In this document: positions 1 through 64,000 of the stretch, piece after piece | Position numbering within the stretch: the stretch's first letter is position 1 | Layout: every line of letters starts with the position of its first letter | Origin: Corallium rubrum | Taxonomy: Eukaryota; Cnidaria; Anthozoa; Scleralcyonacea; Coralliidae | DNA length: 64,000 nucleotides | NCBI GenBank assembly: GCA_964035015.1 | Contig: CAXIUP010000237.1 | Coordinates: forward strand, 1-64,000 | Direction: 5' to 3' | Notes under the pieces: generated by a model | Told to the model about the DNA's origin: nothing | What the model saw: only the letters and a program-made list of their open reading frames with translations | Databases searched by the model: none | Program-made: the position numbers and the translations under genes

Positions 1-299
<299 letters not shown>

Positions 300-1865
300 A
301 GGAAAACAGATAGATAGACATCTTGTTGGTCACCTGGCCAGTCTGCCAGCCAGCTGGTCAGTCGATCCGTAGGCTAATCATTCATTTATCCAAGCAGAGA
401 GATCAAGTTTAGTTGTGCGCAGAGTGCAATAATGTACTCAGACAAGTCCCCACTGGTGAAGGTTACATTTAATAAGACCTGGTAGTTTGGTACTCGGCGG
501 GCTGGCCGGCCGCCAGGAAATCTACCAGACTGCCTGGGACAGCAGTACAAGAAAAGTCTAACACCGTATTAGATCAGTTAGGTTATGCTGTATGTCAACC
601 AACCAGCATTAGTCTCCTAATTTTTAAGAAATACATTAAAACACATCACACACTGTACAGGCAGATGTACTGTATTATTTTAATATCACATTTGGTAATT
701 ATTGTTTATTATATAAGTATGAGTTTTCCTTGCAATTTTGGCGTGAAATAAATCCCGTACGTTACAAATTTCTGCGGTTCTCATTAGCCGAACGATATCT
801 CTTCACAGATAGAAGAGTTTTGTGATTAGCAGTACGATACGATATTTTTCACTAGTGAAAAAAGTCGTTCATGTAAACAAAAATTCTGCCATGAAAATAC
901 GTTTTCTCAAATGCACTGACATTTCATGTCAAAAACATCTCAAAAACAAAGAATGATACAAAAAAGTTAAAATGGGCTTCCTTTATAATTTCACGAGTTC
1001 TTTCAAATTAGACAAACTTAATTTGCATGGCCAATTTTCCTGTTAATTTTCTCAGTACTTACATCAGGACACTTCATGCACTGTGTATCGCTCATTCAAG
1101 GGGCCTTGGGATATTTTCCTTAAGAACAACTAGAAGAACCAATAGAAACTAAAGATTGTCGTCCCAGTAGGTATTTTCAATAGCACATCTGCACTGGTTG
1201 TCTTCTAATGATCTCGCATCAGTATTCCAATCTTTTTGAAAAGTATCTTGCTGAAAATTGTCAAGAACACTGTGTTAATATAAAATGTAAAGTATATGTA
1301 ATTTTTTCCCAAAGCAAGATCGGACTGGTTGACGGTATTTTGTACGTCACGCTTATGGGGACTTCAAAGTCGCCAGAACTACGATGAATGCGTTGTGTGT
1401 ATGAAATGTGTGCTAAACGGATTTCTCGCGTAGAGACTTGAAAGAGTATTTATCTACTCAGATTATAACTACCTTGCTTTTTCTTTGGAAACAAATACCG
1501 TCAACCAGTCTGATCTTTCAACGTGCAGTCATTCAGCTTGATGACCGTACTTTAGCTAAATCACGAAAATTAATCGACGCGACTGAAACGGCAGTTTTGT
1601 GCTTGTTTCTCGCTACGAGAAAAATTTTTTATCCTTCGAGGATAATCATAGTCAGTTGCTCGCATTCACACAGGCATCGTGGGATATTACAAGTTTTGTG
1701 ATTTTTCAAAAAAGTACAATTTTCGTTCACACACAACTCTTCGTCTCTATTTTAAAACTTAATTTTCTGTCCATGCTCTAAACTTTGTCATAATTATATA
1801 TCATTTAATAAATAGAAATCATTTTCCACGTTTCTATAGAATTATAGAAACGTGATGCAAAGTTT
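300..1865. other. No gene seen; contains a 24-bp inverted repeat pair
   Basis: No convincing coding sequence. An inverted pair containing GACGGTATTT (about 1317-1342) and AAATACCGTC (about 1493-1520) could be the ends of a 200-bp hairpin element. A small 12-bp stem lies at 1826-1853. Short open frames here have no recognisable content. Confidence 0.6.
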
Positions 1866-2080
1866 GGGAGACCTTACGTTACATTGTGAGACCTTACGTT
1901 ACACTGTGAGACCTTACATTACATTGTGAGACCTTACGTTACATTGTGAGACCTTACGTTACATTGTGAGACCTTACGTTACATTGTGAGACCTTACGTT
2001 ACATTGTGAGACATTACTTTACATTGTGAGACGTTACATTACGTTGCGTTGTGATACCTTACGTTACATCGTGAGACTTT
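1866..2080. repeat. 20-bp tandem repeat, degenerating downstream
   Basis: The unit GAGACCTTACGTTACATTGT repeats about eight times in register. It then decays into variants up to about 2.2 kb (GAGACGTTACATTACGTTGC and similar). No unique spacers, so it is an ordinary minisatellite and not a CRISPR array. Confidence 0.9.
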
Positions 2081-3245
2081 ATATTACGAAACGTTACACT
2101 ACGTTGTCACTTGTGAGCCTTTACATTATATCGAGTGACCTTACTGTACGTTCCTTTACAAAACGTTACATTATGAGATCTTACGGTACATTTAGAGACC
2201 TTGTGTTACGTAACCCATTCCTGCTTGAGCTAAGAAAAACCGCCTTTAATATTGTTTTACTCTGTCAGGCCTCAGACTGCCGGACATCCTAGGCAGCAAT
2301 CGGTTAACAAGTGATTAACCAATCCCTGTCTGAGCTAGCCAAATAATGCCGGCGTTATTGTTTTAATCTAATTCAAGTCAATTTTACTCGTCAAAAAGTG
2401 AACATCAGACATCCTACAAAAAGGTATTTCGTTTCGTTGTCATTTACGTACCCGCTGCATGCGGGCCCTCTCCTCTTTGCATTAACTATATCACTTGACG
2501 CCTTCCAGCCAGTCAGCCACACACGTCTACTAGGCGTGCTTTCATACCCTTGTGGCTGTGGAAACTGTCGACTCGTCAGCGTGCCGTTATACATCATGCC
2601 ATCCAATCTATCATCTATGCACAACTTGGAACTAATTGTTAGTCACAGTAAGCTTTCCAAATAATGTATTAATTTTACGCGAAATAAAACTAGTTTTTCG
2701 TTTTTGGTACGAACAACACTGAACATTCCCATGTGTAGTTCTTTATGTAAATTTCGTGTCCAGCTATGATGACTATGTCCTAGCGTGACAATTAATTGAC
2801 ATTGTAACTACGATGTAATCTGTAATAAAACTTTGATCGGCTGACATTTGCTGGCCGACCACCTCCAACCTGTCTCGTTGTAGTCACTTTGGCAAGAAAT
2901 ATTTTCTATTCGGCTGAGCGAAGCGAAAGAGAATAGAACGTAATTTAAACTAAAGAACTTACTTTTTTACAAGGTCCACAGTGTGTCGTCATTTATGGTA
3001 CAATTCTTTACAATTACTTCAGGCGGATAACACTTCTTGCACGGTACACACCCATCCAGGTGCGGCTTGGTTAAAAGCCAGGTTTGCAATGGTAAGCTAC
3101 AGGACAAGTTCCATATTTATCTAGAATCTTTTTTTCAATCCTTTCGCATACAAGTGAACTGTCACATTTGCTGTCGGAAGCTTGCACAGTGAAAACTAAA
3201 AGCAAGGAAAGAAACTAAAGGTGGAAAGAAAAAAACAACTTGTTT
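2081..3245. other. No gene seen
   Basis: I see no supported coding sequence or RNA gene. Overlapping plus and minus open frames at 2.39-2.66 kb are short, lack splice or domain support and are not called. Confidence 0.5.
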
Positions 3246-3816
3246 AGGGGGCAGTCATTATTTATGGCCAGGGTAGGGCCGTATAAAAAATGGTGGGGTA
3301 ACTGAAAAAATGAACACATCTGAGGAGGGGTAAAAGAAAATTTAATAGAGGAAAAGGTGGAGTAAAAAAGATTAACAATATTTTTATAGGTGTTTATTCA
3401 TTGGTGTACAGCATAATTAAAAATATCAGACTCCTTAGTACTCTTTCTCTGACTTAATATTGCTCTATTTTTTGTTCTTAAACCTCTGCTCGATTTTTCT
3501 GCTCCGATAGACCTTTAGGAGATATGTCCCCACAAATAAAATCTCACTGCTTGCCCGGGGTCTGGTATATATCCAGGTATTGTCATAAAACCCATAATTT
3601 GCTTTTTAAAACTTTGACCACAAAAATATTTTACTTTGATGAAATAAGTCATCTGGTTTTAGCCAGAGTAAATTACTATATAAAGGGGTAAAAAACTTTT
3701 TCTGCCTTACAGCTTAAAGCATTTTTTTGTTTTAAAAATGGAGGGTTAACCAATTTTTGTGATCCAAGATATTTCTCTTCAGCCCCCACACCAGCTATAA
3801 ATAATGACCAGTCCCT
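3246..3816. mobile_element. MITE with GTCATTATTTAT ends, abutting a CAGT array
   Basis: The left end GGGGGCAGTCATTATTTATGG and the right end AAATAATGACCAGTCCC are inverted matches about 570 bp apart. The right two thirds recurs at 48.98-49.26 kb in direct orientation, and a left end recurs at about 43.83 kb. Both right-end copies continue through the same short sequence (GGGCCAAATTAGTCAGTC) into a long CAGT array, so the array is probably part of the repeated unit. It has no coding capacity. Confidence 0.6.
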
Positions 3817-3849
3817 TACACTTCTGGTCTGAAATAGTGAGGGCCAAAT

Positions 3850-4285
<436 letters not shown>

Positions 4286-5790
4286 GATGGAAAAGTGATG
4301 GAAAGGTTGATATACAAGCAATTGTGTGAATATCTTTCCAAAAATGAACTATTATCTAAGTGTCAATCTGGTTTCAGACGTTTTCACTCAACTACCACTT
4401 CACTTCTGGATGCTACCAACGAATGGTACGCCAATATGGACCACGGTAATTTGAACTCTGTTGTCTTTGTAGATCTATCAAAAGCTTTCGACACAGTAAA
4501 CCATTCAATTTTACTCAAAAAGCTTTCCTATTATGGGTTGCATACAGAAACTGTGAAGTGGTTTAACTCGTATTTAACTGAAAGGAAGCAACAATGTCTT
4601 GTAAATGGTTATCTCTCATCGCCTAAAACGATTAAATGCGGCGTTCCACAAGGTTCTATACTTGGTCCCTTGCTTTTTCTTATTTATATAAATGATTTGC
4701 CTAACTGTTTAAAACACTCAAACCCAAGAATGTTTGCCGACAACACAAACATTACTACCTCCTGTAAATCAATTACCAAACTTATTCAGTTTGTCAACAC
4801 TGACTTGAATAATTTAAATGATTGGCTGTTAGCAAATAAATTGAGTTTACATGTGACAAAAACAGAACAAATGTTATTGCATCTGATAACTCGCTGAATA
4901 AAATAAGTGACTTGGCAACTATACATCTCGCGAACAAACAAACAAATAGAAAGAGTGAGGAAAAGCAAATCATTTGGAATTACCATTGACGAGAGACTTT
5001 CTTGGACAGATCATATAGATATAGTGTCGAAGAAAGTTTCTTCAGCAATTGGTGGACTTAGACAAATCAGATCCTTTATTAACAAAGAAACTGCGATAAC
5101 CATTTACAATTCACTTATCCAGCCGCTGTTTGACTATTGTAACATTGTGTGGGATTCTCCTGGAGCGTTACAGGCCACAAGGTTCCAAAAGTTAAATAAT
5201 TGGGCTGGTCGAACAATATGCCAATTAGGTTACGAAGTCAGATCTAGTTCAATAAGAAGCCAACTTGGATGGTCAACTCTCGAGGAAAGACGGAGTAAAC
5301 ACAAATGTATTACTATGCATAAAATTTTTCATGGCAATGCTCCGGTATACTTGAAGCAGTATTTTCTCTATGCTAATCATGGAAGGGAATACAACCTTAG
5401 AGGTAGTGAAAATCTTATTTTGCCAAAACCAAAAACCGAATATTTAAGAAAAAGCTTCACATTTTCTGGCGCTAAATTATGGAACAGTCTTCCAGTCTAT
5501 TTGAAAAATCAAGTTACTTTGTCGTCTTTCAAGCGAGAATTGACATCCCTCAGTTTCTCTAACTACTGACCTAACTATAATAACAAATTGTATATATAAC
5601 ATTGTAAAATACTGTATAGATGTATATTTTCTCTAATTTAATTAACTTATATTCGGCTCTTATGAAAAGCAATTTGTACAATTGATAAGACTCCTAATTT
5701 AAATACAGTTCTCTCCCTCTCTCTGTCTGACTGACTTGACCTGACCTGACTGACTGACCAGGCTGACCAACCAACAAACTGCCAAAACTC
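4286..5790 (+). mobile_element. 5'-truncated CR1/jockey-type LINE, broken reverse transcriptase
   Basis: The conceptual protein starts inside the reverse transcriptase domain. It has the motifs QSGFR, FVDLSKAFDTVNH (first catalytic Asp), GVPQGSILGPLLFLIYINDL and a late-RT/C-terminal region with SFGITIDERLSW and KLWNSLP. These are typical of CR1/jockey-superfamily elements. Endonuclease and ORF1 are absent. The catalytic box that should read F-A-D-D reads FADN (Asp to Asn), and frameshifts around 4.87-4.93 kb separate the 4295-4897 and 4907-5569 segments. It is therefore a dead copy. The 3' UTR (5570-5720) runs into CTGA/CAGG repeats instead of poly(A). A long tetranucleotide array sits at each end. 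Confidence 0.85.
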
Positions 5791-5865
<75 letters not shown>

Positions 5866-5982
5866 TCAGTCAGTCAGTCAGTCAGTCAGTCAGTCAGTCA
5901 GTCAGTCAGTCAGTCAGTCAGTCAGTCAGTCAGTCAGTCAGTCAGTCAGTCAGTCAGTCAGTCAGTCAGTCAGTCAGTCAGC
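5791..5982. repeat. (CAGG)n then (CAGT)n array
   Basis: About 70 bp of CAGG followed by about 120 bp of CAGT, directly after the LINE 3' end. It mirrors the CAGT/CTGT array at the LINE 5' side. Confidence 0.97.
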
Positions 5983-6148
5983 CACGCAAGTAGTTGGGCA
6001 CGCGGGCACACCAGTATGCGTGAAGTTGGGTAGGCAGGCAGGTGGACATGCAGGCTGGTAGCCTGCTACAATAAGATATGACATAATGCTAATATTGTCT
6101 GTGCGTAAACTTATTACACATTTTACCAATACATATACAGCGTTATAC

Positions 6149-6314
6149 CTCTGTACGGCTGTATAAACAGCAGCGCTCTTCCCAGAGCCTCCACCGTCGA
6201 GCCGTTGCGCGATCCCCACTCGTTGCAACAGGTCTTGAGTAAATGCAGGGTACTTCTCCCTGCTGATGAGTGTGACGGGAGGATTCCGTGGACCCAAAGC
6301 GAATATTGCGGCAT
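6149..6314 (-). CDS. Possible orphan exon of an unidentified protein
   Basis: On the minus strand an open segment is bounded by an acceptor-like CTCAG (6315-6319) and a donor-like GTATAA (6143-6148). It encodes a stretch with the pieces ALGPRNPPVTLISREKYP, FTQDLLQRVG and LDGGGSGKSAAV, whose composition looks like real protein. I do not recognise the family. It lies just downstream of the truncated Penelope-like reading frame on the same strand, and a GTAAGT motif sits at the point where the Penelope homology stops (about 6372-6377). It could be a captured host exon or part of a chimeric transcript. It could also be chance, since the frame is short. Confidence 0.3.
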
Positions 6315-6370
6315 CTGAGTCGAAAACAGAACTCATCAGATGTGATTTTGTTTTGGAAAGTGACATTCAT

Positions 6371-7530
6371 ACTTACCCATCCAGTATATTGTTCGAAGAT
6401 TTGTTTTTCAACATAACCAACAAATAAGTTTGTGTAACTAGGGCCCATTTTGGTACCCATAGCAACTCCACTTATTTGTTGGTAATGTTCACCGTCAAAA
6501 GAAAAATTATTGAGGGTGAGTACAAGTTCTGCCAAGCAAAGTAATGTAGAAGTGGAAGGTTCTAAAATGGTGCGTTTGTTGAAGAAAAACTTCAGAGCTT
6601 CAAGACCATCACAATGAGGAATAACAGTGTAAAGGGAGTTGACATCCATGGTGAAAATATATTTGCTGGGATCAGTGAAATGTATTTGATCAAAAATCTG
6701 TAGGGCATGTTTTGTATCTTTGATATAAGAAGGCAACTTCTTTACCAAAGGTGACATAACACGATATAAAAAGCTGGAAATGAGTTCTTTAGGACAGCTG
6801 CAGGTGGAAACAATTGGCCTGCCAGGGTTATTAAGCTTATGAATTTTAGGTAGGAAATAAATGACTGGTGTTCTGGGAGTGGTTATTGTAAGGTTGGTGG
6901 CAGAGGCAGGCAATTCACCTGCATGAATGAAATTGTTAATGGTGGTTTTAACAGTTTTTTGGTGAGTGAGGGTGGGATCAGAATTTAATTTAGTGTAAAA
7001 AGTGGTGTCACTCAGTTGACGAAGAGCTTCTTGTCAGTACAAATCTGCTCTCCAGACAACGACAGCACCACCCTTATCCGCAGGTTTGATGACAATGTCA
7101 TTCCTACTTCGTAATGATTGGAAAGCTAGAAGTTCATCTTTACTGAGGTTGGAGGCCCTTTTGGGGTGTGAATTGTTGAGTAGGTCAATATCATGGCGGC
7201 ACTGCCGAACAAAAAGATCAGCAGACGAAAATTGGCCTTCAGGTGGAGACCAAGAAGACTTTTTAGGGTTGACTTCCTCAAAAAATCCTTATTAAAGGTG
7301 GAGGATTGATTATGAAAATGTGCTTTTAGGCGTAATCGGCGAAAAAATGCTTCGGTGTCTTCTTTGACTGAAAATAAATCAATGGGCCTGGAGTTGGGAA
7401 CGAACTTGAGACCTTTCGCAAGAACAGATCTCTCAGGGACAGATAAGGTTAAATCAGAAGGGATGGTGAAAACTAGATTATTTTGCTCTGATTGGCTTAT
7501 TCTCTTGAATCTCATTATTAGTTTGTCTTG
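6371..7530 (-). mobile_element. Penelope-like element, truncated reverse transcriptase
   Basis: Reading leftwards, 7515-7126 encodes the N-terminal region (LSVPERSVLAKGLKFVP, RRLRLKAHF) and 6913-6378 encodes the reverse transcriptase core. Core motifs are YFLPKIHKLNNPGRPIVS, LPSYIKDTKH, TMDVNSLYTVIPH (first catalytic Asp) and GVAMGTKMGPSYTNLFVGYV. These are diagnostic of Penelope-like elements. Homology stops after the motif FEQYTG, just before the expected second catalytic box (R-Y-I-D-D), and no GIY-YIG endonuclease follows. The copy also has a frameshift or gap near 7.0-7.1 kb. It is a dead, 3'-truncated copy. Confidence 0.85.
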
Positions 7531-7609
7531 GTTACCTTTATCAGACTGATTGGCTAATTTTTATCATGTGATTATCTCGCGTATATAAGCTCATTTGTTT
7601 TACTCGTTA

Positions 7610-7665
7610 CGTTTCTCTCTGACGAAGGGCCTTCGCTCGAAACGTTAGACCACTTACGTTCTCTG
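7610..7665 (+). ncRNA. Hammerhead-ribozyme-like motif beside the Penelope-like element
   Basis: The sequence CTGACGAAGGGCCTTCGCTC followed by GAAACG has the hammerhead order: CUGANGA, a small stem-loop (GGGC/GCTC with a GU pair), then GAAA, then ACGT...ACGT as a possible third helix. Penelope-like elements are known to carry hammerhead motifs. Against it: I cannot pair a first helix around the predicted cleavage site, and the motif lies on the strand opposite to the reverse transcriptase. The flanks TTACGTTTCTCT and TTACGTTCTCT form a direct repeat, which may mark a partial duplication. Confidence 0.3.
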
Positions 7666-7780
7666 TTTCGGCAGTATTAGCCTACTATACTATATTTCGA
7701 TTGTTAAATCCAAAATATTTGTTTTGAACCCTGTTCTGTAAAATAAATATTCACCATTATTAAAACATCCTGTTGAATAA

Positions 7781-8337
7781 GGCCACACCAATTTTATTTA
7801 TGTTTTACGGGCCCACCAACGCTAAAAATCCAGAAAACAGAATAAAAATGAAATTGAAAATTTATCTTTTTATTTTTAAAATAAACGAATAAATAAGTCA
7901 AGATTCCAAAATAATGAAAATCAGTGAATTTGTGCTTGCTGACGCTCACTTTTTATGGCAAAACCGACTTGTAAAAACACACTGAATTGCTGAGGTTTTG
8001 CACTTTTGGTTTTGAATGTTTGGAACTTTGCATCATGTTTGAGCAATATTACTCATGAACCGGATTTAGGCTCCAGTCCTATGATATGGAATTATGGGCA
8101 TGCGCATAGTGCGTAGAAGGATAAACATGGCCGATCTGCAAGACTCGCTCTTTGTGTGCTCTCAAGCTGAAGCTCACTCTTCAACACAAATCCTTTCTTG
8201 TGATACATAAATTTCTTGTGATGAATTTGATCATTCATGAATCATCAATACAATTTTATTCTTATTTTTTCCCCTTCTCCAATCCTGAAAAGAAGAGGAT
8301 CTCTGCCCGCAAAATACAAAATAAAATAGGTGTGGCC
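7781..8337. mobile_element. MITE with GGCCACACC ends
   Basis: The left end GGCCACACCAATTTTATTTA and the right end, whose complement begins GGCCACACCTATTTTATTT, form about 33-bp inverted termini 557 bp apart. There is no coding content. Target-site duplication is unclear. Confidence 0.6.
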
Positions 8338-9084
8338 TAAATGTTGAAATTACAAAAAAACAAAAAACAAAAAACAAAAAAGAACATTTGCTGGCAATCC
8401 TGGAAGCAAAGTGTTTGCTGGAAACAAGTTGTTTGCCTGCATAATTCTTCAGATGATAGCGTTTGCACTTTTCTGGGTTTGAAAGCTCAGTCAAAATTTC
8501 ACTCTTTGTGATAAAATTAATGGTGCTGGTTATTCAGTACAGCACATGTATACTATTATTACCTTAAGAATTTACTTGGATCCTGAAAAGTTACCCAAAA
8601 GTAACATGCAAAATGGTATTTGCTAATATCTGGCCATATACCGGGGATAATGAGATTTTTCACTATCCAGCCAGATTATCCAGTTAGATACTATATGCAG
8701 TGCACCCTTAGCTTAGAGTTGGAAATGAAAAGTCAAAACTGAACATAGTCTCATGAACTGAATCTCAGGCTGGACTAATAAAAATGATCTATAGTAAAAA
8801 CACTACAACCGGCCTAAAGTCCATCCAGCCTGAGTTCAGGCCAGCCTCGTGTAGACACCCACTGACTGACCAATTGACTGATTGCTCAACCCACTGACCA
8901 ATGTTTGATTGATGGACTGACAGACCAACCAATCAACCAACTGACCAATAGACTGACAGACCACTTTAATTGTTACTTTGAAACTATGATTGCACTAAAT
9001 AAAGCTGACTTTAAGACATGCATTCTAAATTAGTGACATTGGTGTCCCAAAAATATTTGGCTTTATCGAAGGATAACTTTACAC
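8338..9084. other. No gene seen
   Basis: A short poly(CAAAAAA) run lies near 8355 and degenerate CTGA-rich words occur at 8.86-8.96 kb. I see nothing coding. Confidence 0.5.
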
Positions 9085-9977
9085 TATATATATATATAAT
9101 ACATATATAATATATATATATATATATATTTAACAATTAGTCACCGAAGTCGAGGTGACTATCAGTGAATATTTACCGAGCCGCGAAGCGGTGAGGTAAA
9201 TACACCGATAGTCACTGAGACTGAGGTGACTAATTGTTTTAGTATAATTTCAGAGGTTGATAAAAAACCAATAACGTTGAAACAAAAACTTTTAAACAAC
9301 TGCTTTCATTTTAACAGTGGTGATTCTGTTTATTCACAGACGATGTTAGCAAGCCACAGTCTTTGTCAGTAAATAATTTCAAAAAAAGAGTAAACAACAT
9401 CCTACTTTGGAATTGAACTTGTACATACATTCAAGTATATGCTAAAAAGACTTTTATTCTGGTGTTTTGGACCCTGTGTTACGGCGTTTTTGCACTTAAT
9501 TCATGTTCTTCACTCGTGACGAGTTTTTCGAAAACATCGCTACGACCAAAACCTAGCCAAAACATACAAAAAAATACGAAGAAATATAGAAAATATACTT
9601 CCTTACCTTTATAAAGTTTTGTTTTTACGATATTTGATATGTACAACATCTCAGTGATAAGTGTTTTCAGTATTATGCTCTTTTGTTTGTCTCAAAAACT
9701 ACAGACCCCATTTTGAAAAAAAAAATCAACACTTCAATAAATCGACAAATTCTAAAATGTCATTCTTCAAAATGACAACTCCGAGGGGGAGACTGAAACG
9801 AGTAAAGTCAGTGCAGTGTTGAATAAGTACCAATTCCTTTTCCAAAACTACTTTTGAAGAACAATTTCTTGTGATGTAATAGTCACCGCGCTAGGCGGTG
9901 ACTATCACCTCAGATTCACCGCGCTGAGCGGACCAATCAGATGGCTGGAAAGCCTCTTTTCCACTATGAAATTATAC

Positions 9978-10036
<59 letters not shown>

Positions 10037-10040
10037 TATA
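9085..10040. mobile_element. Nested hairpin MITEs between two TA arrays
   Basis: A 106-bp hairpin (9132-9237) has ends ACAATTAGTCACC and GGTGACTAATTGT and an inner stem around CCGCGAAGCGG. Its right end touches an inverted pair TTTAGTATAATTTCA (about 9237-9251) and TGAAATTATACTAAA (about 9966-9981), which bounds a second element of about 745 bp. TA dinucleotide arrays lie on both outer sides (9085-9130, 9980-10030), suggesting TA-rich targets. No coding sequence. Confidence 0.55.
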
Positions 10041-10874
10041 CATGATATACAGGCCACCAACACCGTGTGCAACTTTATCTTTTGGGAACTTGAAAGACAA
10101 AAGTTGTAAGCAAGGTTGTCCTACCTATTTTGATTGGGTTACTGATTTACATATCCTATCCAGCTATCCTACATCCCATCCAAATATATAAAATGACAAT
10201 CAAAATCAATCTTCTTACCCTTTCCCTTTTTATTACTTTTATGAGTATAATCATCTGCAGTTCTTCCACAATTTGTCGTGTTATTCCGTTAAACCGCTTC
10301 ATTTAATTCAATGACTATTCGTAACTCGTTCACTCCATCAAAATTCCCCGAATCGATCCTTGTAGTAAGCTTGAAGTTCTTTCAGACCTTTCAATCATGT
10401 CTGGTAAACACAGTTATAAATTGCCCCACGATTTCGCGTGGTCTTCAGGAAATTCTTACTTCGTGAAGTATCCTCAATAAACGCCATGTTCTACCACTTG
10501 CAATTTGTGAAATAGATCAAACTTGCGAGAAACAAGGTTTCTCAAAATACTTCGAGAACAACAAAATGTTTGATAGTCTAAAGCCCGAAAAGCTTTTTGG
10601 GATTATACTTTCCAACTGTACTTTCGGTCAGCAGATTCATTCGGATCATTTTTACCATATACTTTGTGTCAGATTGTCAGATATACAACAATTAGTTTTG
10701 ATAGCAAGTAATTCAAAATATATAGTGATTTTTTAAGAATATATACAGTATCTCGGAAATAATATAAAACTTGAAATATATAAAACTTTGAAATGTATAA
10801 AACTTTGCAAAATAGGAACAGATTGCGGACTCAGAAAACCTTAATCGCTAACCAAAAGATCGTTATAATGCAGT
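10041..10874. other. No gene seen
   Basis: AT-rich sequence without supported coding or RNA features. Confidence 0.5.
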
Positions 10875-11125
10875 GTTAAGGTGGTTAAAAAATTTATTAA
10901 ATTTATTTGAAGCTTTAAATATCAAAGAAACCTGGCTGTGTGTGTTCAGGTTCAAACTATTGTTTTTCACTTGTTTGTGGGCATTTTTAACTACCTGGTG
11001 ACTTGGTTTCCATGGCAACACATTTCGCATTTAGTATTTTTTGTTTACTTCAACTTTTTGTCAATGTATTGCACCCACAGAAGCAAAACAAACTTGATGC
11101 TTTCTTTAAAACTTCAAATAAATAA
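10875..11125 (+). repeat. Partial copy of the 37.46 kb MITE family
   Basis: It shares long stretches with 37.50-37.74 kb (for example TTTCCATGGCAACRCATTT and GTCAATGTATTGC) and, inverted, with 37.99-38.18 kb. It is truncated on the right by a TA array, so only part of the element remains. Confidence 0.65.
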
Positions 11126-11137
11126 GAAAATATTTCG

Positions 11138-11219
<82 letters not shown>

Positions 11220-11231
11220 TAAGATTTGAAG

Positions 11232-11290
<59 letters not shown>
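11138..11290. repeat. (TA)n array in two blocks
   Basis: Two TA blocks (about 11141-11212 and 11238-11289) are separated by a short unique piece. Confidence 0.95.
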
Positions 11291-11342
11291 CAAATAACAA
11301 TAACAATTAGATAACGAGTCTGAGTTTGTTTTAGATAACAAG

Positions 11343-11482
11343 TCGGTTTTCCACTAGGCGACATTTGTCAACCGACTCGACATTTTTCTTTTGTCTTGGC
11401 TAATTAGTTCCACTCGGGAGCTTGCGAGACAAAAGAAAATGTCGCTTCGCGCGACATTTTTCACCTAGTGGAAAACCGCCTT
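11343..11482. mobile_element. 140-bp hairpin element
   Basis: GGTTTTCCACTAGGCGACA at the left pairs with a right arm ending CACCTAGTGGAAAACC. An inner inverted pair, ACATTTTTCTTTTGTCT and AGACAAAAGAAAATGT, extends the stem. It resembles a small MITE. Confidence 0.5.
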
Positions 11483-11639
11483 TAAGAAGCCAGCACTGAT
11501 CATATTATTTGAGATCAGTGGAAGCCAGTACAATTTATTTATACAGTTGTTACTTGTTACGGAGCCAATTGACGGTTAAAGTGTCACTGAGACGAAATTT
11601 TCACCTCTCATTTTTATTTCATCATTGTAAAGTATACCC

Positions 11640-11880
11640 ACTTAAGTAGATTAACCTAGACATACAGGGTCGGAAGTGACGTCACGCTATGAACCGGAAG
11701 TAAATGTGTATGACGTCAGCACTTATTTAGCCCCCATATGATGTCATCAGCGTACGTACGCGTACGTACAGTACGTACAGCACATCCAGGGTCGGAAGTG
11801 ACGTCACAGGGGTGTGCGCACAGGCTGACGTCATCATTTTTGCGTACGTACGCGTACGTACCACTGACCTATATATTTAA
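11640..11880 (+). repeat. Solo fragment of the foldback element arm
   Basis: It matches 14.84-15.07 kb almost base for base: GATTAACCTAGACATACAGG, TGACGTCA octamers, and the CGTACGTACGCGTACGTAC palindromes. It is a separated partial arm, or the end of an older relative, in the same orientation as the left arm. Confidence 0.8.
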
Positions 11881-12672
11881 CTGGACTGCGGGTGCTGGTC
11901 AAAAATGTGACCGCATTTTCACTTTCAAAATGGCGGCATTTATGGGTCCTTCTGCTAATGGTAGCGACCACTGACATGTACTTATCGTAGGAAAACAGAA
12001 TATTTTTGTAAACACAAAGCGATTTTCTTACTTTATTAATAAATCGTTCCTATGCGAGGGCTTCCCCAGAGGTGAATAAAATCGTCTGGCGTTAGCCAGA
12101 ATAAAATACTAAAGAGTAAAGACCAATAAATTCGGACAGGAAAGAGTTAATGCATGCAGGTTGGTCATTGTTAATTTCTTGTGGAACAACTCAAGAGGCC
12201 TCCTGGATTATTTGTCTGACCAAATACTAAGAAGGACTCGGTACGCCTCGCTTCTTTACGATTTTGTCGTGATCTTCAGCGGTTCTTTATAGAGCTGGCG
12301 ACTTCATAAAACGAAATGTTTGTAGATTTCCATGACCATGTGTATTGACAGTCTTGTTTATTTTATTGCCAAGTGTTCGTGCGGTTACCGCCGGCCGGCG
12401 CGTCTTTTTAATTCAGACTGCTGGAAAGCTACAACAGTAATTGTCTAGGAATATTATTGTAGTTCAGAACTACAATAAGACCTTCTCATGAAAACATCCC
12501 GGGCCGCTCAGGCTCAGCAACAAACATAAATACTAGAAATATTTTGTTTACACAAACTCGAGACCAGGACGATATTATGCTGACTTGGCAAAAATTCGAC
12601 AAAGTTTCACCTAGTCCGTCTACTCCGAACGTTTTCTCAAGAAATAATCCACTGTAGGAGTTATAAAATATA

Positions 12673-14475
12673 TTAGAGAGCTTAAGCAAACGACGTTTTT
12701 GACAACACGGACGTCAGATGTCCGCGAGTAGACTGGATCTAAAGCGGCGTTCGTGGCGTCGCGCGTTTACGTTAAGCAACTCGCGTTCTTGATGCAAGAA
12801 CGTCCATACTCTATTAGATGATTTTACTTTTTAAACAAACCAATAATCATCTGTGCTAACAAGCATGTAAGCAAACTCTTTCCACCCAGCTAATGAAGAG
12901 ATGTATAAAACAGTTTCAGAAGTGGAATATAGGGGGTCATTGGCCTAAATTAGAAAACCAAAAAGTACAACAAAAATAGTTTATTTCATGAATGCCACAG
13001 AGAGTTATAATCCTGCAAACTAGATTTTTATGTTACAATAAATGTTAACTGTATAATAATATACATGACAAAATTACTACATCCTGATTAATTATATTAA
13101 TTATACAGTAATACATTGTTTGAACAATGACAGTTTAAAGAGTACAGAAAATAAAATCACTTGTAGTGCCATAATATTGAATTGCATAACACCATAGTAC
13201 ATAAGTCCTTGGGCTTGACTTGATAGTTGTCTCAATTGTTTACTCACACAATCCAGCCTTTTATAGCTTACTCTAGCTGTTTCCATCCACTTCCTTCAGA
13301 CTTTCCTTTGTAGTATTAGCTGTTATTATAAATATACAAAAAATAAATTACAAGCTACACTATGGAACACCATCAGAAAATGTAATTTAGAATGTGCATG
13401 AACTTAGGATATCAAGTAAAATAAAGTGTAAATTAAGTTAAAATTCAGAAACTATTGAGAGTTCGAGGCAGTTTTTAATGAATCAGGATAAACTATAACT
13501 AATTGATATTTTCTTATGAAATGCTCGAGGCCGGACAATCATTTGGATGTTTAAATGTAAAAAATAGAATATCATACGGACTGCATTTCGATTAGACAAT
13601 TGTGAAATGCAATTGTTATTGGACATCTTAAAATCAGAGATTCTTACAAGACAATGTAACCTGTGATTTGCTAAAACCCCAAAATTTCCGCCAGCTTCTG
13701 CATGAACTTATGCAACGAGATAATTTTGAAAACTTATATAGCTATCGTTTTGCTTTGCTCAATTATAAAAGGACTCGACGCTTTCAAGCAAACAAAACTG
13801 CCCAGAAAAATAGTTTTTAATATCAAGTAACACTCTTCTAGATTATTTCTACGGGTAAAATGCTTCAAATTTTTGATAAACTATAAACTTTAGAAAACAC
13901 AACTGCCTGAAACTTGTTTGTAAAAATAATAATATTCGTTGTGGGAAATTCTGAAATTTGAATTATCGAAGTGATATCTCTCTCAAACAAAATGCATGAT
14001 CTTGTGAACACAATTTCATTTCAAAATGTCTTGCTAACAAGTGTTACACAAGCAGTAAAGATGGATAAACGAGTAAAACAACCAACTACACCAGCTTTTA
14101 AATGAAATATATCTATGAAAATGCTTTTGGAGGAACTAGAAACAGAAGACATCTACTGTAAAACATCGGTTTATTAATCGAAGCTATATCTGCCGTAAAA
14201 ATAGTTGACATGAATTTGCTTCTAAAGATTCAGTAAAATATGCATTTGAGAACACTATCTATGAACGTTTTACTGCAAAAGATGTAAAATTTGGTCCAGA
14301 AATTACACTTACCTTGAGGCGTTCTTGATCATCAACACGTACCGCAAAACTTGAGGTTTGGCGTCGGTGACTTCACTTCACGGACGTGATGTCCTCAAAC
14401 CCCGCGAAAACAACGACAGTTTACTTCCGGTTGACGTCCGTGTTATCAAAAACGCCGCTTGCTTAAGCTCTCTAA
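12673..14475. mobile_element. 1.8 kb non-autonomous inverted-repeat element
   Basis: The left terminus TTAGAGAGCTTAAGCAAACG continues to about 12715; the right terminus at 14432-14475 is its inverted copy with a few mismatches. Internal sequence shows no transposase and only short, unsupported open frames. A 55-bp sequence just left of it (about 12618-12672, with TTTTCTCAAGAAATAA) is repeated directly at about 14630-14682, too long to be a simple target duplication. It may be the remnant of a host repeat. Confidence 0.55.
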
Positions 14476-14721
14476 TGGCAGAAAGATAATTCACCTTGCT
14501 ACAACATACGTACAGTTCATCCGACCAAATAGCTTAGTTTCCCTAAAAAAAGAGAAATACCAAACATGTCCAATCATAATAGCGGCAGCTATTTTGAAAT
14601 TTTTTTTCCGTATGTATTATAATGTCTTCTCCGAATGTTTTCTCGAGAAATAAACCACTGTAGAAGCTATCAAATATACTGGAAGAAAGATAACAGCCAT
14701 GAGATGTTGTTGTTAAGACTA

Positions 14722-15039
14722 TGACGTCAAAGGCCTCCAGTTACACTTTGGACATTTTAATGGGGGCCGTCAAATTTAAGATTTCTACTCGCAATAACAG
14801 CGACTCTTTTTTGAGTTTCGAGTTAAAACTTCGTACAGTAGGTTGTAAGTGAGTAGATTAACCTAGACATACAGGGTCGGAAGTGACGTCACGCTATGGA
14901 CCGGAAGTAAATGTGTATGACGTCAGCACTTTTTAGCCCCCATATGATGTCATCGGCGTACGTACGCGTACGTACAGTACGTACAGCACATCCAGGGTCG
15001 GAAGTGACGTCACAGGGGTGTGCGCACAGGCTGACGTCA
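14722..15039. promoter_or_regulatory. Cluster of five TGACGTCA (CRE/ATF-type) octamers in the left arm
   Basis: Perfect TGACGTCA palindromes occur at 14722, 14884, 14918, 15005 and 15032, and again mirrored in the right arm (about 18236-18551). TGACGTCA is the consensus site for CREB/ATF bZIP factors. The number in 320 bp is far above chance. They may be element-encoded promoter sites or binding sites for movement, or may simply be palindromic building blocks. No function is shown by the sequence. Confidence 0.45.
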
Positions 15040-15651
15040 TCATTTTTGCGTACGTACGCGTACGTACGCGATATCATCAAATTCCCCATAAATTCTTTTT
15101 TTTCGGAATAAAGAACACAATGCTCGCGGGCTACTTTTCGACAGCTATTTCGGAACGCACTCGGGTTTCCTTCGGTCATCATCGTATTATTTCAAGATGG
15201 TGAAGATCGATAAATAAAAACAGTATTGGAACAGTTTGGCTTGCTTTTTTTCCCTTTCTTTTTTAGTGAATATGAGGAAAAAGATGGATTTGTGACAGCG
15301 TTCAGGTTTTTCTAATTACCAAGCCATTTTAAATTATCTTTCTTTTTGGATTAATGATCACAGTGACAATGTGCATTAGACACTTTTATAAGTTTATGTA
15401 CACTGAATTACTTAAACCGATGTTTTATAAGTTTATGTACACTGAATTATTTAGACTGATGTTTTATAAGTCTACGTGAGAATTTTCTACCATAACTAAA
15501 CACTTAATAAGTATACTGTTCAGGTTTTTACGTTGTTTGTTTATGTAAATGGTTACACGAGAAAGAAACGTCATGTGGCTATTTTCAATGGGTACCTGAA
15601 CCAGCAAAGTCGTCCCGCGTTGAAGAGCCGTTCATTTTTGTGAGATGAGAA

Positions 15652-16160
15652 GATGAGCACGTGCTCATAACTGCTCTGAGCACTTGCTCATTGGCTCATA
15701 AGTGCTCTGAGCACTTGCTCATTGGCTCATAAGTGCCCTGAGCACTTGCTCATTGGCTCATAAGTGCTCTGAGCACTTGCTCATTGGCTCATAACTGCTC
15801 TGAGCACTTGCTCATTGGCTCATAACTGCTCATGAGCACTTGCTCATTGGCTCATAACTGCTCATGAGCACTTGCTCATTGGCTCATAAGTGCTCTGAGC
15901 ACTTGCTCATTGGCTCATAACTGCTCTGAGCACTTGCTCATTGGCTCATAAGTGCTCTGAGCACTTGCTCATTGGCTCATAAGTGCTCTGAGCACTTGCT
16001 CATTGGCTCATAAGTGCTCTGAGCACTTGCTCATTGGCTCATAAGTGCTCTGAGCACTTGCTCATTGGCTCATAAGTGCTCTGAGCACTTGCTCATTGGC
16101 TCATAACTGCTCTGAGCACTTGCTCATTGGCTCATAACTGCTCTGAGCACTTGCTCATAT
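15652..16160. repeat. 31-bp tandem array in left arm (about 16 copies)
   Basis: The unit contains the exact palindrome AAGTGCTCTGAGCACTT followed by GCTCATTGGCTCAT. Variants change AAG to AAC or insert AT (CTCATGAG). The mirror-image array is at 17171-17646, with the variant order largely mirrored. Confidence 0.95.
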
Positions 16161-16425
16161 GGCCCGATCAGGCCGATGACCTGTTTTCTGACTAGACGTC
16201 CTAACCTGGGCAAGCCCAGGCTTGTCATGCTCCAGGACTTATTATTGCTTAAAAAATGAAACAAGACACAATACAATTTTGATAAATTTTTATTTCACAT
16301 AAGCATTACATCGATTCACTGATCATCATCACTATCTGAAATTCCTAGTCCAAAAATCAAGTGGTGTTTATTAATAAGGACTTTCCGTCCCTACTCGTCA
16401 TTTACAGGTTGTCTGAGCTGGAAGA

Positions 16426-16983
16426 ATGAGCTGCCAATATTGTGGGAAAATGTTTAATAAAGGCTATAATCTAAGACGGCACGAAAACGATTGTCCGTCA
16501 AGGGAATACACTGACACTGAGGAGCCTGATATGGAATCTGATGAAGAAATGTCAAGCTCGTCGTATGATGAAAACAGTCAGAGTTCCGAAGATGAGGGTG
16601 AAATAAAGGAAGAGATTGATCCTTGGGCAACCATGATTGACGATGCAAAAGTGACGGTTCGGCCAGAATATGATGAACTATTAAAAACGTTGCAAATGGA
16701 AGGGCAAGAAGAAAGTGTAGCTAAGCAGAAAGCCTTTGAAAAAATTCTTCCTGAACTTCAGAAAGAATTCGCTGACGTTTACGTGGATAATTTACATTGG
16801 ATGAAAGCACTTAAAAAGGATCCTGTGCATGGAAAGATCATGGAAACGAAGCAGACACTTGTGAACGAAGACTCGTTTGATCCTGATGAAGCTTTATCTG
16901 CAGCGGTTGACAAAAGAAAGTTTCTTTTGAAACAGCTTTTAGAAGATCAAGGACGTTTTTCAGATAGTGATGATGATCAGTGA
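16426..16983 (+). CDS. Zinc-finger, acidic protein carried by the foldback-like element
   Basis: An intact 185-aa frame. Residues 3-23 form one zinc finger with spacing C-x2-C-x12-H-x4-C (CQYCGKMFNKGYNLRRHENDC without its last residue is the core), normally a nucleic-acid or protein contact. Residues 28-70 are strongly acidic and serine-rich (MESDEEMSSSSYDE). Residues 80-150 look helical and charged (KAFEKILPELQKEFADVY). The C-terminus ends in SDSDDDQ, and those codons lie in the right inverted arm. A TTTACAG acceptor-like site lies just upstream (16401-16407), so an upstream exon is possible. AATAAA follows the stop within about 25 bases. I do not recognise the family. Preservation of the frame in an otherwise non-coding element suggests it is, or recently was, under selection. 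A DNA-binding role in the element's own movement or expression is speculation. Confidence 0.7.
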   Translation: MSCQYCGKMFNKGYNLRRHENDCPSREYTDTEEPDMESDEEMSSSSYDENSQSSEDEGEIKEEIDPWATMIDDAKVTVRPEYDELLKTLQMEGQEESVAKQKAFEKILPELQKEFADVYVDNLHWMKALKKDPVHGKIMETKQTLVNEDSFDPDEALSAAVDKRKFLLKQLLEDQGRFSDSDDDQ

Positions 16984-17170
16984 ATCGATGTAATGCTTAT
17001 GTGAAATAAAAATTTATCAAAATTGTATTGTGTCTTGTTTCATTTTTTAAGCAATAATAAGTCCTGGAGCATGACAAGCCTGGGCTTGCCCAGGTTAGGA
17101 CGTCTAGTCAGCAAACGGACCATCGGGCCTGATCGGGCCTTATAGGGCCAAAACGGGCCTGATCGGGCCA

Positions 17171-17646
17171 TATGAGCAAGTGCTCAGAGCAGTTATGAGC
17201 CAATGAGCAAGTGCTCAGAGCAGTTATGAGCCAATGAGCAAGTGCTCAGAGCACTTATGAGCCAATGAGCAAGTGCTCAGAGCACTTATGAGCCAATGAG
17301 CAAGTGCTCAGAGCACTTATGAGCCAATGAGCAAGTGCTCAGAGCACTTATGAGCCAATGAGCAAGTGCTCAGAGCAGTTATGAGCCAATGAGCAAGTGC
17401 TCAGAGCACTTATGAGCCAATGAGCAAGTGCTCATGAGCAGTTATGAGCCAATGAGCAAGTGCTCATGAGCAGTTATGAGCCAATGAGCAAGTGCTCAGA
17501 GCAGTTATGAGCCAATGAGCAAGTGCTCAGAGCACTTATGAGCCAATGAGCAAGTGCTCAGGGCACTTATGAGCCAATGAGCCAGTGCTCAGAGCACTTA
17601 TGAGCCAATGAGCAAGTGCTCAGAGCAGTTATGAGCATGTGCTCAT
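17171..17646. repeat. 31-bp tandem array in right arm (about 15 copies)
   Basis: Inverted copy of the left-arm array, unit GAGCAAGTGCTCAGAGCACT plus TATGAGCCAAT. It has one less repeat and private variants (CAGGGCAC, GAGCCAGTG), so it is not an exact mirror. Confidence 0.95.
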
Positions 17647-18580
17647 CTTCTCATCTCACAAAAATGAACGGCTCTTCAACGCGGGACGACTTTGCTGGTT
17701 CAGGTACCCATTGAAAATAGCCACATGACGTTTCTTTCTCGTGTAACCATTTACATAAACAAACAACGTAAAAACCTGAACAGTATACTTATTAAGTGTT
17801 TAGTTATGGTAGAAAATTCTCACGTAGACTTATAAAACATCAGTCTAAATAATTCAGTGTACATAAACTTATAAAACATCGGTTTAAGTAATTCAGTGTA
17901 CATAAACTTATAAAAGTGTCTAATGCACATTGTCACTGTGATCATTAATCCAAAAAGAAAGATAATTTAAAATGGCTTGGTAATTAGAAAAACCTGAACG
18001 CTGTCTCAAATCCATCTTTTTCCTCATATTCACTAAAAAAGAAAGGGAAAAAAAGCAAGCCAAACTGTTCCAATACTCTTGAAATAATACGATGATGACC
18101 GAAGGAAACCCGAGTGCGTTCCGAAATAGCTGTCGAAAAGTAGCCCGCGAGCATTGTGTTCTTTATTCCGAAAAAAAGAATTTATGGGGAATTTGATGAT
18201 ATCGCGTACGTACGCGTACGTACGCAAAAATGATGACGTCAGCCTGTGCGCACACCCCTGTGACGTCACTTCCGACCCTGGATGTGCTGTACGTACTGTA
18301 CGTACGCGTACGTACGCTGATGACATCATATGGGGGCTAAAAAGTGCTGACGTCATACACATTTACTTCCGGTCCATAGCGTGACGTCACTTCCGACCCT
18401 GTATGTCTAGGTTAATCTACTCACTTACAACCTACTGTACGAAGTTTTAACTCGAAACTCAAAAAAGAGTCGCTGTTATTGCGAGTAGAAATCTTAAATT
18501 TGACGGCCGCCATTAAAATGTCCAAAGTGTAACTGGAGGCCTTTGACGTCATAGTCTTAACAACAACATCTCATGGCTGT

Positions 18581-19953
18581 AGAATTACTGTGGAATACAA
18601 GAAGTTGTCAGTGAATAAAAAATAGAATATTCCATCATTCCATCAACGCACACAGTTATACAGGATTGTAGTAATGATCCGCTGCATGGATTGCGCAGCG
18701 TATAAGCCCATTTGACAAATCATACGAGCAAACTGGGTTAGGTTTGTTCGGAACGCGCCGACGCGCAATTTTATAAGCCAGATGATTCATAGTTTGTTCC
18801 AACAATTTTCCATGAAGATTTTTAGGGCGACCTCACTTACACTACGATAAAGCAGACGACAACGAAGGTTGAATTTGATGTATTGTACTTGAATATGTAA
18901 AATACATGTATATACTAGCAATTCATTTAGTATTTTAAAACTTAAAGAAAATGATATTAGAATTATACAGATGTTACAAAATAAATAGCATAACTAACTC
19001 AGTCTGATTTACAAAGCAACAAAGCGTAAATACTAATCTAAATATTTTAGCAGTAGAAAACTTAAGAAATTTAACCAAAACAATTCTACAAGCTGAAGCA
19101 GTTCAGCACATTATTGATTACTGTATTTTAAAGTTATACTTATACTTATAGTGATACTCTACCTTTGTGAGCCACGTCAACAAGCCATTGGAAATTGACA
19201 GAATTTAAATTATATACCGAGGCCAACTAGTTTTCTTTTCTTTTCTGTCACTGTATAATTTCCAACAGGAGAGAAAATGCTCTCGAACTTTTGAATTTCT
19301 ATGTAGTAGTTGCCAACAGCATCTACAGCGACATTCTTTGGACTTCACCATCTGGTATCAAGTACAAGCTAGAGCCACATTCATACCAACATTCATACCA
19401 CATAAAGATACAAACGAGCGCATCGTGAAAAACTTCTTTCTGTGTCTCTAGCAGACTAACACTCTTTCTCAAGAAGAAACCACGACGTCAGAATTTAAAT
19501 GTTGCTATATAGAAATTTTTTTGTACTTTTCTTCGACAATATCTTGTTCGTATTGCACGATTATCGATCCCGTCAGCCGAAGCAATAGTCATCGTCCTGG
19601 CAAATTCCGAAAGCAGATTCGTCAAAATGGGCTACCATATACTCCAAACATATAACGCATGATTCCGTTTCGATCCATAGCCAGAAGAACAACTAAATGA
19701 TGATGAAATTCGACATTTTTGTTGTCAAATTATATGCGCTCTCGTTGTTTCTTCCTTAGTCACGCAAGTTTGGGTTAAGACTATGACGTCACAACCCTTC
19801 TCAGGTATCAATATTCACTTTGAATGGCGGACGCAATTTTCATTTGTTTATATCGGTTCAAATTTTGTACACGGGGTATTTATATCTCAATAAAGTTCGT
19901 GGAAGTTAAATTTCCGCCAAACTTTGTGGTCGATTTTTCGTCTCAGTGACACT
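18581..19953. other. Right flank of the nested unit; no gene
   Basis: No coding sequence supported. A diverged relative of the foldback outer end (GTTAAGACTATGACGTCA) lies at about 19773, just inside the right TTAA-bordered terminus. Confidence 0.5.
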
Positions 19954-20269
19954 TTAAAACATGTTCGCACGCTTAGAGTACAGGGTGTAAGGGTGGACAT
20001 ATCAAATGTTAATTGGTAAACAATGCATGTATAAAACCTCAAACTAGCTGAAATTAAGATTTTGAATATACACGAAGCAAGTACCGCTGCGGCTGCTACT
20101 TTGCACACAAGCGTGGCTCTCGCGCGTTCAATGAATCAGCAAAAAAGGGCGAGACCCACCTGAGTGCATGCGCAGTTGTCGCCATTTGTTCGTCATTGGC
20201 ATGTCCCACAATCAAGTCCGCGTTTGCTTGTATACATAACATCAAATGTTGCGATCCTTGACATAGCTA

Positions 20270-20370
20270 TGGATGATCCACCACCGCCACCTCTAGTCAG
20301 GACACACCGTTTGCGGGGGCAGGCACTGCGTGATTTCTTAAAGTCCTTGGAGAAGCAGGCTCAAGGATGA
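20270..20370 (+). CDS. Short proline-rich open frame, uncertain
   Basis: Encodes 33 residues: MDDPPPPPLVRTH, then a charged helical stretch (ALRDFLKSLEKQ). It lies just 3' of, and antisense to, the HMG-box-like gene, in a locally GC-rich patch. It has no splice or family support and may be chance. It is reported because the composition looks protein-like. Confidence 0.2.
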
Positions 20371-20406
20371 TAAGGATGAGCCAGAAAGGTAGCGCCTGAA
20401 CCTTGC

Positions 20407-23400
20407 CTAGGAGGCCTTACGGGGCCTCCGCCAACCCGAAACAAGTGAATAGAAGTGCCGCCGCCGCAATTTTCCGTTTCGTAAACGGTCGTTGCCAACC
20501 CGAACGGTCGATGCCAACCCAATGTCCCTATGTGTATTGTGTACCCCTATGTGTACCATTGCCATGCGGTAATCCTTTTCACGAGCAAACATCTTGTTGC
20601 AACATGAACACTTCTGTTTTTCTTCCAGCATGCCTGTGTCCAAATCTTCTCGCTTTCGTTGTGCTTCATGTTTCCATTCCTACAAAATAACATAAAGGTC
20701 ACACCTTCTCATTATTTAACTAAACAGCCATTCCATAGTGGACAATGCCTGTGGGTAATTGTGGTGATTTTTGTTTTCACATTCCAGAAGGCCAACTAGG
20801 TATTGTAGCACCCAAGGTATTGTACAGTAGGTTTTATTATGTTAATTTTTTTTCCAACAATGTGTCATTTCTGTGGAATGGCTGTAAATATTGTTCATTG
20901 ATTCCATTAATGAAAACAACAAACATAAATTAAATGACTTACCCTTCTTCTTTCTCCCCCTATCTGTCTCCACATACTTGCTGCCAGAGAACAAGCCTTC
21001 CCAATGTTGGCATCGTTATCTAGTTTGTTCATTATAGCTGGCTGTGTAAAACAATGCAAATTTTTAAATCAAATAATAGCCAATAAAGGAGTGTTCATAA
21101 TTTACCCATGGGGGGGGGTGGGGGGGGGGGTGTGTTATTGGGGGTATGGCAATTTTGAGGGGGGGGGGGCATGATTTTTCAACAATAAGTTTGTTTTTCA
21201 ATAGTTAATAACACTTTACAATTTGTTACAATCTATTCAATAAAAATAAAGCAACCAGTACAATAAATTAGTAACTCAAATTAACACTCAATTTTTTGGG
21301 ACTGTTTTTATAAATGACTGGAGTGGGCAAACGTGGGTGGAGTGGACAAACTCGGTGGAGTTACTGGAGTGGGCAAGAGTTACTTGGGCCACAAACTGCA
21401 CAGAGTTGCGTGCGGAGTACACTAAAGGTTTCTGTCTCAATAACAAGGCAGCACTTCACTTGCAATAGTAACTTCTAGTATTATTCAAGACCACAATCTA
21501 TAACCCGTAAAAATAAAATCTTACAGACACTTTATTTTATTTTGTAATGGAAATTTATCCATGACTTCTGGTAGCAAAAACTATGATATTATAATCACAA
21601 TTCAAAAGATAACCAGCCAATTACAATAGTTCATTCAATCACCTGACTCCAGTGAAACTCAAGATATTAGATGAAAACTGGTGTTCATCTAATTCTTAAG
21701 ATCTAAATTATCTATGCAAAATAAACAAGTTGCTGTATGAATAAATTCTCCACACACTCATGAATAAAATCTCATGAGGGTTTATTTTAATTGCATTTTC
21801 AATTGAAATCACTCGATTGAGATGCCAAAAGATTTTTCTCTGCCACTTTTAATTTAGCCCAAAGCAAGCTTGCTTTAGATAAGGAAGCCCTGGGGAGATA
21901 TTTAAAGTAATATAATTTTATAATTCACCACTTCAACGCTAAAACCCACGTGTAGTGTCACGTGATGCAAAACGTAAACAAAGTCGAAAAATGCGGACAT
22001 TCAGCGCGGTGCGTCAATATGGTGGCCACTAAGAGATGCGCTTGGGGAACTTGTAAAAACGATTCTAGATACCCCCATTTAATGGTAAAAAATAAGAATG
22101 GCGATCCGGTACACTTTGTTCGATTCCCTGCTCCGAAAAGATTTGTGGATAAGCGACTGCGATGGATTGCGGCTTGTCATCGAGGCGATTCGTTTGTCTG
22201 CTCAAAAGACAGCTATATCTGTAGTTTACACTTCGCCGGAGAGAAAGGACCCACATCAGAAAACCCGGATCCCGTTTCGGCAATAGCCAGCAAAGAACAG
22301 GTAAGTTGTCTTTTTCTTCAGCATATCGATTGTACTTTTTCTTAGGTTCCTAAGCACTCGATCATTGTTTGGTATTAGACAAGGCGACTTCAAAAGAAAC
22401 GCAGACAGCTAGTCCGAACAGATCCCGCGAAGAAGCGAAGACGATTGTCAGTAGAGAAAGAGACTGCCCTTTCTCTTTTAAAATTAGCCGAATCTGTTCA
22501 CAACGAAGTTCCAAAACCAGTGGAGGAGGAATTATCTATTGCAGAAATTTTGGTGGCATTTGGCGAGACTGTAAACGTGGCAAAGCACGACTCAGATTGC
22601 AACCTTAAACAGCAAACGACTGAAAATAAAGTACCCTGTACCTCACAATCTCCGTCAAACAGCGAAACCTGTGATAAATTTACGGATCAAGACGATTGTC
22701 TAGAGTTGGCCAACACCACTGAAAAGTGAAATACTAGCTTGTAAACATTATTGCATCCACTAATTATTATAATTAATATGTAAATTGTTTCACATTTTCA
22801 CGAAACATTAAGAGAAATCTTTTAAGGAAAAATGCTGATGGAGCCTTTGGTATTTTAAAGCAGTGTGGACAGTTTATTTAATGTAATTTTATTTAATATA
22901 TAATCTCTTTCTGAATAGTCTTATTATAATATAGTTATATTTTGATCATCAACTTTAAATTAACATCTGCATATTTTTATTTCTTTGGTAGACAACCATC
23001 TCTGCTATAAGATAAAAAGAAAACATACCACTATACAGGTATGTTTACCACTTTATGTTGTCATTAGTAATTTACATGTTAAATAAAGACATTTTGTTTA
23101 GCAAGAAAAACAAAAATTAAATAGATCGAATTTAAATCTATGTCACCTGGATGTTTACTACAGGTGTGTCTAAGGGATGTCTGGATTTAATCTACCATAC
23201 AGTCGAGAAAAAAGCCAAGCACTTAATTATGTGGAAAGGGTTCAAGAGAACAAGGAAAAATGCAAAGAAGTTGAGCGAGAAATACACTAAGGTATGGTAA
23301 ATTAAAAGTAATGCTGTGCTAGTTTGTGATAGTAAGAAACAATTTGTCATAATTTATAACTTGCTTAATATTCTTTATTGATGATAATAATAATAATATT

Positions 23401-25796
23401 AATAATTTATTACCTATAAATAATAATAATGTAACATAATCAAACTCAAAACAGAATTCAAAACAGGTAGTTGTCAATGAATCTTATCAAATGAATTGTT
23501 CAACTTGAGGAATATATTGCAACAATATTTTAGGAATGCTTCTATTGCCATGACAGTAATATATATGTTACATTATTGTTATTTATAGGTAATAAATTAT
23601 TAATATTATTATTATTATCATCAATAAAGAATATTAAGCAAGTTATAAATTATGACAAATTGTTTCTTACTATCACAAACTAGCACAGCATTACTTTTAA
23701 TTTACCATACCTTAGTGTATTTCTCGCTCAACTTCTTTGCATTTTTCCTTGTTCTCTTGAACCCTTTCCACATAATTAAGTGCTTGGCTTTTTTCTCGAC
23801 TGTATGGTAGATTAAATCCAGACATCCCTTAGACACACCTGTAGTAAACATCCAGGTGACATAGATTTAAATTCAATCTATTTAATTTTTGTTTTTCTTG
23901 CTAAACAAAATGTCTTTATTTAACATGTAAATTACTAATGACAACATAAAGTGGTAAACATACCTGTATAGTGGTATGTTTTCTTTTTATCTTCGACTAA
24001 CTTCATAAATAGATAGCGCTGTAAATTCCTGGTGTTTTGCAATTCTGCATTTGAGTAAAGACGTATATCTTCTGCAGAGATGGTTGTCTACCAAAGAAAT
24101 AAAAATATGCAGATGTTAATTTAAAGTTGATGATCAAAATATAACTATATTATAATAAGACTATTCAGAAAGAGATTATATATTAAATAAAATTACATTA
24201 AATAAACTGTCCACACTGCTTTAAAATACCAAAGGCTTCATCAGCATTTTTCCTTAAAAGATTTCTCTTAATGTTTCGTGAAAATGTGAAACAATTTACA
24301 TATTAATTATAATAATTAGTGGATGCAATAATGTTTACAAGCTAGTATTTCACTTTTCAGTGGTGTCGACTGTCGAGAGACATTAATTTATGGCCTATTA
24401 GTAGAGACTACACGGCCATACCTGTGTAGTTTTGTCTTTGGCCAACTCTAGACAATCGTCTTGATCCGTAAATTTATCACAGGTTTCGCTGTTTGACGGA
24501 GATTGTGAGGTACAGGGTACTTTATTTTCAGTCGTTTGCTGTTTAAGGTTGCAATCTGAGTCGTGCTTTGCCACGTTTACAGTCTCGCCAAATGCCACCA
24601 AAATTTCTGCAATAGATAATTCCTCCTCCACTGGTTTTGGAACTTCGTTGTGAACAGATTCGGCTAATTTTAAAAGAGAAAGGGCAGTCTCTTTCTCTAC
24701 TGACAATCGTCTTCGCTTCTTCGCGGGATCTGTTCGGACTAGCTGTCTGCGTTTCTTTTGAAGTCGCCTTGTCTAATACCAAACAATGATCGAGTGCTTA
24801 GGAACCTAAGAAAAAGTACAATCGATATACTGAAGAAAAAGACAACTTACCTGTTCTTTGCTGGCTATTGCCGAAACGGGATCCGGGTTTTCTGATGTGG
24901 GTCCTTTCTCTCCGACGAAGTGTAAACTACAGATATAGCTGTCTTTTGAGCAGACAAACGAATCGCCTCGATGACAAGCCGCAATCCATCGCAGTCGCTT
25001 ATCCACGAATCTTTTCGGAGCAGGGAATCGAACAAAGTGTACCGGATCGCCATTCTTATTTTTTACCATTAAATGGGGGTATCTAGAGTCGTTTTTACAA
25101 GTTCCCCAAGCGCATCTCTTAGTGGCCACCATATTGACGCACCGCGCTGAATGTCCGCATTTTTCGACTTTGTTTACGTTTTGCATCACGTGACACTACA
25201 CGTGGGTTTTAGCGTTGAAGTGGTGAATTCCTAAAAATTATATTTTAAGCCTCCGATTTAATGACTTAATATGGTCATGTGACTCGCGTGACACCAGAAA
25301 TGAGAAAGTTTCAATCATTGGCATTCTTATTATTTATTTTTATACTGGCAACCTATTAATGTTATCATCATGTTTTCTCGTGTTTGGATCCCCTGATGAA
25401 ACACTCAAACTCGTTGTTGATATAATACATCATATAGCAAAGCGCACAGTTGCTGTTTATAAACCTAAAATGTGGACAAACAAACTGAAATCGACTCTCA
25501 AGGGATTCAAAATGAACGTTTTTCTACTGTTGGCAACTCAGCATTAATGAAAAATGCGGACAAACATGCTGAAATTGATGACACTGACGTCATCTGTGCG
25601 GAGCGCTATTTTAATATTGTTTATGTAAATTGATTTCATTCAAAAATATGTTGTTATGAATTATTTATGTTTTGGCAAAAGCACGTTTGTGACTTACCGC
25701 AACCCCTTGATAGAAGATGTTCCATCCACTTGGCTTTTTTATCGAGGATTTCTTTGGATTGTTTGGTGCTTGACTTTCTTCGTTTTCCTCCGCCAT
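20407..25796 (-). CDS. HMG-box-like protein, three exons, TE-filled first intron
   Basis: Exons on the minus strand are 25698-25796 (ATG at 25796), 20943-21041 and 20407-20679. The two introns have GTAAGT donors and pyrimidine-rich AG acceptors. Exons 1 and 2 are each 99 nt, so all junctions are phase 0. The joined protein of about 156 aa has KKPSGWNIFYQG, then NDANIGKACSLAASMWRQI, then ERRREWKHEAQRKRED, which follows the HMG-box pattern (aromatic near the start, central W, basic-aromatic third helix). It is followed by CSCCNKMFAREKDY, a Cys pair that may be half of a zinc site. HMG-box proteins bind and bend DNA in the nucleus. The last about 45 codons overlap an inverted repeat (20477-20540) and may not be genuine protein. 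Intron 1 (4.66 kb) contains the THAP palindrome. The family match is by eye. Confidence 0.55.
20477..20540. repeat. 60-bp inverted repeat, partner at 25858-25925
   Basis: TTTTCCGTTTCGTAAACGGT at the left is found inverted upstream of the HMG-like first exon. The unit itself has two related halves (CGTTGCCAACCCGAACGGTC and GATGCCAACCC). The pair brackets the HMG-like gene almost exactly: one copy lies in its last exon, the other about 60-130 bp before its start codon. Confidence 0.8.
21042..21900. other. Intronic sequence with poly(G) tracts
   Basis: Two G-runs lie at about 21110-21130 and 21160-21171, with AT-rich sequence around them. No coding sequence. Confidence 0.5.
22019..23291 (+). 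pseudogene. THAP transposase-like gene, left-arm copy, disabled
   Basis: Exon 1 (22019-22300) encodes a THAP zinc finger: CAWGTCKND, PVHFVRFPAPKRF, RLRWIAACHR, YICSLHF, then PTSENPDP. Exon 2 (from 22379, phase 0) encodes a basic stretch (QKKRRQLVRTDPAKKRRR) and an acidic tail, and now reads into a stop at 22727. Compared with the right-arm copy, about 78 bp spanning the exon 2 donor is missing, and 77 bp is missing from exon 3 (22992-23038), which puts a stop in that exon. Exon 4 (23164-23291) remains. THAP domains bind DNA, and many come from P-element, Kolobok or related transposases. A truncated 200-aa THAP product is still possible from exons 1-2. Confidence 0.7.
23711..25132 (-). CDS. 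THAP transposase-like gene, right-arm copy, four exons preserved, 3' part missing
   Basis: Exons (minus strand): 24851-25132, 24422-24772, 23964-24087 and 23711-23838. Donors are GTAAGT, GTATGG, GTATGT and GTATGG. Exon lengths give phases 0, 0, 1 and 0, and each next exon opens in exactly that phase. The product of at least 295 aa has an N-terminal THAP finger (CAWGTCKND...YICSLHF), a basic segment, then AEDIRLYSNAELQNTRNLQ and LIMWKGFKRTRKNAKKLSEK. The latter two segments recall the linker/HTH region of THAP-type transposases. No catalytic DDE domain follows: the gene meets the palindrome centre right after exon 4. The upstream ATG at 25186 is also in frame, but the inner one gives the usual THAP start a few residues before the first Cys. 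Confidence 0.65.
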
Positions 25797-25857
25797 TCTC
25801 GATAAAATTCATGCACGCCACAAAACAACAGGGAACCGGGGGTACACATGGGAAGAC

Positions 25858-25925
25858 AGGGACATTGGGTTGGCATCGACCGTTCGGGTTGGCAACGACC
25901 GTTTACGAAACGGAAAATTGCTACG
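25858..25925. repeat. Inverted partner of 20477-20540
   Basis: GGGACATTGGGTTGGCATCG followed by ACCGTTCGGGTTGGCAACG mirrors the copy in the last exon of the HMG-like gene. It lies in the presumed promoter or 5' UTR of that gene. Confidence 0.8.
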
Positions 25926-26543
25926 CCGTGACCATGTCTTAATTTCAAAGGAATTTCTATTCTAAGATTTATTAAGCCTTCTTAATAATGAACACTTGAG
26001 AATTCTTATTAGGGAGCCGTTTATGAGAATAGTCTATTCAAAAAATATTGCAAATGACAGGATTATGTCTTAATAATAGCAGTGAATTTGTTATCGGGAA
26101 ACTTTTTAGTTACTTAAATCACCTTGCCGTGGAATAATAAAAATCAAAAGTCATTGATTTTGTTTCGTTTATCCTTTGAAATCGATCTTTCTGTAGGTTG
26201 GCTTATTTGGTCTGGGTTTAACAGTAGCATTGATGTATCTAACGTTGCAAAATTAATGAAAATCAATAACTGTATCTCTAGGAATAGTGCAGGAATGACA
26301 TGCGGATACAATATGTACCTGCACTATGAAAATATATCACAAGTTAGGACTGTTTTTCATTACGCTTTGGTGCATTGTTTACTGTTCGCTTTGGAAATTG
26401 AATTTTATAGCCAGCTTGGGTTGCGTCCACAATGACCTAAGTGGAAAATAGTCTTTATTAGCACTTAAACGAGTTCGATTCAGAGCCCCGCAATGAGATT
26501 GTAATGCATTTCCTTTTAACTTCAATTCCTAATCTTCTTTAAG
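25926..26543. other. Intergenic or intronic; no exon resolved
   Basis: This lies between the HMG-like gene start and the first visible exon of the recombinase-like gene. An open frame at 26124-26435 has no recognisable content and no phase-2 donor that I can support. Confidence 0.4.
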
Positions 26544-29500
26544 ATTTGACATGGTTGAAATACTTGGAAAAAGAGGTCGAAAAGTCCCAGTCACCTTGAC
26601 TCCAGACGTAAAAAATGCAATCGAGATACTTAACAAGGCAAGAGATGAAGAAGATGTTATGGTGTCCAAAGTCAACCAATTTATATTCGCCGTCAATGAT
26701 GGAAATTCCTTGAATCCGTTAAGAGGCCATGATGTTATCAAAATGGTATGCAATATGGCTAATTTGAAGCAACCGGAGCTTGTCACGTCAACGAATTTGA
26801 GAAAGTACGTGGCAACAATATCGCAGCTGGTGGATATGAACGAAACAGAGATGGGGTGGCTGGCAGGCCATCTTGGGCATGACATTCATATCCACAAGGA
26901 GTATTACCGAATGCAACCAAGTACTCTAGAAATGGCAGTGGTCGGAAATTTGTTGATGGCCGTGGATGAAGGAAGGGCACACAAATTTAAAGGAAAACAT
27001 CTTCGCGACATAAAATTAGACGGTATGACGATAATCTTATCTTATTTTATCCATCTATCCATCGATCCATCCATCAATCCCAATGGTTGTGGGATTGCAC
27101 TTGGGTTTAACTTGTAATATTTCATAAACGAGTGAGAGTGTATTACCGGGGTTGTACAAACTCAAGAGAACAATGGCAATCGCTTGGCCATAGCCCGAGT
27201 GATTTTCGTTGTTCTCAAGTGTTTGTGAAACAAGAGCGATGATGAAAATTGCGAAGCTGTCAGCCCGAGTTATTTTTATGGTTCTCGAGTGTTTTATATA
27301 CATTCACAAAACACGATCCGGCTATCAGCTGAGTGATTTTTCATTGTTCTCCAGTGTTTGTAATCCATACGAGTCACGAGCTTATGAAATACCTTCTCAA
27401 TCATCTATTGTATACATGGTTAACTTTTCTATGTATAAACCGTTAAACTGGTTTCTCAATTATAAATCTGGTTTGCATGACTTTTACCGGGTTTCAAAAA
27501 CCTATGCACGAGGCGAAATATCCTAGCATGATTGGCTAATGGATGATTTGCCAATCCCGATGCCCCCTTGGTTTTGCGCGGCCAACGTAATGCATTATGG
27601 GATCGAAAGGGGGACAAAGAAATTTGCTTTTTAATTACCTTATCCAAAACTGTTCGATTACTTCTATTTCGGAACACCGTTCTAGCTAGTTCTTTCGATA
27701 TCAGAATATTTCATATCTTTTAACATCTTGAGGGAGGTACACTGGTACTGTCTGCAAAATTTGTGAAATAACAAATAATAATCAGAACGACTTACGACAG
27801 TCATTTAGAATGTAAATGTGAGACTAAATCGAGATACATTTAACAATTAGACAATGAGCCCGAGTTTTCATGAGCAGAAAGTCAATGAGGGCACAGCCCA
27901 AATCGATTATCGCTCATATAAAACAAAGGCAAACTGTCTAATTGTTTTAGTATATACCAACAAGTTTAAATAGTATTTTAGAACTTTTGAATAAGAAGGT
28001 ATAAAGAATTTAACCACCAGTTTATCGATGTCACAGTGTAATACCCTAGATTTTCAATGTGAAACAACAAAAACGTTAAATCAAATAATTCCTAAAAGCA
28101 AAACATTTGTTCATAGCCAAAAACTAGTCAGTTTGGAAGTATCAAGCATTTTGATTAATGTATCCCAGAGGTGATTATCGGAACAAATCGCGTAGCCTGC
28201 TTCATGCAAGCGGTTCGAGTGAAGTCCGCTGAATCTCATGCACTCATATGAATTTTGTAGCTATTATCGATCTTGAATATTCAACGGTGAATACTTTTTT
28301 AAGTTAGCATACCTCCTTGGCCTCCCGTTTCCTTCCCACGTTCAAGTTTATTCACAATCTAAATATAACTTTTAAAAGCAAAAATTTTATCAAACTTCAA
28401 GAAAAGCGTAAAGAAATATTTTGACATTACGCTTGCCAAGTTTCAGGAATGCGTGCATAACGTTGAGCATCACCAATTACATTTCAGTTGTTTAACTCTG
28501 ATCTGCAGGACAAGATTTACCAAATACTTAGCTTATTCTAAATATACTTATTTCTGATAAAGCTTGGCATACACAGTGTTGTACTGCCTGGTTACGTGTT
28601 TCTTGAGGTTTGATTAAAATATTTGCTTTTGTAGAAAATATATTATGAGCATGCATAGAAATGATTTTTTCACGTGACTATACACACAATGACAGTTTCT
28701 CCAAGACAATAAAAAAGTGAAAACAAATTTCCATATTTTCACTTTAAAAAGCGCCATGTATCGTTCCGTTTAACCGTCAGCGTGATTGTAGTAGGCATGC
28801 AAGATCTCTGAGTGGCGGGTTTTCTGGGATTTGATGTGGTTTTATGCTGTGGTATTTTCTGTTGCCGTGGTTTAGTTTCGATTTGTATTGTTTGGCTTCC
28901 CTGATGAGATACGCAGTTAAATCTAAAGAATTATTTTTTGTCTTTCTTGACAGTTGGAGCTAAGTATAGTGGGTAAGTCAATGGGTCTTTTAAGGTTGCT
29001 CGATACAGTTTTAGAAAAACTGAAGGGTATATCGGCGTGAAGTTTTTAAATTTTGTATTTTTAAGCATCACAGATTTTATTCTTGGTAAAATGAAATATT
29101 TTTGCTATTCATGAGACAAAATGTTGAAATGTATCGCCTTCTTTTTTTAAAAAAATGAAGATTTTGATGGTGTCAGCAAATGAAACACTTACGTGAATTA
29201 ATATAACACAAACGATGAAAAAATCGAGACTATGCCGTACATATAATCGAGAGTGCCGAACATATAATTATAACCTCGCAAAGTCCGTTTACGGGCCCGT
29301 TAATATTATAGCCGCAGTGATTATACAAACGTCTGGCCGACACTCCCACGCTTGTATTTCTTTGATTTCTGTCAAATTCCAGCTTGTTAAAGAGTCGTCT
29401 ATTTCATGCGGAACAAGTGCTTCATTTTCTTTGCAAAGTGTGATTTATGGTTCAACAGTTATTGTTGAAAAAAGCAGTGCGTATTACACAAGGTGAAGAC

Positions 29501-32500
29501 GATATAAACAGACGACCATGTTGTCAGTTGACTGAACTTGACGTATTCCACATTCCAGCAACCTGATTGGCTTTGAGATTTTCCAAGACGGACACCTCTT
29601 TAAGGCAGACACCAAACTTGGTTCCAAGACTGTCAGCCTAAAAGAGATTTTACTGATTTGTGAAAGTAATTAAGGCTTAATTCAGACGTCAACCTTTTCA
29701 TGTGCGAAGTCTAATGCACATCAAGTTACACTTAGACAGTTAATTAACATTAGATTCTGCGCTTGAACTTGGTCTTAAATAGTCCAGTGACCGAAGGGTG
29801 TGGGCAGTCAGAACTGGATTAGGTCTAAAATGGAAAAAAAAATTCAAAAAGTATCACGCGTGCACTTTTAAATTAGGATCAAATACCAATGAATTGTACC
29901 GGTAGTTTATACTTACAGATGACCTCTGAATAGTAAACAAAATCAATGACCAATCCGTAACTGATTTTCCCAATAATAAGAAAGAACACAAAAGTCTCGG
30001 GTTCAAAAGGAATAGAGTACTCATTCAAACATTTGCAGATTTGCGTTGTAAAAGACATTGTCTATTTGTAAAGGGTGTTTTACAAAACATGTTTGAAAAA
30101 ATGTGGGAACATGTTTAAAATCATATTGGATGCATTATTTCAACCAGTGCTAAAAAAATTAAAACGGTTCTACAGAAGAAGAAAAAATTAATATTGAAAT
30201 AGGAGAAGCTGAAAATCTTAAAGTAATATTGTGTTCATTATAAATGAAGATTATATCAAGATGCCTCGCTTCGATATTATCAAGATGCCTCACTTCAAGA
30301 TTATCATGATTCTCGCATTATTATTATTATTATTATTATAATTATTATTATGGAGTTTTAAACTTCAAAACCTACGCTTAAAGGTTTGCTAAGAATAGTC
30401 CGGAGGAAGAACAAAAAAGGAGGGTATACGTTTTAGAAATCCTGTATCCGAACAGAACAGAATAGAAGAAGAAAGAGTTTACTGAAATAGAAACCTGACC
30501 GCCAAATATAAACTTCAATTTCCTATATATTTTCTAAACGTAATTTCGAGCTCGGTTTGATTGGAAGATATGGCTGAAGCACCTCAAAGAAAAAGGAAGA
30601 ATATAACTTGGACAGACGAGATGATCTCCGACTTGCTACAATGTAAATTGGCTGCACAAGAAGCGGTTAAGAACGATCACCCGAACTGTTATCGAGGGGA
30701 ACGAAAACTTGGTTATATGGAGCTGATGAAACAACTGTGGGAAGTGAAAGGCTATGAGTGTTTGAGTTTATCAGCACAAAATCTACGCGATAAAGCGGCC
30801 TACGCCGAGAAACGTCTGGAAAGTGTAAGAGAGACAAATGGGGTAAGGCGTATTAGTTCAAGTTCAACTTCAATCAAGGAAGGAGATAAAATAAATATAC
30901 AAGCAGAGAATGAACAAACACGGCCTCAAATTTGCATAAGCGATCAAGTCCAAATTTGCATAAATGATCACGCTCAATCTACAGCCAACATGAACGAGTA
31001 TGATGACATTGCCCTTGGTGACGGAACATGCTTAGGCCCAATTCGCCCAAATTTACCAGAAATTAAGGTTTTACCATCTCAACCCAAGGACAAGACCTGG
31101 GGAAGCTTGAGTTACGACATCCTCTATGATAAGATCAACGATATTTATAATGAAATCGTACATTTTAGAAGAAACATCTTTAAGATACCTTCAGGAAGGG
31201 CTGGGAAAAATTTTATTAAAGAACTTACATTCTGGTTAAAACAATTCAACTCCAGTTCAGACCTGAACTCAATCGCTTTGAAATCCTTCATGGTGCTTCC
31301 TTCGCTGATACTACAAAAGCCTTCAGCAACCTCTAAAGCTAAAGATCACAGTGCAGCTATTGACCATAGATTAACCCTGTGGAGACGTGGAGACCTTGAT
31401 CTCTTATTGAAAGAAGTGAAATTCATACAGAAAAAGTTTGTAGCGTCGAAGAAAGCTAGATCTGTTGATGATATCTCCAAGGTCTTCGCCAAATTGATAA
31501 TGCAAGGGAAATTGTCTGCAGCACTAAAATTTCTCGACAGGGAGAGTTCGTCAGGTCTTCTCACCCTAACACCCGAAGTCTTGGTAGAGCTGAAACTAAA
31601 GCACCCACAGGCCTCAGAGATCGATGACGAATGTCTCCTACACGGCCCAGTAAACCTCGTTCCACCTCATATTTTTGATGTGATTGATGAGCAAAAGATC
31701 CACGACGCTGCCATGAAAACAAAGGGCTCTGCGGGACCCTCGGGAATGGATGCTGAACTTTACCGCAGGATCCTATGCTCAAAGAATTTTAGCACGGTGG
31801 GAAAGGAATTGAGGGAAGAAATTGCTAATTTGACGAGAAAGCTGTTAACAACAAATTATCACCCTTCTCTGCTCGAAAGCTATACAGCTTCTAGGCTTAT
31901 TCCACTTGACAAGAATCCCGGGATCAGACCGATAGGAGTTGGGGAAGTACTGCGAAGGATAATCGGGAAAACTGTATCATGGACCCTAAATGACGAAATC
32001 AAAGAGGCAGCTGGTCCTTTACAAGCTTGCGCTGGTTACAGCGCGGGTGCTGAAGCAGCGATTCATGGCATGAGCCAGGTCTTTGCAGAAGAAGAAACAG
32101 ATGGAATCTTGTTGATAGACGCTAGGAATGCTTTCAATCAAATGAATAGATCTGTGGCATTGCACAACATTCAGATAACTTGCCCAGAAATGTCATTGTA
32201 CATCATAAACACCTACCGAAAGTCATCCAGGTTATTCATTTCGGGTGGAGGTGAGATCTTATCACAGGAGGGTACCACGCAAGGTGACCCATTAGCAATG
32301 CCTTGGTACTCCGTCAACACATCCATCATGATCCAAAGTTTAAGTCTGGCCACACCCGATGTCAAACAAGTTTGGTTGGCTGATGATTCAGCGGGAGGTG
32401 GAAGAATTAAGTCATTATATAATTGGTATAAATTCCTGAGTTCGGAAGGAAAGAAATTCGGTTACTTGGTTAATGGGAGAAAAAGCTGGCTAATAGTGAA

Positions 32501-34564
32501 ATCACAGGCGTTAGCAGATGAAGCTCAGAGAGTTTTCGGAGAGGAAGTTAACATCACAACTGATGGTAAACGCCACCTCGGTGCTGTGATAGGATCTAAA
32601 GACTATAAAGATCTCTACTGCAAAGAAAAAGTATCCGTTTGGAGGGAAGAGATTGAAACGCTTTCCGAAATCGCAAAGAGTCAACCACATGCAGCATACA
32701 TCGCATTCACCAAGGGATACAGATCGAAGTTCACTTATTTCATGCGTACAATCAAATCTTTTGAGGATTATGTCGAGCCAATTAATGAAGTATTGAATGA
32801 CGTATTTCTGCCAACAATCTTTGGGCAAGACGAACGGTTTCCTGATGAAGTCAAGGAACTCTTCACTTTGTCGCCAGCCCAAGGAGGTTTGGGTATGCCT
32901 TCATTGAAAGATGAATCCCCACAGCAATATGCTGCCTCAGTGTCTATAACAACATCGCATGTAGAGTCGATTACATCGCAGAGCAAGGTGATGAAAAAAA
33001 GTGAGCTATCAATAGATGATCTGAAAAAACATCATCAGAATTTGAAGGCCACAGCTCTAAAGTTGAAAATGGAAAGAATCGATTCATCTCTACCTCCAGA
33101 CATGCTACCGCAAGTAATTCAGGCGAGAGATAAGGGAGCCAGCTCGTGGCTTAATGCAATACCACTTGAGGAGCAGGGCCTGGGACTAAACAAACAAGAG
33201 TTTAGGGACTCCCTACGAATGCGTTACAACCTACCATTGTCTGGTTTACCAAGTTATTGCGCTTGTGGTGAAAGTTTTTCTATCAACCATGCTCTGTCCT
33301 GCAAAAAGGGTGGTTTTGTGGCACAGAGGCACGACGGAGTTCGAGATCTGCTGACATCCGTGCTCAGCAAAGTTTGCAATAATGTGGAAACAGAGCCACA
33401 CCTTCAACCACTCGATAATGAGAGATTCAATTTGAGATCAGCCAACACAAGCCCTGAAGCAAGACTAGACATTAAGGCTGGAGGGTTCTGGTCTCGTGGA
33501 GTTACTGCATTTTTTGACGTTCGAGTTACGCATGTAAACTCCGCAAGCAACCAGAACAAACCAACATCAACGATCTTTAGAGAGCAGGAAAACGAGAAGA
33601 AGAGGCAGTATCTACAGAGAGTGTTGGAGGTAGAACATGGGACATTTACGCCCCTTGTATTTGGAACCAATGGTGGTATGGGAGCTGAATGTACTTTATT
33701 TCTGAAAACATTAGCAGAACACCTATCAAGAAGGAACCAGGAATCATATGCCATAGTTATAGCTTGGCTGCGAACGCGTCTGTCTTTTGACATTCTGCGA
33801 TCAGTCCATCTGTGTGTGAGAGGCTCGCGAGTGCCTTTTAAGAAACGTGATGAAGTTGAAATGCTCGAGGACTTTTATTTAAATACGAACGCAGCTGGAA
33901 TTTTTTAAAACTTTGACCTTTAATTTTTATTACTATTTTTTTTATAATTATTATTACTTTAGTACTTGGGACTCCTTTTTAGAGACTTTTTGTAATTAAT
34001 TTTTAGTACAACCAATTTTTTAATAAAGTTATTATTATTATTATTGTTATAATTATTATTATTATTACTGTAATAATTATTATTATTATTATTATAATTA
34101 TTGTTATTAATATTAATAATTATTACTATTGTCATTATTTTCTATATTTGAATGAAGCTAGCCTTAACACGTTTTTTAAAATTTGATACTATTATTATTA
34201 CCGTCATTCTTATTTTTATTACCAGTACAATTATTATTATCATTATTAGTATTTTATTAGTATTATCATTATTATATCAAGAATCTTTATCATTAACTTT
34301 TTATAATTTCTAATCTACTTATAATTATTAATAGGGGGAGAAAGAAGAAGGAGGAGAAAGAAAAAGGTTGTAAAACGTTGGAGAACGGAGGAGAAAAAGG
34401 CCATCCTGGAAGCATTCGGGAGACAAATAGAGAATGATCAGCTCCTGAAAAAGGAAGAATGCGAACGATTCTTATTGAAAAACAAGGAGCTAATGAAAGA
34501 TAGAAGCTGGAAAACCTTAAAAGACTACGTCAGAAACTTATCTAAAAAGATGTGCAAGGTATAA
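26544..34564 (+). CDS. Tyrosine-recombinase-like / Myb-like protein, last two exons
   Basis: Exon A is 26544-27022: acceptor TTCTTTAAG, donor G then GTATGA, leaving phase 1. Exon B is 34335-34564: acceptor TTAATAG, opening with the two bases needed, stop at 34562. Exon A encodes ILGKRGRKVPVTLTPDVK, TSTNLRKYVATISQL (conserved Arg) and LAGHLGHDIHIHKEYYRM (His...H..Y). This is the fold pattern of tyrosine recombinases, in a family I know from cnidarian and fish uncharacterised proteins. Exon B encodes KRWRTEEKKAILEAFG, KEECERFL and RSWKTLKDYVRNLSKK, a Myb-like domain that follows the recombinase-like core in the same family. Earlier exons are not visible, so the ATG at 26551 is probably internal. 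Whether it is catalytic is unknown. The 7.3 kb intron carries MITEs and an intact retrotransposon in the same orientation. Confidence 0.7.
27115..27395. mobile_element. Hairpin MITE at the start of the intron
   Basis: TATTTCATAAACGAG...GAGAACAATG at the left is matched inverted by CATTGTTCTC...GAGCTTATGAAATA at the right. Inside, CCCGAGTGATTTTCGTTGTT-like units recur about three times at about 85 bp spacing. Confidence 0.5.
27843..27945. mobile_element. 103-bp hairpin, same family as 9132-9237
   Basis: Ends ACAATTAGACA and TGTCTAATTGT match the terminal words of the 9.1 kb hairpin, and TTTTAGTATA follows on the right in both. Confidence 0.6.
27946..30313. other. Intronic sequence; no gene seen
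   Basis: No exon, RNA gene or clear repeat could be supported in this stretch of the recombinase-like gene's intron. Confidence 0.5.
30314..30352. repeat. (TTA)n target repeat, left side
   Basis: A TTA/ATT run directly precedes the retrotransposon; a much longer TTA-rich run follows its 3' end (34029-34330). Confidence 0.85.
30353..34028 (+). mobile_element. Non-LTR retrotransposon with restriction-like endonuclease, in a TTA repeat
   Basis: The body runs from GGAGTTTTAAAC just after the left TTA run to TAATAAAG just before the right TTA run, with a 5' UTR of about 220 bp, a single ORF and a 120-bp 3' UTR. Domain order (N-terminal DNA-binding, RT, Cys/His motif, PD-(D/E)xK-like nuclease) is that of early-branching, site-specific non-LTR retrotransposons (R2/R4/Dong/NeSL and Utopia type). 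Dong elements are known to use TAA repeats. Clade assignment here is uncertain. Confidence 0.8.
30570..33908 (+). CDS. Retrotransposon polyprotein: trihelix/Myb-like, reverse transcriptase, restriction-like endonuclease
   Basis: Intact frame of 1112 aa from the ATG at 30570 (a TTG-extended frame begins nine bases earlier). Residues about 8-90: RKNITWTDEMISDLLQCK plus helical segments, resembling a trihelix/Myb DNA-binding domain. Residues about 380-640: reverse transcriptase with KGSAGPSGMD, IRPIGVGEVLRRIIGK, LLIDARNAFNQMNR (first Asp), TTQGDPLAMPWYS and WLADDSAGG (catalytic Asp pair). Residues about 896-912: CACGESFSINHALSC, the Cys/His motif before the nuclease. Residues about 918-990: RHDGVRDLL, EARLDIKAGGFW and FFDVRVTH, matching the (P)D...D-x-(V/K) core of restriction-like endonucleases. 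It would nick its target and prime cDNA synthesis from the RNA. No frameshift or stop is present, so the copy is young or was recently active. It lies sense inside the intron of the recombinase-like gene. Confidence 0.85.
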   Translation: MAEAPQRKRKNITWTDEMISDLLQCKLAAQEAVKNDHPNCYRGERKLGYMELMKQLWEVKGYECLSLSAQNLRDKAAYAEKRLESVRETNGVRRISSSSTSIKEGDKINIQAENEQTRPQICISDQVQICINDHAQSTANMNEYDDIALGDGTCLGPIRPNLPEIKVLPSQPKDKTWGSLSYDILYDKINDIYNEIVHFRRNIFKIPSGRAGKNFIKELTFWLKQFNSSSDLNSIALKSFMVLPSLILQKPSATSKAKDHSAAIDHRLTLWRRGDLDLLLKEVKFIQKKFVASKKARSVDDISKVFAKLIMQGKLSAALKFLDRESSSGLLTLTPEVLVELKLKHPQASEIDDECLLHGPVNLVPPHIFDVIDEQKIHDAAMKTKGSAGPSGMDAELYRRILCSKNFSTVGKELREEIANLTRKLLTTNYHPSLLESYTASRLIPLDKNPGIRPIGVGEVLRRIIGKTVSWTLNDEIKEAAGPLQACAGYSAGAEAAIHGMSQVFAEEETDGILLIDARNAFNQMNRSVALHNIQITCPEMSLYIINTYRKSSRLFISGGGEILSQEGTTQGDPLAMPWYSVNTSIMIQSLSLATPDVKQVWLADDSAGGGRIKSLYNWYKFLSSEGKKFGYLVNGRKSWLIVKSQALADEAQRVFGEEVNITTDGKRHLGAVIGSKDYKDLYCKEKVSVWREEIETLSEIAKSQPHAAYIAFTKGYRSKFTYFMRTIKSFEDYVEPINEVLNDVFLPTIFGQDERFPDEVKELFTLSPAQGGLGMPSLKDESPQQYAASVSITTSHVESITSQSKVMKKSELSIDDLKKHHQNLKATALKLKMERIDSSLPPDMLPQVIQARDKGASSWLNAIPLEEQGLGLNKQEFRDSLRMRYNLPLSGLPSYCACGESFSINHALSCKKGGFVAQRHDGVRDLLTSVLSKVCNNVETEPHLQPLDNERFNLRSANTSPEARLDIKAGGFWSRGVTAFFDVRVTHVNSASNQNKPTSTIFREQENEKKRQYLQRVLEVEHGTFTPLVFGTNGGMGAECTLFLKTLAEHLSRRNQESYAIVIAWLRTRLSFDILRSVHLCVRGSRVPFKKRDEVEMLEDFYLNTNAAGIF
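34029..34330. repeat. TTA-rich degenerate repeat, right side of the retrotransposon
   Basis: TTATTATTATTATT blocks with interruptions continue up to the acceptor of the following exon. The tract may include the element's 3' tail and part of the target. Confidence 0.85.
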
Positions 34565-34592
34565 CAAGATTAAAGCCGGGCTCCCTTCATGC

Positions 34593-35105
34593 TTAGGGCC
34601 TGTTTATATGATCCCGGTGTACCGGGACATGTCCCGGTTGCCCGGGATGAATTTCATCCCGTGTTTATATGGAGTAAACAAATTACTCGTCCCGGTTGAC
34701 CGCGATGAATTTCATCCTGGGTCAAAAAGCGCGGGAATTTAAGGAAATGGACAAAAAAGCAAAAACTCACCCTAATTCCACAATGTTAGAAGTTATTTCA
34801 CTTTTATTCCGTGTTTTGTCTTTAAACCTGACCGTTTGGACGAAATTCTGACCGTAATATTCAAAGTTACAAGCATTGTAGTTCAGTAAACTTCATCCCG
34901 GTGTACCGGGATGTCGCGTTTATATGGGAAAAAATCTGTCTCGGTGTACCGGGATCTCGGTTGATTCAACCGGGATCCCGGTACACCGGGACGTCCCGGT
35001 CTCCATATAAACGCAACCGCGAAAATAACAGTAAATTATCTACAAGCCAAGATCCCGGTACACCGGGACGTCCCGGTACACCGGGATCATATAAACAGGC
35101 CCTAA
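34593..35105. mobile_element. MITE with TTAGGGCCTGTTTATATG ends
   Basis: TTAGGGCCTGTTTATATGAT at the left is mirrored at the right (ATCATATAAACAGGCCCTAA). Inside both ends are stacked CCCGGTGTACCGGG palindromes. The GGGCC-rich ends and the TTA/TAA border words are typical of PIF/Harbinger-derived MITEs. No coding sequence. Confidence 0.75.
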
Positions 35106-35602
35106 GAGTGCTTTTACAAGCAAATGTCATCTGAGAAAAGACGAGTTCCAACTTTCCATCACCGTATTACAAGAGGATTGTAGACTCGCGCGCTATCTAC
35201 AATCTTGGACAAAATTGTTGAGAAAATTTTGGAATTTCACTTAGTGTTAATATTTAAACATAAAAATACGATAATAATTTTAAGTATCCCCCCCCCCCTC
35301 CCCCAAATCAATGTTGTGTGACTCCTCTACCAAAATATTCAACATTGATAAGGGGGGAGCAAAAAAAATCCAAATAAACCTAAAATATGCAGTATTTTCC
35401 ATATTTTTCAATTTTTCTCAAGTCTTTTTGTCCAAGATTGTAGCTTGTAAATAAATCAGAGTCTGATTGCCACAAGTATATTCATCCCTGAACGGATTCC
35501 CTTTCTTTACTTATTACTGTACGTTAGCCAATCAAATTTATCACGCTACTTCTCATTAGAGTTTTCATTTTCCATAAAAAGTTGTTGATCAGAGCAGTTG
35601 TA
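35106..35602. other. No gene seen
   Basis: Contains a poly(C) patch (about 35287-35304) and otherwise unremarkable AT-rich sequence. Confidence 0.5.
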
Positions 35603-35970
35603 CAGTAAAACCCCGCATATAAGAACCTGTATTTTTCAAGTTAGCCTAAAAAGGTTCTTATATAATTGGTGCTTACTGGGAAATTAGGCTGTTTAGGTTC
35701 TTAAACAGGTTCTTATGTTCTTAAGGGAAAAAATGTGGTTGTTCCTGGAAGAATATTGGTACAGCCTATTATTTATACAAAAAATGCATATAATTATGTC
35801 TAAATGACTTCAATCTTAAAAAATACAAACCTATTCTTGGTAGTAAATTATAAAATAAGAACCTTTTCAAATTTTAGGCTAAAACAGGTTCTTATGTAAG
35901 GGGATCTAAATGGACAATCTTAGCCTAACAGGTTCTTAAAAACCAGGTTCTTATTTGCGGGGTTTTACTG
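35603..35970. mobile_element. MITE with CAGTAAAACCCCGC ends (Tc1/mariner-like)
   Basis: CAGTAAAACCCCGCATATAA at the left pairs with TTTGCGGGGTTTTACTG at the right. The word AGGTTCTTA recurs in both orientations inside. A TA precedes the left end, and the short CAGT-type terminus resembles Tc1/mariner MITEs. A TA duplication on the right is not exact. Confidence 0.65.
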
Positions 35971-36247
35971 TCTAATAAATCTCTTGTGGGATGTTTTGGT
36001 GTGTAGTATCGTATATTTTCACTCGTTCTTTGTACGGCACGGCTCGTGAGGGTATGCAGCGGTGCTAGTGCTACACACCGAAACATCTAATAAGATATAT
36101 TTATTTATATTTATTTATCTATCTATTTATTTATTTATTTATTTACTTACATTTATTTATTTACTTATTAACTAATTTGTGTACTTATTTGTTTTACCGC
36201 TGATTACCCACCTTGTAATCCTCTTTTAGAGGGGTTAGGTGAACAGG

Positions 36248-36485
<238 letters not shown>

Positions 36486-37462
36486 TTAAATCTGTATGTT
36501 TAAAAGTGACGATTTTTTAGAACAATTTTTAAAGTCATATTAAACTATAACTCTAGCTGAGTACTAATTTATCAATGGCCTGCTTTGCCAGACTGCCACG
36601 GGTTAGAGACTAGGCATGCATGTACAGTGCATGATTCAAAAGATAGTGCCAGAAATGCCAGCCTTGATATGCGGAATTTTGTACAGAATGATTGTAGTAA
36701 ATGAAAATTTCTGGTACCTAATTCTTCTGTCAAGAGAAAATTGTTGGTCAGTTTGTCGATATAGAAAAAATCCCGGTTAAAAAATAAGATAAGACAAAGA
36801 TAAGACAAAATTCCCGTCTAGAAATAAATAGAAAATTCCATTTATTTGGTACGGCTCAAGCACACGCGGCGGTCTGCACTTGAACATTATATCAACAATA
36901 CAAAGCAAGGGAGAATACCAGAAATGAGTACTGTTACTGTTGACAATATGTTGTGTTGGGTGTTTGTTCTGGTTTGCTCTAGTCTTATATATAAATCTGA
37001 ATATATTGTTGGAAACAAACAAGCAAACAAAGTGTTGTCCTTTGAGGGTTTTCTGACCTTCAGAATTCTGTAAATTCTTCCCCCAAAATGCAGGAAATGG
37101 TATTTCCGACACTCTAGATTTCGAAAATTTCCGGGGAGCATGCCCCCGGACCCCCCCCTAGAAGAGTCCCTTTTCTGAACAGCCTCCCCCCAATAAAAAA
37201 TCGTTCCGCGGTCCCTGTGTTGAGAATGTATTTTTAAAGTGTCACTATGATGGAAAAAATCGTCAGTTTTTTTTATATCATAAGGTACATGAAAATCGTA
37301 AAATAAGGAATATCTCTGGAAATAAACAATAGAACGTGCTTAAGCTTTGTATGCTTATAGTATCCAATAAAACACACTTCTCTGTAGAACTTTTGTGATT
37401 GCCATGGTAAGCGCATGCTCTCAGGTTACTCTAAACCTTAAAAAGGGATTACACTTTTAGGC
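36486..37462. other. No gene; repeat fragments
   Basis: 37085-37165 (AATGCAGGAAATGG... then GCATGCCCCCGGACCCCCC) recurs at 45.44-45.55 kb. At 37234 a TTAA is followed by AGTGTCACTATGA, a variant of the termini at 11580 and 19953. No exon supported. Confidence 0.5.
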
Positions 37463-37757
37463 GGGGTATACATGAATTTTTACTTCAAAGGCAAAATTTT
37501 ATTTATTTATTTGAAGCTTTAAACGCTAAAGAAACCCAGACTGTGCGTTTCAGGTTCAAATTATTGTTCACTTGTTTAGAGGCATTTTGGCCTAGTGACT
37601 TAGTTTCCATGGCAACGCATTTAGTATTTTTTGTTTACGTCAACTTTTTGTCAATGTATTGCCCCCGGAATAGCAAAACAAACTTAATGCTTTTTTTAAA
37701 AAATTTAAATAAATTCAAAAAATTTTCGCCTTTGAAGTCAAAATTCATGTATACCCC
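37463..37757. mobile_element. 295-bp MITE with about 37-bp termini
   Basis: GGGGTATACATGAATTTTTA at the left, continuing CTTCAAAGGCAAAATTT, is mirrored at the right end. Relatives are at 10875-11125 (same orientation) and 37990-38183 (inverted, partial). A GTCAATGTATTGC motif is shared by all. Confidence 0.75.
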
Positions 37758-37989
37758 CGTTATTGAACCACTACAGCTTTGTACAAATGTCCAATGCATT
37801 CACATAAGTGGGGAAGTGGTTCCCCCTAAGAAGGAAAGAAGAAAGACTGACATCAAGTGTCTTCTTGAAGCTCTACCACCCAATACCCCCCTCCCCCACC
37901 CACCCTCCCCCCAAAAAAATTAAAAAATGCCCTTTTGAAGCTGTGCCCCTCCAACATCAACTTGCTTCCTACGCTACTATCGATTCTCT

Positions 37990-38183
37990 TCAAGCGGCCG
38001 CATTTTAAAAGTTTTAAAAAAAGCATTATTACCTTTGTTTTGCTTTTCCGGGCGCAATACATTGACAAAAAGTTGAAGTAAACAAAAAAATGCTAAATGC
38101 GTTGCCATGGAAACTAATTCACTAGGCAGTTAACCTGAAACGCACAGTCTGGATTTCTTTAGCGTTTAAATTCATGTATACAC
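37990..38183 (-). repeat. Inverted partial copy of the 37463-37757 MITE
   Basis: Matches the MITE body in reverse orientation, including CCATGGAAACTAA and TTCATGTATAC at its end. Confidence 0.75.
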
Positions 38184-38763
38184 AGGAGAATTTTCTTCAG
38201 CACAGGAGCGGACAGGGAAGTTTTCTTTGTCTTGTGAATTCTCGGTCGGAACTAATGACTTTAACACAAAGGAAATTTTCATGGCTGTTTCTAGATCTTT
38301 CTAGGGGGCACTTCACAAGGTCTGAAGGTCGACCTTCCCTGCGAACTTAAATAGCGGAATTAGTTTACTTCTGCTCTCACATTTGTCAAGCTACACTGCC
38401 AAGTTTGAGCTAAGAATCTAGTTCGATGTATCAGGTTTCAGTTAACAGAATGTTTAATTGTCCTATACCCTAAAAGAAAATCATGTTCCCATGGTTATTT
38501 CTTTAACTGTGAGTGATCGGGTATTATTTTGATTGTTGCCTAATTTTTCAGTATACTCTGGATTAGTATAATAGAGGTATCTCAAAGACTTCTGCGTGGC
38601 CCCGTCGAATCTGATGTTGGTCAGAAGAATCCGACTGTTTATTTAGCAGCTACTCAGCTAAAAAGATATTTACCAGAATGTTTTTTACCAATTGTCTCTT
38701 ATTTTTCTCCAGGATACCCATGCCAGTACATTGTATAAAACCTTAAATTTAACTAATCTTGGT
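38184..38763. other. No gene seen upstream of the 5S gene
   Basis: Unremarkable sequence. No clear upstream TATA element for the 5S gene was found. Confidence 0.4.
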
Positions 38764-38882
38764 GTCTACGACCATGTCACTGGAAAGGCACCGGTTCCCG
38801 TCAGATCACCGAAGTTAAGCCCAGTGGAGCGGGGTTAGTACTTGGATGGGTGACCGCCGGGGAATACCCCGTTGTTGTAGAC
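38764..38882 (+). rRNA. 5S ribosomal RNA
   Basis: A 119-nt sequence from GTCTACGACC to TTGTAGAC; the two ends pair to form helix I. The internal RNA polymerase III control region is intact: GATCACCGAAGTTAAGC (A box) and TTGGATGGGTGACCGCC (C box). A T-rich tract (CTTTTTCTTTTCTTTTTTT) follows within about 6 bases as terminator. Several stem positions look covariant (ACTGG with CCAGT). It is a single copy here, not part of a visible tandem array. It is either a dispersed functional 5S gene or a young pseudogene; the intact promoter and terminator favour function. Confidence 0.88.
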
Positions 38883-40192
38883 TCCTCCTTTTTCTTTTCT
38901 TTTTTTGCAAACGTATTCTACTAAACTTGTTCTGGATAAACTTTGTGCTTTTGTATTTGACTAATTAGTGAAAAATCAGATAAAAAATCAGTTTATTTAT
39001 ACCCTAGAGAGCCCTTGTCTCTAACAAGAGGCCGATCTCGTACCCAGAGCCTTTGTTGCGCAGGGAAACAAACGCTCTGGCTCTTTGGTATACTCATAGT
39101 TGGTATACTGATAGTTGATTGAGGGAGATGGTTAGGAAACTTCATAAAATCCGGATCCGTTGTTCTAGGTGTTTGTGTACCTTGTGCACAGTCACGGTTG
39201 AAAATTCTATTGTGTTACTATTGTTTTACCTTTGCGAACTAAGATAGCAGTGTAGAAGGGATTTGGCACTACCTCGAACCAGAAGCCAAAACAAACACGT
39301 ATACTCGAAAGGTCAAAAAGGTCATATGGTAACTGTTCTTGTGAGTGTTTTAATGTACAAAACACACCTTCCCATATCTTTCTTGGTATCACCCCACTGG
39401 AACCACAGCTGACTTCAGACCTCGCATATTGTTCAGTATTGGTTATATATCTAGTACTGATATATTTTCACATTTAGTCGTGAAAGTTGAGCTTGCCTGC
39501 CCACCTGCAGGCAGCTTTGCTACTAAACAAACAAATTGTAGGCCACGCGCATACACACCTGCTTGCTTGCCCAGCTACCTGTGTACTCGTCTGCCTGCTT
39601 GTCTGCCCACGCAGCGCGCGCTTGCCCGACTGCCTGCCTACTGCTTCCGCATGCCTACGTGCCCGTGTGCAGGAGGCTTGCTAGACTGACACACTGAAAA
39701 TCAACTTTATTCTATTTTAAATAATATACATGCCACAGGAAGGTCACATTTAAAAATACATTCTCAAAGTATAGAGAAAGCGGTAACCCAAAAATAATTA
39801 GTTAATCATGTACACAGCACATTAATGCACCAGTCAATATAACCCCCCCCCCAACCCCCCCCCCCCCCCCCCCAGGCCGGGACATAGCGGGGCATTACCG
39901 GGGAATTTCCTGTGATTTGATAGGGAAAACGTACGCGCATACTACATACTTCGAGTATTTTTATTGCATGTAAGTAAAACTGCAATCGTCACCAGGGGAT
40001 TTAGCCCTGATGACGCGAGAATGAGATTAGTGGTTGGCCCATATTTCTTTTGAAATTGGCCCAGGGTAGCAGGCGAGCTCTGGGTACCAATCAAATCCCT
40101 TTCCGGTAATGGATTATCCTAGAGCATTTCCCAAAGCCTCCCCAGCATATCATCTTATCTAGAATTCATGATTATCGTTATTTGTGAAATGG
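38883..40192. other. No gene; poly(C) and degenerate CTGC tract
   Basis: 39.48-39.68 kb is a degenerate CTGC/CTGT/CCTG tetranucleotide region; open frames there are artefacts. 39842-39873 is a poly(C) tract. Nothing else supported. Confidence 0.5.
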
Positions 40193-40201
40193 CCTAGAAT
40201 T

Positions 40202-40721
40202 CAACCTCGTCCCCAGGGCATTTTGCCTCCACGTTGGGAGGTCGGCGAAAATGGCCCTGGCATCGGCTGGTCGATTCTATAATCGGATTGGCCGGTTTAA
40301 GAACTTGATTAATTCAGATACAGTGTAATTTATTCATCAAAATATGAATTGCAATAAATCCACTCTGCGAAGTTCATCCAAAGAATTGTAACGATAGCTT
40401 TGGTTAAAGTCAAGAACAACATTAGATATATGTTTCTTCCGGACATTTAAATGTATCCTGGATAATCGTGAGGAGTATCATGATGAATAATGCTAGCCAG
40501 TTGCATTTATGATAAAGGTTCACATGAGTGATTCGGCAGAGCGTTAAATATTTCTTATTTCTTATTCATGTATACGTATTATACAAAAACGAAACACAAA
40601 GACCGCATAAATTTTCTTGCCAAAACACCCCAATATTCTGGGTGTCACGTGACCAGCCGATGCCAGGGCCATTTTCGCCGACCTCCCAACGTGGAGGCAA
40701 AATGCCCTGGGGACGAGGTTG
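40202..40721. mobile_element. MITE with perfect 9-bp target duplication
   Basis: Ends CAACCTCGTCCCCAGGGC and GCCCTGGGGACGAGGTTG are part of about 75-bp inverted termini. The 9 bp CCTAGAATT occurs exactly on both sides (40193-40201 and 40722-40730). A 9-bp duplication points to Mutator-like (MULE) integration, though the superfamily is inferred only from that length. Confidence 0.85.
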
Positions 40722-40795
40722 CCTAGAATTAACCATAATCGTGAATTTTAAAGAACTAATTCCCAACCCCCACCCAACTCCAACCAGCTAACCCA

Positions 40796-40839
40796 GAGCC
40801 TGCGATCCTTTTGGTAATGACCAAAGGGATCGCAGGCTC
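40796..40839. repeat. 20-bp stem, 4-nt loop hairpin
   Basis: GAGCCTGCGATCC on the left arm and GGATCGCAGGCTC on the right arm, with near-complete pairing through CTTTTGGT/ACCAAAGG and loop AATG. It may be a minimal MITE or a folded RNA if transcribed. Confidence 0.7.
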
Positions 40840-40845
40840 CGGTAT

Positions 40846-43219
40846 GTTTGAGGCAAATCCAAATCAAAAATGACACCAGTCACACCACGAGATGACACTA
40901 CAACAGAACAAGTTTGATGGAGAATTGGGATGTTAAATTGTCGTAAAATAGCAAATATTGTTGTAGTTATACCTTCTCTACAACATGAAGGATATATACA
41001 CACAAACTACCACTGAAGACGGTAGTTTGCTTTTTGGCTATGGCTATGGTTGGTGTTGTCATTGTGTCAAGGAGAAAGACAAAGCTTTGAAAATACTTCG
41101 TCAAGTCAATAAGTTTGCAATAGCTGGGGGACTCATATGTGGTATTGTTAACCTGTTTGTGATATCTTCTTTGTCTACACACCTGAAAACGCACGCTCTG
41201 TTACAGCATCCAACAGCACTGATATCAGGTCTGTTACATTATGATTCCATCAGGTCTGAACAGGATAATGTAGCCACCCCTGTTACAGCTATGATGACCA
41301 TAGTCTGTATCAGCACTGATGTCAGGCATGATACAGCGCTGATGCCATCAGACTGTAACAGCCATGATAGATCGCGTGGAAACGCGACGTGACCCGCGCG
41401 TGATCCATGACCCGTTCTCGAAACTCGCGTGGATAATTATTCCACGCGTGGATAAACAAAATGCCGGTACAAAAATTCCCCGGGTATACTCCGAAATTGG
41501 TTTGCTGCCGAAAAAACAGAGGAAAAACGTGCACAGAAGTAACTACGACAAAAAAAACTACGCGACAGAAACATCAGGTAACTACTTTTATTATTTTTTA
41601 TACTTATCAACTAAGATTTACAAAAATAAAGAGCATTTCACCACTATAAATCTTCATTTCGACGAATGCTTAATCCAACAATTTTTGTACACTTCGTTTT
41701 TCTAATTCAGTCACATACTAGAAATACATGAATGCAACAACCCCTCGCCTGCTTTATATGCATTTTTTAACCCCACTCCCCCCCTAATTTCTGTTTTTGT
41801 TGTAATGACACACAGATCATCTTCAAATTTTATATGTATATATTTTTGAAACACACACCCCCTGATTAAAATATTAAAGCCCTCCTGATATGCATTTATA
41901 GGGTGACTAACTGTGTACTTTCAGATTTCTGATTTGGAAATTGAACATATGAAAGCAAAACGAAGGTTTCATTAATTGAACTATAGCTGTAAAACATATA
42001 TTCATTGTTTATAGGTTTCCAAGGGAATTATTTTTAGCAAGTCTTTAAATGGCTTCCCTCTGCTGTTCTGCATACATGTTTTGCAAAGGCAGAATTAAAA
42101 GTCAACAGCTCCAAAACTACATTTATAGTATAAAGTCTAAGATAAAAACAATTCAGTAGAATCGGATTCCAGAAAGAAATATTAAACAGACGTTTGTGGC
42201 GAAAATTTGGAAATACTGCCTAGAAAATCGGTAAAGTCGGCCCATGAGTATTATAAATAATAAGAAGTGCATATACACAGTCAATGAAAAACACCACGTC
42301 CAGATAACTTTCACAAGTTTTTAAAAAGGTAAGCACGAATATAAGTGGAGCTGTATATCATTTAGGTTTAAGCGAAAACATGAAAACAACACAATGTATT
42401 AAACTTTATATAATAGATGCTAGATTAAGTTTAACGGACGAGTGACTATAAAAGGGCTTTTATTTAAACGTATTGCCGGTCTTGGAACTTAATACAATGA
42501 ATCCAATCAGCAAAATAAATATACAAATCCCCTACCTGAGTTACCACAACCACTGCCAATTCAGATCGACTTTTTGTTTACCATAAAGCGTTTAGTGTCT
42601 TTAGTATCTTCAGGTTTTCTGGTTTCTCTTCAAGATATATTAAACCGCCGTTTGTTGTTTTAGTAGAGCGGGCTCCATTTCGTTTCTTTCGTTTCGCAAC
42701 ATATAGCCATAGATTTAGTTTAAAATTTTGTGGTGCTTCATTGTCAGTCACCATGCAGTAGCCAACAATTCTTACCGCACGACACCCTACGACGTATATA
42801 TATATATATATAAACAGCTTCCAGATTTTCGTCTGCCTTGCTTTTTCTACACGCGTGTAAAATGAACTCCACGCGTGTCGAGATTAGCACCCTCACCGGG
42901 CTCCGGGCCTTCGGCCCGTCGCCCGGCTCGGGGATAATACTGCAAAAAGAAAAGAGAAATGATCAGGCATATAATCTTTACTTACAAATCCAGGCTTGAG
43001 AAGATGCACAGTATACGTTATGCAGCCAAAACTAGGAACGATACCTCAAGTATAAACATTGTTGAGTTAATCTTGCAATTTACATTCTGCAGCCCAAATT
43101 TCTCAAATTCCTTCTTGTCACACTATATAAATTAGAGAAGACAAACAACATAGTTTTTGAGAAACTAGATACAATGTAACCAGTATCAATACAGTATATA
43201 AAGTACCTTACAACCTATG
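40846..43219. other. No gene seen; one quasi-palindromic repeat and a TA tract
   Basis: 41177-41365 belongs to the ACAG/CTGT hairpin family (TCTACACACCTGAAAACGC at its left end). 42797-42812 is a short TA array. A GC-rich stem with GGGCCTTCGGCCC lies at about 42895-42935. No exon supported. Confidence 0.5.
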
Positions 43220-43830
43220 TATAATTTTTTTGTCCAGCTGGATACACTGTAAAATAATGAAGAAGAAAAAAGAAAGGCATATTACTATTAGTTTCTAAAT
43301 CTCAAAAATGCTAAGCAATGTCCTTGCCTGGCCATACTATATAAAGAAAAGAAGAAAAAAGACGTGAATTTTTAAATCTTAAAATGCTAACCTAATACAC
43401 ACCTGTAGGTTTTATTGTGGTTGTATTCTCTCTTTGACAGGCCAAGCTATACAAAGAGAAGAAAAGAAAGACATTACTTTCTAAACCTTAAAAATGCTGA
43501 GCTAATACACACCTAGCTATTAGGTTTTATTGTGGTTATTATATTAATTTTCTCCTTGCCAGGCCAAGCTATACAAAGAGAGGAAAAGAAAGACATTATA
43601 CTTTCTAAACCTTAAATATGCTGAGCTAATACACACCTAGCTATTAGGTTTTATTGTGGTTATTATATTCTCTCCTTGCCAGGCCAAGCTATACAAAGAG
43701 AAGAAAAGAAAGACATATTACTTTCTAAACCTTAAAAATCACACCTAGCTACACGTATTAGGTTTTATTGTGTATATTCTCTCCTTGCCAGGGCAAGCTA
43801 CACAAAGAGGAGAAAAGAAAGACATATTTA
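43220..43830. repeat. 110-121 bp tandem repeat, about 4-5 copies
   Basis: The units start near 43328, 43441, 43562, 43682 and 43792 with GGCCAAGCTATACAAAGAG and contain TAGGTTTTATTGTGGTTATT. Outer units are more diverged. Confidence 0.85.
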
Positions 43831-43951
43831 AGGGAGTTGTCATTATTTATGGGAGGGAGGTTGACAGATGGGAGGGGGGGTGTGTGGGGGGGGGGGGGGT
43901 GTGGCAAAAAAAGTTTCATTCCCATATATAGGGGGAGTCAGAAATGTTTTA

Positions 43952-44235
43952 CTCTACACACGCAAAAATGCACACTCTGTGTCAGACCTGATGCAGAATG
44001 ATGTCAGATCTGTTCAGAAAAATGTAGCGATCCCTGATACAGCCTGTTGCAGTATCAGCTATGATACACCTATGATATATCTGTATCATACCTGCAGCTA
44101 CAACAGACTGTTCGAAACAGATTCTGTCAAACTGTATCAGCCTGTAGCTGTCAGGCTGTATCAAGGGTCGCTACATTTCTCTGAACAGATCTGATATCAG
44201 AGCTGATCAGACTGCGCGTTTTTACGTGTGTAGAG
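43952..44235. mobile_element. Hairpin MITE with CTCTACACACG ends and ACAG/CTGT interior
   Basis: Left CTCTACACACGCAAAAATGC and right GCGTTTTTACGTGTGTAGAG are inverted termini. The interior is made of short inverted words (CTGATACAG, GTTGCAGTATCAG, CTGTATCA), so the whole folds repeatedly on itself. Relatives are at 41177-41365, 46670-47010 and 47115-47265. Confidence 0.7.
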
Positions 44236-46669
44236 AAAGGGGGGGGGGGGGGTGTCAAAACAATTTGAGGCTTGTAAATACCATGTCTAGAGAAAAAAAA
44301 AAGTTTAAAATAACAGTTATGCATCAGTCAATTCCAGCAATGCCCATCCCTCTGGGCCAACCCCCAGGAATTTGCATTTTCAATTTTTTTAATGCAAATG
44401 TCCTGGGGTTGGGCAAAAAAGACCCTACAATGCCCTACCTAGATGACAAATGACCGGCCCAGGGTTAAGATCAACACACTTTCCAAGGTAATATTTCTTT
44501 GCAAATTTCTTCAGTTTGACTCAAGCTTGAGTAGGTGATGGATTTTGTCAGGATATTACATAAGGAAAATCCTAAAATGTATATCATTCAGACACAAAGT
44601 ACATGTACATGTTTTACAGGGCTCCCATTTATTTAATCCAGGCCCATTGACACATAGTGGATCTTTACTCATATATTGTTGCCATATCAGTTGATGAAGT
44701 CATTGCATATAAATTTGCATTTGCACGCTATAAAAAAAAGAAAAAATGGATAAAACATTTTGTAAACTTTTCCTCTTCTGATTAACTGTGAAATATAATA
44801 CCACTATAATAATACCACTGTACTGAGTTTTCAGATTATTGACTAATTAAGTTTGATCTTGAATATTATTACAAAAAATTTAGAAGACACAGTCATTTTA
44901 AACATGTGGCATTCATTGTCCTGTTATTAAATGATAAATATTAAACAAGAAATGCTAAATAAAATATCTTGTGCTATTTTGAATATATTATTTTAAATTT
45001 GGCTCACCTATATACATGTACCGGTCTTTGTTTGTATAAGGGTAATTTATTTGTATGGAAAACTGGAAAACAGCACTGGCATAGCCAAGGGGGCTGGGGG
45101 ACATCACCCCCCAAATGGTCTACAAGACCATTCTCATGAAAAGTTTAAATCTGTGGAGAAACTTGTAAGGGGGGGGGTTACAGTTGTTTTAAGGCCAAGT
45201 GAGTGGATCAGTAATGTGTTATATATATAGCAGGCATGTATATATATATATATATGCTATAAATTACTAAGGGTCTATTAATAAAATGTCTCCAACTTGT
45301 TTTTACATTTACCACTAGTTTATAAATAAATCTAAAGATATTCTGACGTGTATCGTTCTATGTTCTGGTTTAATGATAGTAACAAAATTATGTATTTATG
45401 GCTTTCAGATTACAATACTCTTAAATACTTGCTTCAAAATGCAGGAAATAGTGTTTCAGAGACCCTAGAAATCCAACATTTTTTTTTGGGGGGGGGCATG
45501 CCCCCAGACCCCCTAGGAGATCAAGGTTCTTGCCCCCCCCCCCAACCCAAGACCCTGGCTTTGTTTAATACTGGAAAACAGTTTTACCTGTGCAATGTTC
45601 TGGCTAGGTAAAGCATGTAGTTATGGCTTAAGACTTCAGCAACATACCTGTATAAATAAATAATAATATATATAAGAAATAATGAAATGTTAGTCTTGAT
45701 ACCTGAATAAATATTTTTATAATTATTATATTTTCTAGATTATGGCTTTGCTGTGGGCATTTAAAAAATATGAAAATATGATAAAATATTGGCATGTTTC
45801 TTTGACATTTAATAATACCCCACAGTGGAGGGTGGCACCCTCACCCCATGCACCCCTAAAGTGTATCGATTTGGTGGTTACATAATTATAAATAAGATCT
45901 GACTGTGCAACATAAAACAAATAAATCTTATTTTCTATAGTTTTGTGCAATATATTTAAAATATGTACGACAATTAATATTGGAAAACAACAGAATTATT
46001 TACGTCCAGAAATTTCATTTCTAACTTAATCTTTTTGTATTATCATTCATTTGACCAGTTTACTAGATTTTAAAACTTACCTTTAGCTTTGTGGAGCTAG
46101 AATTGCAACGTAAAGCTGGTTATGAAAAAGGAAACGGAAAATACTTTGTTGCTGCTGACGCCATAACTTTTGTAGAGTTGTCCAATTTTGCCTTGTTTCA
46201 ATACCAGTGTTTCGTCGCATTTTGGAAGAAACGAGCTTCACAAGCTTTCAAATTAGTACTGTACATACTGCTAGAACAAACTTTCTGTTATATCTCCAGA
46301 GTCATGTCCAACGAGAATAGTGAGTGATGATTTTCCGCTTTTCATTTTCATCAAGACATTCTGGGCTGAGTCTGTACAAAACTCACACTTGTTGCACGTA
46401 ATTTCTGCCACAAAAACATTCGCAGAAAGACGTCAAAGTTTGAAATAAACATCCAAAGTTTTTTATATTAATTCAGAAATAACTTTTGTTTGTTTTTCCA
46501 TGCCATGCCGGCTGCTTGAAGCGCCTTGATATGCCACTGAAGAGTGAAGAGTGAAGAGAGGGCGCTTTGTAAAAAACAGTCTCTCTTGTCTTTTTTTGCT
46601 GACAAAGTCACGAAAAATTCGTGTCGCGACGCGACACGCTGTTACCGCGGGAAAATCCACGCAGTTTCC
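44236..46669. other. No gene; repeat fragments
   Basis: 44360-44420 is a hairpin (AACCCCCAGGAATTTGCATT with its inverse around a T-run). 45222-45256 is a TA patch. 45440-45550 repeats 37085-37165. An open frame at 46091-46327 has no recognisable content. Confidence 0.5.
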
Positions 46670-47265
46670 AACAGCTCTGACACAACCTGTTCAACATGGC
46701 TGTTACAGTGCTGATATCGTCAGTCCAGATTTATCTGATACCAACAGCTTCCATCAGTGCTGTTGCCCCATCATAGCTGTTACAGCCTGTTCTTACAGTC
46801 GGCTACAGATCTGTTGTCAACATACCTGTATCATTCCTTTATATCAGACTGATACAGCACTGACAGACCAACAGTCTGTTGCAGTCTGATGCTGTCAGTT
46901 CTGAACAGTCTGTGGACGTCTACAGCCTGTAACAGCTATGATATCATACCTGTATCAGGCCTAAAGCTGCAACAGGCTGTAACAGACCTGTGGCGTTTTT
47001 AGGTGTGTACACGACTACACCGAGTTGGGTTGTGCCCAAACTTTTAGGTTAGTAGAAACTTTTTGTTATATTTTTTCTGTGTTTAATTGTTTAACCTCAG
47101 GGCTATTTGACTATCTACTACACAAGTAAAAACGCGCAAGCTGCTACATCCCTGCAAGCAAGTTGTTACAGGGTTGTTTAACAGGCTTTCACCACGATGT
47201 GTTCGCAATGGTTGGTGACATGTCTGTAACAAGTTGTTGCCAACTTGTAATAAGGTAAAAGGCTA
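46670..47265. repeat. ACAG/CTGT quasi-palindromic elements, two copies
   Basis: 46670-47010 is built from alternating CTGTTACAG, CTGATACAG and CAACAG words and ends GGCGTTTTTAGGTGTGTAC. 47115-47265 starts CTACACAAGTAAAAACGCGC and continues with ACAAGTTGTTGCCAACTTGT-type palindromes. Both fit the hairpin family at 43952-44235. Confidence 0.6.
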
Positions 47266-47280
47266 TGTTACTATATCACC

Positions 47281-47420
47281 ACCAGGGATATTTTCAAGCA
47301 CTTTTGTGCATTGGACTAGTAAACTGAAGGTTGCATGTTCGAATCCCAGCCAGGCCAAGTAGAGTTTTCTCTACTTGTCCAGTATGGTTCGTCACTCAGA
47401 GTAACACTTTATTAGTACTA
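47281..47420 (+). ncRNA. Possible tRNA-derived SINE fragment
   Basis: GGTTGCATGTTCGAATCCC matches an RNA polymerase III B box (GGTTCGAATCC-type). The upstream region is a poor A box. It is followed by an inverted pair (AAGTAGAG, CTCTACTT) and a tail with no poly(A). Confidence 0.3.
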
Positions 47421-48197
47421 GAAAGACAATAATGCAAACCCCTCGTGTTCATTGTTTATTATTATTAATGCACTCTGCCTTCAATCCCAGGGAAGGGCTA
47501 CAAACTCAGGATAGGGATGTACCAATGAACCCTTAAATTAAGTTGGTTACACCAGACAAAGGAATTGGCTTCACACAAAATGGCTAATAATGGTACCCTG
47601 TTCCAAACTGAAAGAAAGGCGTAAATGACTGCCAGCATAATTATAAGAACAAACCTTGCACAAGATCAAAAGTGTGACAATTATTACACCAGTACCCTGT
47701 TCCAAACTAAAAATGAAAACCATTCCCTTTCCAGTGGCAAATCCCTGTATAGTCAATATATGTGAGTCCCGTACCTCCCATTGTAGTATACCAGTACAAA
47801 TTATATTGTCTTTTTCGACTTTTTGCACATGTATTTGCTGTTTACAAATGTAATTGGCTTATTATACCACAGCAAGTATGTGAACTTTTGCACTCAAACT
47901 CGAATGAAATTAATGATGTTTTTGATGTAAAAAAACCTACACTGAATCATGTGTACCCTTTTAACCACCATCACCCCACGGATCCCTAACATGGTCCCCG
48001 TTGATCATTACATATAAATATATATTTTCTAATATATGGCTTCAATTCCTGCTGGAAGGCCTGTGTAGTTGCAGTTTTCGCACCGGCAACTGGTCCCGGT
48101 TCGGTCTTAAAATGTATATATTCTACACTTGAATTTTCCTTCACCCAAAATCCTTAGAACATGCTATGTAATCGAGTGAAATGCCCAATATTACTTA

Positions 48198-48200
<3 letters not shown>

Positions 48201-48254
<54 letters not shown>

Positions 48255-48255
48255 C
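48201..48255. repeat. (TA)n array
   Basis: Simple TA repeat; frames of alternating Tyr-Ile across it are artefacts. Confidence 0.95.
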
Positions 48256-48565
48256 ACAAATGGATACTCCAAACCACCAACAAGGGTACAATCCCTGACC
48301 GGACTTACCACCCACTCTGTCGAGGTTAGTACACTCGTGAAGTCGTGTTGCGAGGCCCGCTTCATGAACCACAGTTCACTGTCCCACAATAATCATCTGA
48401 GATCAATAAGAATTCTTACATGTATTATTTCTTTATTGTTAAATAATCTGTCTGCTAATCATTATAAATATATATAGCTGACCAATCCATTCACTGATCA
48501 TGACTGAGCAACTAACCAGCTGACTGACCAGTTGCTGGTCAGCTGGCTGGCTCACTGACTGACTG

Positions 48566-48910
48566 ACTTGCTCACTGAACTGACTGACTGACTGACTGAC
48601 TGACTGACTGACTGACTGACTGACTGACTGACTGACTGACTGACTGACTGACTGACTGACTGACTGACTGACTGACTGACTGACTGACTGACTGACTGAC
48701 TGACTGACTGACCGACCGACTGATGGACTGACTGACTGCTGCAGTCGGTCGGTCGGTCGGTTGGTCAGTCGGTCGGTCGGTTGGTCGGTCGGTCGGTCGG
48801 TCGGTCGGTCGGTCGGTCGGTCGGTCGGTTGGTCGGTTGGTCGGTTGGTCGGTCGGTCGGTCGGTCAGTCGGTCAGTCAGTCGGTCAGTCAGTCGGTCAG
48901 TCAGTCAGTC
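48566..48910. repeat. (ACTG)n then (GGTC)n arrays
   Basis: About 140 bp of ACTG is followed by CTGCAG and about 160 bp of GGTC/GGTT. The ACTG block is the reverse complement of the CAGT array downstream, so the MITE copy between them is bracketed by inverted arrays. Confidence 0.95.
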
Positions 48911-48977
48911 AGGCAGGCAGTCTGTTGGGTGGTTGGTCAGCCAAACAGTTGGTTGGTCAGGTGGTTTGTCAGGGAGT

Positions 48978-49296
48978 TGGTCTGGTATCCAGGTATTGTC
49001 ATAAAACCCATAATTTGCTTTTTAAAACTTTGACCACAAAAATATTTTACATTGATGAAATAAGTCATCTGGTTTTAGCCAGAGTAAATTACTATATAAA
49101 GGGTACCAATAACAGTGGAAAGGTTAACATGGGGTAAAAAAGTTTTTCTGCCTTACAGCTTAAAGCTTTTTTTTGTTTTAAAAATGGTGGGTTAACCAAT
49201 TTTTGTGATCCAAGATATTTCTCTTCAGCCCCCACACCAGCTATAAATAATGACCAGTCCCTTACACTTCTGGTCTAATATAGTGGGGGCCAAATT
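48978..49296 (+). mobile_element. Second copy of the 3.25 kb MITE, left part missing
   Basis: Matches 3552-3853 throughout, with a private 31-bp insertion (about 49087-49117). It ends with the same AATAATGACCAGTCCCTTAC and GGGCCAAATTAGTCAGTC before a CAGT array. Confidence 0.85.
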
Positions 49297-49714
49297 AGTC
49301 AGTCAGTCAGTCAGTCAGTCAGTCAGTCAGTCAGTCAGTCAGTCAGTCAGTCAGTCAGTCAGTCAGTCAGTCAGTCAGTCAGTCAGTCAGTCAGTCAGTC
49401 AGTCAGTCAGTCAGTCAGTCAGTCAGTCAGTCAGTCAGTCAGTCAGTCAGTCAGTCAGTCAGTCAGTCAGTCAGTCAGTCAGTCAGTCAGTCAGTCAGTC
49501 AGTCAGTCAGTCAGTCAGTCAGTCAGTCAGTCAGTCAGTCAGTCAGTCAGTCAGTCAGTCAGTCAGTCAGTCAGTCAGTCAGTCAGTCAGTCAGTCAGTC
49601 AGTCAGTCAGTCAGTCAGTCAGTCAGTCAGTCAGTCAGTCAGTCAGTCAGTCAGTCAGTCAGTCAGTCAGTCAGTCAGTCAGTCAGTCAGTCAGTCAGTC
49701 AGTCAGTCAGTCAG
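49297..49714. repeat. (CAGT)n array, over 100 copies
   Basis: Essentially perfect CAGT repeat of 418 bp. Ends in GGGTGGTCGGGTGGGC. Confidence 0.98.
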
Positions 49715-50340
49715 TGGGTGGTCGGGTGGGCATGCAGGTGGTTGGTTGATGCTCAGTCAGACTGTTGATCAGGTCAAGCAGTTTGTCCGTGGGTCTGTCT
49801 GTGGTTTGGCGACTTAACAGTTTATGATTTTGCCTCATGTTTGATCTATTGTTAAACAAGTTAACTTGTGTTGTGACAGATTGTGCAGCCCGACGAGGAC
49901 GATAAACAAGAGTCTTCCATATCCTGCATATTTCAGATCTGGAAATGTCTCAGGAGAGGTGTACGCTAATTTTAGAAGACAGAAAGATTTGGACTATCTC
50001 CGTAAATTGTGTATTTTTGGAGTGGTCATTCGTTTGGTCTGATTTTTAGAGGATAGAAGGTATTACGTCAAATAAGCTACTTTATTATGTAAGTACTGAG
50101 ATTTCCGTACGATCAACGAGAGAAATAAACCTGGTACGTTTTAAATGTTCGCGCCTCTTATTGGCCGTACGGTATTTCTTCACCAGTAAAAAAATGTGAT
50201 TGGTCATACGGTCTTTGCCACTTGTCTAATAGAAAACAACATACAAGAGTTTTCGTTAGTTAGCATTTTCTTCTCTTGAAACGGCCAGTGGTTTTCGACT
50301 GACTTAATACTCCCTGATTGACTGACTCACTCACTGATTC
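49715..50340. other. No gene seen
   Basis: Unremarkable. 50.09-50.25 kb shares distant similarity in words (CGTACGGTATTTCTTCAC) with about 715-870, perhaps an old repeat. Confidence 0.4.
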
Positions 50341-50475
50341 ACCTCACCTCACCTCACCTCACCTCACCTCACCTCACCTCACCTCACCTCACCTCACCTC
50401 ACCTCACCTCACCTCACCTCACCTCACCTCACCTCACCTCACCTCACCTCACCTCACCTCACCTCACCTCACCTG
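50341..50475. repeat. (CACCT)n pentanucleotide array
   Basis: About 27 perfect CACCT copies followed by a few GACT units. Confidence 0.98.
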
Positions 50476-51653
50476 ACTGACTGACTGACTGACAGACTGA
50501 CCAACCGACTCATTTACTCACTCGATCGCTGCTCACTTACTGACTAACTCACTCACTGCCTGACGTGGAAACAATGTACACATATTGATTGCAAATGGCG
50601 GTACCAAAAGAGATTGTGGCGGCACATTTAACCCTAATGCTTTGCGACCTCGAATCGGCTCAAATAACAGCTAAACATTGTTTGTCATGCTAAGATGGAT
50701 GAAGTACGCAAGAACTTCATTCCTATGGAAGTTAATCGTTTTAAAACCATATATTCTAATACTTCTGCAAGAAACAGTTAATATTTACTGCTCGCAAAGG
50801 TTTGTGGTTAAATGTACAAGTCGCCATCTTTTCGAAATTGTGAAAATAACCGAAAATGCTTTAGGCGTCAGTTCAACCTGATTTCAAACATGGTTTTGTA
50901 CACAATCTAATATTAAGAGGTTCTTCAAATTTATGAATGAGAGCTTGTACTGTATAAAATTCAAGGTCCCCAGAAAGTAGGTTGCACAGACACAGCAGAC
51001 ATTATTCTGTACCATAAAGAATATTGAAACAAGTTACTGGAAAGGTTGATGATACAATTTAAAACCATCACAAATGTGGCACATGTACATGAACTATTAT
51101 TAAATTTATTTTGTTACACAAATTTATGGTTGAACGCTTGAATAGAACTGAAGGTCTCCACAAAGTAAGTTGCACGGATAACACCATACACTTTCTTGTA
51201 TCATAAAGAATATTAAGACAAACTAATTAAATAGTTAATGATCTATTGTATTTTTGGATAATTTAAAGAGGAAATTAAATGAAAATTAAGTTTGTTTCAT
51301 CTTCAGGATCTCCTGAGAGTGATAAAGAATGATTTTTACAGTTTTTCCATGTTTCACTTCGTTCACAAGTTGTTCAGTATTGTTTGATATCTAAAAGTGT
51401 TAAGCTATGCCGTAAAGTTATGTGCAGATTATTGTGATTTAATGGAAAATCATGTATACTTTTGAATTATTAAACAATATTTTTTAAAACTTTGCAGCTA
51501 CATGGACCCACACTAAACATCAGCAACGTTCGATAAAGTAATTCTTTATTATTCTTTGGAGATCTTGAAGATAGAGCAAGCTTAATTTTCATTTCATTTC
51601 CTCTTCAAGGCCATGATTGCTGCGGTACATGAATTACCCTTAGATATATGTTA

Positions 51654-51654
<1 letters not shown>
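50476..51654. other. No gene seen
   Basis: No supported gene. Similar segments at about 50.97-51.05 and 51.15-51.24 kb (CAAAGTAAGTTGCAC / GAAAGTAGGTTGCAC, then TCATAAAGAATATTGAAAC-type words) suggest an old local duplication. Confidence 0.45.

Positions 51655-51728
<74 letters not shown>
51655..51728. repeat. (TA)n array
   Basis: Simple TA repeat. Confidence 0.95.
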
Positions 51729-51730
<2 letters not shown>

Positions 51731-52039
51731 ACTTTTGAGTATTGTATTCATGCATATATCTTTTCAAAAATTTAGCAGTTTTCTTCGATTCGCAGTACGT
51801 CTTTATAAAAGCTTTCTAAGATTGGCATTCATTTGTAGTAACTGGACATTACTTTAGTGTCTCTCTGTACTTGAATGTTAACATGCAAAGTTACTGACCA
51901 GTTTCTTGTTTAAATTTACAGCTAGCCAATTGAGTTTTCACAACAAGTCGCTGAATCACCGTCAAGCGAACCCCAAAGTCAAGCCATGCAGGGCGATCCT
52001 CTGGCGTTTGGATACTGGGCAAAAAACGAATCTATCCCT

Positions 52040-52111
52040 CTACAGTTGACACACAAAAGGTCGTTTTCAATTGTATACAATTGAAAACGACCTTTTGTGT
52101 GTCAACTGTAG
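52040..52111. repeat. Perfect 72-bp palindrome
   Basis: 36 bases from CTACAGTTGACACACAAAAG to ATTGTA are followed immediately by their exact reverse complement, with no loop and no mismatch. Confidence 0.97.
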
Positions 52112-52376
52112 GATTAATTCAAATATTCCACGACATGATTCCGTCCATTTGCAGTGTATGGTAGACACTTGTAGAACAGCTGAACAAAGACAAAGTAGCT
52201 AAATAAACAAGGATATTTAAATCTTTAGCTGTAAAACCTGTAAAAGGACGTTACACTCTATAAGTCCTCGCAATGTTTACACTTTGAAGTCCTCACAGTG
52301 ACAATGCTACATTTTCATACACAGGTCCTCATAAGGTAATGTAAATTCAGGTCCTCGCAATGTCTGGTATGCCTGT

Positions 52377-52752
<376 letters not shown>

Positions 52753-53382
52753 AAGAATGTATGTGCAGATAGATAGATAGATAACTTTATTTAAACACGC
52801 TTACAACGTCAACAAAAGCTAGTTTCCACGGAGGGCGTGTACAACAATAAAATAGTAAAAGGTAACAACAGTAAAGAACGGTTCGAGTAGCTAACAATGT
52901 CAATATAGTAATAAGGTAATAATAGACCTGCTCCAAGTCGCCTTCTGTGCCGTCCCAAACCCGCGTAGACCGTGCACGCGTTGGGACAACACAGAGAGAC
53001 CCGGGGCAAGTCCAGGTAATAATACATGTAATAGACTCTCCTTACTAATACATATTTTATTTACATAACGTTATTTCATGACATGAGTAGCGATTTTGCG
53101 TTCAAAGTACGACAGAGACTTGTACTCCCTAATTTATTTTGGCAAAGAGTTCCATATAGATTCTTTCTTGTAAGTGAAAAGATTTGTGAGACTCTTTGGT
53201 CCTTTCTTTGCGCTTCAAGTGATTGCTATTCTAATGCACTTAACGCAATTTTGTGATCAACTTCATTGCTCAATGAGCTGTCGAGCTGCACAGGTATTGG
53301 AGACGAGTTCTATCCAACTTAAGAGCACGAGGTATTCTCGCGATAACTGAACGCTTACCCATGAGGACATGCAGTGTTTCAA

Positions 53383-53673
53383 TTCTAATTCAGAATGTCC
53401 TCAGAGACATGAGAAAATTTTTCATGATGTCTTACACCGCTAAAGTCAACCGAACAATTTTTCGGCTGACTCGAGCGAGATTTTAACTCGCACCTTCCGG
53501 ATTCCGGTCCGCCGCTCTACGCGGCTCGATAGCTCAACAGGTAGAGCGGCGGACCGGAATCCCGAAGGTGCGAGTTCAAATCCCGCTCGAGTCAGCCGAA
53601 AAATTTTTCGGTGTAAGCAGTGTAAGACATCATGAAAAATTTTCTCATGTCTCTGAGGATGGTTCTGAATTCT
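53383..53673. repeat. 290-bp palindrome built of two tRNA-like units
   Basis: Two arms of about 135 bp (53383-53519 and 53540-53673) are inverted copies around a 20-nt loop. Each arm carries the T-arm and anticodon-arm part of a tRNA-like sequence; only the plus-strand one is complete. The flanks (CCTCAGAGACATGAGAAAAT) are also mirrored. Confidence 0.85.
53523..53593 (+). tRNA. tRNA-like sequence (degenerate anticodon arm), probable SINE head
   Basis: 71 nt. The acceptor stem GGCTCGA/TCGAGTC pairs fully (one G-U), the D arm GCTC/GAGC pairs, and the T arm GCGAG/CCCGC with loop TTCAAAT has one mismatch. The A box (TAGCTCAACAGGTAGAGC) and B box (GAGTTCAAATCCC) are good. The anticodon stem has two mismatches, and position 33 is C instead of T (nominal anticodon GGA). 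It is therefore unlikely to be a working tRNA and more likely a tRNA-derived SINE or pseudogene. Confidence 0.6.
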
Positions 53674-56600
53674 GGTAAATAATTTATGTATAATAAATAG
53701 AAGATTGAGCCCTGAGGAACACCACATTTAATCTTGTGCTCAGACGAAACGAATCCGTTTACTTGACATTTTTGGCTTCGGTCAGTTAGATATGATTTCA
53801 ATAGTGAAAAGGCTTTTCCTTTGATCCCATACCGTTCTAATTTTTTAAGTAGAATTTGGTGATCAACTGTATCAAAGGCTTTCTTTAAATCTATGAGTAC
53901 TACTAAATTAAACAATTTTCTGTCCATGCATGTTTATATACCAGCTGTTGGTACAATCTAACAATGCATTTGCAGTAGAATGGAACTTTCAAAAGAAAAC
54001 TGATTCTCAGAAAGCAGCTCATTTTCGGTCAAGTAATTATAGAATTGATTATAGATAATTCGTTCCACAATTTTACTTATGGCAGGCAGAATTAAAATAG
54101 GTCTGTAGAAACCTGGCAAATTTTGATGGCCATTTTTATAAAGTGGTGTTACTCTGGCTATTTTCCATTCATTGGGAAACGAGCATAAGGTAATAGTTTG
54201 ATTAAAGATATAAGTTAATGAACTTGAAATTACAGGTGATGCTATCTTGATAATTTTACTAGAGATGCTATCTACACCAGTAGCTTGGGAACTCGATAAG
54301 CCATATAGGAGACGATAAATTTTAGCTACATTTACAGCCTTAAAAGTAGTAAACTCAGATTTGGTAGTTTTAATGGATTGTACAAAATTGCAATCCGAGG
54401 TACCAATTTCACTGGCCAAATTTGGTCCAGTGTTTGAGAAGAAATCATTAAAGCCCTCAGCAATTTCCTCAGGGCTTTGTAAAATCGTCTCACACACATT
54501 TAGCTCATTCACCTTTGTAGGTTTATTCTTACGACCTAATAAAGTATTTATTGTTTTCCAAGCCTGCTTTGGATTGTGTTTTTGATTAGCAATCTTACTG
54601 GAGTAATAATCTTAGCACGCCTTAATTCTATGTTTGTTTTGTTTCTGGCCTTTTTATAATTTTGCCAGTTGGTTTCAAGGTTCGTAATAATGGATTTTCT
54701 ATTTAATTTATCCCTTGGGTTTATTTTGATATTACTTATTATCCATGGGACTCTATTTGATTTTATCTTCTTGCATTGGAGTGGTGCATGATTGTCAAGA
54801 ACTTCAAAACATAATTGCTTCCAAATGTCCCACATACTATTGGGATTATCAGCAAAGAAGTAAACATATTCCCTGGGTATATTTCCAAGGTCAACAAGAA
54901 ATTGTTGTTCGTTGAAATTCATCATGTTTCTAATCTCAGTAATATTTTTCCTTTTGTTTCTCAGCGACGTTAATTTTTCTAATTGCAAATATCAGGCTGT
55001 GATCACTAATACCTGTGTGGATAACACCAGAGCTAGAAATTTTTCCTGGTTTACTTGTAACAAAATGATCAAGAAGACTAACAGTTGTCATAGTTACTCG
55101 CGTAGCTTCACCAATCAATTGTGATAGTTCATACATTTAATATAATGATTTCAATGACTTAGTTGACTGGTCAGAATTTGCCTTTAGTAAGTCACAATTT
55201 AGACCACCAAGAAGAATTACTTCTTTGTTTTCATCATCAGTAGCTTGAATTAAGCTTTCGAGATGGGTAAAAAAAATCAGGTGAGGCCCCAGGGGGTCTA
55301 TACACTGTAATAACAAAAAAAGGTTGGCTATGCGGTTTAATAATTTCTATGTATACAGCCTCTAATTCAGATGGCACAAGATCATGCCTGATGTGGTAAT
55401 TAACGGAGCTACGGAGGTAAATAAAAACACCACCCCCTTTCCTTGATCTATTTTTTCTAACAGTATCATAACCATCGATGTGAACCATGCTATCGGTTAT
55501 CATTGAATCAAGCCTGATTTCACTAAAGGCAATTGCATCGAGGAGTTCATTAGATATTGAAAAATTTATTTCATCAAATCGTTTTGGTAAGCTCACAATA
55601 TTTAGAAAAGTCATTTTGAAACCTCTATGATTTGGAATAGAATTTAGCTTGTTGCAAAAATCGCTACTCACGTTTGGTGAAATCTTTGGTGCTGAACCAA
55701 CTGCAGTTTGAGGTATAGAGGTTTTAGCCTTGTTTGAATCATTTTTAACCTCAGCTTCGATGCAGTCGTGTTGTTTGACCTCTAGAATTGGCTTCATAAC
55801 CATATTGTCCTGGGAATTTTGTTCTAAAGTGATGTTTTGGGTTTCAAGTTTGAAATATGAAATATGCTGACAGTCTGAAATATGTTGCATGTGTTAAATA
55901 TTTATTCCAGGGTCACATTTTTATTGATTGCACACTCAATGGTCAGCGATACTATTAACGGCAATGAGATGACTATTAGTATCAGTGAAATAGTTTTCCG
56001 ATTGTTTTCCGATTCGTATAGTTGAGTCATGGCGCATCTGTACAGTACTCCACTACAGTACTCCACTAGAATAGGTCTGTATTCGTAAGAAATTCGTCTT
56101 CTTTAGACAATTTTTGTTGTTGGAGTGATAGATATTTACTTAATCTTCCCTGTAAGCGCTGAATTATGGTTGCCAGACTCTTTTACTCAAATAAATAACA
56201 GTGCTCCACCAAAATCGAGGTAATAATATAAAAACTACTCTAATTATAATATTATTTATGCCGTAGATGGAGTACTGTTAAAAATACTGCTTAAGTTTAT
56301 AGGTATTTTGCCACGTAAATGTCACTAACATTTAGAACTTTATCTGCACTATAAGCGTGATAGAGACAGTTGTTATTTAGAAAGCTTTCATGTGAGAAAT
56401 ACCCAGTAAACGCATGGAGTACTGTGCGTGAGGCATTATGATACCACAGCTAATTATAAATGCAGTGTTTACATTTATCTTGTTGGTTGTCATATAATAC
56501 GTTGGCCAAATAAAACACAAGTTTGTACTGTTTTGTGCTTATTTAGAACAATTGAAGTGGACACTGATAGTAAAAGTAAAGAAGAGTAACCTATGACTCT

Positions 56601-57260
56601 GGGTTTAGTATTTCGTTAGAGTCCCCGGCTTTTGATCACAGAGTTAATTCGGTTATGTATATTACGTCGATCGCTATCTTCGCAACAGCGAAAGCTCGTT
56701 CATTGAAATGTTGAAATGATTCGTTTATAATTCTGCAGTGTAATTTTAATTCCACTGTTTGCTTTTTATCCATTATTTATTATTTTGGAACTGCGTAATT
56801 TTAGTTCATTGCTATTAAATGTTTTCAGACAATCGTAGAATAATTACATTTGGGACACAGCGTATGTCAGTTGGCTTCTGTGCCCACGCGATTTATCTTT
56901 AAAATGTGCCCTCCCCTTCCCCCTCCGATCAAGGTTGCGACCTAAATTTTGTTTGCTAGGACTCAGAAGTGTCCCCTGGAAATCAACATTAATTGGTGGG
57001 GGATGGGGAGGGGTAAAACAACGTTATTTATCTCACGGTAGTAAAAGAAGCAAGAACGAAGCTAATTGATGCTCTAGTGTCCCAATGAATTATTATCGGA
57101 TTGTAGGTCTAGGAAGATTTGCCATCTGAATTTTTTATGAAATCTTAGCATTATAAAATAAGAGGAAAAAATTTCCGGCCACTGCATGTCAAACCGACTA
57201 CCTTTTCCTAGATTATCATCTTAAACTGTATACTGAAGTTAGGTAATATACAGTACTTAC

Positions 57261-57332
57261 TTTCCAGACTGCTTCAGAAGTCTTTGTTAAAAAAATCCCG
57301 ACAAGGATAAGGGCGATTGAAAGCTTGCACAT
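57261..57332 (-). CDS. First exon of a secreted protein (signal peptide), copy 1
   Basis: ATG at 57332 opens MCKLSIALILVGIFLTKTSE, a textbook signal peptide (short positive start, hydrophobic core, small residue before the cut). It ends at a consensus donor, GTAAGTACT (57260), in phase 0. A TATA-like CATAAAAG lies about 57 bases upstream. I could not find the second exon with confidence: no Cys-rich or other recognisable frame follows with a good acceptor before 55.9 kb. Secreted-peptide genes with a signal-peptide-only first exon are common in cnidarians. The mature product is unknown. Confidence 0.5.
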
Positions 57333-57388
57333 ATTTTCTCCAGATGACGCCTTTTCAAAGTGTGATAAACAGCACGAGTTTGCCGGTC

Positions 57389-57394
57389 TTTTAT
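57389..57394 (-). promoter_or_regulatory. TATA-like box of the copy 1 secreted gene
   Basis: ATAAAA within TTCATAAAAGACC on the minus strand. The paralogue has ACAAAA at 62288-62293, a change expected to weaken a TATA box. Confidence 0.4.
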
Positions 57395-58052
57395 GAAGAG
57401 ATAAACGGAAGTTATTGGTTGACCTTGAATTACTAGCCCTTCTGCATGCGAGGGGAAGTGCTAATGCCCAATAAATCATGTTAGAAATAACGTATTCTGG
57501 TATATTTCAGGCAAATATTTACTTTCCTAGAAGTATAACGCTACTTTTCTTGGTATTTAATTATAGGGAAACAATATATCGAAAACTGAGACAGCGTGCA
57601 GTAAGTAAAACAATATGACAATAATTCCTATCACCTGGTGGAATTTAGCGACACTGCATGTGGTAAATGTAAAGATGTTTCAATAACACATTAAAAACTA
57701 TCCACAAGGTCAGGGAAATACCTTGGCTTTATGATTTCTATCGTATATTTGTAAAGCTCCTTAATATTTTCGTTCAAGAATCTATTACATGCCTTAGTCA
57801 CAAATCTGTGTCTCTGAACGAAGAGTAGGACTTTCTTTATTAAACCGTCACCAAACCCAATTCAAATTAGACAGTATATGCCGAAAGAATAAACCGCAGA
57901 AAACATTACACATTTTTCGACACAGCGACACGACAAAAGAAGTGTTGAAAGGGATTCTATATTTTAGTTTCCTATGATTGCTATGTCCAAGAAACTCTGA
58001 GTAATAACCATCATATCTTCAATAAGAAAAACTCGTAATAAGGCGCTCTATA

Positions 58053-59100
58053 CCATTCCGTATTAAGCACTTTTTTATTACTAAACGCCAAATTTCAATA
58101 CTTTTAAGTTTACTTGAAGACGTCATCTAGGGATTAATTAGTTTGTTGTAAAACTCTGCGGTTTCTTCTTTCTTTGTCTTCTTGAGGAGTGCTTGTGTTG
58201 TAGATATTCGTTGATGGTTTAGAATCTGATGATTTGAACATGAAGCGTACTTTTGTCAGTGGTTAGCCTGTGGGTATTCCCGTGTGTCGATGGAATGCGG
58301 ATCTGTCGATGCTGTGCCGAGTATCTTAATTTGGTTGTGACCAGTTGAATGTGTGTTCGTACTTCATAGTCGCTGTTTTCTTGTTTTATCATAGTGGGGT
58401 TGTTTTGTAGTGTACTTTAGTAAGTGTTTCGTTAGGGTTGTGATTTTGCTGATAAAATATCTGGGGTAGTTGTTCTTAAAAACATTGTAGATATAGCTTT
58501 GTTTGTATGGTTTCGATTGTTGGTTGTTGCAGAGTGTTTTATCCAGGTTGAACAGTGTTGATGCAGCTGATCTTGTGTTAGATAGAGTGGTTGCTGTTGT
58601 AGTTTAGTATTTGGTTTATGTGTGCCTTCTTTCTATATAATTGTGTGTTGAGAGTGCCAAATTTGAGTCTTGGTTGGTAGGACGTCGAAGAAGACGAGTC
58701 TCTTGTCTTTTTCTTCTATTTGAATAAATATAATGTGTTTGGTGGTGGTGGTGGTGGTGGTGGTGGTGGTGGTGGTGGTGGTGGTGTTGCTGATGATTTA
58801 TAATACGTTGTTGATTTGGTTTGTCTTAGAATACATAGGTGGCGGTGGTGACGCTTTTTTCTTCTATCTCTTGTATTACAGCGTCTGCATGCTGGAAAAC
58901 TGGAAAGAAGCGAACATGCACTATGCAAATGTGCCAAATCAGTGTTGTCTGTAAAAAGTCATGAAAGCACCGAGCGTGAATGACACAGTGTTTATTCATC
59001 AATATATATTATGTATACACATGCATACATTCGAAAATCACAAAGCAGAGTCCCAAAACGCCAAATGAAACAAGGATTATATTTTAGCGTGCATGTTTGT
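58053..59100. other. 1 kb segment present only in duplication copy 1
   Basis: Contains a GGT trinucleotide run (about 58739-58786) and T/G-rich sequence with no supported gene. Its borders lack obvious inverted ends, so it may be ancestral sequence deleted from copy 2 rather than an insertion. Confidence 0.5.
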
Positions 59101-59171
59101 GCATAGTGTAACAATATACATACATCATACATAACGTTTATAACGTTTATAGAAAGAACATATGATACATG

Positions 59172-59345
59172 GATTTGCAACTCAGTATAGCTGAATCGTT
59201 ATATAGAGCGTCGATCTATCCAGGCCGTGCCAATATATATATATATATATATATTTGCAACTCAGTATAACTGAATGGTTAGAGCGTCTAATCGGGTCAT
59301 CTACAATAATTCGCAAGCTATATATTTTATTTACAAACTCTGCTG
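59172..59345 (+). ncRNA. tRNA-like (A-box) SINE fragments, copy 1
   Basis: GGATTTGCAACTCAGTATA then CTGAATGGTTAGAGCGTCTA looks like the D-arm part of a tRNA. It occurs twice here (59172 and 59265) around a TA tract, and once in copy 2 (63253-63370). The B-box side is degenerate. Confidence 0.35.
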
Positions 59346-59606
59346 CGCATCAAAATACTCCAATGCTTCGGTACTAAACTTTGCGCTGACGAAATCTTGT
59401 ACGTTTATGTTACCTATTTTCATCTTGGAGGTATTCTACTATACGGCATGTATATAATATTCACGTGCAGCGACGTGAATCACGTCGCTGCAAATTAGAT
59501 ACAGTAACCCCTTCACGTATTATATAGACCACTTGCACTTACTCCCTTGGTGGAGGACAAACGCTTATAATCAACAAACCTTTTATTTATTATTTCTTTG
59601 TGAACT

Positions 59607-59637
<31 letters not shown>

Positions 59638-59652
59638 TTATTGTTATTATTA

Positions 59653-59859
59653 TGGTTCTGAAGCCTTCCCTATGGTTTGCGGGTGGAAACGATCCAAAAC
59701 GCTAGAAGAGTTTCAGTCGATATCTGGCGCAATACCTCGCCGGATAAAATTATTTTAGATATGACTGAGGATATGATACTTCAGTTGGCGTTTAACTCGA
59801 TGTTATTTGCTGCATGCATTAAGGCTCCCAAAAGACCGAACTGTAAACAAATAAGTTAA
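59653..59859 (+). pseudogene. Unidentified open frame, copy 1, frameshifted
   Basis: Homologous to 63678-63883. A one-base loss (AAATTATTTTAG against AAATTATTCTTAG) shifts the frame near 59752. Confidence 0.35.
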
Positions 59860-60299
59860 GCTCTTTCTTGTAGTGCAATGAGTCGGACCGAGCGTTTACA
59901 ACAATTGTCAAGAACAAATAAATATAAATTCATTCTACATTGTAGATCGAAATAACAAGTCGTTCTTCAAATTGAATTAATCAATTAAATTAAATTAATT
60001 TAATTACCCTAGAATGCATTCTACTGTTAATGAAAAATAAAGAGGCTAAAACATAACACAAAATTTAATTTGTTCTACCACGAAAATCAACATCAATCAC
60101 AACGCTCACTTGAACGAATATATTCCTTGCTACGGTCCCTCAATCTGTTTCAAATTGTCACACTAAAATAAAACTATTTTATGCAAAAAATTACAGAGTG
60201 ATCGTTCTTGAATACAATTTGGTTTGTGCAACATTTGAGCGAGCGAAACATTGGGGTGGGATAAGATTTTGAAGATTTTTAATTTATTCTCCGCTGCCG

Positions 60300-60536
60300 G
60301 TCACAAACACAACAGTTGGCGGTTCCTGATGAAAACGTCGCGGAGGAGAGTGCTGAAACGGAAACCGTTACCAGAAATTTAGGACAAGATGGTGGAGATT
60401 CCCAACAGTAAATAATAAGGAGAGCACATAATAATTCACATTTTGCTTAAACGGTGACATATTTCTTCCTTGCCCGACTCCATCTGACTTCAGTATGGAC
60501 TAAGGAACAGTTATAACTAAAACATATTTGCTTTAA
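60300..60536. other. Junction zone between duplication copies
   Basis: No gene. GTGAAACGG-rich unique sequence ends at about 60537, where the LINE fragment of copy 2 begins. Confidence 0.4.
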
Positions 60537-62159
60537 ACCTCTTTGATTTGGAATAGAATTTAGCTTGTTGCAAAAATCGCTACTCACGTTTGGTGAAATC
60601 TTTGGTGCTGAACCAACTGCAGTTTGAGGTATAGGGGTTTTATCCTTGTTTGAATCATTTTTAACCTCAACTTCGATCCAGTCGTGTTGTTTGACCTCTA
60701 GAATTGGCTTCATAACCATATTGTCCTGGGTATTTTGTTCTAAAGTGATGTTTTGGGTTTCAAGTTTGAAATAAGAAATATGCTGGCAGTCTGAAATATG
60801 TTGCATGTCATAAATATTTATTCCAAGGTCACATTTTTATTGATTGCACACTCAATGGTCAGCGATACTATTAACGGCTATGGGATGACTATTAGTATCA
60901 GTGAAATAGTTTTCAGATTCGTATAGTTGAGTCATGGCAAGTCTACACAGTACTCCACTACAGTACTCCACTAGAATAGGTCTGTATTCGTAAGAAATTC
61001 GTCTTCTTTAGACAATTTTTTTTGTTGGAGTGATAGATATTTACTTAGTCTTCCCTGTAAGCGCTGAATTACTGTTGCCAGACGCTTTTACTCAAATAAA
61101 TAACAGTGCTCCATCAAAATCGTGGTATTAATATAAAAACTACTCTAATTATAATATTATTTATGCCGTAGATGGAGTACTGTTAAAAATACGGCTTAAT
61201 TAGTTTATAGGTATTTTGCCACGTAAATGTCACTAACATTTAGAACTTTATCTGCACTATAAGCGTGATAGAGACAGTTATTTAGAAAACTTTTATGTGA
61301 GAAATACCCAGTAAACGTATGGAGTACAGTGCGTGAGGCATTATAATAACACAGCTAATTATAAATGCAGTGTTTACATTTATCTTGTTGGTTGTCATTT
61401 AATACGTTGGCCAAATAAAACACAAGTTTGTACTGTTTTGTGCTTATTTAGAACAATTGAAGTGGACACTGATAGTAAAAGTAAAGAAGAATAACCTATG
61501 ACTCTGGGTCTAGTATTTTGTTAGAGTCCCCGGCTTTTGATCGCAGAGTTAATTCGGTTATGTATATTACGTCGGTCGCTATCTTCGCAACAGCGAAAGC
61601 TCGTTCATTGAAATGTTGAAATGATTTGTTTATAATTCTGCAGTGTAATTTTAATTCCACTGTTTGCTTTTTATCCATTATTTATTATTTTGGAATTGCG
61701 TAATTTTAGTTCATTGCTATTAAATGTTTTCAGACAATCGTAGAATAATTACATTTGGGACACAGCGTATGTCAGTTGGCTTCTGTGCCCACGCGATTTA
61801 TCTTTAAAATGTGCCCTCCCCTTCCCCCTCCGATCAAGGTTGCGACCTAAATTTTGTTTGCTAGGACTCAGAAGTGTCCCCTGGAAATCAACATTAATTG
61901 GTGGGGGAGGGGTAAAACAACGTTATTTATCTCACGGTAGTAAAAGAAGCAAGAACGAAGCTAATTGATGCTCTAGTGTCCCAATGAATTATTATCGGAT
62001 TGTAGGTCTAGGAAGATTTGCCATCTGAATTTTTTATGAAATCTTAGCATTATAAAATAAGAGGAAAAAATTTCCGGCCACTGCATGTCAAACCAACTAC
62101 CTTTTCCTAGATTATCATCTTAAACTGTATACTGAAGTTAGGTAATATACAGTACTTAC

Positions 62160-62231
62160 TTTCCAGACTGCTTCAGAAGTCTTTGTTAAAAAAATCCCGA
62201 CAAGGATAAGGACGATTGAAAGCTTGCACAT
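62160..62231 (-). CDS. First exon of a secreted protein (signal peptide), copy 2
   Basis: Same structure as copy 1: MCKLSIVLILVGIFLTKTSE, with one Ala to Val change in the hydrophobic core, the same phase-0 GTAAGT donor and the same 5' leader. The TATA-like word is ACAAAA instead of ATAAAA. Conservation of the exon between copies is a little higher than in nearby sequence but not decisive. Confidence 0.5.
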
Positions 62232-63599
62232 ATTTTCTCCAGATGACGCCTTTTCAAAGTGTGATAAACAGCACGAGTTTGCCGGTCTTTTGTGAAGAGA
62301 TAAACGGAAGTTATTGGTTGACCTTGAATTACTAGCCCTTCTGCATGCGAAGGGAAGTGCTACTGCCCAATAAACCATGTTAGAAATAACGTATTCTGGT
62401 ATATTTCAGGCAAATATTTACTTTCCTAGAAGTATAACGCTACTTTTCTTGGTATTTAATTATAGGGAAAAAATAACTTTTATTGCGTTGGATATATAGA
62501 TTAATCTTTACTCTCTAAGTTGTCAAAATTGATTGACGTTGTAACTGTTTACCTCTCAGAAACCATTTCCGTTTCAAATTTCCGTCTCAGCTATTATCTG
62601 GTTCATTATGCACCTAGTCTTACACAGGAAGTTGTATACATTGCTGCATTAGAGGAAAACAATATATCGAAAACTGAGACAGCGTGCAGTAAGTAAAACA
62701 ATATGACAATAATTCCTATCACCTGGTGGAATTTAGCGACACTGCATGTGGGAAATCTAAAGATGTTTCAATAGCACATTAAAAACTATCCACAAGGTGA
62801 GGGAAATACCTTGGCTTTATGATTTCTATCGTATATTTGTAAAGCTCCTTAATATTTTCGTTCAAGAATCTATTACATGCCTTAGTCACAAATCTGTGTC
62901 TCCAGTCTGAGTCTCTGAATGAAGAGTATTACTTTCTTCATTAAACCGTCACCAAACCCAATTCAAATTAGACAGTACATTGTATATGCCGAAAGAATGA
63001 ACCGCAGAAAACATTACACATTTTTCGACACAGCGACACGATAAAAGAAGTGTTAAAGGGGATCCTATATTTTAGTTGCCTATGATTGCTATGTGCAAGA
63101 AACTCTGAGTAATAACCATCATACCTTCAATAAGAAAAAGTCGTAATAAGGCGCTCTATACCGCTGATATAGTATAACTGTGTATAGTGTAACTCTATAC
63201 ATCCACAGTGTGATACATTTTACATAACACTTATAGAGAAAGCAGGTACGACTATGGATTTGCAACTCAGTATCTCAGTATAACTGAATGGTTAGAGCGT
63301 CTAATCGGGTCATATACAATAATTCGCAAGTTATATATTTTATTTACAAATTCTGCTGCGCATCAAAATGCTCCAATGCTTCAGTACTAAACTTTGCACT
63401 GACGAAATCTTGTAAGTTTATGTTAACTATTTTCATCTTGGAGGTATTCTACTATACGGCATGTATATAATATTCACGTCGCTGCAAATTAGATACAGTA
63501 ACCCCTTCATGTATTATATAGACCACTTGCACTTACTCCCTTGGTGGAGGACAAACGCTTATAATCAACCAACCTTTTATTTATTATTTCTTTGTGAAC

Positions 63600-63600
<1 letters not shown>

Positions 63601-63674
<74 letters not shown>
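63601..63674. repeat. (TTA)n array
   Basis: About 24 perfect copies, expanded relative to the shorter interrupted run at 59608-59652 in copy 1. Confidence 0.97.
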
Positions 63675-63677
63675 CTG

Positions 63678-63883
63678 GTTCTGAAGCCTTCCCTATGGTT
63701 TGCGGGTGGAAACGATCCAAAACGCTAGAAGAGTTTCAGTCGATATCTGGCGCAATACCTCGCCGGATAAAATTATTCTTAGATATGACTGACGATATGA
63801 TACTTCAGTTGGCGTTTGACTCGATGTTATTTGCTGCATGCATTAAGGCTCCCGAAAGACCGACCTGCAAACAAATAACTTAA
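63678..63883 (+). CDS. Unidentified open frame, copy 2
   Basis: Open from the TTA repeat to a stop at 63881, with pieces VCGWKRSKTLEEFQSISGA, LFLDMTDDMILQLAFDSM and ACIKAPERPTCKQIT. Its composition looks protein-like, and it might be a terminal exon (an acceptor-like CTGAAG is at its start). The family is not recognised. The same frame is broken in copy 1. Confidence 0.3.
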
Positions 63884-64000
63884 GCTCTTTCTTGTAGTGC
63901 AATGGGTCGGACCGAGCGTTTACAACAATTGTCAAGAACAAATAAATATAAATTCATTCTACATTGAAGATCGAAATAACAAGTCGTTCTTCAAATTGAA

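What the first reader, a model, noticed from the sequence alone, without database searches (positions are those of the whole stretch)
14693..18580. A 3.9 kb foldback-like element that carries its own zinc-finger gene across the arm boundary
Seen: near-perfect inverted arms of about 1.65 kb leave only 0.61 kb of unique centre, which is almost exactly one intact 185-aa ORF. The ORF's last nine or so codons are arm sequence, so the left arm carries a mirrored copy of its C-terminus. The arms contain tandem 31-bp repeats as in foldback elements. Known: foldback elements usually have no gene, or carry an unrelated one. Inference: a small DNA-binding protein (zinc finger plus acidic region) held in the loop of a palindrome may be a distinct mobile architecture, perhaps with the protein acting on the arm repeats.
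Basis: partly seen in the sequence, partly recalled or inferred. Interest (0 to 1): 0.85.

Follow-up and report, generated by a model that had tools for sequence, protein, structure and literature searches.

The report
Palindromic mobile element, probable Polinton satellite
This is one copy of a large family of mobile DNA palindromes that keep a small zinc-finger gene in the loop and have ends like those of giant virus-like transposons (Polintons), whose machinery they probably borrow, which would mean that foldback elements can arise from that lineage too.

Summary
The palindrome is real (14693-18580; arms 1,649 and 1,623 bp; loop 616 bp; intact 185-aa ORF), but it is not the mobile unit. The element is 11645-18421 (6,777 bp) between 6-bp duplications CACTTA; a near-identical empty locus lies on contig C155. 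The palindrome's outer 159 bp are host flank (18422-18580) and an inverted copy of it (14693-14851), a trace of right-to-left arm copying.

Of 20 fetched copies, 18 have exact target duplications (17 of 6 bp, one of 8 bp in a repeat) at AGTAG...CTACT ends; one is offset by 3 nt, one masked. Six-base duplications, AGT-type ends and long inverted repeats resemble Polintons/Mavericks. One of nine large units with such termini (14.9 kb) holds a protein-primed PolB. A second zinc-finger gene precedes the ORF in 80 of 150 copies; 5 of 63 distant relatives lie just downstream of PolB genes.

Verdict: a multicopy, foldback-like, non-autonomous element, probably a Polinton satellite: a new variant of a known kind. 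Integrase and protein function are untested.

The parts
11639..11644 (.). left copy of the 6-bp target duplication CACTTA
   Evidence: equal to 18422-18427; single CACTTA in the empty locus C155
11645..18421 (+). the whole insertion (6,777 bp), termini AGTAGATTAACC...GGTTAATCTACT
11645..11861 (+). remnant of the original left terminal repeat, 217 bp
   Evidence: 99% identical to 14852-15067 and to the reverse complement of 18206-18421
11862..14692 (.). X: another dispersed repeat nested in the left arm, itself interrupted, truncated at 14692
   Evidence: pieces 86-96% identical to L032 7560-8590, with inverted ends there
14693..14851 (-). inverted copy of the right HOST flank 18422-18580 (1 mismatch)
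14852..16341 (+). left arm of the element (re-copied from the right half, inferred)
15663..16163 (+). 31-bp tandem array, 16.1 copies
16342..16957 (+). unique loop
16426..16983 (+). P0001, 185-aa ORF: C2H2-like finger, acidic stretch, predicted helices
16958..18421 (-). right arm of the element
17167..17636 (-). 31-bp tandem array, 15.1 copies
14876..15040 (+). cluster of CRE (TGACGTCA) and ETS-CRE sites in the outer left arm; mirrored near 18234-18390
18422..18427 (.). right copy of the target duplication CACTTA (first 6 bp of host flank)
18428..18580 (.). host flank (part of a dispersed repeat), template of 14693-14851

Best explanation
It is one copy of a large family of non-autonomous, foldback-like DNA transposons that are probably satellites of Polinton/Maverick elements. 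Shown: 18 of 20 fetched copies, and the window copy, have AGTAG...CTACT termini with an exact target duplication of 6 bp (8 bp in one repeat); 16 of 17 parsed copies carry the array on both arms with the zinc-finger ORF between; the window copy has an empty counterpart. Inferred: a Polinton-type integrase and protein-primed polymerase act in trans on shared ends. The palindrome arose because the P0001 3' side (3'UTR, 31-bp array, end) was copied in inverted orientation onto the other side, replacing the upstream zinc-finger gene to different depths in different copies. The copying can recur after insertion: in the window the left half appears to have been re-copied from the right half, through the terminus and 159 bp into host flank, and joined to a nested repeat. 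P0001 is kept intact, so it probably has a role in the life of the element; DNA binding at the ends or arrays is a guess.
For: Duplications and termini. Joined-flank query finds C155:47027-47459 end to end at a rounded 100%, and 37 copies of the host repeat cross the insertion point uninterrupted. 150 scored ORF matches, 131 without stops (counted from its table). Terminus pattern 124 forward and 115 reverse, backward control 0 and 0. One unit with such termini, C12:5585567-5600443, holds a PolB; a second PolB, C1:76606556, lies within 6 kb of such an end. Upstream zinc-finger gene before 80 of 150 ORF copies; 5 of 63 of its distant relatives within 5 kb of a PolB, all same strand and downstream, 0.10 expected, P = 8e-8. 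Published Maverick hallmarks: 6-bp duplications, (AG)3 or (AGT)2 ends, inverted repeats of 46-1,447 bp (PMC8097293, passages). Ends co-vary: 0.44 mismatches in 24 nt within a copy, 4.98 between copies. Inverted host flank inside the element. Different junction depths into the upstream gene, and the non-palindromic L042 with an array on one side only.
Against: Only 2 of 76 listed PolB loci show these termini (the terminus listing covers C1 to part of C13). Eight of nine large units have no listed PolB, and by eye none of the 150 listed A32-type ATPases (of 790 candidates) lies inside the nine; both lists are capped. No listed P0001 copy lies inside a PolB-bearing unit (nearest 17.8 kb). Exact (AGT)2 ends occur in only 2 of 18 parsed copies. 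Integrase was never searched. Arm identity within the window copy (0.966) is below its best match elsewhere (0.981). The X-to-inverted-flank junction could be a misassembly.
Confidence: 0.62

Rival explanations
1. A classical foldback element of the Mutator or P superfamily, moved by a cut-and-paste transposase, with a captured gene in the loop.
For: Architecture (long arms, internal tandem repeats, short centre) is that of foldbacks, most of which are attributed to Mutator (PMC4079207, passages); Galileo of the P superfamily also extends its repeats inwards (PMC3573991, passages).
Against: Duplications are 6 bp in 17 of the 19 fetched copies that could be tested, 8 bp in one repeat-embedded site and offset by 3 nt in one, against 8-10 bp reported for the Mutator-like foldback Tetris. 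Termini are shared with a PolB-bearing unit.
Confidence: 0.15
2. A non-autonomous element of some other superfamily that makes 6-bp duplications (known or unnamed); the PolB inside one unit with such termini is a chance nesting.
For: Only one complete terminus pair with PolB inside was seen, 8 of 9 large units show no listed PolB or A32-type ATPase, and integrase was not tested.
Against: The upstream gene's distant relatives cluster downstream of PolB genes on the same strand (5 of 63; 0.10 expected); a second PolB lies 4 kb from an end in similar geometry.
Confidence: 0.17
3. An assembly artefact: an inverted chimeric read or mis-joined haplotypes.
For: Near-identical arms, no duplication at the palindrome's own ends, and a second large palindrome in the same window.
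Against: Independent palindromic copies at many loci with their own termini and duplications; arms differ by substitutions, a 25-bp indel and array length; a unique 616-bp loop; an empty locus. Not excluded for the X-to-inverted-flank junction of this copy.
Confidence: 0.04

Closest known systems
Polinton/Maverick elements
   Same: 6-bp target duplications, AGT-type ends, long terminal inverted repeats (PMC8097293, passages); termini shared with one PolB-bearing unit here
   Different: Fetched and parsed copies are 2.7-5.3 kb (canonical part; the window copy is 6.8 kb with its nested repeat), palindromic, and show no PolB-sized ORF; vertebrate intact Mavericks are 12.7-24.6 kb with eight ORFs
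Foldback (FB) elements and Tetris
   Same: Long inverted arms with internal tandem repeats and a short middle
   Different: Conserved intact ORF in the loop; 6-bp rather than 8-10-bp duplications; Tetris copies lack conserved ORFs (PMC4079207, passages). The 31-bp repeats of Drosophila FB are recalled, not checked
Galileo (P superfamily)
   Same: Foldback-like; inverted repeats grow by recruiting internal sequence (PMC3573991, passages)
   Different: P transposase and, as recalled, 7-bp duplications; no such duplication length here
Snap-back defective genomes of linear DNA viruses (recalled, no call)
   Same: Inverted duplication of one genome end by a strand switch in replication would give the same plan
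   Different: Here the palindromes are integrated, multicopy and keep an intact gene

Membership tests
Polinton/Maverick | 6-bp target site duplication | tested here: met
   17 of 20 fetched copies exactly 6 bp, L043 8 bp within a GGTT repeat, L040 offset by 3 nt, L050 masked; window copy 6 bp
Polinton/Maverick | (AG)3 or (AGT)2 end motif | tested here: inconclusive
   Ends are AGTAG plus C, A or T; exact AGTAGT in 2 of 18 parsed copies
Polinton/Maverick | long terminal inverted repeats | tested here: met
   168 bp (L042) to more than 1 kb in the fetched copies
Polinton/Maverick | protein-primed PolB in the element | tested here: not met
   No ORF of that size in 18 parsed copies. Of nine large units with such termini one holds a listed PolB. 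So it is filed as a relative, not a Polinton
Polinton/Maverick | retrovirus-like integrase | not tested
   PF00665 search unanswered
Polinton/Maverick | packaging ATPase and capsid genes in the unit | tested here: inconclusive
   A32-type ATPases abundant in the genome (150 scored of 790 candidates; the family also rings in 2 of 14 control genomes), by eye none of the listed ones in the nine large units; capsid not searched
Foldback architecture | long inverted arms with internal tandem repeats around a short middle | tested here: met
   arrays on both sides in 16 of 17 parsed copies
Mutator-type foldback | 8-10-bp target duplication | tested here: not met
   6 bp in 17 of 19 testable fetched copies and in the window copy
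P superfamily (Galileo) | THAP-type P transposase in full copies | tested here: inconclusive
   No transposase-sized ORF in 18 parsed copies; larger units were not read

The most novel reading that the evidence does not exclude
A satellite lineage of Polintons that spreads as snap-back palindromes: it carries its own conserved zinc-finger cassette that recognises the ends or the 31-bp dyads, replicates as linear or hairpin DNA by a helper's protein-primed polymerase, rebuilds one half from the other in each cycle (hence identical ends within a copy), and integrates with the helper's integrase. It would be a virophage-like parasite of a virus-like transposon inside an animal-type genome.
Probability: 0.25. 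Interest if true: 0.82.

Novelty: new variant of a known kind. Interest (0 to 1): 0.63.

Why it matters
Most foldback elements are attributed to Mutator, with exceptions such as Galileo (PMC4079207, passages). If the link holds, foldbacks can also arise from self-synthesising Polintons, probably by replicative strand switching. A search for six phrases such as 'non-autonomous polinton' or 'mini-polinton' found no paper in the held library; that does not show it is unpublished. The window copy also records copying past the element's end into host DNA, a testable trace of how palindromes form, and the family keeps a zinc-finger gene whose job can be assayed.

Tried and rejected
Relatives of the 185-aa protein in IMG/VR, GTDB species genomes and phage records: none found. 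The 31-bp unit in IMG/VR: none. The upstream gene in IMG/VR: none. Pfam gives only weak C2H2 matches under cut-off; solved-structure sequences, PHROGs and NCBIfam add nothing beyond weak finger or chance matches. AlphaFold2 without an alignment is poor (mean pLDDT 55.8) and Foldseek on it gives nothing at E 0.001 or better in BFVD, so no fold claim is made.

Rejected: that the palindrome ends are the transposon ends (no duplication there); that the outer 159-bp arms are a palindromic host repeat with the element in its centre (the 40 listed matches include no second close inverted pair besides the window's own, and 37 copies run straight across the insertion point); that the 217-bp stretch at 11645 is a separate solo insertion (its left duplication pairs with the right end at 18421).

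Not answered: the genome search was often unreachable. The same requests were repeated later, in part after waiting scripts (105, 107, 111, 115, 117, 120, 125, 127). Arm copy number (window 15230-15640) and integrase remain untested. One search was a first dN/dS run that wrongly read minus-strand loci forward; it was replaced.
Full report
What is there. The genome of the window, G000, has 474 Mb in 312 contigs and the window is C247:1-64000; size and content are those of a eukaryote. The organism was not identified. Inverted arms 14693-16341 and 16958-18580 enclose a 616-bp centre. The ORF 16426-16983 gives 185 aa with one C2H2-like finger below Pfam's cut-off, an acidic stretch and predicted helices, the model being of low confidence. 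Its last 26 nt, 3'UTR and an AATAAA lie in the right arm and are mirrored in the left arm. Both arms hold a 31-bp tandem array, 16.1 and 15.1 copies.

The real limits. Twenty loci were fetched; they hold the hits ranked 2 to 22 of the 150 scored, one locus holding two. They showed ends of the form AGTAG[C/A/T]TTA...CTACT. Seventeen of 20 have an exact 6-bp duplication, L043 has 8 bp inside a GGTT repeat, L040 has AACGAT after an extra ACT, and L050 is masked on the left. In the window the canonical ends are 11645 and 18421 with CACTTA on both sides. Joining the flanks and searching the genome found C155:47027-47459, which matches the 433-base empty site from end to end at a rounded 100%. Of the other 39 listed matches, one is the window itself, 37 are copies of a host repeat that cross the insertion point with at least 53 bp on its left, and one (C39) reaches only 7 bp past it. 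So the insertion is real and recent. Whether C155 is the other haplotype is open: window 28000-28600 matches C221 at 97%, not C155.

A trace of arm copying. The 159 bp outside 18421 are host DNA, yet an inverted copy of them (1 mismatch) sits at 14693-14851, inside the element, between a truncated foreign repeat (11862-14692) and a fresh canonical left end at 14852. The original left terminus survives as 11645-11861. The simplest reading: after insertion, and after X landed in the left arm, a break or stalled fork was repaired by copying the right half in inverted orientation, through the terminus and 159 bp into host DNA, and joining to X. Order and mechanism are inferred; a misassembly of this junction is not excluded without reads. 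The internal copy equals C155, while 18422-18580 carries the one difference.

How the palindrome arises in the family. In 18 parsed copies (17 fetched plus the window) the left-arm inner end joins the leader at different places. Class A (window, L031, L034, L040, L045, L046, L048, L049) mirrors the ORF end. Class B (L033, L036, L039, L043, L044, L047) stops earlier and keeps about 50 bp of the 3' end of an upstream gene (L044 with a deletion). L037 has its own junction. L032 keeps that gene, a 69-aa zinc-finger ORF whose stop codon is the TAG seen in the window's leader. L042 is not palindromic: its inverted repeat is 168-169 bp and the array lies only on the P0001 3' side. L035 is a full inverted dimer with two ORFs, and 7 inverted ORF pairs are in the list of 150. 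This gives a direction: the 3' side of P0001 was copied to the other side and replaced the upstream gene to varying depth. That gene stands before 80 of 150 P0001 copies, and 79 of its 87 closer copies have P0001 just downstream. Arms of other copies carry further mirrored ORFs: one of about 150 aa (L037, L046, L047, in part L040) and a multi-finger C2H2 protein (L035, L049).

Link to Polintons, for and against. Published Maverick hallmarks are 6-bp duplications, (AG)3 or (AGT)2 ends and inverted repeats of 46-1,447 bp (PMC8097293, passages only). The genome has 199 reported matches to protein-primed PolB (76 of 1,079 candidates scored; 0 of 14 control genomes ring) and at least 150 to an A32-type packaging ATPase (150 of 790 scored; the family also rings in 2 of 14 controls). 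The pattern AGTAGNTTA...GGAAGTGACGTCA occurs 124 times forward and 115 reverse, with 0 and 0 for the backward control. Among 36 adjacent terminus pairs under 26 kb in the first 100 listed places, 24 enclose P0001. Twelve do not, and nine of those span 10-24 kb; one, C12:5585567-5600443, encloses a PolB with a 1,387-aa open frame, and one more PolB (C1:76606556) lies within 6 kb of such an end. Pairs were formed by adjacency and could in places join two elements. Five of 63 distant relatives of the upstream gene lie within 5 kb of a PolB, all downstream on the same strand, against 0.10 expected. Against: only 2 of 76 listed PolB loci show these termini (the terminus listing covers C1 to part of C13); 8 of the nine large units show no listed PolB and, by eye, none of the nine holds a listed ATPase, though both lists are capped; no listed P0001 lies inside a PolB-bearing unit, the nearest being 17.8 kb away; the exact terminus seen beside C1:76606556 occurs at only 5 places; integrase could not be searched.

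Ends evolve in concert. The first 24 nt of the two ends of a copy differ by 0.44 on average (identical in 16 of 18), but by 4.98 between copies. Arms are more alike within a copy than to the best other copy in 10 of the 16 copies with a comparison (for example L033, 0.999 against 0.985) and less alike in 6 (L031, L036, L042, L044, L045 and the window, 0.966 against 0.981). This fits copying of one end to the other, unevenly along the arms.

Selection. In the 30 best-matching copies pooled dN/dS is 0.435 (finger 0.83, acidic 0.24, core 0.37). Unique changes are 35 nonsynonymous to 19 synonymous where 4.39 to 1 is expected (P = 0.003). Variable columns by codon position are 11, 18 and 21 of 185 each, so position 2 is not quieter than position 1. 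Mean ORF divergence is 0.0117 (30 copies), against 0.0191 just upstream (17 copies) and 0.0146 in the arm (10 copies), but 0.0078 in the 3'UTR (12 copies). The sample was ranked by protein score, so this is supportive, not decisive. Of 150 matches, 131 have no internal stop (counted from its table).

Possible promoter. The outer arm is rich in CRE sites: 5 TGACGTCA in 14693-15092 against 0.01 expected, one of them in the copied host flank; the 217-bp remnant has 4. An ETS-CRE composite lies at both ends in 15 of 17 parsed copies. That these drive the ORF through a splice to the TTTACAG before its ATG is a guess.

Mechanism by step. Shown: insertion with a 6-bp duplication; many copies; palindromes with an open ORF; concerted ends; inverted host flank. 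Inferred: helper PolB and integrase from Polintons; strand switch or arm-to-arm repair synthesis as the source of the arms; a useful role for P0001. Not known: what P0001 binds, whether it is expressed, and whether the elements pass through extrachromosomal DNA.

Judgement. By structure it is a foldback element. By termini, duplication and gene neighbourhood it behaves like a non-autonomous relative of Polintons. It is not itself a Polinton, because PolB is absent.

Noticed in passing
window 20466-25921: A second large palindrome: arms about 21923-23438 and 23564-25230 carry mirrored copies of a THAP-like ORF (label recalled from the sequence, not scanned), with a perfect 64-bp inverted repeat further out at 20466-20529 and 25858-25921.
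   Followed up: partly
genome C20:2813095-2819970, C1:17719949-17727135, C49:8477462-8485208, C25:668822-677152: Four inverted pairs of PolB genes 6.3-7.8 kb apart; at C20 two zinc-finger relatives lie between them. PolB elements in this genome may also become palindromes.
   Followed up: partly
whole genome: A32-type packaging ATPases are very numerous (150 scored of 790 candidates), with a recurrent open frame of about 202 aa; what they belong to was not determined.
   Followed up: no
window 55615-64000: A tandem duplication of about 4.9 kb, pieces 91-96% identical.
   Followed up: no
window 30561-33905: A 1,115-aa open frame that looks like a non-LTR retrotransposon polyprotein (by eye).
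   Followed up: no
window 26533-27114: A 194-aa open frame with a tyrosine-recombinase-like motif (by eye).
   Followed up: no
window 38764-38883 and 53523-53594: A 5S rRNA gene and a tRNA-Ser(GGA) gene.
   Followed up: no
matches covering residues 21-185 only: A subgroup of P0001 copies matches only from residue 21 on, with a 168-aa open frame, as if the zinc finger were lost or replaced while the rest stays open.
   Followed up: no
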